Both the position numbers and the translations under genes were made by a program. Below are positions 1 to 64,000 of a stretch of 64,000 bases of DNA, piece by piece. The notes beneath the pieces were generated by a model. It was given only the letters and a program-made list of their open reading frames with translations, ran no database searches and had not been told where the DNA came from. Source of the stretch: Wolfiporia cocos (taxonomy: Eukaryota > Basidiomycota > Agaricomycetes > Polyporales > Phaeolaceae); the NCBI GenBank assembly GCA_029448655.1, contig JACCLO010000001.1, positions 2,728,001-2,792,000 of the forward strand, in the 5' to 3' direction. The stretch's first letter is position 1; each line of letters begins with the position of its first letter.

Positions 1-276
1 GTAAAAGCACAGTACTGTTAGGTCCCTTCCGCGGCCCGGCAGCCCCTCGTGACCGTGACAACCCAGAACATAAGCCCTAGTCTAGGGGATGGTCGCCGTC
101 GCCTGAGGTAGTGACACAACCTATAGCTAGTACGCCTGGATAGTGTTGTCATGAGTATAGGAGCAACTACGGTCTTCCTAACCTCAGGCTGATTTGTGAG
201 TCTAGTGTTGTTGGCTTGTTGATGACTGTCATTTGCTTGCGAGCCACCGAAGGAAGATACAAGCAATACTGGTATG
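1..276. other. Host-like flank, no gene seen
   Basis: No coding signal was recognised here. The last 60 bases, together with bases 2121-2193, resemble 47947-48090 (shared phrase around TTCGACGATATCGG). This is therefore an older dispersed repeat or paralogous host segment that the TIR element at 277-2120 entered. Confidence 0.4.
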
Positions 277-2120
277 TAAGGCTCCAACCATATAATATAC
301 ATGTACAGAAAATCGGTAAATATATGATATACATGGTATATACATGGTATATACATGGTATACATGGTTTTCAGACATGAGATTTTGAGGAGATCCTGGC
401 ATAGCTATTGTTTTGCTCATATGGTTATGTATATTGTCTCTGCCTTCAGTGACACACTACAGGTATCAGCACTTGGCTGATGTGAGGAAAAAACGGGTTC
501 AAATGTTCATAGCAACACCAATAGCAGGGAATGGCTCAGAAATTGTGCACAATGTGCAAGGTGATGAGAAACTTGCATGCATTAGCATACACTGCGTGAA
601 GCCGCCGGTTTTCTGACCCCCCGAACTTGGTCAGAACTTGATGATTCTGAACAGATTCTGAGCAAGTTATGAGGAAATCCCCGGCGATCTACCGAGCATC
701 GTCGAAATCACAGCAGGAATAGGTGCTAATATTCTGAAGCGTTCACGCCCTTACAAGCCAGGGTCTGCACCAACTGCGGAGTACGTTCGATGCGGCCATA
801 AGTTCGATTAGTACTGACTTGTCTATAGGAATCTATATGGGACAGAATGGGTCGCTCAACATCCAGGAGTGAAGACTTGTGTGTATAAGAGATACTGGGC
901 ACTGCTTCCCGATGCATTCAAGAAGGTGAATAACTACAATCTATGCGATTTATGTTTATTAATATAGGTGCTGTACGCAAAGCGATACATTGAAAGGGCG
1001 GAACAGATGGTGCGTGCTCTCAATTACCGTCACACTAGCTGAGTTGTGATGGGAATTATTATTTTACAGCGCACGGAGAAGGTGGCACTTCGCCATGCTG
1101 ACCACGACTAGTGGCTAGAGAGCATAGAATCGACACGAAGTCGAGTTGTTTCGTGCATTATTTTTGCTCATGTGCATACACGCATTCCAATGAGCTGCGA
1201 TTAGTGAGAGAAATGTTGTATTATTTTTCGTGATGAATGGCTGCAATGAGAATGCTGATGCTCCATTATGTGCTGTGATTCTTGGGGTGAGAGAGGGTGA
1301 TGCCGTATGATTTGCCATTATGTCGCTCATGATATAATGTGAGGTCGCCGGCGGCCAAGCTTTATGAGCTACCACTATATCTGATTATATATAATGAGGC
1401 AACTAGATATAGGGAGGTCTCATTCATTATATACAAGCCTCACTGAACATATAACGACTTTCTGACCGGCCGTTAGCTTTTATTGCCATATATGGCTACA
1501 GAAAGTATTACATAATGCATCTTTACGGGACTTGTCTGTGACTAGCTAGACCGGCAACCGAGATTCTAGGGCCTCATAATTTGGTCAGAACCTCGTTGGA
1601 AACCCACCAGAAACCTCGCCGAAATCGAGCTATTCTGACTATATTCTGGGACCTTGGGAACTTGGTCAGAATCTCGTCGTAATCCGCTCAGAATTTGTAG
1701 ATTCTGATCGAATTCTGAGTGTCAGATAATTGGCGGCTTCACGCAGTGATAATGCATGATGCAATCACTACTTTGTGGCATTATATGATATAGCACAAAC
1801 ATAAATGTGATCTTACCTTCCACTACTCAAGAAGCTAATCAAAGTGTATGAGTCATGTCTTGACATCTTCACATTTGTGCAGTCACCAAAATGCCTAAAT
1901 CTCATGACTGCTGCACCATACAATCTGTAAAACACATAACTACTTCAGGTACATCATTTAGAACATCAGCTGAGAGTCTACTATGATTGCATTCACAATA
2001 ACCATATACTATGTATATACCATGTATATACCATGTACTCGGCCACATGTAAATACATGTATATAGTATATATAAAAAACCATGTATACATGGTATATAC
2101 ATTATATGGTTGGAGCCTTA
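277..2120. mobile_element. Non-autonomous hAT-like TIR element, copy 1, with nested element
   Basis: The ends are inverted repeats (TAAGGCTCCAACCATATAAT at the left, its near complement at the right). They are flanked by a perfect 8-bp duplication, CTGGTATG, at 269-276 and 2121-2128. The subterminal zones are made of TATACATGGTATA-type palindromic motifs. Without the nested insertion at 590-1748 the element is about 0.68 kb, matching the copy at 43567-44253. No transposase is encoded. The 8-bp duplication suggests the hAT superfamily; that assignment is inference. Confidence 0.8.
590..1748. mobile_element. CACTA-like non-autonomous TIR element nested in copy 1
   Basis: It begins CACTGCGTGAAGCCGCC and ends with the exact complement (17-bp perfect TIR), flanked by the 3-bp duplication ATA (587-589 and 1749-1751). 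Subterminal motifs of the form GGTCAGAAC recur near both ends, as in CACTA elements. The related element at 43567-44253 lacks this insertion and so acts as an empty site. No transposase reading frame was found in the 1.16 kb. Confidence 0.75.
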
Positions 2121-2193
2121 CTGGTATGCGACTCGGTGAGTATTCGACGATATCGGACCCTTATGATACCAACTACAAACTCAGCAATTCATC

Positions 2194-2566
2194 TGTCACA
2201 AGCTGATTTCTTTCGCCTAGCCAACGACTAGTGACTAGAGCCTAAACCCCTTATCTTATCTACGCATGCACCTATGCAGTCCCGCACCAAGACCCCAAAC
2301 ACCCTATCACGTGTTGCCAGACCCCCGGACACTCTGCACCGTGTACTTATAGGGATACCTACATTACCACGGACTATCAGCATACATAATAACTATACAG
2401 CAGCCCAACATGTACAAACAGTAGAACAGCATATATACTGGCCGACGAGCAGGGTAGCACCCCAGACTCATCTTGGCCTTATACACCTTGAGTAGCCTCA
2501 GATCAGGAATATGCTTTCACGTGAGTCATATTCCCCTGAGTAGTTGCTTGAAGTGTTGCTTGTGCA
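2194..2566 (-). repeat. LTR-like repeat, inverted relative of 35823-36205
   Basis: This stretch begins TGTCACAAG and ends TTGCTTGTGCA. It is the inverted counterpart of the LTR-like sequence at 35823-36205, sharing the TATATACTGGCCGACGAGCA and CACCCCAGACTCATCTTGGC regions. No matching target duplication was found around it, so it is a degenerate solo LTR or a truncated copy. Confidence 0.5.
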
Positions 2567-2669
2567 TTGGCAAAATGCGAGCTCTCATATCTAGTCCGCT
2601 AACTATTGTAAATAGCAGCTTGGTAGATATACGTAGATACAAGCAGATACTGCGTGCGGGGTACTTGCA

Positions 2670-2793
2670 GGATCAACGAGGATCGAAATATATTTTGTAG
2701 GATCAGCGAGGACCGCAATATATTTTGTAGGATCAACGAGGACCGAAATACTAATTGCAGGATCCAAGAGGACCGACATGTTATTTGCAGGAT
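2670..2793. repeat. 30-bp tandem repeat, four units
   Basis: Four consecutive 30-bp units start with GGATCAACGAGGATCGAAAT-type sequence at 2670, 2700, 2730 and 2760, followed by a fifth GGAT. Because 30 is a multiple of three, the minus strand reads as a periodic ten-residue peptide with a recurring VDPT or LADP core. No other coding evidence supports it. The array abuts the tRNA-like element end at 2794. Confidence 0.85.
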
Positions 2794-3042
2794 GTAGAGT
2801 TTCAGTCAATTATCTTAATCTGCCAACTGGTCTTCGCTTAAGAAATCGCAGTTGGGAATTAGGTTTGCATGACGCACGTGTTGCAAATTAATCTGACGCA
2901 GCCTGCTACTGGTGTAGAAATAAAACACAATGCGCGGGATTTGAACCCGCACACTTGAGGAATTGCTCAGTGACTGTACATACATACGCATACCACTCTG
3001 CCACCAGTACTTGTGAAGATATGTTACAAGTACGAATATCAT
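2794..3042. mobile_element. Truncated tRNA-like TIR element, divergent fifth member
   Basis: The left end GTAGAGTTTCAGTCAATTAT and about 90 following bases match the left ends of the four complete elements at 41715, 44587, 56476 and 57322. The right inverted end is missing. The tRNA-like cargo differs from that of the complete copies (see 2924-3010). The right limit is approximate. Degenerate repeats of CAGATCAA follow between about 3070 and 3170. Confidence 0.6.
2924..3010 (-). other. tRNA-like sequence, Leu/Ser-type boxes
   Basis: On the minus strand there is an A-box-like TGGCAGAGTGG and a B-box-like GGTTCAAATCC in a five-pair T-arm (GCGGG with CCCGC). A TTTT tract near the end could stop RNA polymerase III. 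The acceptor stem pairs poorly, so this is a tRNA-derived sequence and not a functional tRNA. The box sequences and spacing resemble tRNAs with a long variable arm. Confidence 0.6.
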
Positions 3043-3588
3043 CTCTAGTATGCGTACCTACCCAGCGCAAATTGCAGATCAAATTGCCAAAGACTACGCA
3101 TCTTCAGATCAATCTGCTCCAGATCAAGTTGCCGTAGATCAAGCCACCACAGATCAAGCTACCCAACGTTGAGCCCCACAAGATTGGCTACCGCGCTGCA
3201 TATAACGAAACTGCGTAATCGCTCAACCGATACAGTATCAAGGTACTGGGGTGGATCTACTGTGTCATTCGTCATTGGTGCTGTCCATGACAGATCGTCA
3301 GCCAGGGCATGTTCGCACTCTGCCAAATCCATCAAATGAAATCTCTAGCGGTCAACGCTGTCTGCACTTACCCATCCCGACGACGATGCCTGCCCCCGCT
3401 CCCACCCTCCCCCCCTTCACTGCACCCGTTCATCAACCCTCCTGATGACGGTGGTTTCTTGCTCTCCCCTTGCGTCTCGTCCCTCAGTGTGATCACACTA
3501 GCACTACGTTGCCCGCTCGCTTTCTTTGTCAATGCATTCATTCGCCTGGTGGTAGTTTACCTGCTCGCTTTCTTTCTCAATGCATTTC
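3043..3588. other. Intergenic, short degenerate repeats, no gene seen
   Basis: Nothing recognisable is encoded. A roughly 50-bp unit containing CTCGCTTTCTTTGTCAATGC repeats near 3508 and 3562. A third unit lies beyond the solo LTR near 4325, so the LTR landed inside a small tandem array. Confidence 0.45.
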
Positions 3589-4298
3589 TGTTACGGGTCA
3601 AATACCCGTTCATATATTTGAGTCGCGAATATAGATCGTTCTTCTGCACGTAGGCACGTTGCCATATGCAAGGCAAATACTCGTTAGATGCCTTCGGGTC
3701 CTAAGTGAAGTCCTTAGGAGATCGGTTAACATCCAATACGCGTTAGAGGATATAATCTGTTCAAGTGCGAGTCGAATAGAATATAAGACTCGCCTAAGTC
3801 CGAGAAGTCAGTGTGCACTTCGAGGACTTAGTCGTTCAATTGCTCGAGTGAGAAATACTGAGCGTAGTTTCCTACGTTTGAGAACGAGTATAAGACTTCT
3901 TGTTTATACAACAAGGTCGAGCTGAAGAGCTTCGACAATAAGTACATGAGCTTTTATACTACGCTAAGTTTCAGGGGTCAAGTTCGTCCCAGATGTCACC
4001 GCTACTATCTACGCTATAGTATCAAACGTTTGATAAGTATGTAGTGATATGTCTGAAACGATAGATAGAAATGATGATGGCGGTTGAACGCCATCTGTCA
4101 GCTAACGAATGATAAACATGAAACGGGGACAGAGTTGGATCTGTCAAAAGTGAAACACGCCCTACATGCTAATACAACTGGGGATACGCCCAGTAGAGTC
4201 ACGAGTAGCCAGGGGGTTGGTTGCGCAACAAGTCCCTGTATCGTATTCGCCTGGTGATGAGTTCTGTCGATATTCGAAAAATTAAAATAACCGTAACA
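3589..4298 (-). mobile_element. Solo LTR of chromovirus family A
   Basis: This 710-bp sequence begins TGTTACGGGTC and ends CCGTAACA on the plus strand. It is a reverse-oriented copy of the LTRs bounding 5956-14419. A perfect 5-bp target duplication, ATTTC, flanks it (3584-3588 and 4299-4303). This shows a complete insertion followed by LTR-LTR recombination that removed the internal region. It is more diverged from the other family A LTRs than those of E1 are from each other. Confidence 0.92.
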
Positions 4299-4543
4299 AT
4301 TTCTTCGCCTAGTGTGCATGCCCTGCTCGCTTTCTTTGTCAGTCCATACACTCGCATATTGTATAATAGCAGTAAAGCTCACTATGTTGGCCTTGGTTCG
4401 CTCCACGCCATTCATGCGATTGCAGTTCACATGGGGCATTTTGCTCTAGGCTAGGTTAGACAATACTAGTTCTGCTTATTGTCTAAGACAGTTCACTACA
4501 GGCATCAATTCCTCAGAAAGCCAATGAATCACAGTCCTGCGGT

Positions 4544-4877
4544 CCATCGTTGGCCAGGGTATGTTCGCTCTACCCGCTCGTTGCACGCATGGACAGATAT
4601 CTATACCTCGTCAGCAGAATCCCAGTCATCTGTGACGACACCTACTCCAATAAATCGTGGTCCATCGTCGGTCAGGGTATGTTCGCTCTACCTGCTTGTT
4701 GCATGCACGGACCGATATCTATACCTCGTCAGCAGAATCCCAGTCATCTGCAACGGTACCTACTCCAATAAATCGTGGTCCATCGTCGGTCAGGGTATGT
4801 TTGCTCTACCTGCTCGTTGCACGCACGGACCGATATCTATACCTCGTCAGCAGAATCCAACTTATCTGCGACGACAC
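4544..4877. repeat. 118-bp tandem repeat, about 2.8 units
   Basis: Units start with CCATCG at 4544, 4662 and 4780, giving a period of 118 bp. The second and third units are nearly identical (GGTCAGGGTATGTT, TATCTATACCTCGTCAGCAG). Because 118 is not a multiple of three, the array yields similar overlapping open frames in all plus-strand frames, which should not be read as genes. Confidence 0.85.
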
Positions 4878-5350
4878 TGTCACAACTTTTCCGGTAACGC
4901 CCCTCATTATATGATTACTGGGGGTTGAACTCACGACCTAGGGACTCGCCGTCACGTGCGCGCCCTTACAGGCGCGTATGGACCAGGTAGCTACCCAAGT
5001 AGTTACTTAAAGTATATCACATGATAGATTACGTAACAAGTAGTGTGACCGTTTAGGCGCATGCGCACAAGCCATGCGACTTTAGGGCAAGGGTAGTTAC
5101 TTAGCACTACCATGCTTATCATGTATATATAAACCTAAGAGTCTGAGGCGTACTCCTCAGACTCATCAATTTGGCATTGGCCTTAGGGCTGCCTTTACTC
5201 CATGCCTCGCTGCACTCTTCACTCGCTAGTCTGAAGGAACCTCAACCTCAATAACGACTTAGAGACTGGACATCTATGTCGACTTGGTTGTAGGATGCTG
5301 GCTAAAGGAGCGGGCATATGTGTTGAGGTATGACCCAGAGTATTGGGTCA
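4878..5350 (+). mobile_element. Solo LTR of a third family (473 bp)
   Basis: The sequence starts TGTCACAACTTTTCCGG and ends ATTGGGTCA. The perfect duplication GACAC is present on both sides (4873-4877 and 5351-5355). A TATATATAAA box lies near 5128. A reverse-oriented relative is at 46246-46755. No internal region of this family occurs in the window. Confidence 0.9.
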
Positions 5351-5355
5351 GACAC

Positions 5356-5731
5356 CTACTCAAACAAGTTGTAGTCCATCGTTGGCGTTCGTGCTCCTTG
5401 AAATCATCCGGGTAGATACCATTCCTACTGATGCCGTTAGTTCTCAGAAACCCGCCTGCTCACCCATCGACGATGTCCGTCCTCGTACTATCTCACTGTC
5501 CTTGCCCCTGCTCACCTCGAAGGGTTATCTTTATTCTGTGTCCTATGAAGATTCGTTCGTTTTTTAAATGATCTATATACAGCCTGTATCAAATCTTTTG
5601 CTCTTGATGTGTCATTTTCTGACCTTCGTGACGACGTGACATTTTGCGGCGTTTCACATCGTAATCATGACTTTACCTCCTTCTTGCTTTTCTCGGACGC
5701 CCCTCTGACTCCTCATCACTATCAAAACCAA
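5356..5731. other. Gap without recognisable gene
   Basis: Open frames here are short and overlap in several frames. This may be the 3' flank of the interrupted host gene that continues at 5732. Confidence 0.4.
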
Positions 5732-5955
5732 TTAGCTTGTGTCTTTGTAGTGAGCGGCAGTCCCACACCGATTTGGATCACGCAGCTTAGCAGAGGCCAT
5801 CTTTTTGCGCTTCAAGCGGGGAGGGCTATTAATTGGGATAGTGCTGCTAGCAACTGCAGAGCGCTCCACAGGTGTGACCGACGACGTCAAGGATGGTGCC
5901 GATGCTGGCTCGGGTTCTACTTGTATGAGTGCAGTGCCTGATGAGGGCTCTGCGT
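5732..5955 (-). pseudogene. 3' fragment of host gene split by E1
   Basis: Reading from 5955 downward, the frame stays open to TAA at 5732-5734. It gives a Ser/Pro/Thr/Ala-rich segment and then a basic stretch (PPRLKRKKMASAKLRD). When E1 and one TGCGT duplication are disregarded, this frame joins that of 14420-14782 without a shift or stop. This shows E1 entered a coding exon. The function was not recognised. The Ser/Pro-rich segment followed by a basic patch could suggest a nuclear protein, which is only a guess. Confidence 0.6.
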
Positions 5956-6664
5956 TGTTATGATTATTTTAATTTTTCGAATATTGACAGAACTCACCAC
6001 CGGGCAAATACGATACAGGGACTTGTTGCGCAACCAACTCCCCTGGCTACTCGTGACTCTACTGGGCGCATCCCCAGTTGTACTAGTCGATAGGGCGCGT
6101 TTCATCTTCGGCAGATCTAACTCTGCCATCGTTTCATGTTCATCGCTCGTTAGCTGATAGATGGCGTTCAACCGCCATCATTCCTAGCTATCGTCTCAGG
6201 TATATCATTACATACCTATCAAACATTTGGTACTATAGCGTAGATAGTATCGGTGACATCTGGGACGAACTTGACCCCTAAAACCCAACGTAGTATATAA
6301 ACCAATGTACTTACTGTCGAGGCTCTTCAGCTCGACCTTGTTGTATAAACAAGAAGTCTTATACTCGTTCTCAAACGTAGGAAACTACGCTCAGTATCTT
6401 TCGCTCGAGCAACCGAATGACTGAGTTCTCGAAGTGCACATTGACTTCTTGAACTTAGGCGAGTCTTATATTCTATTAAGACTTGCACCTGAACAGATTA
6501 TATCCTCTAACGCGTATTGGATATTATACGATCTCCTAGGAACTTCACCTAGGACTTGAAGGCATCTAACGAGCATTTGCCTTGCATACGGCTATACGCC
6601 CACGTGCAGAAGAACGATCTATATTCGCGACTCGAATATACGAACGGGTATTCGACCCGTAACA
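5956..6664 (+). repeat. E1 5' LTR
   Basis: It runs TGTTATGATT to CCCGTAACA, with the short terminal inverted repeat TGTTA/TAACA. The U3 part holds TATATAA at 6294-6300. The predicted RNA start lies about 30 bp further, at AGCTCGACCTT (6329-6339). Confidence 0.97.
6294..6339 (+). promoter_or_regulatory. E1 core promoter and predicted self-primer
   Basis: TATATAA at 6294-6300 is followed 29 bases later by AGCTCGACCTT (6329-6339). That sequence is the exact 11-base complement of AAGGTCGAGCT just after the LTR (6666-6676). In Tf1 of fission yeast the first 11 bases of the RNA anneal to the primer-binding site. The start site here is inferred from TATA spacing. Confidence 0.7.
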
Positions 6665-6676
6665 GAAGGTCGAGCT
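6665..6676 (+). other. Primer-binding site, self-priming type
   Basis: The bases immediately after the 5' LTR read GAAGGTCGAGCT. They do not begin TGG, as a site for a tRNA 3' CCA end would. Instead they complement the predicted 5' end of the element's own RNA (6329-6339). The same 11 bases occupy the same place in E2 and E4. Confidence 0.7.
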
Positions 6677-6710
6677 TATCACACCCTCACCTACCACGGT
6701 GTAAGGGCAC

Positions 6711-8558
6711 ATGATATTTGGACCAGAATTCCCAGCACGACTGATTGAACTCTTGCCCGAGGACATTCAAGGAGTCTACAGACTCAACCAATACGAGTGG
6801 ACTGACACCATTGGAGCCTTCCGTAACCGCGGAGGAATTGTTGTCATCCCCAGAGAAGATAGGGCATCGAAGTGGGTACAAGTATACCCCTCCGCAGGAA
6901 CGACCGCTTGGGAAATAACACGTGAAGCGTTCGAACGATTCGGAGAAATCCCTCCGATGTCAACCGTGACGTTGACCGAAAACGAAACCGAAACCATCAA
7001 TAGAACCCTCGATGCCGATGGAAATACGAATCAGCCTTCGGGCGCCACAGGAATGGCAGGAATTGAGCGCATCGGAGATGATGGGAGAAATCCTGGAAAC
7101 TTTACAGGAACAGATAACAGCCAGACCGGAGGACAGGACCCTGGAGGATTTATATCTGCTTTTGCGCAGAGTGGGATTGGGTCTATGGCTGGAGGAGCAA
7201 ACCTCTTTGGAAGCCCCCCACAGAACGCACCCGGAATGGGTAGCGGAGGAAATCCGTCTTGGACTAGCCCAAGCGGAGGAATGGGAACGACAAACGCAGG
7301 AACATGGCCTTCAGGCCTATTTGGACGAACCTCCACAGGTACAAGCGGAGGAGGACTGGGAAGAAACTTCGGACTCGGAGGAAGGAATACCCCTCCTCCT
7401 GGAGGACGCGGAGGAGGAACCCCCACAAACCCCGGAGGAGGAAACCCTGGAGGGAACCCAGGGAACCCCGGAGGAAACCCAGGAAACCCGGGTGGAGGAT
7501 ACCCGGGAGGAGGAGGACCCCCAGGAGGGCCTCCACCACCGAATGCGCCGCAGCCTCAACCTCCGGCGCCGAACCCGTACTACCGACCCCCGATGATAAA
7601 GATCAATCCCCCAGACGTATTCGACGGGGAACGATCCGGCATGCAGAACTTCATAAACCAGTGCAATTCCTGGTTTACGATGTACGAAACGTCATTCCAG
7701 AACGACGTTCAGAGAGTGATCTTTATCCTCTCTTATATTTCGAAGAAGGGGAAAACGGGCCAATGGAAACAGAACTATCACCGGGTTTATACGAACCCCC
7801 AGACGAAACGATTCTTCCCGCCTAGTCTTGCACAGTTTGATGCAGACTTCCAGAAAGCCTTCGGAGCCATCGAAGAGGTACAGAAGGCGCGGAAGAAAAT
7901 CCTGGACGTAACCCAGGACAGGAAGGACATCGATGATTATATCACCGAATTCAACAACTTGGCCGGGAAGGCCCAGTACGATCGATACAGCGCGGACGGA
8001 AACGCGTTGCTCATAACCCTCTTTGAGAAAGGGTTACCCGAACATACGACCCGATACATCATCGGCGTTTGGCCGCTACCAGCAACCATTGATGAATGGC
8101 AGTCCGCTGCCTCGTACTATGAAAACACGTACAAGATATTCTTGAAACGGGATAAACCGTTTGTCAAGAAAAAGGCTTGGCAAGCCTCGAACCAGAATAA
8201 CGGACGCACTAGTGCTCCACAGACAACCGCACCAAAAGATCCGAATGCAATGGATGTAGATCGAATGACCACCCAAGAAAGAGATGATCACATCAAGAAG
8301 GGAAAATGTTTCACCTGCCATCAACCAGGACATATGTCGCGAGACTGTCCGAAGAGGCCAAGGAAGCCAGCCCGCCCTAGGCAGACTACTCGAAAGACCG
8401 AAGAAGAAGAAGCCGAGCAAGAAGCTCGCATCGAAGAAGTCTCTGAGGAAGAAACTGAATACATCACCGCCAACAGAGCGGTCACAGCAATTAGGGCTCT
8501 GAAAGCCAAGAACCCCGAGCTCCTAGCACGGCTCGTAGAAGAACAGGATTTTGCCTAG
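6711..8558 (+). CDS. gag: Gag polyprotein, family A (E1)
   Basis: A 615-residue structural protein expected to form cytoplasmic virus-like particles and package the element RNA. Residues about 150-285 are an unusual Gly/Pro/Asn-rich tract with NPGGNPG repeats. The capsid-like helical region follows (about 300-480). A single CCHC zinc knuckle, [14 protein letters not shown], lies near residue 532, followed by a Lys/Arg then Glu-rich tail. The first ATG after the primer site was taken as the start; E4 has the same start and length. The gag stop (TAG, 8556-8558) is followed by pol in the -1 frame. The Gly-rich GGA repeats create long spurious frames on both strands between 7000 and 7830. Confidence 0.93.
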   Translation: MIFGPEFPARLIELLPEDIQGVYRLNQYEWTDTIGAFRNRGGIVVIPREDRASKWVQVYPSAGTTAWEITREAFERFGEIPPMSTVTLTENETETINRTLDADGNTNQPSGATGMAGIERIGDDGRNPGNFTGTDNSQTGGQDPGGFISAFAQSGIGSMAGGANLFGSPPQNAPGMGSGGNPSWTSPSGGMGTTNAGTWPSGLFGRTSTGTSGGGLGRNFGLGGRNTPPPGGRGGGTPTNPGGGNPGGNPGNPGGNPGNPGGGYPGGGGPPGGPPPPNAPQPQPPAPNPYYRPPMIKINPPDVFDGERSGMQNFINQCNSWFTMYETSFQNDVQRVIFILSYISKKGKTGQWKQNYHRVYTNPQTKRFFPPSLAQFDADFQKAFGAIEEVQKARKKILDVTQDRKDIDDYITEFNNLAGKAQYDRYSADGNALLITLFEKGLPEHTTRYIIGVWPLPATIDEWQSAASYYENTYKIFLKRDKPFVKKKAWQASNQNNGRTSAPQTTAPKDPNAMDVDRMTTQERDDHIKKGKCFTCHQPGHMSRDCPKRPRKPARPRQTTRKTEEEEAEQEARIEEVSEEETEYITANRAVTAIRALKAKNPELLARLVEEQDFA

Positions 8559-8560
8559 GA
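8540..8560 (+). promoter_or_regulatory. Gag-pol junction, -1 frame overlap
   Basis: Gag ends in EEQDFA with GATTTTGCCTAG, and the pol frame (-1) is already open there, reading through GFCLGG into a conserved [13 protein letters not shown] segment. Family B has the same arrangement (gag end DEQDFE, pol VLPPKSAAHVITS). Both keep CAGGATTTY before the stop. This fits -1 frameshifting or stop-coupled reinitiation. No canonical X XXY YYZ slippery heptamer in the gag frame was found, so the mechanism is open. Confidence 0.55.
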
Positions 8561-8647
8561 GGGAAGCCCACGGTCTTACCCTCCGAGAAAGCAGCGCATG
8601 TAATCACCTCGTTCGAGAAGAATCGATCCCTCTTCATCCCGGTAATC

Positions 8648-11600
8648 ATGACGCTGGCAAAACCCGTGAAGTGCAATGCACTAATCGACTCAGGAGCAAT
8701 GTCGAACCTGATCCACAGCAGAGTGGTAGAAAAATACAAGGTGCCCACGCAACCCTTGAAAAACCCGATCATTGTCAAAAATGTTGACGGAACAGAAAAC
8801 AAAGATGGGCGAATAGACCGAGAAGCCACCATACTACTACGATATCCGAAGACCCAGAAAACGCGAAAGGTCCGATTCCTGGTAGGATCAATCGGGACAG
8901 AAAATATGATTCTAGGGTATGGATGGCTAAAAGACGAAAACCCCACAATCGACTGGAAGGACCAAACAGTCGATGTACGATCGATACTAGGGGCAGAAGA
9001 AAAGAAACAGGAAGCCACGATCCGAATGGATACGGTGGAGATGGTAGTTGCCCCAGAGGGAAAAATTCCAACAAGGGGGACCCAAGAAGCTGCAGGGTAT
9101 GACCTTTACGCCGCAGAAGAAACCGAGATTCCCGCCGGAGGATGGAAACTCGTCTCTACAGGAGTAAAAATGAAGATCCCAAAGGGATCGTATGGAAGGC
9201 TGGCCGGACGATCAGGCAACACCCTCAGACACGGATTGGTAGTACAAGCCGGAATCATAGACTCGGACTACCGAGGAGACGTCGGAGCCATCGTCTTCAA
9301 CTACTCAGACAAAGCGCATAGAATTATCCCGGGCATGCGAATAGCCCAGATAATTTTCGAACGACACCTCACCCCCGACATCTTAGAGGTCGAAGACCTA
9401 GATGAAACAGAACGAGGGGAGAAAGGGTTCGGATCCACAGACCAGCCAGAAGAAACAGCGCAGCGGCTCTATACTCCCAAAGAATACGAAGCGATCCGAC
9501 GCTTCGCAAAAGATAACCCTAGGATCATAGGAAAGAAAGGGGAAACACGAAAGAAGTTCCGAACAAAGATACAAATCATCAACGCTGTCAGGAAAGCGCT
9601 GACGAAATCCCAGGAATTCGCACAAAAAACCCCCGAACCAGAACGAATGATTGAGGAGATGGTCCCGAAACACCTACTGAACTTCGCCAAGGTGTTCAGT
9701 AAGGAGTCCGCAGCAGCGTTCCCCCCGTCGAGACCATGGGACCACGCAATCGAACTAAAACCCGATTTCGTGCCGAAAGACTGCAAAGTCTATGCACTCT
9801 CGCCTAAAGAGCAACAGGCGTTGGACGAATTCCTAAAAGAAAACTTGGCCAAGGGATTCATAGTCCCTTCAAAATCCCCGATGGCGTCACCATTCTTTTT
9901 CGTCCCAAAGAAAGACAGCGGCCTACGACCCTGTCAAGATTATCGATATCTGAACGAAGGGACGATAAAGAACGTCTATCCCTTGCCGCTGATCTCAGAG
10001 CTCCTGGAAAAGCTAAAAGGAGCAAAGATCTTCACAAAAATGGACCTTAGAGTGGGATACAACAACGTGCGAATCAAAAAGGGAGACGAATGGAAAGCGG
10101 CCTTCAAAACAAACCGAGGGTTGTACGAGCCCACGGTTATGTTTTTCGGATTGTGCAATGCACCCGGGACCTTTCAGGCAATGATGAACGAAATCCTGAA
10201 AGAAGAAATCCTCGAAGGATGGGTGCTTGTTTATATGGACGACATCCTCATTTTCTCAGAAGACGAGAAAATACACAAGGAACGGGAGCGACGGATCCTT
10301 CAGAGGTTGGTGGATAACCATCTCTTTGTGAAACCCGAGAAATGCGCCTTCGGTGTCGACAGAGTCGAATTTCTGGGACTAGTCATCACCCCAGGAAATA
10401 TCCAGATGGACCCAGCAAAACTCAATGGGATTAAGGAGTGGCCGACTCCCCGAAATCTCAAAGAAGTCAGATCCTTCCTAGGATTTGCAAACTTCTATCG
10501 GAAATTTATCGATCACTACTCTACGCACGCCCGACCCTTGGTAGACCTCACAAAAACGGTCACAGGGACAGGATTCCAATGGACGGAGAAAGAACAGACA
10601 GCATTCGAATTCATGAAGAAAGCATTCACGACGGCGCCCGCACTAGGAACACCGGACAAGGAGAAACCGTTCATCCTCGAAACAGATGCATCTCAGTTCG
10701 CCACAGGAGCAGTACTGAAACAGATAGATGAAACAGGGAGCGAACGGCCGGTGGGATATCTCTCACAATCCCTGACACCAACAGAACGGAACTACAAAAT
10801 CTACGATCGCGAACTACTCGGAATAGTCCGAGCATTAGAAGAATGGCGGCACCTATTGGAGGGAGCACCGCATCGGATCTTGATCCGAAGCGATCATCAG
10901 AACCTGACGTACTGGAGAAGCGCACAGCGCCTAAATCGGCGACAAGCGAGATGGCATCTATTCCTTTCGCAATTCGACCTGAAATTACAACACATCCCCG
11001 GAAAGAAACTAGTCATGGCCGACACGCTTTCCAGGTTGTACCACCTGGACAAAAGCAACGAAGACAATGAAGGAATCACCATGATTCCAGACGAACTCGT
11101 CGTCCACGCAATCCAGATCCCGATCATTGATCGAATCAAGAATGCCAACGATCGAGATGAATCTGCGGAACAGGCGATCCGTGCTCTAGGGGGCACAGGC
11201 GAATTCCCCGCGAGAACCACCGCAGATGAATGGCAACAAACGGATGGGATACTGCTCTACAGAGGCAGGATGTACGTGCCAAGGGACGAGGGCCTTCGAC
11301 GGGACGTCATCTCAAAATACCACGACTCGATCCCGGCCGGACACCCTGGGATCTGGGGTACAACAGTACAGGTTACGACCCACTTTTGGTGGCCTGACAT
11401 GAGAACAATGATAACGGAATACGTCCGAGGCTGTGCAATCTGTCAACAGATGAAACCGGATAGGAACCCGCTAAAACCCCCTTTACAACCAATACCGACA
11501 CGGGAAGACGCCCTCCCCTTCTCACAGTGCTCGGTCGATTTTGTCACCGACCTGCCAAGAGTCGGAAAGTATGACTCCATGATGGTGATTGTCGACCACG

Positions 11601-13147
11601 GCCTATCCAAGGCCATCTCTCTCACCCCATGCGACAAAACGATCACTAGCAAAGGGGCGGCAGAAATATTTCACCGGAAAATCTACTCACTATATGGCAT
11701 CCCCCGAAAGATCATTTCAGACAGAGGACCGCAGTTTGCATCAAAACTTTTCAAGGAATTATGCAAACTGCAGGGAACGGAATCGGCGATGAGTACGGCG
11801 TACCATCCACAGACCGACGGACAGACAGAAAGAATGAATCAACAGATCGAAGTATACCTTCGCATTTATTGCATGAACGACCCGTTCCAATGGGTACAAC
11901 GACTGCCCGACGTCGAATTTGCGCACAACACCAGACGAACCGAAAACCGGCCAGCGCCACTCGAAATAATCTTAGGATACGTCCCGAGAGGATTCCCAGA
12001 CTATGACAGAGTAGGGAACGTCCCGGCAGCGGTCGACAGGATCAAGAAGATCAAAGAGGCGCGAAAGATGGCATTCATCGCGCATGAATTAGCCCAGAAA
12101 AGAATGGCAGGGCGGTTCCTCAGAGAGCTGCCGAAGCTTGAGAAAGGGGATAAAGTCTGGCTCGACGCCAAGAACCTAACGATTCCCTATGAATCAAACA
12201 AACTGGCACCAAAAAGAGAAGGACCCTTCACCATCACAGAAAAGATAGGACCAACGACATACCGACTACAGTTACCGGCGAATTGGAAAATTCATCCGGT
12301 CTTCCATGCTGCCTTACTAAAACCATTCAAAGAAACAAGGGTACACGGACCCAATTACCTACGGCCGCCACCTGATATCATCAAGGGACAAGAAGAATAC
12401 GAAGTCGAAGCCATCTTGGCTGACAGATGGCAAAGAAAGAAGCATCAATACTTCGTCAAGTGGAAAGGCTATGCCACGGCCGACAACTCATGGGAGGATG
12501 AGGGGAACTTGGAGCACTCCAAGGAGCTGATAAAAGACTACCACAGGACGAGAGTCAGGACAACCCCGACACTCGAAAGTAGGACAGTAATAGTATGTCG
12601 ACGACTCGCCACCAGCTCCCCCGCCGTACCACAACCCCCGGCGATGCAGATCGTCGAGAAGGCCGACCGCGAGGTACGCCACCAAGAAGGTACTCCCCCC
12701 AGCATCTACAGATTAGACACGCCCTCCTCTGGTACAGGGCCGAGGGACCTTTTGCTGGCCGAGCCGATGGCTGGTCGGCCCTCTTCGACATCGCGCAGGA
12801 CCTCACCCACGTTTACAGCTCGTACCAGAACATCACCGAGGACCTCGTCCGAATGGAGGGGCAGATCAGAGCGCAGAGAGAGGGACTCGAGCTACTCACC
12901 GACAGACTTATCGACCGATTGGCCGCCACTACAACGGCCCGACTACGACACGCGCTCAACGACTTCGAGGATCGCGAGCACGTTACTCCCAGTCGACCCG
13001 AATACACACCACGACCCGCCCGCTTTTTCACCCCCGACGAACGACGCCGAGTTGCAAGGCCGTTTGATTTTATGGAGGGCGATAGAGTATTATTTCCTCT
13101 GCCTACCGAGACTCAGAGGGCCCGCCGAACAGGAGTTAGAGACCTGA
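8648..13147 (+). CDS. pol: Pol polyprotein with dUTPase and chromodomain, family A (E1)
   Basis: A polyprotein of 1499 residues from the first ATG; the frame is open upstream to the gag end. Domains in order: aspartic protease (LIDSGAMSN, about 12-22); dUTPase (about 145-268) with all five motifs [38 protein letters not shown] and [10 protein letters not shown]; reverse transcriptase with YMDDILIF near 528; RNase H with ETDAS near 675; integrase with an HHCC finger (about 893-930) and D, D, E near SVDF, DRGPQF and TDGQTER (about 963-1061); chromodomain [12 protein letters not shown] to WEDE (about 1250-1292). The low-complexity tail after the chromodomain overlaps ORF3. It stops at TGA 13145-13147, where E4 has CGG. 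A dUTPase between protease and RT is unusual; retroviral dUTPases sit elsewhere. Confidence 0.95.
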   Translation: MTLAKPVKCNALIDSGAMSNLIHSRVVEKYKVPTQPLKNPIIVKNVDGTENKDGRIDREATILLRYPKTQKTRKVRFLVGSIGTENMILGYGWLKDENPTIDWKDQTVDVRSILGAEEKKQEATIRMDTVEMVVAPEGKIPTRGTQEAAGYDLYAAEETEIPAGGWKLVSTGVKMKIPKGSYGRLAGRSGNTLRHGLVVQAGIIDSDYRGDVGAIVFNYSDKAHRIIPGMRIAQIIFERHLTPDILEVEDLDETERGEKGFGSTDQPEETAQRLYTPKEYEAIRRFAKDNPRIIGKKGETRKKFRTKIQIINAVRKALTKSQEFAQKTPEPERMIEEMVPKHLLNFAKVFSKESAAAFPPSRPWDHAIELKPDFVPKDCKVYALSPKEQQALDEFLKENLAKGFIVPSKSPMASPFFFVPKKDSGLRPCQDYRYLNEGTIKNVYPLPLISELLEKLKGAKIFTKMDLRVGYNNVRIKKGDEWKAAFKTNRGLYEPTVMFFGLCNAPGTFQAMMNEILKEEILEGWVLVYMDDILIFSEDEKIHKERERRILQRLVDNHLFVKPEKCAFGVDRVEFLGLVITPGNIQMDPAKLNGIKEWPTPRNLKEVRSFLGFANFYRKFIDHYSTHARPLVDLTKTVTGTGFQWTEKEQTAFEFMKKAFTTAPALGTPDKEKPFILETDASQFATGAVLKQIDETGSERPVGYLSQSLTPTERNYKIYDRELLGIVRALEEWRHLLEGAPHRILIRSDHQNLTYWRSAQRLNRRQARWHLFLSQFDLKLQHIPGKKLVMADTLSRLYHLDKSNEDNEGITMIPDELVVHAIQIPIIDRIKNANDRDESAEQAIRALGGTGEFPARTTADEWQQTDGILLYRGRMYVPRDEGLRRDVISKYHDSIPAGHPGIWGTTVQVTTHFWWPDMRTMITEYVRGCAICQQMKPDRNPLKPPLQPIPTREDALPFSQCSVDFVTDLPRVGKYDSMMVIVDHGLSKAISLTPCDKTITSKGAAEIFHRKIYSLYGIPRKIISDRGPQFASKLFKELCKLQGTESAMSTAYHPQTDGQTERMNQQIEVYLRIYCMNDPFQWVQRLPDVEFAHNTRRTENRPAPLEIILGYVPRGFPDYDRVGNVPAAVDRIKKIKEARKMAFIAHELAQKRMAGRFLRELPKLEKGDKVWLDAKNLTIPYESNKLAPKREGPFTITEKIGPTTYRLQLPANWKIHPVFHAALLKPFKETRVHGPNYLRPPPDIIKGQEEYEVEAILADRWQRKKHQYFVKWKGYATADNSWEDEGNLEHSKELIKDYHRTRVRTTPTLESRTVIVCRRLATSSPAVPQPPAMQIVEKADREVRHQEGTPPSIYRLDTPSSGTGPRDLLLAEPMAGRPSSTSRRTSPTFTARTRTSPRTSSEWRGRSERRERDSSYSPTDLSTDWPPLQRPDYDTRSTTSRIASTLLPVDPNTHHDPPAFSPPTNDAELQGRLILWRAIEYYFLCLPRLRGPAEQELET

Positions 13148-13638
13148 CGCCACGTATTCCTGGTATGGGAGGCAACGGGAGACGTGAACCACCTGCACGC
13201 CCGACGAGCCCTAGGGCTACCCCAGCGCGACAGCGAAGAGCGAATAGCACGCTGCCTATTCGACGATCTCCGTCGGTGCAGAGCATTACCCGCGAGGAGT
13301 TTGAGCGAGGTGTGAGGGAGCACGAACGAGACACCGCCTCCCTACCCACATGGGCCGCACGGAACCTCCACCGAGCCGCACACCACTGGAGGTACCAACA
13401 TAACGAATACCTCCGCGATATCCCTTCCCTACGGGTACCAGCGAGGCCCTCACCTGAACAGCCATGTCGACAATGTGGCTCCGCTAACCACTGGATCCTC
13501 GACTGCCCCGATTATATTTGCAGAACTTGTGGGCTCAATCAACCAGGTCATCGACAGAATGAATGCCGCCAACACTTCGTATGGCGAACTCCTACGACCC
13601 CGTCCCTCAGCGGGAACGGCGACATCTACAACGAATAG
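12595..13638 (+). CDS. ORF3: zinc-knuckle protein overlapping the 3' end of pol
   Basis: A 347-residue frame offset from pol, starting MSTTRHQLP just after the chromodomain. Residues about 60-125 resemble a helical or coiled-coil segment (LFDIAQDLTHVYSSYQNITE onward). An Arg/Pro-rich linker follows, then a helical stretch SITREEFERG and two zinc knuckles at about 290-325: CRQCGSANHWILDC (CX2CX4HX4C) and CRTCGLNQPGHRQNEC (CX2CX6HX4C). Family B ORF3 matches in start (MSTP), coiled region, knuckles and end. Comparing E1 with E4 over the overlap, I count about 16 residue changes in this frame against about 27 in the pol frame, so this frame seems the more constrained. The TAG after DIYNE is probably a small truncation, since E4 continues to DAEAL. 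The knuckles suggest nucleic-acid binding; the role is unknown. Confidence 0.75.
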   Translation: MSTTRHQLPRRTTTPGDADRREGRPRGTPPRRYSPQHLQIRHALLWYRAEGPFAGRADGWSALFDIAQDLTHVYSSYQNITEDLVRMEGQIRAQREGLELLTDRLIDRLAATTTARLRHALNDFEDREHVTPSRPEYTPRPARFFTPDERRRVARPFDFMEGDRVLFPLPTETQRARRTGVRDLTPRIPGMGGNGRREPPARPTSPRATPARQRRANSTLPIRRSPSVQSITREEFERGVREHERDTASLPTWAARNLHRAAHHWRYQHNEYLRDIPSLRVPARPSPEQPCRQCGSANHWILDCPDYICRTCGLNQPGHRQNECRQHFVWRTPTTPSLSGNGDIYNE

Positions 13639-13698
13639 GACGCCGAGGCACTCTGAAGAGAGGAACTTGGAAAATTCGCCGAGGCCGACGAATGCCTA

Positions 13699-13710
13699 GG
13701 GAGGGGCTGA
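13699..13710 (+). other. E1 polypurine tract
   Basis: The purine-rich GGGAGGGGCTGA lies directly before the 3' LTR, the normal place for the plus-strand DNA primer. E4 has the same sequence next to its 3' LTR. Confidence 0.7.
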
Positions 13711-14419
13711 TGTTATGATTATTTTAATTTTTCGAATATTGACAGAACTCACCACCGGGCAAATACGATACAGGGACTTGTTGCACAACCAACTCCCCTG
13801 GCTACTCGTGACTCTACTGGGCGCATCCCCAGTTGTACTAGTCGATAGGGCGCGTTTCATCTTCGGCAGATCTAACTCTGCCATCGTTTCATGTTCATCG
13901 CTCGTTAGCTGATAGATGGCGTTCAACCGCCATCATTCCTAGCTATCGTCTCAGGTATATCATTACATACCTATCAAACATTTGGTACTATAGCGTAGAT
14001 AGTATCGGTGACATCTGGGACGAACTTGACCCCTAAAACCCAACGTAGTATATAAACCAATGTACTTACTGTCGAGGCTCTTCAGCTCGACCTTGTTGTA
14101 TAAACAAGAAGTCTTATACTCGTTCTCAAACGTAGGAAACTACGCTCAGTATCTTTCGCTCGAGCAACCGAATGACTGAGTTCTCGAAGTGCACATTGAC
14201 TTCTTGAACTTAGGCGAGTCTTATATTCTATTAAGACTTGCACCTGAACAGATTATATCCTCTAACGCGTATTGGATATTATACGATCTCCTAGGAACTT
14301 CACCTAGGACTTGAAGGCATCTAACGAGCATTTGCCTTGCATACGGCTATACGCCCACGTGCAGAAGAACGATCTATATTCGCAACTCGAATATACGAAC
14401 GGGTATTCGACCCGTAACA
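13711..14419 (+). repeat. E1 3' LTR
   Basis: 709 bp, matching the 5' LTR except at two positions by eye (TTGCACAACC for TTGCGCAACC, and ATTCGCAACTC for ATTCGCGACTC). Target duplication TGCGT follows. Confidence 0.97.
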
Positions 14420-15206
14420 TGCGTGGGACTGTTGCGCGACCAAGACAAGGGCGGTCGGCAACCGCGAGGGAGTGGGTGACAACACCAGCGCCGCCTCGAG
14501 TTCTGGTGATGGCACCGGCGAGCTTGCCAACTCCGTTGCACCCTCAGTTTCAAGTGGCGCGAGTGCCACGGTCGGTGAGGGCGCAGCATGGATCTCTGGC
14601 GTCTCCGTCCCAAGGGCAGCTGGGGATGGCACAGGCGGACTGGTGGACAACAGCGATCTCCGATCGGCTTCTTCCATAAGTGCGGTAACTCCCGAGTCCG
14701 TCAACGGCAAGGACGAAGTTTCTATTCCCGTGGCGGGTACATCTCGCATTGAGGGAGCGGCTAGTATCTGCTTGTTAGCCATCAGCTAATCCCAGGACGA
14801 ATCACTTACGATCGAAAATGTCCTGGCCAAAGCGGAACAGGGTACCACATATATGTCCTAGCGTCAAGCCCGCTTCTTTGCGCAGTGTCTGTTCAAAATC
14901 TTGGTTTGCGTGGTTTGAACCCATATTGTGACTAGTACGTTGTTAGTAAACTTCCCACCCAGTGTGCGGTGGACTCACGTGTACGTTGTAACATAGCCAT
15001 TCTCATCCAGTCCGGTCATCATGATTGTGCCCACCCAGCCCGTTTGCTTCTCCCAATGCTCCGCCGTCAGCCGAATCACGGTCTCCATTCCAGCCGCCCT
15101 TCTGTATGGCTATCAACAAGAATATCACGGCGCGCTGGAATCACCACTCACCTTGCGCATTCATACTCTTCGGTACCTAGCTTTGCCTCCATCTCTACAG
15201 GCGTAT
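14420..15206 (-). pseudogene. Middle exons of host gene(s) between E1 and E2
   Basis: On the minus strand, exons can be placed at 15152-15206, 14979-15109, 14810-14931 and about 14420-14771. GT-AG introns separate them, one with a TACTAAC branch site. The early exons include ETVIRLTAEHWEKQTGWVG and EAGLTLGHICGTLFRFGQDI. The last is acidic and Ser/Pro-rich and runs into E1. The 15206 side joins 24994 in frame when E2 is disregarded. The splice into the last exon does not resolve cleanly, and an ATG at 14780-14782 could start a separate gene. The family was not recognised. Confidence 0.55.
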
Positions 15207-15748
15207 TGTTACGGATCGAATATCCATTCAACGCAAAATAACTAAGTCGAGTTACTCAGCGTATCGAGTAGCACACTACTTGTCGGACTCCTCAGAGTCG
15301 GAGCGTCAATATACAAGCTGCAGGCTTAATTGCTCAAGCCTTTGAGAACGGGTATAAGATCCTTGTAATTCAACAAGGTCGAGCTGAGGGACTCGACCGG
15401 TATTTACATCATGTTATATACTTCAGTTCGTTAATCGGGGTCATAGTGTCCTTGGTACTGCTACTATTAAGTCCATCGGGCTAACGATATAAGTAATAAA
15501 GGAGAAGCGTTGCGGTTGCGCGCAACAATAGGTGAAACAGGGAACTACTGTGGTTGGACACAGAATATCAGCTAGAACGCAATGCGAACATGGAGAGTGG
15601 GCATAGGGTTGTTATACATGAAACAGGGCCTACGGTTGAGCGGAGGCCCAGAGAAGCAGAGCGCTGGATACAATGGTTGAACGCTAAGTCCTCATACACA
15701 GTGAGGCGTCAACGGGAACATTCGAGTGTACCTGGTAGAATCGTAACA
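15207..15748 (-). repeat. E2 3' LTR
   Basis: On the plus strand it reads TGTTACGGATCG to ATCGTAACA, 542 bp. A C-rich run just beyond it (minus-strand polypurine GAGGGGGGGTGA, 15749-15760) is the plus-strand primer tract. Confidence 0.93.
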
Positions 15749-16478
15749 TCACCCCCCCTCAAGCCTTCATCGCCCTCGATGAAATCCAAGCATCACGGCC
15801 ACTCAAAGGGCCTCCGGGTCGGGGTCGTTGTATCCCGCATCTGTATCGGGGAGCGGAGGTGTCGGAGGGGGATCCATACCTGATAGAGGGCGCATTCGCC
15901 GACACGATGTCCTGGCTGTGTGACTCTGCAGGTGGGGCATCTGTAGTCGGGACAGTCGAGGATCCAATGCCAGGGGCTCCCGCATCGACGACAGGGTTCT
16001 TCGGCAGATGGTCGAGGTGGTGAGCGAGCTGAGGGGACGGCGCGAAGATACTCTCCTGACTCGTACCGCTGGTGGTGGTGGTGGGCCCAGAGACGCTGTC
16101 TGAGCCAGGTAGGCAGCTGGTAGAGGGATTCGTCCCATCCGTCCCTCCCTCGCTCCCACTCCTCCCGGGTAATGATCTCAACTGATGGAGATCTGTTGCT
16201 AACTCCGTTGCTAGCAGCTGCAGAGGTCGGCGAGGGGGGAGCCCTACCATCGCCCGACCCCTCTCGAACTGGGTGTCGTTCATCGTCTCATGGATGCGGA
16301 GGAGGGCGCGCTGATTCTCGAGGTCGAGGTCCTGCGGGGGCGGTCGGTACGGCAGCGTCGCGAGGTACCACATGACTGTATTCCATAAAATCGAATGGTT
16401 CTGCGATTCGATCCAGTTCGCCGTCGTCGAGTAACCAGGGGGGCATGGCTGGGACAGGGCTTCGCATTCGTGGTAAGC

Positions 16479-17038
16479 TGTCACAGAATTCCCAGTGGGG
16501 GGTTCTACATTCCTTCGCTACAGGTATTATAGGCGCCGCTAGGTGCGCGCGCGCTTCCCTGATCCTCAGCCACCTCCAGCGCCCGTCCAGGACTCTATTT
16601 AGATCATCTGACCATAGGTTAGCGCTGTAGGGTAGCGCGCATCTTAGGTACTCACGTTAGGGTCACACCGTCCACAATGTCGTCACACATAGTTACATAT
16701 CATGTGCCCTTGTAGTTACTGCGCTCGGACCGCGACTTTAGGGCGACCATTACTGGTCAGCTATACATGTATAAGTACGACAAGATGGGGACTTACTTCC
16801 CCATCTTTAGGATTCTCGACAACTGAGCTTAGGCTCCTTTCTCATCTGCGTTTGTGTGCGTCTCTGCCCCGGGGGCCCTCCACGACTTGCTTGTCTGTGT
16901 GTCTTCCCTCTTGGTCGCCTTAGGAGTTCCCCCTTGGGGATACAGCCGACTGGCTGCCTTGTGGTTAGCACACCGCCCTGTAGGACGTCTAGGGACTCCC
17001 CTGTAGCCAGGGTCCCACAAACCTGTGAGTTTGTGTCA
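16479..17038 (+). repeat. E3 5' LTR
   Basis: It runs TGTCACAGAATT to GTTTGTGTCA. TATAAG at 16770-16775 lies 32 bases before CATCTTTAGGAT (16802-16813), the predicted RNA start and self-primer. Confidence 0.93.
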
Positions 17039-17040
17039 TA

Positions 17041-17052
17041 ATCCTAAAGATG
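17041..17052 (+). other. E3 primer-binding site, self-priming type
   Basis: ATCCTAAAGATG, two bases after the 5' LTR, is the exact 12-base complement of CATCTTTAGGAT at the predicted RNA start (16802-16813). The sequence differs from that of families A and B, but the geometry is the same. Confidence 0.7.
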
Positions 17053-17801
17053 TTTTACCTCCCCTCCGGCGCCACTTGCGCTGGGGCCGAGGGTTTTTCA
17101 CTCGCAGGTCGCCAAGGCAACGCGGCGGGGCAGCCTCTTGGGAGAAGACCCAGAGGTCCGTAGATTTACGAGCCCCCATCTAAGCGTTACACCTGGCAAA
17201 GCGGCCGCGAGGAGTAAAAAGCAAGTCCGCCCCCCATGAACAACAGGGTAGCGGGGTCAACAGGTATAAGCCGCGTTCAGGGCCCGCCGCCGTCACCCCT
17301 GCAAAGGGAATGTACGCGCGCGTGGAGGCACAGTGCATCCTCGCCATCACCCCTGGGCGGCAGGAGTCAGCTCAAGATCCTTGACCTGTGGGTATGCGAA
17401 GGGAACCCGCGAGGGTCTCCCAACCCCACACCGACGGTCAACAAGATGAATATAGAAAATCGACTAGGTACTTAATCGACGAGGACCCAGCATAGTCGGA
17501 GGTCGGTGGGCCACCCCAAGCTATGTCGGCGCACGCCAGGAATGATGGATGAGCATCACCCAAGCGCCTCTACGCTCACCGCTGGTAACGGCTCGCCCAT
17601 TCACGTCAGACATGTAAGAGAAGAGAGAAGCTCCTCTGCATGGTCATCCTCCTTCGCACACCCACTGGCGGACAGGACCGCCGATGACTGGAACTTCCAC
17701 CTGGGGGCGCAGGTGCCAGACATCAAAACTCAACCAAAGGAATGTCGCGTCGTAGGTTATAGGTACAACGTCGGGACGACGTTTTTTGAGAGGGGGGGTA
17801 A

Positions 17802-18361
17802 TGTCACAGAATTCCCAGTGGGGGGTTCTACATTCCTTCGCTACAGGTATTATAGGCGCCGCTAGGTGCGCGCGCGCTTCCCTGATCCTCAGCCACCTCC
17901 AGCGCCCGTCCAGGACTCTATTTAGATCATCTGACCATAGGTTAGCGCTGTAGGGTAGCGCGCATCTTAGGTACTCACGTTAGGGTCACACCGTCCACAA
18001 TGTCGTCACACATAGTTACATATCATGTGCCCTTGTAGTTACTGCGCTCGGACCGCGACTTTAGGGCGACCATTACTGGTCAGCTATACATGTATAAGTA
18101 CGACAAGATGGGGACTTACTTCCCCATCTTTAGGATTCTCGACAACTGAGCTTAGGCTCCTTTCTCATCTGCGTTTGTGTGCGTCTCTGCCCCGGGGGCC
18201 CTCCACGACTTGCTTGTCTGTGTGTCTTCCCTCTTGGTCGCCTTAGGAGTTCCCCCTTGGGGATACAGCCGACTGGCTGCCTTGTGGTTAGCACACCGCC
18301 CTGTAGGACGTCTAGGGACTCCCCTGTAGCCAGGGTCCCACAAACCTGTGAGTTTGTGTCA
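17802..18361 (+). repeat. E3 3' LTR
   Basis: 560 bp, identical by eye to the 5' LTR. Followed by target duplication TAAGC. Confidence 0.93.
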
Positions 18362-18763
18362 TAAGCGGGGCGGGCCCGCTTCGACCTCTGCGAACGCTCG
18401 CCGGATTTGCGATGGTGTCGACGCCCCGAGGTGGTCGATCCACTGACTGATGCACCGCCCGAGCCTCTGTCGCTGGAGGAGGGCTGTGCGCTCGAGTTGG
18501 ACGATCCTCTCTGTAACGTCCTGGTACTGGTCGAAGATGTCGGTGAGTTCCTGTACGAGTTCAAATTGATCGGTCCAGGGGGTCGCTTGCCCTCCGGGGG
18601 GGATGTCGGATCTGTGCCAGGTGAGCGTGTGTCTGGTGCGGACGTGGGCATCCTTCGAACAGCCGTAACACCTGCCTGTCTGGTATCCCATGCGGAGGGA
18701 TCGCCGCATCGTCGGGGCGGTGGGTCGCTCAGACGGGCTGGTTGTAGGGAGTGGCGTCGACAT

Positions 18764-21700
18764 GTTATTTCTTCGACCTGCCGGACCTTGGTTTTCGTCC
18801 TCTTGCTTTTAAACTTCCCGAGGATGTCTGGGGAGTTCTTCAAGCTAGCCTTGCTTTCCCATGAGTCTTCCGCTGACGGGTAGCCTTTCCAATGAACGAG
18901 GTATTGTTTCTTCCCTCGGTACTGTCATTGGTTCAGGATGGCTTCGACTTCGTATTCTGCTTCCCCGTCGACTAGTTCCGGGGGCGGCTTCATATGATTG
19001 GGTCCGTGCACCCTCGTCTCATTGAACGGCCTCAGTAGGGCTGCATGGAAGACCGGATGTACCTTCCATCGCGGTGGTAGGGCTAGTCAATAAGTTACAT
19101 TCCCAAGCTTTTCAGTGATAGTGAATTGTCCCTCCCTTTTGGGGGCGAGCTTCCGAGATTCGTATGGGAGGTGGAGGTTCTTGGCATCGAGCCAGACCTT
19201 GTCCCCTTTGTTGAATTTAGGGAGGTCTCGTAGGGTCCTTCCTGCCATTCGCTTCTGCATTAGCTCATGAGCGGCAATTGCCTTTTCCCTTGCTTCTCGT
19301 GCGGCTTTTAGTCGGTCAGCTGCTGCTGGTACCTGGGTGGTTTTAACTTCATCTGGTAATCCTCTCGGGATGTATCCCATGATTACTTCCGTAGGGGCAG
19401 GCCGCCCTTCCGTCCTTCGCGTGTTGTGGGCGAATTCTACATCTGCTAATCGCGTCGCCCAGAGTCTTGGGTCGTTCATGCAGTATATGCGCAGGTAGAC
19501 TTCGATTTGTTGGTTCATTCTTTCTGTCTGTCCGTCTGTCTGCGGGTGATAGGCCGTGCTGAGGGCGGACTCGATTCCAAGGACTTTACAAAGTCCTTGA
19601 AAGAGCTTGGACGCGAATTGCGGTCCTCAATCGGATATGATTTTTCGGGGGAGTCCGTACTTCGAGTAGATCTGCCGATGGAATATGTCAGCTGCCCCTT
19701 CGCTGGTGATGGTCTTGCTGCATGGGGTTAACGATATTGCCTTGGATGACCCATGATCGACGATGACCATGATTGAGTCATACTTCCCTACCGGGGGAAG
19801 GTCCGTGATGAAGTCAACTGAGCATTGCAAAAAGGGGAGGGCGTCCTTTTTTGTCGGAATCGGCTGTAGTGGCGGCTTCGTCGGGTTTCTGTTGGGTTTC
19901 ATTTGCTGACATATGGTGCATCCTTTGACATATTCTGCCACTGTTTTTCGGAGATCAGGCCACCAGAAGTGTTCCTGTACTTTTAGCGTCGTCCCCCAGA
20001 TTCCGGGGTGACCTGCTGCGATTGGATCGTGATATCTAGAGACCACATCCCTTCTCAGGGCAGGGTCTCTGGGAATGTACATTCGTCCCTTGTACAAGAG
20101 GACTCCTTCGCTAGACTGCCAGTCTTCCATTGCTGTCCTTAAAGTCTCCTTGTTCCAGGGCGCGGAGAGCCTGTTCCGCAATCGGGTCGAAGGGCTTCGC
20201 AATCTTGATCTGATTGATGATCGGTATCTCGATGGCGTGGACAAACAGTTCGTCGGGTAACATGAGGATGTTTTCGTTGTCGTGTTCCGAGCCATCTAGG
20301 TTCAGGAGACGCGAGAGGGTGTCTGCCATTATTAATTTCTTTCCGGGTACGTGCTGTAATCGGATGTTGAACTGGGACAGCAAGAGGTGCCATCTTGCCT
20401 GTCGCCGATTCAATCTCTGAGCGCTTTGCCAATATGTAAGGTTTTGGTGATCGCTTCTGATCAGAATCTGGTGTGGTGCTCCTTCCAGAAGGTGACGCCA
20501 TTCTTCGAGAGCGCGGACTAATCCGAGAAGTTCCCGATCGTAGATTTCATAGTTTCGTTCGGCTGCGGTTAGGGATTGAGAGAGGTAGCCCACTGGCTGT
20601 TCATTCCCTTCGTCATCTTTCTGTTTGAGTACCGCTCCAAGGGCGTACTGAGATGCATCTGTTTCGAGGATAAATGGTTTCGTTTTATCGGGGAGTGATA
20701 AGGCCGGGGCTTTTATGAATTGGCTCTTTAAGAATTCGAAGGCCTTCTCTTCTCGATCAGTCCACCTGAAACCACTCCCGGTTGCAGTCTTTGTGAGGTC
20801 GATGAGTGGTCGGGCATGTGTGGAGTAGTGATCGATGAATTTTCGATAGAAGTTTGCGAAGCCCAGGAAGGAGCGGACCCCCTTGACATTCCGTGGGGCG
20901 GGCCACTTCCGAATTCCTTGGAGCTTGGCTGGGTCCATCTGGACGTGTCCTGGGGTGATTACCAGTCCTAGGAATTCCACCTTGTCAACTCCGAAAGTGC
21001 ATTTCTCTGGTTTCACAAACAACTTGTTGTCGGCGAGCTTTCGCAAAATTCGTCGTTCTCGCTCTTGGTGTGTGTTCCGGTCTGGGGAAAAGATGAGGAT
21101 ATCGTCCATGTACACCACCACCCATCCCTCTGCTATTTCTTCTTTGAGAATTTCGTTCATCATGGATTGGAATGTAGCGGGCGAATTGCACATCCCGAAG
21201 AACATTACAGTGGGTTCGTAGAGGCCTGCATTCGTCTTGAATGCACCCTTCCATTGGTCGCCTTCTTTGATCCGCACATTGTTGTACCCTGCTCGCAGGT
21301 CCATTTTAGTGAAAATCTTCGCCCCTTTTAGTTTTTCGATAAGTTCGGATATTAGGGGTAGGGGGTATGCGTTCTTGATCGTTCCTTTGTTCAGATACCT
21401 GTAGTCTTGGCAGGGTCTCAGGCCTCCATCCTTTTTCAGGACAAAGAAAGCAGGGGAGGCCATCGGCGATTTCGATGGTCGGATAAAACCTTTTGCGAGG
21501 TTTTCTTCTAGGAACTCATCCATGGCTTTCTGCTCTCTAGGGGACAGCGCATAAACCTTGCAGTCTCGGGGTACGAAGTCGGGTCTTAGTTCGATGGCAT
21601 GGTCCCAAGGTCTTGAAGGCGGGAAGGAGGCAGCTGCCGATTTACTGAAAACCTTCGCAAAGTCCTTCAGATGCTTAGGGAGGATCGTTTCGTTAGTGCT

Positions 21701-22666
21701 TTTTCTCGTCGTTCCCGCGAACTCCTGAGATTTGGTCATGGTTTTTCGAATGCGGGAGAGCCGTGCGATCCTATTCCTGAACCTGTGCTTGGTCTCGGTT
21801 CGCGGGGCAATCAGCTTCCTGTCCATTTTGATAAACCTTCGTAGGAGTTGGTGTTCTTCTTCGGAGGGTTGCTCCTTCGAGGGGCCTCCTGAACTGGGGT
21901 CGGGATCCTTTAGTGTTTCTTCTTTGTCGGTGGAGCCAAAGCCTTTCTCTCCTCGGTCAGTCTCGTCGAGCTCTTTGACCTGGATTATGTCAGGGGTTAT
22001 GGCTTGCTTGAATATGATCTGTGCAATCCTCATTCCGGGAATGATGCGGTGGACAGTTGTCAATTGGTTGAATAGTATGACCTGGACTTCTCCTCTGTAG
22101 TCGGGGTCGATGACACCTCCTCCTACTGTCAGGCCGTGCCTGAGAGTGAGGCCTGATCGCGAGGCAATCCTTCCATAGGACCCCTTCGGGATTTTCATAT
22201 GGACTCCGGTGGGGATTGCCTTCCATCCTCCGGGGGCTATCTCTTCCGGTTTAGAGGCATAGAGGTCATAGCCGATGGCTCCATCGGTTCCGTAGGTTGG
22301 TAGTTTCCCTTCGGGTGTAATGGTCATTTCGACTGTATCGAGGCGAAGAGTGACGTCTGCGCTTCGGGTTTTCTCTGGGGTTTCATTAGGAGTGACATCG
22401 ACCTTTCCTTTGGCCCAATCGATTTTGGGTCCTTCCTTCTTTGTCCAATTATATCCAAGGATCATGTCTTCCTTTCCGATGTTTCCGACGAGGAAGCGGA
22501 CCTTGCGTCTTTTTCCTCCGTATCTGATAGCGAGGATTACTTCTCGATCTATCTGTCCGTCTTTATTGATGGTTCCATCAACGTTACGAATGGTGATGGG
22601 GTTCTTGATTGGTCGAGTCAGGATCCTGTGTCGAATGACGAGTTTTGGGTGGATGAGGGAGGACAT
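18764..22666 (-). pseudogene. E2 pol with dUTPase and chromodomain, disrupted
   Basis: The first 851 residues are intact: protease (LIDSGAMSS upstream and at the start), dUTPase ([51 protein letters not shown]), RT with YMDDILIF, and RNase H with ETDAS. Near 20111-20295 the frame shifts. The integrase is then broken by TGA near 19627 (before GPQF) and near 19087. Another TGA lies in the chromodomain region near 18930, where the sequence otherwise reads [10 protein letters not shown] and YLVHWKGYP. Each of these TGAs sits where a CGA codon is expected. The dUTPase keeps all five motifs despite the decay elsewhere. Confidence 0.88.
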
Positions 22667-22806
22667 AGCTCCCGAGTCGATGAGGGCATTTACTGTCGTG
22701 GGTTTCTGCAGCTCCAGGGTTATAGGGATGAATAGCGATCTGTCGCGTTCATACGATGTAATTACATGGGCTGCGCTTTTGGGAGGTAAGACCGCGTGCT
22801 TCCTCC

Positions 22807-24155
22807 CTACTCGAAATCCTGTTCGTCGAGAATTTGGGCGAGATATGAGGGGTTCTTAGCTCTGAGAACTCTGATTGCATTGACCGCTTCTTCTACGGTG
22901 GTTGCTCCATCGCTGTCTTCATCATCCGTGTCTCCTTCAACTTCTTCGATATGGGCTGGGGAGGTGTCTTCCTCGGCTTTCCGGGCTTTTCCCCTGGAGG
23001 CGGGCTTCTTCTTTCGTTTGGGGCAGTTGCTGGAGAGGTGGCCCTTCTCCTTGCAATTGAAGCAGCGTCCTTCGGTCTGAAGTCTGCAACGTTCTTCTGT
23101 GGACATCCGATCGATATCCATTGCATTCGGATCTTTAGTTGGGGCTGCTGTGGTCGTGGCGCTCGGAGTTTTGGCACGCCACTGCGGCTTCTTCTTATCG
23201 TTTCCTTGTCCCTTAATAAAGGTGTTATAGTTGTTCTCGTTAATGGATGCTTGTTTCATCCATTCGGTGAGAGTGATGACGGGGGGAACAATATTTATGA
23301 TGTGGGTTACGAGTGCTGGTCGAATAGCTCTCTTGTACGCTGTGACAAAGAGAGGGTCGCAGTGTACGTGGTCCAGCCCCGTTTTTCCTACAAGGTTGTC
23401 AAATTCGATATTGAAATCGTCAATGCCCTTCTTGTCTTGTTTGAGGTCGAACAGATCGTCATTGGTTTTTTGTTTTTCTTCGATCGGTTCAAAGGCTGCA
23501 TCGAATTCGGCGCTGAACTGGGCCAGCGGGGGTAGCGCGAATGCCCGAGTGATCGGATCGGTGTATTTGGCATAATAGTTTTCCTTCCAATGGTTCACCC
23601 GGTCGCTTCCTTTGATGTATGACATGATGAAGAGGATCTTCTGGTCGTCGGACTGATGAATGGCTCGGGGGTAGCGAGCTTTATGCGATTCCCTCTGGCC
23701 GGCTGAAGGGCCTGAGCGCCCCATCCTAGTGGGGCTCCTCTTCCTGGTGGGCCTCCTCCTCCTGGTGGGCCTCCTCCTCCTGGTGGGCCTCCTCCTCCTG
23801 GCGGTCCTGTTGGATTGCCTCCTGCACCGCCTGTTGGATTGCCGCCGCCGCCCGGGGGACCTCCACCCCCTGCGCCGCCTGGGGAACCTCCCCCTCCAGG
23901 AAAAGTTCCTCCTCCAGGTGCTCCTGTTCCGGAGGGGTTTGTTCCGATAGGATTGCTAGGGAGCGGATTATTAGCCGGCGGAGGGTTATTGGCCATTCCC
24001 CCTGTGCCCTGGCTTGCGCTTCCGCTTCCTGGAATAGTACTGCCGCCCATGGCTGTACCTGCCACACCCATGATTCCTCTGGCGGAGGGGGCATTCGTCG
24101 TCTGTCCTCCCTGTTGTTGTCCATCAGCTTGGTGGATGGTAAGCGTCGGTGTCAT
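22807..24155 (-). pseudogene. E2 gag, frameshifted
   Basis: The C-terminal 305 residues (22807-23724) contain the capsid-like region and the zinc knuckle CFNCKEKGHLSSNC, ending DEQDFE. A frameshift near 23.6-23.7 kb separates it from an N-terminal Gly/Pro-rich part (23595-24155, with repeated GGGGPP runs). Upstream to about 24430 the frame is further interrupted by stops. The knuckle and ending match family A gag. Confidence 0.85.
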
Positions 24156-24439
24156 AATATTAGCGACCGTTCCGAACCGCTCGAATGCGGCGCGCGTCTG
24201 ATCCCAAGGATCGTTCGAGGACGGGGGAACCTGTACCCAAGTGGGCGAAAGCCTATCTGGGGACGGGATAGTGAGGTATCCTCCTTTCGTGAAGAATCCT
24301 GCTGGGGGATCTCTCCACTCGTATTTCTCTTCGTAAGAGATTCGTCAGTATGCTTCGGGGAGTATTTCGATCAACCTGGTCGGGAGATCCGGGTCGAATC
24401 ATTGCATAGGCTTGCACTTCGGTGAGTGAGCTTTGTTAG

Positions 24440-24450
24440 AGCTCGACCTT
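24440..24450 (-). other. E2 primer-binding site, self-priming type
   Basis: On the minus strand, AAGGTCGAGCT follows the 5' LTR. It complements AGCTCGACCTT within that LTR (plus coordinates 24620-24630). On the minus strand a TATATAA box lies about 30 bases upstream of that sequence (about 24656-24662). The 11 bases equal those of family A although the LTRs are otherwise largely different. Confidence 0.7.
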
Positions 24451-24451
24451 C

Positions 24452-24993
24452 TGTTACGGATCGAATATCCGTTCAACGCAAAATAACCAAGTCGAGTTAC
24501 TCAGCGTATCGAGTAGCGCACTACTCGTCGGACTCCTCAGAGTCGGAGCGTCGATATACAAGCTGCAGGCTTAATTGCTCAAGCCTTTGAGAACAAGTAT
24601 AAGATCCTTGTAATTCAACAAGGTCGAGCTGAGGAACTCGACCGGTATTTACATCAGGTTATATACTTCAGTTCGTCAATCAGGGTCATAGTGTCCTTGG
24701 TACTGCTACTATTAAGTCCATCGGGCTAACGATATAAGTAATAAAGGAGAAGCGTTGCGGTTGCGTGCAACAATAGGTGAAACAGGGAACTACTGTGGTT
24801 GGACACAGAATATCAGCTAGAACGCAATGCGAACACGGAGAGTGGGCATAGGGTTGTTATACATGAAACAGGGCCTACGGTTGAGCGGAGGCCCAGAGAA
24901 GCAGAGCGCTGGATACAACGGTTGAACGCTAAGTCCTCATACACAGTGAGGCGTCAACGGGAACATTCGAGTGTACCTGGTAGAATCATAACA
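24452..24993 (-). repeat. E2 5' LTR
   Basis: 542 bp, from TGTTACGGATCG to ATCATAACA on the plus strand. The flanking duplication CGTAT follows at 24994-24998. Confidence 0.93.
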
Positions 24994-25578
24994 CGTATGC
25001 ATCATTTCATGATGTCGCTTCTGCGCTAGCTCTTGCAACTCGGCCTTCTCTTCTTCAGTGAGGGTTTCATATAGTGCACTAGCCCATTCAGTCCATGCCT
25101 TCCCCCCTGCAGGAGGGGGTGGGGAATATGGTCGTGTGTACTTCCCCTGTTTCAACAACTCTCTGAATACATCCCACAGCCTGCAAGCATGAGGATCATT
25201 TCCACTGCAAGCGATTTTTGTGGCGTGAGGCATCGCTACGTTTAGTCGTTTCACAGATCGTGATGTAGCGTGGTTCCTGCCCCAATCATAGATTCGCTGC
25301 CGTGCACGTCGTGGTCAGTGAGATCTACGAGTGCACAAGTAAATTTTTCGCACCTGATCCAACGATGACAGGCACTCCCGGCATTGCTCCTCCATTTCAG
25401 CTTCGAACCGCAGCGTTTTCTTTCGTGAGCGATTGGTCTTGCAGAGGGCAAGACGAGCCTGGTACTCGTCGTCCGTTTTGGCTGGGTACGGCTGCTCGCC
25501 AAATTTTTGGAGGAAGGCTTTGCGAACATGAGATGCAGCCACACGGTAGCGGTTGGTACTTCCCAGCAATGTGCATAC
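24994..25578 (-). pseudogene. Host gene exons upstream of E2
   Basis: Minus-strand coding segments at 25354-25578 (with YPAKTDDEYQARLALCKTNR) and from about 25250 to 24994 (with PPPPAGGKAWTEWASALYET, then EEKAELQELAQKRHHEMM) are separated by an intron-like gap. The second runs into the E2 insertion point and continues in frame at 15206 (HTPVEMEAKLG) once E2 and one CGTAT are disregarded. The 5' part of the gene is cut off by the LTR fragment at 25579. I do not recognise the family. Confidence 0.55.
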
Positions 25579-26120
25579 TGTTACGGGTCGAATACCCGTT
25601 CGTATATTCGAGTCACGAATATAGATCGTTCTTCTGCACGTAGGCACGTCGCCGTATGCAAGGCAAATACTCGTTAGATGCCTTCGGGTCCTAAGTGAAG
25701 TCCTTAGGAGATCGGTTAATATCCAATACGCGTTAGAGAATATAATCTGTTCAAGTGCGAGTCGAATAGAATATAAGACTCGCCTAAGTCCGAGAAGTCA
25801 GTGTGCACTTCGAGGACTTAGTCGTTCGATTGCTCGAGTGAGAAATACTGAGCGTAGTTTCCTACGTTTGAGAACGAGTATAAGACTTCTTGTTTATACA
25901 ACAAGGTCGAGCTGAAGAGCCTGGACAGTAAGTACATGAGTTTTTATACTACGCTAGGTTTCAGGGGTCAGGTCTGTCCCAGATGTCACAGATACTATCT
26001 ACGCTATAGTCCCAAACGTCTGATAAGTATGGAGTGATATATCTGAGACGATAGATAGGAATGATGGCGGTTGAACGCCATCTGTCAGCTAATAAACGAT
26101 GAACATGAAACGGTGGCAGG
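25579..26120 (-). mobile_element. Truncated family A LTR
   Basis: It matches bases 26121-26662 of the following complete LTR and breaks at GGTGGCAGG, where E4's LTR starts. E4 therefore inserted into an older family A LTR. The rest of that older LTR is not found at the other side of E4, so a later deletion or recombination removed it. Confidence 0.8.
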
Positions 26121-26827
26121 TGTTACGGGTCGAATACCTGTTCGTATATTCGAGTCGTGAATATAGATCGTTCTTCTGCATGTAGGCACGTCGCCGTATG
26201 CAAGGCAAATACTCGTTAGATGCCTTCGGGTCCTAAGTGAAGTCCTTAGGAGATCGGTTAATATCCAATACACGTTAGAGGATATAATCTGTTCAAGTGC
26301 GAGTCGAATAGAATATAAGACTCGCCTAAGTCCGAGAAGTCAATGTGCACTTCGAGGACTTAGTCGTTTGATTGCTCGAGTGAGAGATACTGAGCGTAGT
26401 TTCCTACGTTTGAGAACGAGTATTAGACTTCTTGTTTATACAACAAGGTCGAGCTGAAGAGCCTCGACGGTAAGTACATGAGTTTTTATACTACGCTAGG
26501 TTTCAGGGGTCAAGTCTGTCCCAGATGTCACCGATACTATCTACGCTATAGTCCCAAACGTCTGATAAGTATGGAGTGATATATCTGAGACGATAGATAG
26601 GAATGATGGCGGTTGAACGCCATCTGTCAGCTAATAAACGATGAACATGAAACGGTGGCAGGGTTGGATCTGCCAAAGATGAAACGAGTCCTATAGACTA
26701 GTACAACTGGGGATGCGCCCAGTAAGATCACGAGTAGCCAGGGGGCTGGTTGCGCAACAAGTCCCTGTATCGTATTCGCCCGGTGGTGAGTTCTGTCGAT
26801 ATTCGAAAAATCAAAATAACTGTAACA
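26121..26827 (-). repeat. E4 3' LTR
   Basis: A complete family A LTR in reverse orientation, next to polypurine GGGAGGGGCTGA on the minus strand. Confidence 0.93.
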
Positions 26828-26838
26828 TCAGCCCCTCC

Positions 26839-29800
26839 CTAGGCATTCGTCGGCCTCGACGAATCATCCAAGTCCCCCTCCTCAGAGTGCCTCGGCATCC
26901 TGCTCGTTGTAGATGTCGCCGTTCCCGCTGAGGGACGGGGTCGTAGGAGTTCGCCATACGAAGTGTTGGCGGCATTCATTCTGTCGATGACCTGGTTGGT
27001 TGAGCCCACAAGCTCTGCAAATATAGTCGGGGCAGTCGAGGATCCAGTGGTTAGCGGAACCACATTGTCGACACGGCTGCTCGGGTGAAGGTCTCGCTGG
27101 TACCCGTAGGGAAGGGATATCGCGGAGGTATTCGTTATGTTGGTACCTCCAGTGGTGTGCGGCTCGGTGAAGGTTCCGTGCTGCCCATGCGGGTAGGGAG
27201 GTGGTGTCTCGTTCGTGCTCCCTCGCACCTCGCTCAAACTCCTCGCGGGTAATGCTCTGCACCGAAGGAGATTGTCGAATAGGCGGCGTGCTATTCGCTC
27301 TTCGCTGTCACGCTGGGGTAGCCCTAGGGCTCGTCGGGCGTGCAGATGGTTCATGTCGCCTGTCGCTTCCCACACCAAGAATACGCGGCGCCGGGTCTCT
27401 AACTCCTGTTTGGCGGGCCCTCTGAGTCTCGGTAGGCAGTGGAAATAGTACTCGATCGCGTTCCATAAAATTAAACGGCCTTGCAACTCGGCGTCGTTTG
27501 TCGGCGGTAAAAAAGCGGGCGGGTCGTGGTACGTATTCGGGTCGGTCGGGAGCAACGTGCTCGCGATCCTCGAAGTCGTTGAGTGCGTGTCGTAGTCGGG
27601 CCGTTGTAGTGGCGGCCAATCGGTCGAAAAGTCTGTCAGTGAGTAGCTCGAGTCCCTCTCTCTGCGCTCTGATCTGCCCCTCCATTCGGACGAGGTCCTC
27701 GGTGATGTTCTGGTATGAGCTGTAAACGTGGGTGAGGTCCTGCGCGATGTCGAAGAGGGCCGTCCAGCTATCAGCTCGGCCAGCAAAAGGTCCCTCGGCC
27801 CTGTACCAGAGGAGGGCGTGTCTAATCTGTAGGTGCTGAGGAGAGTGCCTCCGTGGAGGCGTACCTCTTGGTCGTCCTTCTCGACGGCCTGCGTCGTCGG
27901 GGGTTGCGATGCGTCGGGGAAGCTGGTGGCGAGTCGTCGACATACTATTACTGTTCGCCTTTCGAGTGTCGGGGTTGTTCTGACTCGCATTCGGTGGTAG
28001 CTTTTTATCAACTCCTTGGAATGCTCCAAGTTCGCCTCGTCTTCCCATGAGTTGTCGGCCGTGGCATAGCCTTTCCACTTGACGAAGTATTGATGCTTCT
28101 TTCTTTGCCATCTGTCAGCCAAGATGGCTTCAACTTCGTATTCTTCTTGTCCCTTAATGATATCAGGTGGCGGCCGTAGGTAATTGGGTCCGTGTACCCT
28201 TGTTTCTTTGAATGGTTTTAGTAAGGCAACGTGGAAGACCGGATGAATTTTCCAATTTGCCGGTAACTGCAGCCGGTATGTCGTGGGTCCCATCTTTTCT
28301 GCGATGGTGAAGGGTCCTTCTCTTTTTGGTGCCAGTTTGTTCGATTCATAGGGGATCGTTAGGTTCTTGGCGTCGAGTCAGACCTTGTCCCCTTTCTCAA
28401 GCCTTGGCAGTTCCCTAAGGAACTGCCCTGCCATTCTTTTCTGGGCTAATTCATGCGCGATGGAAGCCATCTTTCACGCCTCCTTGATTTTCTTGATCCT
28501 GTCAACTGCTGCCGGGACGTTTCCTACTCTGTCGTAGTCTGGAAATCCTCTTGGGGTGTATCCCAAGATTATTTCAAGCAGTGCAGGTCGATTTTCAGTT
28601 CGTCTTGTGTTATGTGCAAATTCGACGTCAGGTAGTCGTTGTACCCACTGGAAAGGGTCGTTCATGCAATAGATGCGAAGGTATACTTCGATCTGTTGAT
28701 TCATTCTTTCTGTCTGTCCGTCGGTCTGTGGATGGTACGCCGTACTCATCGCTGATTCTGTTCCCTGCAGCTTGCATAATTCCTTGAAAAGCTTTGATGC
28801 AAACTGCGGTCCTCTGTCTGAAATGATCTTTCGGGGGATGCCATATAGCGAGTAGATTTTCCGGTGAAATATCTCTGCCGCCCCTTCGCTAGTGATCGTC
28901 TTGTCGCATGGGGTGAGAGAGATGGCCTTGGATAGGCCATGGTCGACAATCACCATCATGGAGTCATACTTTCCGACTCTTGGCAGGTCGGTGACAAAAT
29001 CAACCGAGCACTGTGAGAAGGGGAGGGCGTCTTCCCGTGTCGGTATTGGTTGCAAGGGGGGTTTCAGCGGATTCCTATCAGGTTTCATCTGTTGACAGAT
29101 TGCACAGCCCCGGACGTATTCCGCTATCATTGTTCTCATGTCAGGCCACCAAAAGTGGGTCGTAACCTGTACTGTTGTACCCCAGATCCCAGGGTGTCCG
29201 GCTGGGATCGTGTCGTGGTATTTTGAGATGACGTCCCGTCGAAGGCCCTCGTCCTTTGGCACGTACATCCTGCCCCTGTAGAGCAGTATCCCATCCGTTT
29301 GTTGCCATTCATCTGCGGTGGTTCTCGCGGGGAATTCGCCTGTACCCCCTAGAGCACGGATCGCCTGTTCCGCAGATTCATCTCAATCGTTGGCGTTCTT
29401 GATTCAATCAATGATCGGGATCTGGATTGCATGAACAACGAGTTCGTCTGGAATCATGGTGATTCCCTCGTTGTCTTCGTTGCTTTCGTCCAGATGGTAC
29501 AACCTGGAAAGTGTGTCGGCCATGATTAGTTTCCTTCCAGGGACGTGCTGCAATTTCAGGTCGAATTGCGAAAGGAATAGATGCCATCTCGCTTGTCGCC
29601 GATTTAGGCGCTGTGCGCTTCTCCAGTACGTCAGGTTCTGATGATCACTTCGGATCAAGATCCGATGTGGTGCTCCTTCCAATAGGTGCCGCCATTCTTC
29701 TAATGCTCGGACTATCCCGAGTAGTTCGCGATCGTAGATTTTGTAGTTCCGTTCTGTTGGTGTCAGGGATTGTGAGAGATATCCCACCGGCCGTTCGCTC

Positions 29801-31890
29801 CCTGTTTCATCTATCTGTTTCAGTACTGCTCCTGTGGCGAACTGAGATGCATCTGTTTCGAGGATGAACGGTTTCTCCTTATCTGGTGTTCCTAGTGCGG
29901 GCGCCGTCGTGAATGCTTTCTTCATGAATTCGAATGCTTTCTGTTCTTTCTCCGTCCATTGGAATCCTGTCCCTGTGACCGTTTTTGTGAGGTCTACCAA
30001 GGGTCGGGCATGCGTAGAGTAGTGATCGATAAATTTCCGATAGAAGTTCGCAAATCCTAGGAAGGATCTGACTTCTTTGAGATTTCGGGGAGTCGGCCAC
30101 TCCTTAATCCCATTGAGTTTTGCTGGGTCCATCTGGATATTTCCTGGGGTGATGACTAGTCCCAGAAATTCGACTCTGTCGACACCGAAGGCGCATTTCT
30201 CGGGTTTCACAAAGAGGTGGTTATCCACCAATCTCTGAAGGATCCGCCGCTCCCGTTCCTTGTGTATTTTCTCGTTTTCTGAGAAAATGAGGATGTCGTC
30301 CATATAAACAAGCACCCATCCTTCGAGGATTTCTTCTTTCAGGATTTCGTTCATCATTGCCTGAAAGGTCCCGGGTGCATTGCACAATCCGAAAAACATA
30401 ACCGTGGGCTCGTACAACCCTCGGTTTGTTTTGAAGGCCGCTTTCCATTCGTCTCCTTTTTTGATTCGCACGTTGTTGTATCCCGCCCTAAGGTCCATTT
30501 TTGTGAAGATCTTTGCTCCTTTTAGCTTTTCCAGGAGCTCTGAGATCAGTGGCAAGGGATAGACGTTCTTTATCGTCCCTTCATTCAGATATCGATAATC
30601 TTGACAGGGTCGTAGGCCGCTGTCTTTCTTTGGGACGAAAAAGAATGGTGACGCCATCGGGGATTTTGAAGGGACTATGAATCCCTTGGCCAAGTTTTCT
30701 TTTAGGAATTCGTCCAGCGCCTGTTGCTCTTTAGGCGAGAGTGCATAGACTTTGCAGTCTTTCGGCACGAAATCGGGTTTTAATTCGATTGCGTGGTCCC
30801 ATGGTCTCGATGGGGGAAACGCTGCTGCGGATTCCTTACTGAACACCTTGGCGAAGTCCAGTAGGTGTTTCGGGACCATCTCTTCAATCGTTCGTTCTGG
30901 TTCGGGGGTTTTTTGTGCGAATTCCTGGGATTTCGTCAGCGCTTTCCTGACAGCGTTGATGATTTGTATCTTTGTTCGGAACTTCTTTCGCGTTTCCCCT
31001 TTCTTTCCTATGATCCTAGGGTTATCTTTTGCGAAGCGTCGGATCGCTTCGTACTCTTCGGGAGTATAGAGCCGCTGCGCTGTTTCTTCTGGCTGGTCTG
31101 TGGATCCGAACCCTTTCTCCCCTCGTTCTGTTTCGTCTAGGTCTTCGACCTCTAAGATGTCGGAGGTGAGGTGTCGTTCGAAAATTATCTGGGCTATTCG
31201 CATGCCCGGGATAATTCTATGCGCTTTGTCTGAGTAGTTGAAGACGATGGCTCCGACGTCTCCTCGGTAGTCCGAGTCTATGATTCCGGCTTGTACCACC
31301 AATCCGTGTCTGAGGGTGTTGCCTGATCGTCCGGCCAGCCTTCCATATGATCCCTTCGGGATCTTCATTTTTACTCCTGTGGAGACGAGTTTCCATCCTC
31401 CGGCGGGAATCTCGGTTTCTTCTGCGGCGTAAAGGTCATACCCTGCAGCTTCTTGGGTCCCCCTTGTTGGAATTTTTCCTTCTGGGGCAACTACCATCTC
31501 CACCGTATCCATTCGGATCGTGGCTTCCTGTTTCTTTTCTTCTGCCCCTAGTATCGATCGTACATCGACTGTTTGGTCCTTCCAGTCGATTGTGGGGTTT
31601 TCGTCTTTTAGCCATCCATACCCTAGAATCATATTTTCTGTCCCGATTGATCCTACCAGGAATCGGACCTTTCGCGTTTTCTGGGTCTTCGGATATCGTA
31701 GTAGTATGGTAGCTTCTCGGTCTATTCGCCCATCTTTGTTTTCTGTTCCGTCAACATTTTTGACGATGATCGGGTTCTTCAAGGGTTGTGTGGGCACCTT
31801 GTATTTTTCTACCACTCTGCTGTGGATTAGGTTTGACATTGCTCCTGAGTCGATTAGTGCATTGCGCTTCACGGGTTTTGCCAGCGTCAT
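26839..31890 (-). pseudogene. E4 pol, four in-frame stops
   Basis: It is close to E1 pol over its whole length, with protease, dUTPase, RT (YMDDILIF), RNase H, integrase and chromodomain all visible. Stops compared with E1: CGA to TGA twice near 29360-29405 (after PIID and AND), CGA to TGA near 28472 (after KEA), and TGG to TGA near 28380 (in KVWLD). Unlike E1, the pol frame past the chromodomain stays open to the 3' LTR (484 residues from 28293 to 26839). It contains a segment ALGLPQRDSEERIARRL that has a recognisable family B counterpart. That tail overlaps ORF3 completely. Confidence 0.9.
26882..27943 (-). pseudogene. E4 ORF3 with one TGA
   Basis: It starts MSTTRHQLP like E1 ORF3 and is aligned throughout. 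CGA to TGA at 27308-27310 (after SPRATPA) interrupts it. The change is silent in the overlapping pol frame (CGC to CGT). The C-terminal part keeps both knuckles (CRQCGSANHWILDC, CRACGLNQPGHRQNEC) and ends DAEAL. Confidence 0.7.
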
Positions 31891-31979
31891 GATTACCGGG
31901 ATGAAGAGGGATCGATTCTTCTCGAACGAGGTGATTACATGCGCTGCTTTCTCGGAGGGTAAGACCGTGGGCTTCCCTC

Positions 31980-33827
31980 CTAGGCAAAATCCTGTTCTTC
32001 TACGAGCCGTGCTAGGAGCTCGGGGTTCTTGGCTTTCAGAGCCCTAATTGCTGTGACCGCCCTGTTAGCGGTGATGTATTCAGTCTCTTCCTCAGAGACT
32101 TCTTCAATGCGAGCTTCTTGTTCGGCTTCTTCTTGTTCGGTCTTTCGAGTAGTCCGCCTAGGGCGGGCTGGCTTCCTCGGCCTCTTCGGGCAGTCTCGCG
32201 ACATATGTCCTGGTTGATGACAGGTGAAGCACTTTCCCTTCTTGATGTGATCGTCCCTTTCCTGGGTGGTCATTCGATCTACATCCATCGCATTCGGATC
32301 TTTCGGTGCGGTTGTCTGTGGGGCACTAGTGCGTCCGTTATTCTGGTTCGAGGCTTGCCAAGCCTTTTTCTTGATAAACGGTTTGTCCCGTTTCAAGAAT
32401 ATCTTGTACGTATTTTCATAGTACGAGGCAGCGGACTGCCATTCATCAATGGTCGCTGGTAGCGGCCGAACGCCGATGATGTACCGGGTCGTGTGTTCGG
32501 GTAACCCTTTCTCAAAGAGGGTTATGAGCAATGCGTTTCCGTCCGCGCTGTATCGATCGTACTGGGCCTTTCCGGCCAAATTGTTGAACTCAGTGATATA
32601 ATCATCGATGTCCTTCCTGTCCTGGGTTACGTCCAGGATTTTCTTCCGCGCCTTCTGTACCTCTTCGATGGCTCCGAAGGCTTTCTGGAAGTCTGCATCA
32701 AACTGTGCAAGACTAGGCGGGAAGAATCGTTTCGTCTGGGGGTTCGTATAAACCCGGTGATAATTCTGTTTCCATTGGCCCGTTTTCCCCTTCTTCGAAA
32801 TATAAGAGAGGATAAAGATCACTCTCTGAACGTCGTTCTGGAATGACGTTTCGTACATCGTAAACCAGGAATTGCACTGGTTTATGAAGTTCTGCATGTC
32901 GGATCGTTCCCCGTCGAATACGTCTGGGGGATTGATCTTTATCATCGGGGGTCGGTAGTACGGGTTTGGTGCCGGAGGTTGAGGCTGCGGCGCATTCGGT
33001 GGTGGAGGCCCTCCTGGGGGTCCTCCTCCTCCCGGGTATCCTCCACCCGGGTTTCCTGGATTTCCTCCGGGGTTCCCTGGGTTCCCTCCAGGGTTTCCTC
33101 CTCCGGGGTTCGCGGGGATTCCTCCTCCAAGTCCTCCAGGAGGGGGGGCATTCCCTCCTCCGAGTCCGAAGTTTCCTCCTAGTCCTCCTCCGCTTGTACC
33201 TGCGGAGGTTCGTCCAAATAGGCCTGAAGGCCATGTTCCTGGGTTTGTCGTTCCCATTCCTCCGCTTGGGCTAGTCCAAGACGGATTTCCTCCGCTACCC
33301 ATTCCGGGTGCGTTCTGTGGGGGGCTTCCAAAGAGGTTTGCTCCTCCAGCCATAGACCCAATCCCACTCTGCGCAAAAGCAGATATAAATCCTGGAGGGT
33401 CCTGTCCTCCGGTCTGGCTGTTATCTGTTCCTGTAAAGTTTCCAGGATTTCTCCCATCATCTCCGATGCGCTCAATTCCTGCCATTCCTGTGGCGCCCGA
33501 AGGCTGATTCGTATTTCCATCGGCATCGAAGGTTCTGTTGATGGTTTCGGTTTCGTTTTCGGTCAACGTCGCGGTTGACATCGGAGGGATTTCTCCGAAT
33601 CGTTCGAACGCTTCACGCGTTATTTCCCAAGCGGTCGTTCCTGCGGAGGGGTATACTTGTACCCACTTCGATGCCCTATCTTCTCTGGGGATGACAACAA
33701 TTCCTCCGCGGTTACGGAAGGCTCCAATGGTGTCAGTCCACTCGTATTGGTTGAGTCTGTAGACTCCTTGAATGTCCTCGGGCAAGAGTTCAATCAGTCG
33801 TGCTGGGAATTCTGGTCCAAATATCAT
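31980..33827 (-). CDS. gag: Gag polyprotein, family A (E4)
   Basis: An intact 615-residue copy, very close to E1 gag. It has the same start, the same length and the knuckle [14 protein letters not shown], with the same DFA-TAG end and -1 offset to pol. The differences cluster in the Gly/Pro-rich tract (for example [18 protein letters not shown]). Since pol of E4 is dead, this gag could only act in trans for other copies. Confidence 0.92.
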
Positions 33828-33873
33828 GTGCCCTTACACCGTGGTAGGTGAGGGTGTGATAAGCTCGACCTTC

Positions 33874-34581
33874 TGTTACGGGTCGAATACCCGTTCGTAT
33901 ATTCGAGTCGCAAATATAGATCGTTCTTCTGCACGTGGGCGTATAGCCGTATGCAAGGCAAATACTCGTTAGATGCCTTCAGGTCCTAGGTGAAGTTCCT
34001 AGGAGATCGTATAATATCCAATCCGCGTTAGAGGATATAATCTGTTCAGGTGCGAGTCTAATAGAATATAAGACTCGCCTAAGTCCGAGAAGTCAGTGTG
34101 CACTTCGAGGACTTAGTCGTTTGGTTGCTCGAGTGAGAAATACTGAGCGTAGTTTCCTACGTTTGAGAACGAGTATAAGACTTCTTGTTTATACAACAAG
34201 GTCGAGCTGAAGAGCCTCGACAGTAGGTACATTAGTTTATATACTACGTTGGGTTTCAGGGGTCAAGTCTGTCCCAGATGTCACCGATACTATCTACGCT
34301 ATAGCACCAAACGTTTGATAGGTATGTAGTGATATATCTGAGACGATAGATAGGAGTGATGGCGGTTGAACGCCATCTATCAGCTAACAAATGATTAACA
34401 TGAAACGGTGGCAGAGTTGGATCTGCCAAAGATGAAACGCGCCCTATAGACTAGTACAACTGGGGATGCGCCCAGTAGAGTCACGAGTAGCCAGGGGAGT
34501 TGGTTGCGCAACAAGTCCCTGTATTGTATTCGCCCCGTGGTGAATTCTGTCGATATTTGAAAAATCAAAATAACCGTAACA
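33874..34581 (-). repeat. E4 5' LTR
   Basis: A 708-bp family A LTR. The primer-site complement AGCTCGACCTT (plus strand, about 33862-33872) lies just outside it, as in E1. Confidence 0.93.
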
Positions 34582-35090
34582 ATAACTAAGTCAAGTTACT
34601 CAGTGTGTTGAGTAGCGCACTACTCGTTGGACTCAATGGAGTCGAGTGTCAATATACTAGCTGCAGGCTTAATTGCTCAAGCCTTTGAGAACGAGTATAA
34701 GATCCTTGTAATTCAACAAGGTCGAGCTGAGGAACTCAACCAGTATTTACAGCAGGGTTTTATACTACAATTCCACAATCGGGGTCATAGTGTCCTTGGT
34801 ACTGCTACCACTAAGTCCATAAGGCTAGTACATTAAGATAACTAAGCTGAAACGTTGCATTTGAGTGCAACAGTGGCTGAAACGCAGAAGCCCTGTGGTT
34901 TGACACAAGATATCAACTAGAACCTGATACGCCGCGAGATCATGGGCATAGGGCTGTTGTACATGAAATGAGGGTCGCTGGTTGAACAGAGAACCCTAGA
35001 AGTAAGTGCGTGATACTGCGGTTGAACGCTAAGTCCTCTCCTCCAGCGAGGTGTCAAAGATATTCAGATAATTTCATACGGATCGTAACA
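34582..35090. mobile_element. Truncated family B LTR
   Basis: From ATAACTAAGTC to ATCGTAACA this matches family B LTRs from about their position 35 to the end. It has clear divergence, including changes around the self-primer region. Its start is replaced by the end of E4. The shared ATAAC at the junction suggests recombination through short homology. Confidence 0.8.
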
Positions 35091-35822
35091 GCGACTGAAA
35101 GCGCTACTCGCCCACTGTGGGACCTCTAGAGGCTATTGGGGTGGTAGCTATAGACTTTCTGTCCACTACAAACTGAGACCACCTCTTTTCGGAGGTGCAC
35201 CAAGAAACGCCAAGGGGTTTTCTTCCCAAGGCCGGCAAGTAAACTCAGCCTCCAAAACCTCGTCCAGCCCCGAAGCTAATTTGGGATTACCGGGGGCACA
35301 GGAACTATCCACCTATGTGATGAGGCATGTAAAATTCTACTGTATGTGGCAAGTGCCGGTACAGTACGTAGGCTTGTTCTCGCCTCTTCAGCTGCTGGGA
35401 AGGCGCTGGGTTGTATAGTAATGGGGGCACGGTAATGCGCATATCGTTGGGGCAGTAGGCCTGTAAATAGACGACCAGTGCTTCAGTACACTGCCAGAGG
35501 GCCCCTTATTGCCTTTGATTATTACACGATGGGTGCACAGTTACTCTGATGGGGATGAAGCCCAAAGCCTTTACGCCGCGTTGCACGATGGTGGCTCAGT
35601 AGCTTTGAAGCAACGGTAGGAGTGGTCCCCTACACGCTGTTCGCAGAAGATCCCCCAGAACTCTATTCCCTTAACCCTGGGAAGCGACGGGTATGGATAA
35701 TCAAGTCACGTGCTCGGAGAACCGAAGTTCAACAAGAGCGAAAGAAATGATGCACTTTGCCCCTAGTGCGCCAGGGTTACTTAGGGTGAAACCACTAAGC
35801 GGGGGGGGGGAGACTCGTCTTA
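35091..35822. other. Probable interior of a non-autonomous LTR element
   Basis: No gene is recognisable. The block ends in a long purine run (GCGGGGGGGGGGAGA near 35799-35813) directly before the LTR-like sequence at 35823. This is how the 3' part of an LTR element interior looks. Its 5' LTR is not identifiable here. Confidence 0.4.
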
Positions 35823-36205
35823 TGACACAAGCAACACTTCAAGCAACTACTCAGGGGAATATTACTTGTGTGAAAGCATATTCCTGATCTGAGGCTACTC
35901 AAGGCGTATAAGGCCAAGATGAGTCTGGGGTGATACCCTGCTCATCAGCCAGTATATATGCTATTTCTACTGTTTGTACATTGTTTGGCAACTGTACAGT
36001 TATTATGTAAGTTGATAGTCCGTTAGCTAAGGTAAACCCTATAATGGGTGTAGGTACACGGCACAGAGTGTCCGGGGGTCTGTCCACATGTGATAGGGTG
36101 ATCGGGGTCCTTGCACGTGACTGCTTAGGTGCGCGCTTAGATAAGATAAGGGTTTAGGCTCTGGTCACTAGTCAGTGGCTAGGTGAAAGAAATCGGCTTC
36201 TGACA
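35823..36205 (+). repeat. LTR-like repeat, relative of 2194-2566
   Basis: It runs TGACACAAGCAAC to CGGCTTCTGACA, contains TATATATGC-type promoter-like sequence and follows a polypurine run. An inverted relative lies at 2194-2566. Target duplications were not found. Confidence 0.5.
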
Positions 36206-37348
36206 ATAATACCCAGAGATAAGAGCAGGAGCACTTAAAAAGCAAAGTATTCATACTAGGAACCAGCTACTGCAGCTTAGCCAAAGCCGAACCGTAGCCA
36301 GACTGGACCGTCAATTAGCTGGGAAGCAGAAGCCGATGGTTAGCCATAGCCGCCTGTAAGCTGAGCCGAGCCGAGCCATAGCCGCACCGTCGCAACACTA
36401 GTTGGTAGGGTCATAGCAACTGACGCGCGAACTCCCCTTGGATTCCATCTTGCATCAATAGATGATACTCCTCAGGTGCTCACTCTAGTGTCCGTCAATA
36501 GACGAAGCCCAGCACAAGATGGTCGCAGGAGCTGTATGTGCAGGCCTGTGCAATGTTAGCTAGTAGGTGGCGAAACGAGACTGCTCTGCCACGCCTTCAT
36601 CGAAAGCAAGACCATCAAATCTGATAGTTGACAGAAACGCCAAGCATGTTGCGACGGTGAAACTGTACCCAGGGAGCTCATCAAATTCGAAGCACAAACA
36701 CGAGGACGAGCGCTAAACTGTCATCGGGCAGAATCAAGTACAGCCGTACAAGTATGAGAATGCATCCCAATCGTAATACCATATTGGGAGGGCAGGGCTG
36801 TGAGTGAGGCACTGCAGCAGGACGCACGGGCGTGGCTACTTCTCTGCTCAGCTCACTATGCAGGCGACATAGTCAATATCAGCGTCAATATCAGCGCGGA
36901 CCTCAAAGCATGCGCTCTTACACTCTGGGACTCAGGATGAGATGAGCAAGATTTTTGCAATCCCCTACAGGTCTCTCGTTTGAGCATATATCAATGGCAC
37001 AGGATCTTTACTGAGTTCAACACGGTCAACAAGCCGCCTGCACCTCTACGTAGTTGGCTTCAAACAATCCACGTCACGGTGCAGTTTTGGACTCCATCCA
37101 GCAGCTCTACAGAAGTGGTTTATCTCGAGTTCTGGCCATGGCTCCCAAAATGGTAACACTCAATCGGGATGTATCCTCAAAAGGTGCCATGTATCATGAT
37201 TTTTCGGGAACGATTGCGGCCGTGATGCAGCTCTGATAGCTCTGCCAGTCGTGGGACCTGTTTATAAATCTGTTCTTTGACAGACCCCGTGCACCTGATG
37301 GTTGTCTCGACTCACGATCTCCCTCTTTCCCCCCATATCGTTCATGCG
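36206..37348. other. Upstream region of glutaminase-like gene A
   Basis: From about 36410 the sequence resembles 59040-59500, upstream of gene B (for example GATAGATGATACTCCTCAGG and ACTGCTCTGCCACG). It belongs to the segmental duplication and should hold the promoter. No other gene was recognised. GAGCCGAGCCGAGCCATAG-type short repeats occur near 36360. Confidence 0.5.
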
Positions 37349-40300
37349 ATGCTGCAAAGGTTGATCCTTCATTTCTGCGTGTTCGTCCTGGTATCTCCCA
37401 TCTTGTCTCAAATTGCGGCCCCACAGACATTCTGGCCTGCTGCTCTTCCACTAGCTGTTCGTACTCCATATTTCAAAGCCTGGCAGCCCACAGCCAACGG
37501 GACAACGACGTTGAACACTTGGCCGGAGTTCTGGAATTTTACCTATGTTTGTTCACCTACCATGCATGTTGAACCGGTACTCATGGATCGCAGGGACCAC
37601 TCGGGTGGGCCGGTCACATCAGAGTCGACAACATGACATACAAGTGGCTTGGGCAGAATGACGGAACCTCGCCAGCAAATCTCACGGATGTGCAAGTGAC
37701 ACCAACTCGCACAATTTACTACGTTACTGCTGGTTCAGTAGATTTGAATATCACATTCCTTTCTCCGATCGAGGTAGGCCATACGCTCAAACCGATCTGA
37801 GAGATTGTGAATATTCCGAAATGTCACAGCCATCAGACTGGGTCCGACAGTCCATACCATTCTCTTACATATCACTTGAAGCGAGCTCAAATGACGGGAA
37901 ACTTCATCAAGTGGAAGTATATTCGGATATCAACGGAGGTAAGGACACCTGGTATCTAGCGGTAGGACAAAGGCCCGGGGTTCTCATGATGATTTCGGAA
38001 AGAGTGGCTATCTGGAAATCGATCTGCCCTAATGGAGTGGAGTACGACAACGAACCAACAGAGTGTATTTCACGAGGCTTCATTACAGAATCCTGCTCCT
38101 TTCTCTGAGATTAGTGGCCTGGCAGAGGACGGCAATGTGTTTTATGCTATGTCTCAGGTAGCTCAAACTGGTTTTCCATATGAATATTGATGCTAACGCA
38201 CGTACTGAAGGTATCTGGCATCACATATCAGACAGGCGGGGCCGGGACTGTTCGACCAGCGTTCCAGACCAATGGGTCGCTGACGGACATGTCGGATACG
38301 GATTCCGGAGCTATTAACGAGTATGAAGTACCTTTGTGCTTCATGTGACAGCACTAATCGCTGGATCCAGCGGGTTCCCTGTGTTTGCCATTGCGGTGAA
38401 CCTTGGTCTCATAAAAAGCACTGCGAATCCTGTGGTCTGGGCATTGGGATATGTACGTAATCCCGTCATCAAGTATACCACGCCGACGGGCGAGTCGCAA
38501 CTTCGTTATCCATACTGGGCGACGCAGTATTCGAGCGTATCAGATGTGGTCAGTAGCTATTGCATAAGCAATGAGCCATGCATTCACTCTAATTTAAAGA
38601 TAGAGGAAGTACTGAGCGACTTCACTGCTGCACTCAGTCGAGCTACCGAATTGGATAACCGGGTGATGGCCGCAACATCGAACATTTCCACTGATTATAC
38701 GAATATTGTGTCTCTTGGTGCTCGGCAAGCGTTTGCAGGTATCGACATCACCGTGTCGAATGGCACGGACGGAGCCTGGAATGTGTCGGATGTCAAAATC
38801 TTCATGAAGAATATTGGTACAGACAGGTAAGCACATTTCCGTGGGGGTGAGATCTCCGGTGTGACACCATTGCAATGGATAGGCGGGCGAATCCAGTTGA
38901 AGTGATGTTCGCCGCATATCCGATCTTCTTATATTTCAACTCCTCCTTCTGCAATCCGCTCTTATCCCCCCTCCTGGAGTATGAAGCTTCGAGCTTCTAC
39001 ACCTTACCATATGCAGCATCCGATCTCGGTAAGCAATACAAATGGCATAATTGAACAACTGCATGACACTTCAATCAAGGGAATAATTATCCGATCGCAT
39101 CCGGAGACATCTCGACGCAGCAGGCTGGCGGTGACACGCAGGGTGTCGAACGTGAGCGGCACAGTTAAAGCTCGCGACATGCCTAACACGTAGTTTCATC
39201 TCCCGCCAGAATCCGCGAATATGTTGATCATGGCTCTAGCTGCTGCAAGAGCTTCCGGGGACGGCTCACTGCTTGCTCAATATGTGAGTGTTGATTGGAC
39301 AATTAACCAATAAATCGCTCACCTTGTGGTGCATAGTATACTCTGTTGTCAAACTGGACGAATTATCTGGTGCAGAACTCGGAGGCACCATCAGGCCAGT
39401 ACGTCGGCCATCGTCTCCGATATATAGCGATATAAACAATATGGGAGCAGAGTATCGGCTGATGGACAATCCACCGCAAATATGACAAACCTCGCTATCA
39501 AAGGTATTATTGGAATTCAGGCGATGTCAGAGATCAGTAAAGCCGTTCAAGAGGAGACCGACTCGCAGAAGTTTGCAGTATGCACCTTGTGTATTGTCAG
39601 GAATATAGAATAAGCTCACAATTCACAGAGCACTGCATCGGCATATATGAACAGTTGGAAGTCTCTCGCCCTATCATCCAATCAGCAGAATATACTATTT
39701 GCCTACGATGATTCGGGTAGCTGGGGTCTGATGTACAACTTGTATGCAGATCTTCTGTTGCAGACGCATCTCGTCGATGAAACTGTGAGAGTTACGCACA
39801 AGTTCATATTGACAAATAATAATCGTGATGCTGCGATTGCAGATATACCAAGATCAAACGGCGTTCTATAGCACACTAATCAATGGTGGCTCAGGTGAGC
39901 AACTCGTAGACATCCTAACAGCACATTACTGATTTCGATGATAGCTGGTACATTTGGACTACCTATTGATAGTTTGGATCCCACGGTGGTAAACTCAGGT
40001 ATCTGCCATCAACAACGACTTTTCTATGGCGACATCTGACATCTTTGCAGCGTGGTTAATGTTCACTGCTACCACCACCACCAACGACACAGTGCGCAAT
40101 CAGCTCATCTCGTACGTCTGGGATCATGCTTCGGACAACCTCACGGCTGGTGCATTCCCCACCGTGTACAACGTGAACTCCGGGGCAATCACCCAAAGCT
40201 ATGCAAAGTAAGACCTTGCATTGAGAAGAAGATCTCGTCAAGCTGACGACTTGTGGCATGATAGTCCAGCACAAGGTGCCTTGTTTGCGCCCTTAGCACT

Positions 40301-40936
40301 GACGTATGTTTATTCAACTGCCGCTCGCAAATCTGAGAGTGATGTCGTCTCAGGATTGCCAATACGACTATCAAGATCCCTCCGGCACCATCCGCTGTGA
40401 CTACGACTACGACTACGACTACGAAGGCCTCTCACGTGGGAGCAATCGTGGGGGGAGTGGTAGGAGGGGTCGATGGTCTTGCATGCATCCTCCTTCTGGG
40501 ATTTTGCTTTTGGCGTAGATCGCGTCGTGAGGGATGGACAGAGAAGGACGGAGATCCAGAGATCCATGAGGTTGATCCATTCATGTATCAGCCCGTTCCG
40601 GTCATCCCTGCTGCTAACATCACGTCCTCAAACACCTCCCTCGAACAGCAGCCGCCTGTGGCTATGTCGCCGAAAATACGCGAATATCTCGCATCGCAGA
40701 GACGGACGCGTACGGCGCCTGCGCCTGTGCCGGCGTCGAATGCGTCGGAATCGACGTCTGCGTCCGCCCCGCCGTCCAGCCAAGAGCCGACGATGTTTCC
40801 TAGCGCGGCTGATGCGGTCATACCTTCGCCCGAATTCCTTGGTTTGCAGACGGAAGTGGAGAACCTGCGTAGAGCGATGGAGCAACTACGGGAAGAGAGA
40901 GTATTGGATGCTCCTCCGGAATACGTTACGGAGTGA
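37349..40936 (+). CDS. Glutaminase A-like protein with C-terminal membrane anchor, gene A
   Basis: I assemble 17 exons and 16 GT-AG introns (46-58 nt) into an open frame of 909 residues. The exons include 37349-37546, 37594-37773, 37830-37938, 38003-38157, 38211-38320, 38371-38826 and a last exon 40354-40936. The protein has a signal peptide (MLQRLILHFCVFVLVSPILS) and the fungal GtaA-type start (TFWPAALPLAVRTPY). It then has PLGWAGHIRVD, PTRTIYYVTAGSVDLNITFL, a region ending DKDL-like to WLMFTA, and SPAQGALFAPLAL. A Thr-run linker follows, then a membrane helix GAIVGGVVGGVDGLACILLL, a basic stop-transfer and a Ser/Ala/Pro-rich cytoplasmic tail. GtaA-family enzymes (DUF5127/DUF4965/DUF1793) release glutamate from glutamine outside the cell; activity here is inferred. 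The anchor makes this surface-bound and not secreted. Confidence 0.88.
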
Positions 40937-41092
40937 TAGTGATCGGACGTTAACTGTTGCGCACTGCGTTGCCCTAATGTCTCCCGGTCTATTATATGTC
41001 GTTCTACGTGTTCTCGGACAGGACTCTTGATGTTCACATGTATACAATCTCTGCATGTAGACGTTATTGGAAGTGCGTGCGATCTCGTCACC

Positions 41093-41714
41093 ACGATGTC
41101 GGAGCAATTGAACAGAGGTGAACGTTCCAGTGAACGCCTGTGCAAGTGATGTACCCAAGATGCCCGCTAAACGTGTCTCCACTGCCCTCAAGATCTGCCA
41201 GAAGAATCAGAGCGCGCCTTGAAAGCAGAATCGAACCACTCCTGTGGAGCGCCGCGCCTTCGATCCCGCCAACGAGACGCTTCACTACATTCCCTCCGAG
41301 GAAGGTCAGCTGTGGAAGAAGATCACGTACAAGCTCCTGTCGGCCTACAACGACGCAGCAGAGGTAGTCGGCAATCGCTCCACTCAGGTGCGAGCATGGG
41401 AGCTGTCCTCCTTTTCGTATCTGTACCAGCGAAAGATGGGCGCCGCCCTTATAAACCCCCGGCAGACACCAAGAAGTCCTCAGGAGAGCGCCATGCGTGT
41501 CGCGCGCATGGGCGTGGAGCAGCCGCAGCCGAGGGCGGACAAGCGCTTCGTCGTCGCGGCCACCTGGATGACGCTGAACTTGCGCCTCACCCTCATGTGC
41601 CTTGCCATGGTCTAACTCGACGAGCTGACGGCACGCGCCCACTATCCGTCGGGGAATCGCCGCGCGTGGGCATCTTGTACCGCGTCCAGCTTGAGTCCAA
41701 CCCCGCGGGAGGCT
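41093..41714 (+). pseudogene. Unknown coding fragment downstream of gene A
   Basis: The stretch starts within a block shared with 63240-63480 (ATGTCGGAGCA; AAACGTGTCTCCACTGCC). It contains a readable segment RRAFDPANETLHYIPSEEGQ, but stops interrupt a single reading. The duplicate downstream of gene B is shorter and shifted. It may be the broken start of a neighbouring gene, cut by the TIR element at 41715. I do not recognise the family. Confidence 0.4.
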
Positions 41715-41840
41715 GTAGAGTTTCAGTCAATTATCTCAATCTGCCAACTGCCCTTCGCTTAAGAAATCGCAGTTGCGAGCTAGGTTTGCACGCAGATTAA
41801 TCTGCTAACTGCGGCAGATTAATCTACTGTGACAATAAAA

Positions 41841-41930
41841 TGGCACATCCCGGATTCGAACCAAGGACCTTAGCACAGATGAGAATAACAGCATCGCAGC
41901 GTAATTAGCCGACTGAGCCATTGCGGCAAC
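41841..41930 (-). other. tRNA-like sequence in T1 left arm
   Basis: On the minus strand it has an A-box-like TGGCTCAGTCGG and a B-box GGTTCGAATCC in a T-arm CTTGG/CCGGG. The run ends CCATTTTATTG, so a TTTT stop lies at its end. The acceptor and D stems do not pair well, so it is not a functional tRNA. Confidence 0.65.
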
Positions 41931-42217
41931 AGGTACCATTGACCAATTAAAATATATATAACGCAAATTTTACACACAATTTTCGCAAATCATCAAGGCA
42001 ACTAACTGCTCCAACAAGCATACAGAAATCAATGATAGTGGTAGCTTGATTTACCATGCTTGACCTGGAGCAACTCACCATGGTAAAGCTGAATACACTG
42101 GAATCACAGGTCTTTAGAGGCAGATTCATTTGTATTTGTGTTATGGAAGATGTTAAACTGCGAAAATGAAGTTTACAAAATACTCTATATATTGCTTAAA
42201 ATGGGGGTAGCAACAAT

Positions 42218-42304
42218 TGCACTGTAGCTCAGTTGGCTAATTATGCTGCGATGCTGTTATTCTCATCTGTGCTAAGGTCCTTGGTTCGAATCCGGGATGT
42301 GCCA
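42218..42304 (+). other. tRNA-like sequence in T1 right arm
   Basis: A-box TAGCTCAGTTGG and B-box GGTTCGAATCC both match the Pol III consensus. The T-arm is good, GCAC/GTGC pairs in the acceptor, and TTTT follows directly. It is the better preserved of the two T1 copies. Confidence 0.7.
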
Positions 42305-42436
42305 TTTTATTGTCACAGTAGATTAATCTGCCGCAGTTAGCAGATTAATCTGCGTGCAAACCTAGCTCGCAACTGCGATTTCTTAAGCGAAGGGCAGTTG
42401 GCAGATTAAGATAATTGACTGAAGTCCCTCGGAGGC

Positions 42437-43235
42437 TTGAACTTGTGGTGATCCCATGGTATCCCGAAAGATGACCCGGCCCTCCTTGTCTTTGAGGAAA
42501 TAAGATGCATGAGCGATGTTATGATTTTAATGTATTGTGCGATGTGATCTGCCTTGAAGACGAATAGATTGTTTGTGCAAAGACCCATGAAGGCAGCGGA
42601 AAGGCATACTACCAGTCCTTAGATTATTGTCTAAATTTCATCCAAGGTCATGTAACAGTACGTCTTTGAATCATTGTGTCCACTCAGACCTAATGAAACG
42701 TGTTTGTAGAGGAGCTATGGCTACATCGATGCCCGTGTCGTGACATTTCTTATCATCAATAAGGAGATTTAGAGAGGAATAGCGGCTGGGGACGAGAACT
42801 AACGTGTCAGAATTTATTCACATCTATAAGTACGCCCGTTCACGCACTTTCCTGCGTCCTTTTGTGGAACAGTGTTGCAGCTGTGGGCATGAAGAGGCGT
42901 GACATTTTCAGCCACCCGCGCAACAGAATCCAGGTCCCGCTCAAAACCTGTCAGTTCAGGGTTATGCATTGATCATGACGTTGAATCTGCTGACGTGATC
43001 CATCGATGTGACCCTCTTTGCAACTCTGGTAATATGTGACTGACCTGTGCCACAGAGCTCGCACTGCTCATGCAAAAATTAGAAGTTTGACAAGCACGAT
43101 AGAAACTGGCTTAATATACATCCGTACCAAACTTCAGAGTCTAGTAGGCCTAGCTGTTGCTGAGAATGAGTAAAAATGCAGAAATTGCTGCAACACTGGG
43201 AGTTTGATAGTACGCATGGATGGTGTCATAAGCTT
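42437..43235. other. Gap without recognisable gene
   Basis: Only short open frames occur and no domain or repeat was recognised. The right end holds the target duplication of the hAT-like element (ATAAGCTT, 43228-43235). Confidence 0.45.
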
Positions 43236-44536
43236 TAGTGATGTGCAAAGCACGGCTCGGCTCAAAGCCCGGGGCTTGGGCCCGGCTTTGAAGGGCTCGG
43301 GCTCAGCAAAATGTCAAGCCGGGCCCTCCTTGACGGCTCAGGCCGGCTTGGGCCCGGCTCAGGCTCAGGCCGGGGCTTATGGGTAATCAGGTAGGACCTC
43401 GGAATTATTGGCTTGTGCAGTTCAAATGACAGCACAACATATTCAGCATGCTTATATGTCTACTATTTGTTGATAATCTGATCTACAAGTGTTTTTACAG
43501 CTGCTTATGATGTTGACCGAAAATCCAGATCTCGATCACAACCCCGATCGCAACAGTAGTCACAACTATGGCTCCAACCATATAATATACATGTACAGGA
43601 AATCAGTAAATATATGGTATATGGTATATACTTGGTATATACATAGTATATACATGGTTTACATGGTTTTCAGATGGTAGATTTTTCAGACATCTTGACA
43701 TAGCTGTTGCCTTGCCCATATGGCTATGGAGATTGTCTCCTCCTTCAACAACATGCCACAGGTATCAGCACTTGGCTGATGCAAGGAAAAAAATTGGTGT
43801 TCAGTATTCAACAGCCACACTAGTAGCTGGAATGGCTTAGGAATTGTGCTCAATGTGTGAGATGATGGGAAACTTTTACACATGAGTCTAATGCATGATG
43901 CAATCACTATGTGGGATAATATATAGCATAAACATAAATCTGATCTTACCTTCCGCCAAATGAGAGGGTAAGCAGAGTGTGTGAATTATGACTTAACATC
44001 TTTGCATTTGTGCAGTGGCCACCAGATTGTCCAAATCTCATATTGCCACTGCACCATACAATCTGTAAGACACATAACTGGCTCAAGTACATATTCAAAA
44101 CAACAATTTGAGGGTCTAATATGAATGCATTCACAACAACCATATACCATATAATATACCATGTATATACCATGTACTCGGCCATGTGTAAATACATGTA
44201 TATAGTATAAAACCATGTATACATGGTATATACATTATATGGTTGGAGCCTTAGTCACAACATTCCGCACCGTGTTAGCAGATCACAAGTCATTGTAATG
44301 GCCGTTGAGATCATATAAGGTGAATTGATGCAAAATCTTAAACCATTTTCGCTATTTTTAACAACACCACAGCTGCGCGCCTAAAGCCGCCGGCTCAGGG
44401 CTCGGCTACGGCCGGCTCACGATCCAAGCCGGGCCCTGAGCCGTCTTAAGCCGCCCCCCAGGCTCGGCTCGGCCCGGCTTAAGTCGGCTCGGCCAGGCCC
44501 GGCTCACGGCTTTGAGCCGTGCTTTGCACATCACTA
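43236..44536. mobile_element. hAT-like non-autonomous TIR element with nested insertion
   Basis: The ends are inverted repeats TAGTGATGTGCAAAGCACGG, flanked by a perfect 8-bp duplication ATAAGCTT (43228-43235 and 44537-44544). Subterminal zones are GC-rich arrays of GGCTCGG and GGCCCGGCTT. The TAGNGATGTGCAAA start and 8-bp duplication are typical of hAT elements. No transposase is present. A second element sits inside at 43567-44253. Confidence 0.88.
43567..44253. mobile_element. Non-autonomous TIR element, copy 2, nested in the hAT-like element
   Basis: Its ends TATGGCTCCAACCATATAAT and GGTTGGAGCCTTA are inverted. The 8-bp duplication GTCACAAC flanks it (43559-43566 and 44254-44261). It is the 687-bp relative of 277-2120 and lacks the CACTA-like insertion, so it shows the empty site of 590-1748. 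Confidence 0.85.
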
Positions 44537-44586
44537 ATAAGCTTGTTGACAAGTCTCATGCGTCATCTGACACACGCTACTACCCA

Positions 44587-45305
44587 GAGCGACTTCAGTC
44601 AATTATCTTAATCTGCCAACTGCCCTTCGCTTAAGAAATCGCAGTTGCGAGCTAGGTTTGCACGCAGATTAATCTGCTAACTGCGGCAGATTAATCTACT
44701 GTGACAATAAAATGGTACATCCCGGATTCGAACCAAGGACCTTAGCACAGATGAGAATAACAGCATTGCATCATACATTAGCCAACCAAGCTACAGTGGA
44801 ACTGGTATCTGCCCCATTTTAAGCAATATATAGAGTATTTTGTAAACTTCATTTTCACAGTTTAACATCTTCCATAACACAAATACAAATGAATCTGCCT
44901 CTAAAGACCTGTGATTCCAGTGTATTCAGCTTTACCATGGTGAGTTGCTCCAGGTCAAGCATGGTAAAACAAGCTACCACTATCATTGATTTCTGTGTAT
45001 GCTTGTTGGAGCAGTAAGTTGCCTTGATGATTTGCGAAAATTGTGTGTAAAATTTGTGTTATATATATTTTGATTGGTCCATGGTAACTGTTGCCACTAT
45101 GGCGCAGTTGGCTAATTATGCTGCGATGCTATTATTCTCATCTGCGCTAACATCCTTGGTTCGAATCCGGGATGTACCATTTTATTGTCACAGTAGATTA
45201 ATCTGCTGCAGTTAGCAGATTAATCTGTGTGCAAACCTAGCTCGCAACTGCGATTTCTTAAGTGAAGGGCAGTTGGCAGATTAAGATAATTGACTGAAAC
45301 TCTAC
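44587..45305 (-). mobile_element. tRNA-like TIR element T2
   Basis: 719 bp in reverse orientation, from GAGCGACTTCAGTC to GAAACTCTAC, flanked by the 7-bp duplication CTACCCA (44580-44586 and 45306-45312). It has the same arms and centre as T1. tRNA-like sequences lie at about 44713-44799 (minus) and 45093-45179 (plus, B-box GGTTCGAATCC followed by TTTT). Confidence 0.88.
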
Positions 45306-45312
45306 CTACCCA

Positions 45313-46030
45313 AGACACACACCCTGGGGAAGGGGGCTCACTCAAAGGTGCCTTCCTGGTCTGGGGCATCTAAGGCAGAAGAGGCCAAGACAAGTCTGAG
45401 GTTCGCTCAAGACTGTCTGGCGTTTATATAGTCCTACACTATTTGTACATGTTATGGTGCACAGCCTGTAGGGCATCGGTGCTGAGGTAATCTACGTGCT
45501 ACGTGGTGGCCAGTAAGGGCATCAGAGCACGAGCACTGGTATGGCTAGGGGAGCACTGGATGTCTATGGCAACGTAGCAGGTTAGGCCCGATCGGTGGTT
45601 CTCATCGATAGAGGGTTCGCCAGTAATGGCAGGGTTCTATGTCTGTAATCGGGGCATCTGCGATCCAGGTTCTGACACAAGCACAACCTCAGACACACAC
45701 CGGGGGAAGGGGGGTCACGTGAAAGCGCCTTCCTGGTCCGGGCATCTAAGGCTGAAATGGCCAAGACAAGTCTGAGGGTCGCTCAAGACTGTCTGGCGGT
45801 TATATACTCCTACATATGTTTGTACATGTTATGGTGCCTCGGCGCTGAGGTAATCTACGTGCTACGTGGTGGCCAGTAAGGGCATCGAAGCGCGAGCGCT
45901 GGTACGGCTAGGGGAGCGCTGGATGTCTATGGCAACGTAGCGGGATAGGCCCGATCGGTGGTTCTTGTTGATCGGGGGTTCACCAGTAATGGCGGGGTTC
46001 TATGTCCGTGATCGGGGCATCTGCTGTCCG
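45313..46030. repeat. Tandem duplication of about 370 bp
   Basis: Two adjacent copies start near 45318 and 45693. They share CTAAGGC, GGCCAAGACAAGTCTGAGG, CTCAAGACTGTCTGGCG, TTTGTACATGTTATGGTGC and AATCTACGTGCTACGTGGTG. They contain TATATA motifs but no gene, and may derive from an LTR that was not identified. Confidence 0.65.
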
Positions 46031-47946
46031 AGGTTCCCAAGGACTGGTACTGAGGGGAAGGCACGTGGCGGCCCAGGTTCCCACGTGCTGGTACTAAAGG
46101 ATGACGTCTGCCGGGACTGTGGACTGGCCAGTACGGGCCGTGCATGATGTAGGGTGATCGAGCATGATCGGCTGCGATCGGTACGTAGAGTCCTGTGACT
46201 GCTAGGGTTCTCAGTTGTACAGGTGCTGCCCTGAGGTCGGTGTTCTGACCCAATACTCTGGGTCATACCTCAACCAACGCCCGCCCACTAAGTCCTACTC
46301 CCACTACTAACACCTTTCAGATACCAGGCGGTCCCCAAGATGCTATACGAGGGGTAGTCGACAGGTACTACAGCGAAGTCGAGGGTCTCCCAGACTAGCA
46401 GGATAGTCAGACAGTGCAGCGAGGCATGGAGTAAAGGCGGCCCTAAGGCCAATGCCAAATTGATGAGTCTGAGGAGTACGCCTCAGACTCTTGGGTATAT
46501 ATACATGGGGGAAGCGCTGTAGTACTTTGGTAACTACCCTTGCCCTAAAGCGACGTGGCCTGTGCGCACGCGCCTAACGATCAAGGACTGGAACGCTTAC
46601 TTAAGAGACCATGTGATATACATTGAAGGGTAGCCGCGCGCTAACTACTTGTCAATATGCGCCAAGATGGGCGCGCACGTGACGTCAAGTCCCTAGGCCG
46701 TGAGTTCGACCCCCGGTAATCGCATATTAAGGAGAGTCACCGGAAAAGTGTGACATGTTCCTCGTAGACTAGGGTAGCTGGGGTTTAAGGCCTCCCATGG
46801 GCCTTAGTCCATATAGTACATGGTCCATGCCAGTTATGGCATGAGTCCTTGGTTGGTAATGACCGGGTGGCCAGTAATGGCGGTGGTTCATGGGGACAGG
46901 AGGCGTAGGGTTTGGTTGGTTGGGTGGACAGAGTCCTAGCCGTGAGTCTGGATGTTCGTGACCTGATGAGGTATGGTCCAGGTAGCGAGGGGTTGGTCTG
47001 GTTAGGTGCTACTGGCCTCATTATGGTTGGTTGGGGTCATGTGACTGCTGGTGGCTTTATGTTGGACTGGACGTGGGGTCTAGGACTAGGGTTCTTAGGC
47101 GGGGCTGGTGATGCTGTTAGCTAGTGCCCATAGTGGTACGTGCGTGGGGCGTGTATCTAGCTGAGGCATCGGGTTTCCAGCCTCGGGGGTGCTCTTGATG
47201 ATTGCAAAAGGTACTGTGCCTAGGAGCTTTGAAATTGGCGTGTGACAGGTTCCCAAGGACTGGTACTGAGGGGAAGGCACGTGGCGGCCCAGGTTCCCAC
47301 GTGCTGGTACTGAAGAGTGGCGTCTGCCAAGAATGTGGACTGGCCAGTACGGGCTGTGCATGACGTAGGGTGATCGAGCATGATCAGCTGCGATTGGTAC
47401 ATAGGGTCCTGTGACTGCTAGAGTTCTCAGTTGTACAGGTGCTGCCCGAGGTCGGTGTTCCTTGTAGACTAGGGCGGCTGGAGTTTAAGGCCTTCTGTGG
47501 GCCTTTGTCCATATAGTACATAGTCCGTGCCAGTAATGGCATGAGTCCTTGGTTGGTAATGACCATGTAGCTGGTAATGGCTGTAGTCCGTGGAGACAGG
47601 AGGCATTGGGTTCAGTTGGTTGGGTGGATGTGGTCCTAGCTGTGAGTCTGGATGATTGTGATCTGATGAGGTGTGGTCCAGGTAGCAAGGGGTTGGTCTG
47701 GTTAGGTGCTACTGGGCTCATCGTAGTTGGTTGGGATCACGTGACTGCTATTGGCTTTATATTGGACTGGACGTGTGGTCTGGGACTGGGGTTCTTAGGT
47801 GTGGCTGGTGATGCTGTTAGCTAGTGCCCATGATGGTTCATATGTAGGGCTTGGATCTAGCTGAGGCATCGGGTTTCCAGCCTCGGGGGTGCTCTTGATG
47901 ATCGGAAAAGGTACTGTGCCTAGAAGCTTGAAATTGGCGTGTGACA
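46031..47946. repeat. Tandem duplication of about 700 bp, one copy carrying an LTR
   Basis: Unit one (46031-47248, including an inserted LTR) and unit two (47249-47946) both start GGTTCCCAAGGACTGGTACT. They share GTCCATATAGTACATGG-type and GTTGGACTGGACGTG-type phrases, and end in GGAAAAGGTACTGTGCCTAG-like sequence. Without the LTR the two are about 703 and 698 bp. Open frames here differ between copies and look non-coding. Confidence 0.8.
46246..46755 (-). mobile_element. Solo LTR (510 bp) with an empty-site copy nearby
   Basis: It reads TGACCCAATACT to AAAGTGTGACA and is the reverse-oriented relative of 4878-5350. The perfect duplication TGTTC flanks it (46241-46245 and 46756-46760). The paralogous unit at about 47450-47470 reads GAGGTCGGTGTTCCTTGTAG with a single TGTTC, which is the uninterrupted site. 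Confidence 0.93.
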
Positions 47947-49487
47947 TCATCTGCTTGCAAGCTCCCTGAAGAATGAAACATGTAGTTCAGTTCTAGCCTG
48001 AGGAAGTGTGACTCATATGAGTGTTCGACGATATCGGGCGCTTGTCATTAATCAGGTGTGATTCCAGTTACAAACTCGGTGATTCATCGTGGCACACCAG
48101 GAGGAATACAGCAACACAATAGACAGTTTTTGCAAGGCTGTGGGGCTCGCCATCAGTGGTGGGTTGTGGAGCTGTTGATGGCATGGAGTAACGTGGAGTG
48201 CGGTGGGGTGTTTTCAAGAACTGATGGCATACCCACGTGGTCCAGAAACAGCGAAATGTGATTTAAGTATGTACTACTATTCGCCGCACATGCTCCCACT
48301 CGACTCTTAGCAGACACTCTGCAACGCATTTCTCACTTGCTCAAGCTGTGGTTGCAGCGAGCGGGCCGATAGTGGTTGATAATGGTGGTGTGGCGTGATG
48401 CTTTGCACCACTTGGTCTTTTGGCATGTCGGTGTCCGACAAATAAATCGTTTCGCTTGAGGATAGCGTCATAATAAAATATTACAATACTAGGGGAATCC
48501 ATACGTACCCTAATCATCAAAATCCACCAAGCGGATCTCCCGGGATAGCCTCTGGAAGTTTGGAGTACCTATCTGGGAAGCTCAGCCACAGCGCCGATCA
48601 AGTCACGTGACGGCACTAACCCTTGTCCCCTCCCCTTTCCGCGACCTCTCTAACCCCCAAACACGGGGAGCGCGCCCCAGAAAAATTATTTTAGATCCGA
48701 GATACTTCAATGTATATCCACCAATTTATCCAAGATCAGGTGCAACCCTGGTCCCTCTCTAAAAATGTTTTACGGTATTTTATGCCCTGTTTCATCTCTT
48801 ATACTTTCTCTCACTACGATCGTGTTTCAGAAAATTGCCTATCCACTCTGGATAAACCATACGATAATGTTTCATCGCTCTACATGACTCAAAAGCCCCA
48901 TAAATTTGCTCAGGAAAAATACTAGGGTACCTATCCACAAGTACTGTAGTCCCCCATTTTTCCTGTACGAGCTTAATTACCCGTGGCTTCGCCGCGGACA
49001 TTACTTTTTAGGACTTAGTTGCTCAAATATGATCTCAATGCATGTGCAAAGCTCATTAAAGTTCTCTCCAGTCTGCCCTAAAGTCAGGGGAGGCTCATTA
49101 AGTTGTCTCAAGCCTGCCCTAAAGTCGCACCATTCACACCCAAAGTAAGGGGTTTTTGATACAACATTCAATAGCAGAGATCAACCAATTACAAACAGAT
49201 TTTCTACACTACTTTTTGAGAGTTCTTGAGGAAACCTAAGTCAAAGATGTAAGCATAAGAAACAGAATAAGGGAAGAGCATACCGGACAGAGACATCATG
49301 AATTCAGTTATGATTCCTTGACAGCCATGGCCTCATTTTACCACAGATCCTTTTTTGACTCCACTGCTGTATTCAAGAGTCAGATTGGATCAGATGTCAT
49401 AGATTGTGCATACCATTGCAGCCCCAGTATAATCACAACTATCCTCTAATTAATCCACACACCCCAAAGCATCCTCTATGAAATAAG
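47947..49487. other. Helitron-side flank, no gene seen
   Basis: 47947-48090 resembles sequences bordering the TIR element at 277-2120. The rest has only short open frames. From about 48900 the sequence is likely the 3' part of the Helitron, which reads on the minus strand. Confidence 0.45.
48981..48997 (-). other. Candidate Helitron 3' hairpin
   Basis: CCGTGGC-TTC-GCCGCGG forms a seven-pair stem with one G-T pair. It lies about 490 bp beyond the helicase stop, as expected of a Helitron 3' subterminal hairpin. No CTRR follows within the usual short distance on the minus strand. A CTAG followed by T lies about 60 bases further (48922-48925). The exact terminus is therefore unresolved. Confidence 0.4.
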
Positions 49488-52400
49488 TCAGACCATTGAT
49501 AAGGGTTCCAAATAATGCAAGTTTGCATACCAATGGTCCAACAGGCCTGAAAGCACCTCCTGGTAGACAATGTTCACTGTGTTGGTAGACTCTGAATCTG
49601 GTGGGAACAGGACTTTGATACGCTCTGCTGCTGTGCACCGTGAAACAGCAACATAGAGTTGGCCATGAGAGAACACAGGGACACGTAGATCCAATCCCAC
49701 ATGCACAACCGACTGGCCCTGGGACTTGTTGATAGTCATCGCAAATGCAAGGCGGACAGGAAATTGTCGGCGAGAAAGGGAAACAGGGAGGTCTTCTGTA
49801 GATGGCTCCAGGGTAATACGGGGGATGTAGACCACCTTTCCAGCATGGCTTCCTCCTAATATCCGGCATTGGAGTACACGGGTGTGTATCGACATCAGAA
49901 TCATCCGTGTCCCATTGTAGAGGCCATTGGCTGGGTCAATATTACGTAGGAGCATGAGGGGGCATCCTGGCTTGAGAGCCAAATGAGCCAAGGGTAGGCT
50001 GGAGACGGTGATCGAATTGAGGTATTCAATGAGATAATGCACGTCCTCGGCACCTATGACCTTGTCGGCTGCTGTCAACACAACCTCCTCTCCAGGGAAC
50101 TTGTCCAATATATAGGAGTTGAGCTCTGCAACAGCATCATTCTTGGCACACAGAATCGTCCGTTCAAGGAAGTATCGATCGGACTTGTTTCCTTCAGCAA
50201 TGCCAGGATAAACAGCATCCACCAATCCCTGGACTGTATTATCACCAAGCCACATGGTCTCAGGCAGAGTAACAATCTTCTGGGAAGATGTAGGGTCTCC
50301 TGCTCCGACATTTAGCAGCCAATGTGCAAAAGCGTCACTTGCAGGTGTGCGGTCAAGTCGCATGTTCTGGGTAAGGTGAAGAACCTGAATGTGTCTCCAG
50401 AGATATGATCTCCGCAGGGAAGCAGACACAATCTGTTCTCTTGTGCCTTGGGGAATGACAGGTAATGTCTGACGGAAGTCACCTCCAAAAAGCATGGTAA
50501 TCCCACCAAATGGTACGTCCTTGTCCAGGACATCACGAAGGGTCCGGTCCACTGCCTCTATGGCATGGCGATGCTGCATGGGTGCTTCATCCCATATGAT
50601 AATCCCTGTTTCCCGTATGAGATCAGCAAGGTTGCTGTTCTTGGGGATATGGCATGTCGAAGTCTCATGGACCGTTATGGGTATCTTGAACCGTGAATGT
50701 GCCGTGCGTCCACCAATAAGGAGCAATGATGCAATCCCAGAGGATGCCACACAGAGTGCCACCTTCCTGTGCATTCGAACTGCAGAAGCAATGGCATTGC
50801 ATGTGAATGTCTTGCCACCACCTCCTGCACTGTGGAGGAAGAATATCCTTCCTTCTTGCTGTAGGATGGATTGAAGGACCACATTGTAGGCATTTGCCTG
50901 CTCTGCATTAAAGCGCTCCCTGTCCACCTCCACCCCCATGGCAAGCTCTGCATCATCATAGGCAAGCTCCTCTTGAAGGATTGGATTTACATGCAGAGGC
51001 TCCCATTGCACTTGAGGAAGGGGCATTGGTGGAAAGTCTGTTAGACGCTTTCCATACTTGAGAAGGATCTGGTTAAGAAGGAATAGACCCAGGTCCCAGA
51101 CCTGTTCATCTGTGGGATCCTCATGCCCATAAGCAATGACACGGGGTCGTAGGTCATCGCAAATGTTATCCCTGAACCGGATCCACAGATTGGCAGGCTC
51201 CACAGGATGACAATGGGTGAGGAGTATGGCAAACAGATTGCGTAGCTGCACTCCTGACTGTATGTCTGCTGCCTCCTCCAAGCACAGTGCCCACACCCCA
51301 TCGTCCTCCAGAAGTCCACGGGCAGAACATGTGGCCTTGAAGGTTGGGTATGCAACCCCATTGACCCTGTAGAGGTCATCCCAGCAGGTGGCACCCTTCA
51401 CCACCGTGAGCAAGAGCTGTAGGTAGAACTTTTCACCGGCTGAAGGGTGCACAAAGGCCATCCTGCCTATTGCAAAGTCCCGTTGCCTGACCTTCCAGGA
51501 ACGGGTCCTTGCATTCCACACAAAGTGCTGTGGAAAATCTTGATACAGGTGCTGTGTTGCCCCTGGAAGCTCACGATTTGCTGTGAACCATTCTGTAAGC
51601 TGTGTCTTTGTTGAGGATGGATGGTCAGTGACTTCTTGTGAATTGTCTCCCTCGGTAAAGAACACCATCTGTTCATCCTTCAGATGAACAGTCAGCCGGT
51701 AGACAGCAGGCTTCTTCTCATGCATGGAGAATTCTGCAATGTGCCAAAATGCCTCCACAGGTCCAATGTATCGTCCATCAACATACTGCTTTACCTCATC
51801 AACCTGTCCAACCTCCAAGGTGGCACGGTCATGCCCCTTGTAGATGTACTTGTGGATGTACTTCACTGCCCTGATGGAAGTGCAGATTTCCACATTGATA
51901 TGACAGTCAAACAGGGCAGTGAGGTAAGGATTGTAAGGGACAACATGACGATTGTCAAAGTGGTCACCTTTGAAGTTGACATAGGAACGGCCATTGTTGG
52001 GGCGTGCATAAGTGGGGTATCCATCCTCTCCAAACTGGGTCTCATCACAAAACTGCTTTGGATAATGCTTGGAGCAGGCCCTGTCAACCATGCAAGGAGT
52101 ATGAGGGTGATCATCCCCACATGGTCCATGCAGCATACATGTTGTGACTGTTTTGTAGAGCTTTGGCTGGGTCTCCTTGCATGGAAGCTGTGCAGACACT
52201 ATGCTGTCCACTTGGCTGCCATCCCGGATCTTGTATGTCTCTTTGAGGAAAATCAGAAGGTGGACATGAGGTAGCCCTCGCTTCTGAAATTCAATTGTGT
52301 AGACGTCCCCAGCCAGCTCGCCAAAGAAGCTACCCTTGATCAGCTTGATCATGGCCTGAGGCTTCAATTGGAACACACGGGCCACAATATCAGGGCGGTC

Positions 52401-53909
52401 TGCAGTGATCTGTTTCCTCCGTGGTTGCCCAGGGTTGTTGTCATCTTCATCCAGCTCCAGCAATGCTTCCTGTATTTCAGGCCAATTAGGATTGGCTGTC
52501 ATAGTGAGGAAGATGTCGGGTTTGCGGCAATATCTACAAATGGCAAGGGAGTCCTGCAGCAGCTGATACATGTGCCGTGCACTCCCCACATGTGAGGAGG
52601 GCAGGATTATGCGCTGTCCTTGTTGGCCGAGGTCTGGGACATTGTCTTGGGCATCCAGGGCATCCCGTATGCTGCTATAAAGGTCTGCATGAATCTGTTT
52701 TTGATTGTTCCGGATCCAACTGAGCCTGCTAGCGTCAATGGAAGCCCATGCATCCACAACATACTGTTGGAACAGACGCCCCCCACGGAAGAGATAGTCA
52801 AACTCCTCAACCCCACCTTCATGCCTGATGATGCGGGGGTGTAGACGATAGGCATAGAAGCATTGTTCAGAGACTGTGTGGCTCCGCATCTGCCCTTCAG
52901 GGCCTGCTCCTGATGGTATTGAGGGGTGCCATCCTTGGTCACCATGTGGAAACAGCAGCACATAGTGCAATGGAGAATATAGAGGGTGAATATTGCTGAT
53001 CCGTTGCAAGTTACCACCACGGAGCCGGAGGATAATGTCCCGATGTCTTTGAACATCTTCATCGCCACTGCCAGGAATCACCGCTGCAACCTCATCTGTG
53101 GTGGGGAGGTTATAACGCCGTCTGTCTGCAGTATGCTGCAGCATGATGTGGGCCCGCACATTGTGCTGCTCCTCTGGTGGCTTTGCTTGAAGGATCTCGA
53201 ATGCACGCCGATACAGAGGAACAAAGGGGTTATGCTGCTCGAACATGTCCTGCAACTCGCCCATGATGCCTGGATCCAAATTATGATTCCGTGCATTCCG
53301 GGTCTCCAAGGCAGCCTGGACATCATGAATATAGAGTTGTGCAAATGATGGCTGCTGATCGTCCTGTGGAAGGAGACTTCCCATCTGGTGGTACAGCCCT
53401 CCGTGGATCTTGAAACAATATGGGCCTGATCCATTGAGGACAGTGTTATCCACTTTGACAGCAACAGACGTAAATGCAAACACGTTGTTGTACTGCCGAA
53501 TGTTGTCCCGGAATGAACGTGACTGAGGATCAACTCCCATGAACAGCCAACGTAATGTCACAGGAGGCCTTTGTATTGAAGGCAGATCCACCTGGCCTTG
53601 AAAGCAACACATACCAAACTTGTGGTTGGTGTTAGTGGATGATGTCAAGCGCTCGCCCTTCCAGTGCAATGCATGGCAGAGAGGACATGGTATGTCCATC
53701 CTTCCAATAGAGTGCCGGTCTGCTGGTTCAATGTAGGGTTGCCTTCCAAGTAGTGCATTGTTTGCCTCTGCTGCAGGTCTGCGTCCACGCACCCGCACTC
53801 GATTAGCATGGGTTTCATTGAACCGCCGCTCAAGTTCTGCTGGCCAGTTATGTCGTGGAGGGACATGAGATGATGATCCAGCAGCAGACTGATTCATTGG
53901 TCCAGTCAT
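49488..53909 (-). CDS. Helitron Rep-helicase transposase
   Basis: A single uninterrupted frame of 1473 residues. The N-terminal Helitron-like region includes FLTMTANPNWPEIQEAL (near 470). The HUH nuclease motif lies in QKRGLPHVHLLIFL (near 546), and the two-tyrosine motif in YIHKYIYKGHD (near 683). These make and rejoin single-strand nicks during rolling-circle transposition. The Pif1-family helicase follows: Walker A in SAGGGGKTFTCNA (near 1027), Walker B IIWDEAPM (near 1103), GGDFRQTLPVIP, and the C-terminal INKSQGQS (near 1393) with YVAVSRC. All key residues seem present, so the element could be autonomous. Upstream open sequence to about 54133 may belong to an earlier exon. Confidence 0.95.
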   Translation of the reverse strand: MTGPMNQSAAGSSSHVPPRHNWPAELERRFNETHANRVRVRGRRPAAEANNALLGRQPYIEPADRHSIGRMDIPCPLCHALHWKGERLTSSTNTNHKFGMCCFQGQVDLPSIQRPPVTLRWLFMGVDPQSRSFRDNIRQYNNVFAFTSVAVKVDNTVLNGSGPYCFKIHGGLYHQMGSLLPQDDQQPSFAQLYIHDVQAALETRNARNHNLDPGIMGELQDMFEQHNPFVPLYRRAFEILQAKPPEEQHNVRAHIMLQHTADRRRYNLPTTDEVAAVIPGSGDEDVQRHRDIILRLRGGNLQRISNIHPLYSPLHYVLLFPHGDQGWHPSIPSGAGPEGQMRSHTVSEQCFYAYRLHPRIIRHEGGVEEFDYLFRGGRLFQQYVVDAWASIDASRLSWIRNNQKQIHADLYSSIRDALDAQDNVPDLGQQGQRIILPSSHVGSARHMYQLLQDSLAICRYCRKPDIFLTMTANPNWPEIQEALLELDEDDNNPGQPRRKQITADRPDIVARVFQLKPQAMIKLIKGSFFGELAGDVYTIEFQKRGLPHVHLLIFLKETYKIRDGSQVDSIVSAQLPCKETQPKLYKTVTTCMLHGPCGDDHPHTPCMVDRACSKHYPKQFCDETQFGEDGYPTYARPNNGRSYVNFKGDHFDNRHVVPYNPYLTALFDCHINVEICTSIRAVKYIHKYIYKGHDRATLEVGQVDEVKQYVDGRYIGPVEAFWHIAEFSMHEKKPAVYRLTVHLKDEQMVFFTEGDNSQEVTDHPSSTKTQLTEWFTANRELPGATQHLYQDFPQHFVWNARTRSWKVRQRDFAIGRMAFVHPSAGEKFYLQLLLTVVKGATCWDDLYRVNGVAYPTFKATCSARGLLEDDGVWALCLEEAADIQSGVQLRNLFAILLTHCHPVEPANLWIRFRDNICDDLRPRVIAYGHEDPTDEQVWDLGLFLLNQILLKYGKRLTDFPPMPLPQVQWEPLHVNPILQEELAYDDAELAMGVEVDRERFNAEQANAYNVVLQSILQQEGRIFFLHSAGGGGKTFTCNAIASAVRMHRKVALCVASSGIASLLLIGGRTAHSRFKIPITVHETSTCHIPKNSNLADLIRETGIIIWDEAPMQHRHAIEAVDRTLRDVLDKDVPFGGITMLFGGDFRQTLPVIPQGTREQIVSASLRRSYLWRHIQVLHLTQNMRLDRTPASDAFAHWLLNVGAGDPTSSQKIVTLPETMWLGDNTVQGLVDAVYPGIAEGNKSDRYFLERTILCAKNDAVAELNSYILDKFPGEEVVLTAADKVIGAEDVHYLIEYLNSITVSSLPLAHLALKPGCPLMLLRNIDPANGLYNGTRMILMSIHTRVLQCRILGGSHAGKVVYIPRITLEPSTEDLPVSLSRRQFPVRLAFAMTINKSQGQSVVHVGLDLRVPVFSHGQLYVAVSRCTAAERIKVLFPPDSESTNTVNIVYQEVLSGLLDHWYANLHYLEPLSMV

Positions 53910-55431
53910 TTGGGGATGTGATGGTCCAGCCAGAGGCAGTTCTGAGGAGCAAGTGCACCTGGATGCAGGCCAAAGTTGGGCTGTGGAAAGGGCTGCCTCA
54001 TCTGTAATCGTTGACGCCGGACAGATGGCGGTGTCATTTGCAGATGTGCTTCCCGATCCCTGTCCCTGTCAGCCTGTCGGTTATGCTCTGGTGTAGAGGG
54101 AGGATCCCTACAACAGATTGTAACCATCAGCATTTGACATCCCTGACACAGCAGAATCCATACATTATGAATGTGTTTTGTGTGTGATGATCTGAGAATT
54201 GTTGCCTCAAAGATTTGGGAGATCTATGTGCATCAACCCATCAGTGCCAAAGAGCCCACTGCCAGCATGTTATAACAACCCACAATATGTTGTGTTGCCC
54301 AAGCAAGTGTGGGGGAGGCCGCTTATCAGCTCACAAATAAGCAGTCACCGTTTAGGGACTTTCAACGGCTTAGCAGGGATGGTAACACGTTTGTTATAGC
54401 GCCAATGTAGTGTGTTTATGTGTTGTGTGCCACTCCCCCACAGGGTAGGCAGGAGGCATTGTTTGTCCCTGTGTTGACAGGGAGGGCCTAACACCTCCAT
54501 CCACCCATGTCCACCTACTCAACTTCCGGTGGGGCCCCCCTCTACATTTGTGGCGCCTCAAAATCTGTCTTCTGTTTTTTGCAATTTTGTTACACATACA
54601 TAAAGTACATGTCATATACATTAGAACGGTACCAAAATGCCGCAGGGATGATGTGCGCAATGCGAGTTTTGTCGAAGGGACTTGAACGCCACGCGCGCGT
54701 TGTAGGCGCCGTGCGTGGGAAATGTCACGGGGACGGTGGCGCGCGCCCTACGGGCCAATGAACGCACGGTTGCCACGCGAGAACCACATGGTTTTGTTCC
54801 ATGGCCCTTTAGTATTAGGATATATACTGGCCCCAGTGGTCTCAGAAAGAGGGAATCAGAGAGCCAAGTTACCCAGCTGAAGTTCAGACGACTGAAGTGT
54901 CTCCCTGGAACGCCTACCGGACAGGCAGTGCACGAGGCACAAGTTCTACAAGACTAAGAGTCAACTCCCCCCTGAAGTAATCTGGTCACTCCTCCCAAAT
55001 ATTCTGCTGCACTCTATAGCCATCCTCCTTGTCTCCCCACTTGTGGAACTACCCAAATCGATCCCACGAACAACTCGAATAGCCCGGTGCAATTTTAACA
55101 CCCGGTGAAACCGAGCAATTTAATTTTGACCGACATCGGCTTGAGAACCTGTGGTGGGTGTGGGGTGGTCGATCGACCAGAAATCTTTGGCGCTAAGTGG
55201 ATTGCGAAAACTAGCGCTGTGGGCAAATGAGCACCACGGCATTTGCCAGGCAAATGGCGAGTGAGAACCTGGATTTGGGGTGGCACATGACTGGCAAATG
55301 AGGCAAATGATGGCAAATGCATATTTTCTGGTAATAACAACTATCTAGACACCCCCCCAGTGACTGCAATAACGCATTTGGTGCCCACAACAGGCATACA
55401 ATCGATCAAATTCTGCATCCAGCTCCTCAAG
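53910..55431. other. Helitron 5' region and flank
   Basis: The minus-strand frame 53906-54133 (rich in Arg, Asp, Pro and Gln) could be an upstream exon or leader of the Helitron gene. The Helitron 5' TC end was not located. TGGCAAATGG-type repeats at about 55200-55330 recur at 58855-58935. No other gene was recognised. Confidence 0.4.
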
Positions 55432-56475
55432 CCCAGTGAAAATCCGAGGTATTTAGAAGTACCCAAATAAGTCCTACTGTATCTAAGTGTATCCTGAAAA
55501 GTTCGACGTATCATAATATATTCAGTGTAATCCAAATGTATCCAGCAGATCATATGACCTATTGTTTAGATTGACATATGCCAATGAATGACAGATCTTA
55601 CCATATGGCCTCTGTGAACTGCGTATTGTGTTGACACGAACATTTGATTTTGCACATGTGAAATAGTTTCAATTAGAGCTGTATGTAGAATGCTTCAGAT
55701 CCATGCGCTTACATTATTACACTTTCTTAAAGCATCGAGCCTCCATATCTATAGATCTGATAATAAAGTTTTTTTTGTGGCTTTGATTACATAATAATTC
55801 CCAAAGCCAAAGAGAAGGTATGTGTCTACACAGCTCCCCTTGTAGCCACATCCCTTTATGGCAACACTCTTACCCAACATCACTACATCATTTGCCATTG
55901 ACAGCTTTATTTTAGGTTCCTTCACTTATTCTGTCGCCTCTTGAACTTTGTTTTCCTTGCTTAGGCTCACAACACGCTGCAGTCAATCTTATCTCTGCAC
56001 ATTTTTCTTGGCTTTGAGTTGGCGAGGCGACATCCCCTCAAGTTTCAAAACTTCAAGAAGGATAGTGAACGTAGGTGGGTTACAAACTGGTGACGAGCTG
56101 CTCTGCTTGTGCCCCGCTCTCATATACATTACTGGCAGAACTAATTACCCCACTAGCTTGCCCGCTTGGACCTCCACACACACCGCCAATCGCCATCGCC
56201 GTCCAAACGGACACACAGTAGATAAGTTACAAAGGGTATGGAGGGAGGGCTGAAAACAGACTGGCGGCGTCGCTAAGGTCAGCGGTGGGGGGCTGGTGAG
56301 CAACACGCAGAAGGAAAAGAGAAGCGCAAGCGCAGGTGCACAAGTGTGCGAAAATTTTGCTTGCTCGCCCATGCATTGGAACCGGCCTCTCCCTGCATGA
56401 GAGATCTGCCGGCCCTGCCCCTAATTGGCAAACCTCACATTGCAGCAGTCGCTGCTTTCCTTGCACATGGAGACT

Positions 56476-57188
56476 GTAGAGTTTCAGTCAACTATCTTAA
56501 TCTGCCAACTGCCCTTCGCTTAAGAAATCGCAGTTGTGAGCTAGGTTTGCACGCAGATTAATTTGCTAGCTGCGGCAGATTAATCTACTATGACAGTAAA
56601 ATGATACATCCAGGATTCAAACCAAGGACCTTTGCACATATGAGAGTAAGAGCTTCGCAACATAATTAGCCAACTGAGCCATAGTGACAACAGTTACCAT
56701 TGACCAATCAAAATATATATAACACAAAATTTACACACAATTTCCGCAAATTATCAAGGCAACTAACTGCTACAACAAGCATAAAACAATGGTAGTGGTA
56801 GCTTGTTTTACCATGCCTGACCTGGAGCAATTCACAACGGGAAAGTTGAATACACTGGAATCACAAGTCTTTAGAGGCAGATCCATTTGTATTTGTGTTA
56901 TGGAAGATGTTAAACTGTGAAAATGAAGTGTACAAAATACTCTATATATTTCTTAAAAGTGTGAAGATTCTAGCTGCACTGTAGCTCAGTTGGCTAATGT
57001 ATGCTGCGATGCTGTTATTCTCATCTGTGCTAAGGTCCTTGGTTCGAATCCTGGATGTACCAATTTATTGTCACAGTAGATTAATCTGCCGCAGCTAGCA
57101 GATTAATCTGCGTGCACATTTAGCTCGCAACTGCGATTTCTTAAGCGAAGGGCAGTTGGCAGATTAAGATAATTGACTGAAGTCCCTT
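56476..57188 (+). mobile_element. tRNA-like TIR element T3
   Basis: 713 bp from GTAGAGTTTCAG to CTGAAGTCCCTT with the 7-bp duplication GGAGACT (56469-56475 and 57189-57195). tRNA-like sequences lie at about 56602-56690 (minus, B-box GGTTTGAATCC) and 56975-57063 (plus, A-box TAGCTCAGTTGG, B-box GGTTCGAATCC). It is more diverged than T1, T2 and T4. Confidence 0.87.
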
Positions 57189-57227
57189 GGAGACTGGGAG
57201 TGGAGACTGGGAGCAGAGACTGGGAGG
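57189..57227. repeat. Short tandem repeat next to T3
   Basis: Three units of GGAGACTGGGAG or a close variant follow the T3 duplication. The target copy GGAGACT was thus part of, or seeded, a small array. Confidence 0.7.
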
Positions 57228-57321
57228 GTATATTAGAATATTTCTGGGTGCATTTGGATACTCTGTGTCAATAATCTTGAGTAGATTAGGATACATCTGA
57301 ATACAATGAGCTGTTCCACAG

Positions 57322-58018
57322 GAGGGACTTCAGTCAATTATCTTAATCTGCCAACTGCCCTTCGCTTAAGAAATCGCAGTTGCGAGCTAGGTTTGCATGC
57401 AGATTAATCTACTGTGACAATAAAATGGTACATCCCGGGATCGAACCAAGGACCTTAGCACAGATGAGAATAACAGCATCGCAGCATACATTAGCCAACT
57501 GAGCTACAGTGGAACTGGTGTCTGCCCCATTTTAAGCAATATATAGAGTATTTTGTAAACTTCATTTTCGCAGTTTAACATCTTCCATAACACAAATACA
57601 AATGAATCTGCCTCTAAAGACCTGTGATTCCAGTGTATTCAGCTTTACCATGGTGAGTTGCTCCAGGTCAAGCATGGTAAAACAAGCTACCACTATCATT
57701 GATTTCTGTGTATGCTTGTTGGAGCAGTTAGTTGCCTTGATAATTTGCGAAAATTGTGTGTAAAATCTGTGTTATATATATTTTGATTGGTCAATGGTAA
57801 CTGTTGTCACTATGGTGCAGTTGGCTAATTATGCTATGATGCTATTATTCTCATCTGCGCTAAGGTCCTTGGTTTGACCCCGGGATGTACCATTTTATTG
57901 TCACAGTAGATTAATCTGCCGCAGTTAGCAGATTAATCTGCGTGCAAACCTAGCTCGCAACTGCGATTTCTTAAGCGAAGGGCAGTTGGCAGATTAAGAT
58001 AATTGACTGAAACTCTAC
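57322..58018 (-). mobile_element. tRNA-like TIR element T4
   Basis: 697 bp in reverse orientation, from GAGGGACTTCAGTC to GAAACTCTAC, with the 7-bp duplication TCCACAG (57315-57321 and 58019-58025). tRNA-like sequences lie at about 57426-57512 (minus) and 57804-57892 (plus, B-box altered to GGTTTGACCCC). A short piece of the left arm is missing compared with T1 (near 57405). Confidence 0.87.
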
Positions 58019-58241
58019 TCCACAGATACATTGTGGGACCTTCCTATGCAACCCTGAGATACATTCAAATACATTGGACATATTGAAATCTATTCTGGAT
58101 TCATGTGGATACACTTGGAATACATAAGAAACATTATATGGGCGCCTACGATGTATCCTAATGTAGCTTAGGGTTCAAATTTACTCACCATATGTATCCG
58201 GTACATTTGGCTACATTTAAATACACTGGATTCTCGCTGGG

Positions 58242-59500
58242 CCTCAGGTGTTACACTCTTGCGGCCTTCGAGATCATCGTTTGATGTGGATTTGAGTGGA
58301 GTATTTAATGAGCATTGTGTCAGAGCAATCCAAACATTGATTCGACGAGCGCGTTTGTTCACAGGCACAACAATGCCCATAGAGCAATCGTGTGAGGTGC
58401 AGTACAAAATCGAGCTATTATATACTGTTTTCCCCTCTAACCATATCCGGTTACGTGATACCCGACTCCTGACGTGCGTGCGCGACGACCAGCCACACGC
58501 GAGCTCGCCCACGGCAACTCCATGTTGCAACACATTGGCACATATCTCTTGCTTCGACAAATGGATGATGCAGCGTCTGTCTCGATGTTCAATGGGTGCA
58601 GTGCCAGCTGGACAGTAGTTACATCGCATTTGATAATATCTTGTCTTAGGGTGTCTCTCGCTGACTTTTGTAAAATGGAGATCAACAAAGGCATTGAGTT
58701 GTCACCCTCCGTGAGCCATGAGAAAATGAGTGATTGTTGGAGAGGGATTATCAAATTTGTAAATAGCATTCACCGAATTCAGAGGCACTAAGTACAAAGA
58801 TAATAACTTATCTAATTGCAGTAGAAGATGTGATCTTATAGTAAGTCATTTGCCAGGACTCGCCACCCTTTCCTCAAATGCTGTGACGTGCCACCCATTT
58901 GCAACTGGTGGCAAATGGCAAGTGCCAAGGTGGCGAGCGCTTGCCAACAACACTAGCGAAAACTGTCTAATGTAAAGTCCCTGCGGTCGCTTCAAATTCG
59001 GCTATGCCGGTCAGGTCGTGGCATGTAATGTTGAGGCTGCCAAGCTTGCCGATGCAACTGACGCCCGAACTCCCTTCGGCTTCCATATTGCTTCTGCGAT
59101 AGATGATACTCCTCAGGTGCTTGCTCTAATGTCTGCCAATGAACGAAGCCCAGCGCAAGCCGGTCGCTGTGGCAGGTCTGTGGGCGTGATGTAACAGACA
59201 CAAAACGAGACTGCTCTGCCACGGCTTCATCACAAGCAAGGCCATGAAAGCTAAGAGAGCCGCCAATGCTGTGGCGGTGGAACTTTGCTCCTGGAGCGCA
59301 TCAAATATCAACGTTTCAACACGAGGACGAGCGTCAATCTGTCATCGGGCAGGATCAATTAATGTAACTCTGATGGCTCCGGTCGTGGGACCAGTTTCTA
59401 GTCCACTAGCTCTGCTCTTTGACAGACCCTGTGCACCTGATGGTTGACACTCTTGCCCAAACTCACGATCTTCCTCCCTCCTCCCCACGTCCTGTATTCA
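58242..59500. other. Upstream region of gene B
   Basis: No gene was recognised at 58242-59030. Overlapping short frames on both strands at 58259-58790 lack domains. From about 59040 the sequence is the counterpart of 36410-37348, so the duplicated unit begins near here. Confidence 0.45.
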
Positions 59501-62500
59501 ATGTTGCGAAGGTTGATTCTTCATTTCTGCCTGTTCGTCCTGGTATCTCCCATCCTGTCCCAAAATGTGACCCCACAGACATTCTGGCCTGCTGCTCTTC
59601 CACTAGCTGTCCGTACACCATATTTCAACGCCTGGCAGCCCGCAGTCCAAGGGAACACGACGTTGAACACTTGGCCGTACTTCTGGAATTATGACAATGT
59701 CCGTTCACATACCTCACGTGTCTGACCGGTACTTATGGATCGCAGGGACCCCTCGGGTGGGACGGTCACATCAGAGTCGACAGCACGACATACAGGTGGC
59801 TTGGGGCGGATCCCGGAGTCTCGACGGCGATTCTCACAAATGTGCAAGTGACACCAACTCGCACAATCTACTACGTTACTGCTGGTTCAATGGATTTGAA
59901 TATCACATTCCTTTCTCCGATCGAAGTAGGCCATACGCTCAAACCGATCTGAATGATTTTAACACTCTAGGATACCACAGCCGTCAGACTGGGTCCGACA
60001 GTCCATACCATTCTCTTACATATCACTTGAAGCGAGCTCAAATGATGGAGAACCTCACCAAGTGGAAGTATATTCGGACATTAGCGCAGGTGAGGACACT
60101 TGCTAGTAGCGGTAGGATAAAAGCCCGGGTTTCTCATAATGATCTCGGAAAGAGTGGCTATCTGGGAATCGATCTGCCCTAGTGAAGTGGAGCACGACTA
60201 ACAATCCACAAAGTGTATACCACGAGGCTTGGCTACAAAGTCCCACTCCCTTCGGTGAGTTTCAGACTAGTGGCCAGGCAGAGGATGGCAATGTGTATTA
60301 TGCCATGTCTCAGGTAGCTCATGTTGGCTTTTTCAATACGAATATGATGCTAACACTCGCACTGAAGGTATCTGGCATCGCATATCAGACAGGCCGGGAT
60401 CAGGATGTTCGCGGAACCTTTGAATCAAGTGGGTCGCTGAATGACACACGAGATACGAATTTCCGAGCTATTAACGAGTATGAGGTGCCACTGTGCTTCG
60501 TGTGACAACGCTAATCGTATCATCCAGCGACTTCCCTGTGTTTGCCATTGCAGTGAACCTTAATACCATATCAAGCACTGTGAATCCTGTGGTCTGGGCG
60601 TTAGGATATGTCCGTAATCCCGTCATAGAGTATACCACGCCGACGGGCGAGTCGCAACTCCGTTATCCTTACTGGGCGACGCAGTATTCTAGCGTATCAG
60701 ATGTGGTCAGCAGCCATCGCTTATGCAGTGGGCCGTCTATTAACCCTGACTCACAGATAAATGACGCCTTGAGCGACTTCACCGCTGCACTCAGTCGAGC
60801 TACCGAATTGGATAACCGGGTGATGGCCGCAACATCGAACATTTCCACTGATTATACGAATATTGTGTCTCTTGGTGCTCGGCAAGCGTTTGCAGGTATC
60901 GACATCACCGTGTCAAATAACACAGACGGATCCTGGAATATGTCGGATGTCAAAATATTCATGAAGAATGTTGGTACAGACAGGTAAGCACTTTGCCGCG
61001 GGAGCGAGATATCTGTTATGACGCCATTGTAATGGACAGGCGAGTGAACCCAGTTGAAGTGATGTACGCCGCATATCCGATCTTCTTATATTTCAACTCC
61101 TCCTTCTGCAATCCGCTCTTGTCACCCCTCCTGGAATATGAAGCTTCGAATTCTAACACCTTATCGTATGCAGCACCCGATCTTGGTAAGCAACACAAAT
61201 GGCACAATTGAACGTCTGCATGACACTTCAATCAAGGGAATAATTATCCGATTGCATCCGGAGACAACTTGATACAGCAACCTGGCAGTGACCCGCAGGG
61301 TGTCGAACGTGAGCAGTACAGCTAGCTCGCGACGTGCCTAACACGCAGTTTCATCTCCCGCCAGAATCCGCGAATATGTTGATCATGGCGCTAGCTGCTG
61401 CAAGAACCTCCGGGGACGGCTCACTGCTTGCTCAATACGTCAGTGTTGATTTGACAATTTACCAATAAATCGCTCACCTCGTGATACATAGTATCTTCTG
61501 TTGTCAAATTGGGCGAATTATCTAGTGCAGAAGTCAGAGACACCATCAAACCAGTACGTCTGTGATGCGGTTTAGCTTATGACGATGCCAACAATATGGA
61601 AACAGGGAATCCGCTGATGGGCAATCCACCGCAAATATGACAAACCTCGCTATCAAAGGTATCATCGGGATTCAGGCGATGTCGGAGATCAGTAAAGCCG
61701 TTCAAGAGGACACCGACTCGCAGAAGTTTGCAGTATGCACCTTATATAATATCAGGATCACGGAATAAGCTCACAATCCACAGAGCACTGCGTCGGCGTA
61801 TATGAACACCTGGAAGTCTCTCGCCCTATCATCCAATCAGCAGAATATACTATTTGCCTACGGTGATTCGGATAGCTGGGGTCTGATGTACAACTTGTAT
61901 GCGGATCTTCTGTTGCAGACACACCTCGTCGATGAGACTGTGAGATATACGCACAAATCCATGCTGACAAATAATCATGATAGTGCGATTGCAGATATAC
62001 CAAGATCAAACGGTGTTCTATGGATCACTAATCGATGGTGGTTCAAGTAAGCAACTCGTAGATGTCCTAACAGCATATAACTGATCTCGGTGATAGATGG
62101 TACATATGGACTACCTATTGATAGTTTGGAAACTTCAGTTGGGAACTCAAGTATCTACCATCGACAAAGACCTTGCTATGACGACATCTGACATTTCTAC
62201 AGCATGGTTGATGTTCACTGCTGCGACTGCTACCGATAATACTACGCGCAATCAGCTCATCTCGTACGTCTGGGATCGTGCTTCCGACAACTCCACTTTC
62301 GATCCATTCCCCACCGAATACAACGTGAACTCCGGGACAATCACCCAAAGCTATGCGAAGTAAGCCCTCGCATTGATAAGGAGATCTCGTCAAGCTGACG
62401 ACTTGTGGTATGATAGTCCGGCACAAGGTGCCTTGTTCGCACCCTTAGCACTTACGTATGATTATATAATCGCCGCTTGCAAATCTGAGATTGATGTTAT

Positions 62501-63073
62501 TTCAGGATTGCCAATACGACTATCAAGATCCCTCCTCCGGCACCATCCGCTGCAACTACGAAGGCATCCCACATGGGGGCAATCGTGGGGGGAGTGGTAG
62601 GAGGGGTCGGTGGTCTTGCATGCATCCTTCTTTTGGGATTTTGCTTTTGGCGTAGATCGCATCGTCAGGGAGGAACGGAGAAGGACGGAAACCCAGAGAC
62701 CTATGAGGCTGATCCATTCACGTATCAGCCCGCTGTGGTCATCCCTGCTGCTAACATCACGTCCTCAAACACCTCCCTCGAACAGCAGCCGTCGGTGGCT
62801 ATGTCGACGAAGATACGCGAATATCTCGCATCGCAGAGACAGGCGCGCACGGCGCCTGCGCCCGTGCCGGCGTCGAATGCGTCGGAATCCACATCTGCGT
62901 CCGCCTCGGCAGCCCGCCAGGAGCCGCCTACATTTCCCGGCACAGCTGATGTGGCCATACCTTCTCCAGAAATCCTTAATTTGCAGACGGAGGTGGAAAA
63001 CCTGCGCAGAGCGATGGAGCAACTACGGGAAGAGAGAGTATTGGATGCTCCTCCGGAATACGTTGCAGAATGA
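59501..63073 (+). CDS. Glutaminase A-like protein with C-terminal membrane anchor, gene B
   Basis: The paralogue of gene A, 22.15 kb downstream in the same orientation, with equivalent exon borders. All 17 exons were checked and stay open. The signal peptide starts MLRRLILHFCLFVLVSPILS. TFWPAALPLAVRTPYFNAWQ, PLGWDGHIRVD, PTRTIYYVTAGSMDLNITFL and SPAQGALFAPLAL are conserved. The protein ends with the membrane helix GAIVGGVVGGVGGLACILLL and a tail ending DAPPEYVAE. It differs from gene A mostly outside these blocks, for example in RDQDVRGTFESSGSLNDTRD. The Thr run before the anchor is much shorter than in A (ATTK against TTTTTTTTK). A role in extracellular glutamine use is inferred from the family. 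Confidence 0.88.
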
Positions 63074-64000
63074 TCGGATGCACACTGTTGCGCAGTGCAT
63101 TGCCATAATGTCCTGTTGATTAATCTTATGTCCTTCCACATATTCTCAGACAGATATCTTAATACTCGCATCTGTCAAACCTTTGCATGTATACGTTGTT
63201 GGAAGTGCGCGGCTCATAGATACGATCTCATCACCACGATGTCGGAGCAGTTAGGTAGAGGTGAACGTTCCAGTGAATGCCTGTGCAGGTGACATACCCA
63301 AGATGTCTGCCAAACGTGTCCTCACTGCCCTCAAGTAGAATCAGAGCGCGCTTTGGAAGCAGACTCGAATCACTTCTGTAGATCGCCGCGCCTTTGATTC
63401 CGCCAGCGAGATGCTTCACTACATTCCCTCCGAGGAAGGCCAGCTGTGGAAGAAGATCACGTGCAAGCAAGCTCCTATCGGCCTCCAACGGCGCAGCAGA
63501 CCGTAGCGGGGCGGCAAAATCCGAGCGGCAAGCGTCTATCATGCGCCACAGCCCCTGCCGGACAGGTCTCTCCCCGGCATGAGCTAGACGCGCATAGCGT
63601 GACGGTATCAGTGTAAAGGCTCGCCAGGAAAAAAGTTTCGTGCCTCATTATAGTGGAGCACGCTATGAATAATCCACACTTCATGGCAAGTCATGTCGTG
63701 TCTTGTTTAACAGCACGTCACATTTGATGGCAAAGACCCAGAAGCCCATGCATGTCATTCTGTTGACGAGGCTGGCTCAGATACTGAAAGCATGATGTCA
63801 TTCAATGATATCAGCAATGAATCCGAGTGAGATAGAGAGAGATTGACCTTTGAGATAGAGACAATTATTGCATTAACAATATCTTGGACATGTATAGTAT
63901 GTATGACTACTTCTTGGTAGTGTATACCACCTAGCATGGGCCACTGCTAATATCTAGTAATAACGTATAAGGCCCTCATGCACTGATACCAGCGTCAATA
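63074..64000. other. Downstream end of the duplication, decayed fragment
   Basis: 63240-63480 matches the unknown fragment after gene A (AAACGTGTCCTCACTGCC; CATTCCCTCCGAGGAAGG), with frame-breaking differences. After about 63540 no similarity or gene was recognised. Confidence 0.4.

Follow-up and report, generated by a model that had tools for sequence, protein, structure and literature searches.

A candidate zinc-knuckle protein gene nested within pol of Ty3/gypsy chromodomain retrotransposons of Wolfiporia cocos

The last kilobase of a group of Ty3/gypsy chromodomain elements in Wolfiporia cocos is probably dual-coding, with one of its frames, ORF3, constituting an independent, separately translated, nucleocapsid-like accessory gene. 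In this arrangement, proposed from the comparison of genomic copies, one frame would carry Pol about 360 residues past its chromodomain and the -1-shifted frame would be ORF3, an independent gene specifying a long helix and two tandem zinc knuckles. Translation of ORF3 would start at a conserved AUG of its own, carried by a separate 3' RNA. Its product may oligomerise through the helix and the knuckles may bind element RNA or DNA, so that it would act as a second accessory protein of nucleocapsid type. At the integrase end, a helical module would be contributed by the pol extension.

The host element and the nesting of ORF3 within pol

The element investigated, E1, lies in the window, the whole 64-kb stretch of DNA that was analysed. 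Its order is gag, PR-RT-RNase H-integrase and a C-terminal chromodomain, flanked by LTRs, as is characteristic of Ty3/gypsy chromodomain elements (Table 1). E1 is a young insertion, since 707 of 709 positions are identical between its LTRs and TGCGT is present at both ends. Within Pol, dUTPase occupies residues 138-264 and RT residues 419-579, with weak protease matches at 8-95. The transition from gag to pol is a -1 step and, by eye, GGATTTT is located just before the gag stop, a motif which we take to resemble the MMTV pro-pol site. Rfam models gave no match in the 64-kb window.

Table 1. Features of E1 and of ORF3 copies in the window (window coordinates)
Feature	Position	Strand	Basis or remark
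5' LTR of E1	5956..6664	+	identity to 3' LTR 707/709
3' LTR of E1	13711..14419	+	sequence
Target-site duplication of E1, TGCGT	5951-5955 and 14420-14424		sequence
gag of E1, own single zinc knuckle	6711..8558	+	ORF list, Pfam
pol ORF of E1: PR-like, dUTPase, RT, RNase H, integrase, chromodomain, start of extension	8648..13147	+	early end here
Chromodomain of Pol, E1	12398..12547	+	Pfam E 6.3e-15
pol-frame extension past chromodomain, E1	12596..13699	+	367 codons in relatives; early stops in E1
pol-frame stretch equivalent to ORF3 codons 150-229	13043..13282	+	helices in weak E4-copy model; clearest pol constraint
Polypurine-tract-like stretch directly 3' of pol-frame stop	13700..13710	+	sequence
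ORF3 of E1, 347 codons, ATG to TAG	12595..13638	+	relatives' stop six codons later, equivalent of 13654-13656
ORF3 residues 60-128, long helix, coiled-coil-like	12772..12978	+	weak AlphaFold model, block mean pLDDT about 53-63
ORF3 zinc knuckle 1, CX2CX4HX4C, residues 291-304, CRQCGSANHWILDC	13465..13506	+	pattern; Pfam zf-CCHC below cut-off
ORF3 zinc knuckle 2, CX2CX6HX4C, residues 309-324, CRTCGLNQPGHRQNEC	13519..13566	+	pattern
ORF3 of E4, one in-frame stop	26882..27943	-	pol extension open there to 26839
ORF3 of the window's family-B element	15803..18763	-	broken by nested insertion and one stop

The 347-residue frame with two knuckles claimed in the original prediction is present with the patterns as described, and the same frame was recovered, as claimed, in E4 and in the family-B element, each copy being interrupted as given in Table 1. 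Across families the ORF3 product has 353-359 residues and is rich in arginine and proline. The AlphaFold models of ORF3 and of the pol extension are weak and helix placement alone was used, with helices at residues 35-50, 60-128 and 233-261 of ORF3 (mean pLDDT 47) and at residues 267-346 of the pol extension, corresponding to ORF3 codons 150-229 (E4 piece, mean pLDDT 36). In the profile search originally proposed for ORF3, zf-CCHC was detected at E 0.0012, short of Pfam's cut-off, no Pfam family was obtained at cut-off, and no env family was present among the Pfam matches. The best PDB match, at E 0.028, paired the knuckle part with a Gag polyprotein. Nucleic-acid binding by the ORF3 protein is likely, judging from its motif, its composition and a weak similarity to Gag. 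ORF3 is an undescribed zinc-knuckle protein. Its openness exceeds chance: with one copy taken per family from three families, none of 20,000 codon permutations attained the observed open length, and 20,000 synonymous shuffles attained it 0, 1 and 0 times.

A similarity search of the assembly (64,431,438 bases, 76 contigs) with ORF3 gave 117 matches, 89 of which lack internal stops, and in 27 of the remaining 28 the internal stops are TGA only, a pattern that decay of methylated CpG would be expected to produce; W. hoelen is reported to have CG methylation in the text compared (PMC9503964). The first family-A sample consisted of 40 loci, all drawn from ORF3-ranked matches without an internal ORF3 stop, a choice that favours ORF3. 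In this sample ORF3 terminates at codon 353 in 37 loci (equivalent to 13654-13656) and at codon 354 in two, with no stop within the stretch in one, and pol terminates at codon 367-368 (equivalent to 13697-13699) in 34, earlier in five and not within the stretch in one. As the ORF3 stop precedes the pol stop, the alignments indicate that ORF3, of about 353 codons, is wholly nested in the -1 frame of pol, within a Pol extension of about 367 codons, and is not a terminal overlap. The original prediction that ORF3 merely overlaps the pol 3' end is therefore not upheld, pol of the relatives running past the whole of ORF3. E1 is atypical in that its pol stop (13145-13147) and ORF3 stop (13636-13638) are both early; termination of pol at 13147 was rejected as a feature of the family, because relatives read on to the equivalent of 13697-13699.

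Because the choice of the first sample favours ORF3, a second was picked by upstream pol DNA (11500-12094) with ORF3 ignored. The best 40 of 575 candidates, E1 included, yielded 37 usable copies, L091 (interrupted) and L097 and L112 (region absent) being left out. ORF3 is open to at least codon 347 in 29 of these 37 copies, among which L089, carrying an apparent frame-shifting indel, is counted as open by stop position only. pol reaches codon 367-368 in 30 of the 37, spanning all of ORF3 and stopping beside the polypurine tract. The same layout is observed in families B and C, in which ORF3 of intact copies ends in DPEAL and pol in EWP. In a joint alignment of 78 loci (44 A, 17 B, 8 C and 9 D; L049, L054, L065 and L068 dropped beforehand), both frames are open for at least 325 codons in 35 of 44 A, 9 of 17 B, 7 of 8 C and 1 of 9 D loci, and both knuckle patterns are present together in 72 of the 78.

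Purifying selection in the two overlapping frames

Selection was estimated with a model in which differences are typed by mutation, CpG context and effect in each frame, real copies being compared along minimum spanning trees, free of consensus or ancestor and with each copy's own phase kept. On random synthetic sequences (four runs for each setting), selection on ORF3 only returned a pol omega of 0.83-1.08, selection on pol only an ORF3 omega of 0.91-1.08, selection on both 0.22-0.28 each and no selection 0.89-1.18. In the 37 ORF3-blind copies, omega was 0.15 (0.13-0.19; LRT 391) for ORF3 and 0.41 (0.33-0.52; LRT 61) for pol over the overlap, and 0.21 for pol, 1.51 for the ORF3 frame and 0.90 for the third (+1) frame upstream of the ATG. 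Essentially the same values, 0.17 for ORF3 and 0.42 for pol, were obtained from 18 disjoint pairs, two of them without differences. Thus the overlapping-frame test bears out the original claim in that constraint on ORF3 appears stronger than that on the pol frame over the overlap as a whole. Between E1 and E4, over the pol overlap of E1, a script counts 17 differences in ORF3 and 27 in pol, where about 16 and 27 had been noted.

A three-set test was performed on 74 loci (A 44, B 17, C and D 13; L077, L082, L083 and L086 dropped beforehand), the B and C/D loci having been picked by similarity to ORF3 itself. Omega for ORF3 and pol, respectively, was 0.18 and 0.38 in A, 0.26 and 0.63 in B, and 0.35 and 0.58 in C/D, with ORF3-frame upstream controls of 0.79, 1.15 and 1.28. 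The third (+1) frame upstream, the control matching the place of pol relative to ORF3, gave 1.25 in A, 0.65 in B and 0.66 in C/D; whole-overlap pol omega is therefore lower than its control in A but no lower in B and C/D. Within the overlap the third frame gave 1.25-3.24 across the three sets. Both frames are thus constrained beyond controls, as expected of a dual-coding pair, over the whole overlap in family A and in the middle segment everywhere. Combined, these results indicate that ORF3 is a conserved protein-coding gene under strong purifying selection, acting in several families, and that the pol extension is also under selection, over the whole overlap in A and in the middle segment in every set. 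The original reading of ORF3 as a conserved, constrained gene is accordingly retained in its first part, its complete nesting in a selected Pol extension having been missed.

The position of constraint changes along the overlap. In the 37 copies, the ratio of pol-synonymous change to expectation lay between 0.66 and 1.65 in the ten 51-base bins upstream of the ATG, and between 0.04 and 0.79 in the 21 overlap bins. It falls at the ATG itself, from 0.77 in the last bin before to 0.17 in the next. Pol-synonymous change was the highest of the overlap (0.79) in bin +561 to +611, where pol-nonsynonymous change was the lowest (0.04). Omega was estimated in four segments, ORF3 codons 0-60, 60-145, 145-235 and 235-345. 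In this order, ORF3 gave 0.20, 0.13, 0.33 and 0.09 in family A, 0.21, 0.32, 0.41 and 0.18 in B, and 0.26, 0.35, 0.78 and 0.23 in C/D, and pol gave 0.93, 0.32, 0.25 and 0.37 in A, 0.86, 1.19, 0.26 and 0.43 in B, and 0.64, 0.84, 0.28 and 0.85 in C/D. The knuckle segment is the most constrained part of ORF3 in all three sets. In the 37 ORF3-blind copies the two frames are about equal in the middle segment (ORF3 0.42, pol 0.34). Identity between B and C crosses over along the segments, being 81, 73, 60 and 76% in ORF3 and 64, 56, 72 and 45% in pol. These patterns indicate that constraint is parcelled out between the two frames along the overlap, with the middle segment of pol apparently as constrained as ORF3 or more so.

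These values render it highly improbable that ORF3 alone codes and that the post-chromodomain pol frame stays open by chance or because it is linked to ORF3. While pol constraint is weak or absent in codons 0-60, including in the 37 copies (0.55), and whole-overlap pol omega equals its control in B and C/D, as this explanation would have it, the middle-segment pol omega of 0.25-0.34 in all four samples, the contrast of 0.04 with 0.79 in bin +561 to +611, and the higher B/C identity of pol than of ORF3 in the middle segment all argue for selection on the pol product.

Expression of ORF3

The ORF3 ATG is kept in 74 of the 78 aligned loci, with A at -3, a pol wobble position, in all 74; start and knuckles are thus both kept in related families, as had been claimed. 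The originally proposed expression by internal initiation or from a separate RNA accords best with the sequences, and our best guess is that ORF3 would be expressed from its own AUG on a separate RNA. Production of the same gene from a spliced subgenomic RNA, in the manner of env, and not from an internally started RNA, is a lesser though real possibility. It is the usual route for third ORFs of LTR elements, and it is stated for the ORF3s of bdelloid rotifers (PMC5408684). On the other side, a GTRNGT donor is absent from the LTR and leader of both E1 and E4, although weaker donors outside this pattern could serve, and the 100 bases before the ATG are without synonymous conservation (1.65 and 0.77 of expectation).

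It is unlikely that ORF3, instead of being a free protein, supplies Pol with an alternative C-terminus through -1 ribosomal frameshifting past the chromodomain. Such a fusion would be in keeping with the frame relation, ORF3 standing at -1 to pol just as pol does to gag, with the in-frame tails of at least 90 residues found in 40 of 119 listed relatives with a located chromodomain, and with a CCCCCCG heptamer that 16 of 17 B and 7 of 8 C loci carry at ORF3 codons 54-56. However, scanning 74 loci gave no usable -1 slippery heptamer upstream of the ATG, none of the 44 A loci has the internal CCCCCCG (four of them have CCCTTTG), and in 8 of 44 A loci a stop 5 codons ahead of the ATG closes the ORF3 frame, as does one 16 codons ahead of it in 14 of 17 B loci. 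Frameshifting within ORF3 would, moreover, make no use of the first 55 codons, which are constrained, or of the ATG and its A at -3, which are conserved. Hardly credible is a product in which the ORF3 N-terminus is spliced to a pol-frame C-terminus, as in W. cocos gene models. Of these, P0003 and P0004 proceed from the ORF3 frame to the pol frame with the stretch between skipped, and P0005 switches frame at a different point. The chimera would lose the knuckle part, the most constrained of ORF3 (0.09, 0.18 and 0.23 in A, B and C/D), and by eye the GT donor of the models is not kept in family B. The models mix the two frames because ORF3 is hidden inside pol.

Relatives, origin and significance

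In a whole-protein search, in which the 7,998 candidates sharing most words were scored, the homologues of ORF3 listed were three W. cocos hypothetical proteins, in which the ORF3 frame precedes the pol frame. A search with the knuckle region by itself gave no homologue among 60 candidates, and a viral-contig scan with family-A ORF3 gave no relative; the reach of these searches was annotated proteins with exact words in common, or viral contigs. Among the best 120 of 480 Pol homologues, the chromodomain was located in 119, followed by a tail of at most 6 residues in 54, 7-89 in 25 and at least 90 in 40; P0056, a dUTPase-bearing Pol, ends 6 residues past its chromodomain. The tails of P0035, P0036, P0060 and P0094 resemble readings in the wrong frame. 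A single family accounts for 24 of the 40 long in-frame tails. These 24 tails, from mushroom Ty3/gypsy Pols, occupy the same place as ORF3 and are helix-rich by eye, and one member, P0076, combines a CCHC knuckle with a helical part. Unlike ORF3, however, they are in frame with Pol, and comparison with ORF3 and the pol extension detected no homology (hhalign probability 0.2-0.5%, best blastp E 0.022); membership of either product in this family was therefore rejected. Since the Pols of listed relatives are mostly without a long tail and the 24-member family has no detectable homology, the pol extension and ORF3 look derived in this lineage. GC content in three copies was 0.60-0.65 in the overlap and 0.48-0.58 upstream, and codon usage gave no sign of which frame, ORF3 or pol, is older.

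Among known systems, PosPlaTy3-5 of Postia placenta is, like E1, a basidiomycete Ty3/gypsy element with dUTPase between PR and RT (PMC2864245). The text compared does not contain a nested ORF3, but a figure legend for PosPlaTy3 notes a further ORF, of unknown function, in some element, and this may be one (PMC2864245). LTR retrotransposons of bdelloid rotifers carry ORF3s of env-like, GDSL esterase, DEDDy exonuclease and CC and TM types (PMC5408684), and thus share with E1 an accessory third ORF in dUTPase-bearing elements, in some cases not env-like; in contrast to E1, overlap with pol is unmentioned in the text compared (PMC5408684). Of the titles and abstract openings listed, mostly from outside subscription journals, none reports an ORF that lies within pol of a fungal LTR element. 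A reverse-transcribing element is known in which a long gene is nested in the polymerase gene; its layout alone resembles that of ORF3, the proteins and the element being unrelated.

We lean towards the wider proposition that the whole post-chromodomain kilobase of this high-copy element is a large dual-coding pair of about 350 codons, in which folded modules would alternate from one frame to the other; the searches made gave no match to either product outside Wolfiporia. If so, a single stretch of DNA would supply the element with both a new integrase-end module and a second nucleocapsid-like protein. The usual place of a third ORF in an LTR retrotransposon is downstream of pol, whereas ORF3 would be hidden entirely within pol. 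With more than 100 detected copies of graded divergence in one genome, and with related families alongside, these elements would offer a natural system for studying how overlapping proteins share constraint, and they raise the question of whether similar hidden genes are present in other mushroom Pols with long post-chromodomain tails.

Junction and dUTPase domain of E1 pol

The gag and pol frames of E1, the chromodomain Ty3/gypsy element, overlap, and the GGATTTT at the end of gag is a candidate gag-pol frameshift site, as judged from sequence. In carrying a dUTPase domain in pol, E1 resembles PosPlaTy3-5, in which the domain is reported at the matching place (PMC2864245).

Features in and around the elements
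Feature	Position	Strand	Details
Tandem array	4541-4894		118-base unit, x3
gag/pol frame overlap	8495-8558		-1 relation; GGATTTT immediately 5' of gag stop
dUTPase domain	9059-9439		in E1 pol, after the protease-like part and before RT; Pfam match at E 6.2e-37
Nested insertion	16479-18101		interrupts family-B ORF3
Helitron helicase ORF	49488-53909	minus	intact-looking; PIF1 helicase and Helitron_like_N domains

Repeats and insertions

The insertion in the family-B copy of ORF3, the nested zinc-knuckle frame, is bordered by two identical 300-base stretches spaced 1323 bases apart. Elsewhere, positions 37320-40712 and 59472-62849 repeat one another at 81–91% identity with an offset of ∼22.15 kb, which suggests an old duplication of that part of the window.

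ORF3 N-terminus and tails of related Pols

An additional C-X2-C...H...H-like motif (CYGCSEDAHVRIRH) is observed near the ORF3 N-terminus in families B and C, at residues ∼27–45 in loci L052 and L072, whereas it is absent from family A. Among the listed pol homologues, the tails following the chromodomain in P0035, P0036, P0060, P0094 and P0123 contain many Ser, Thr, Pro and Arg residues. By eye, these tails resemble off-frame readings of another gene, and the five are possibly additional cases of dual coding.
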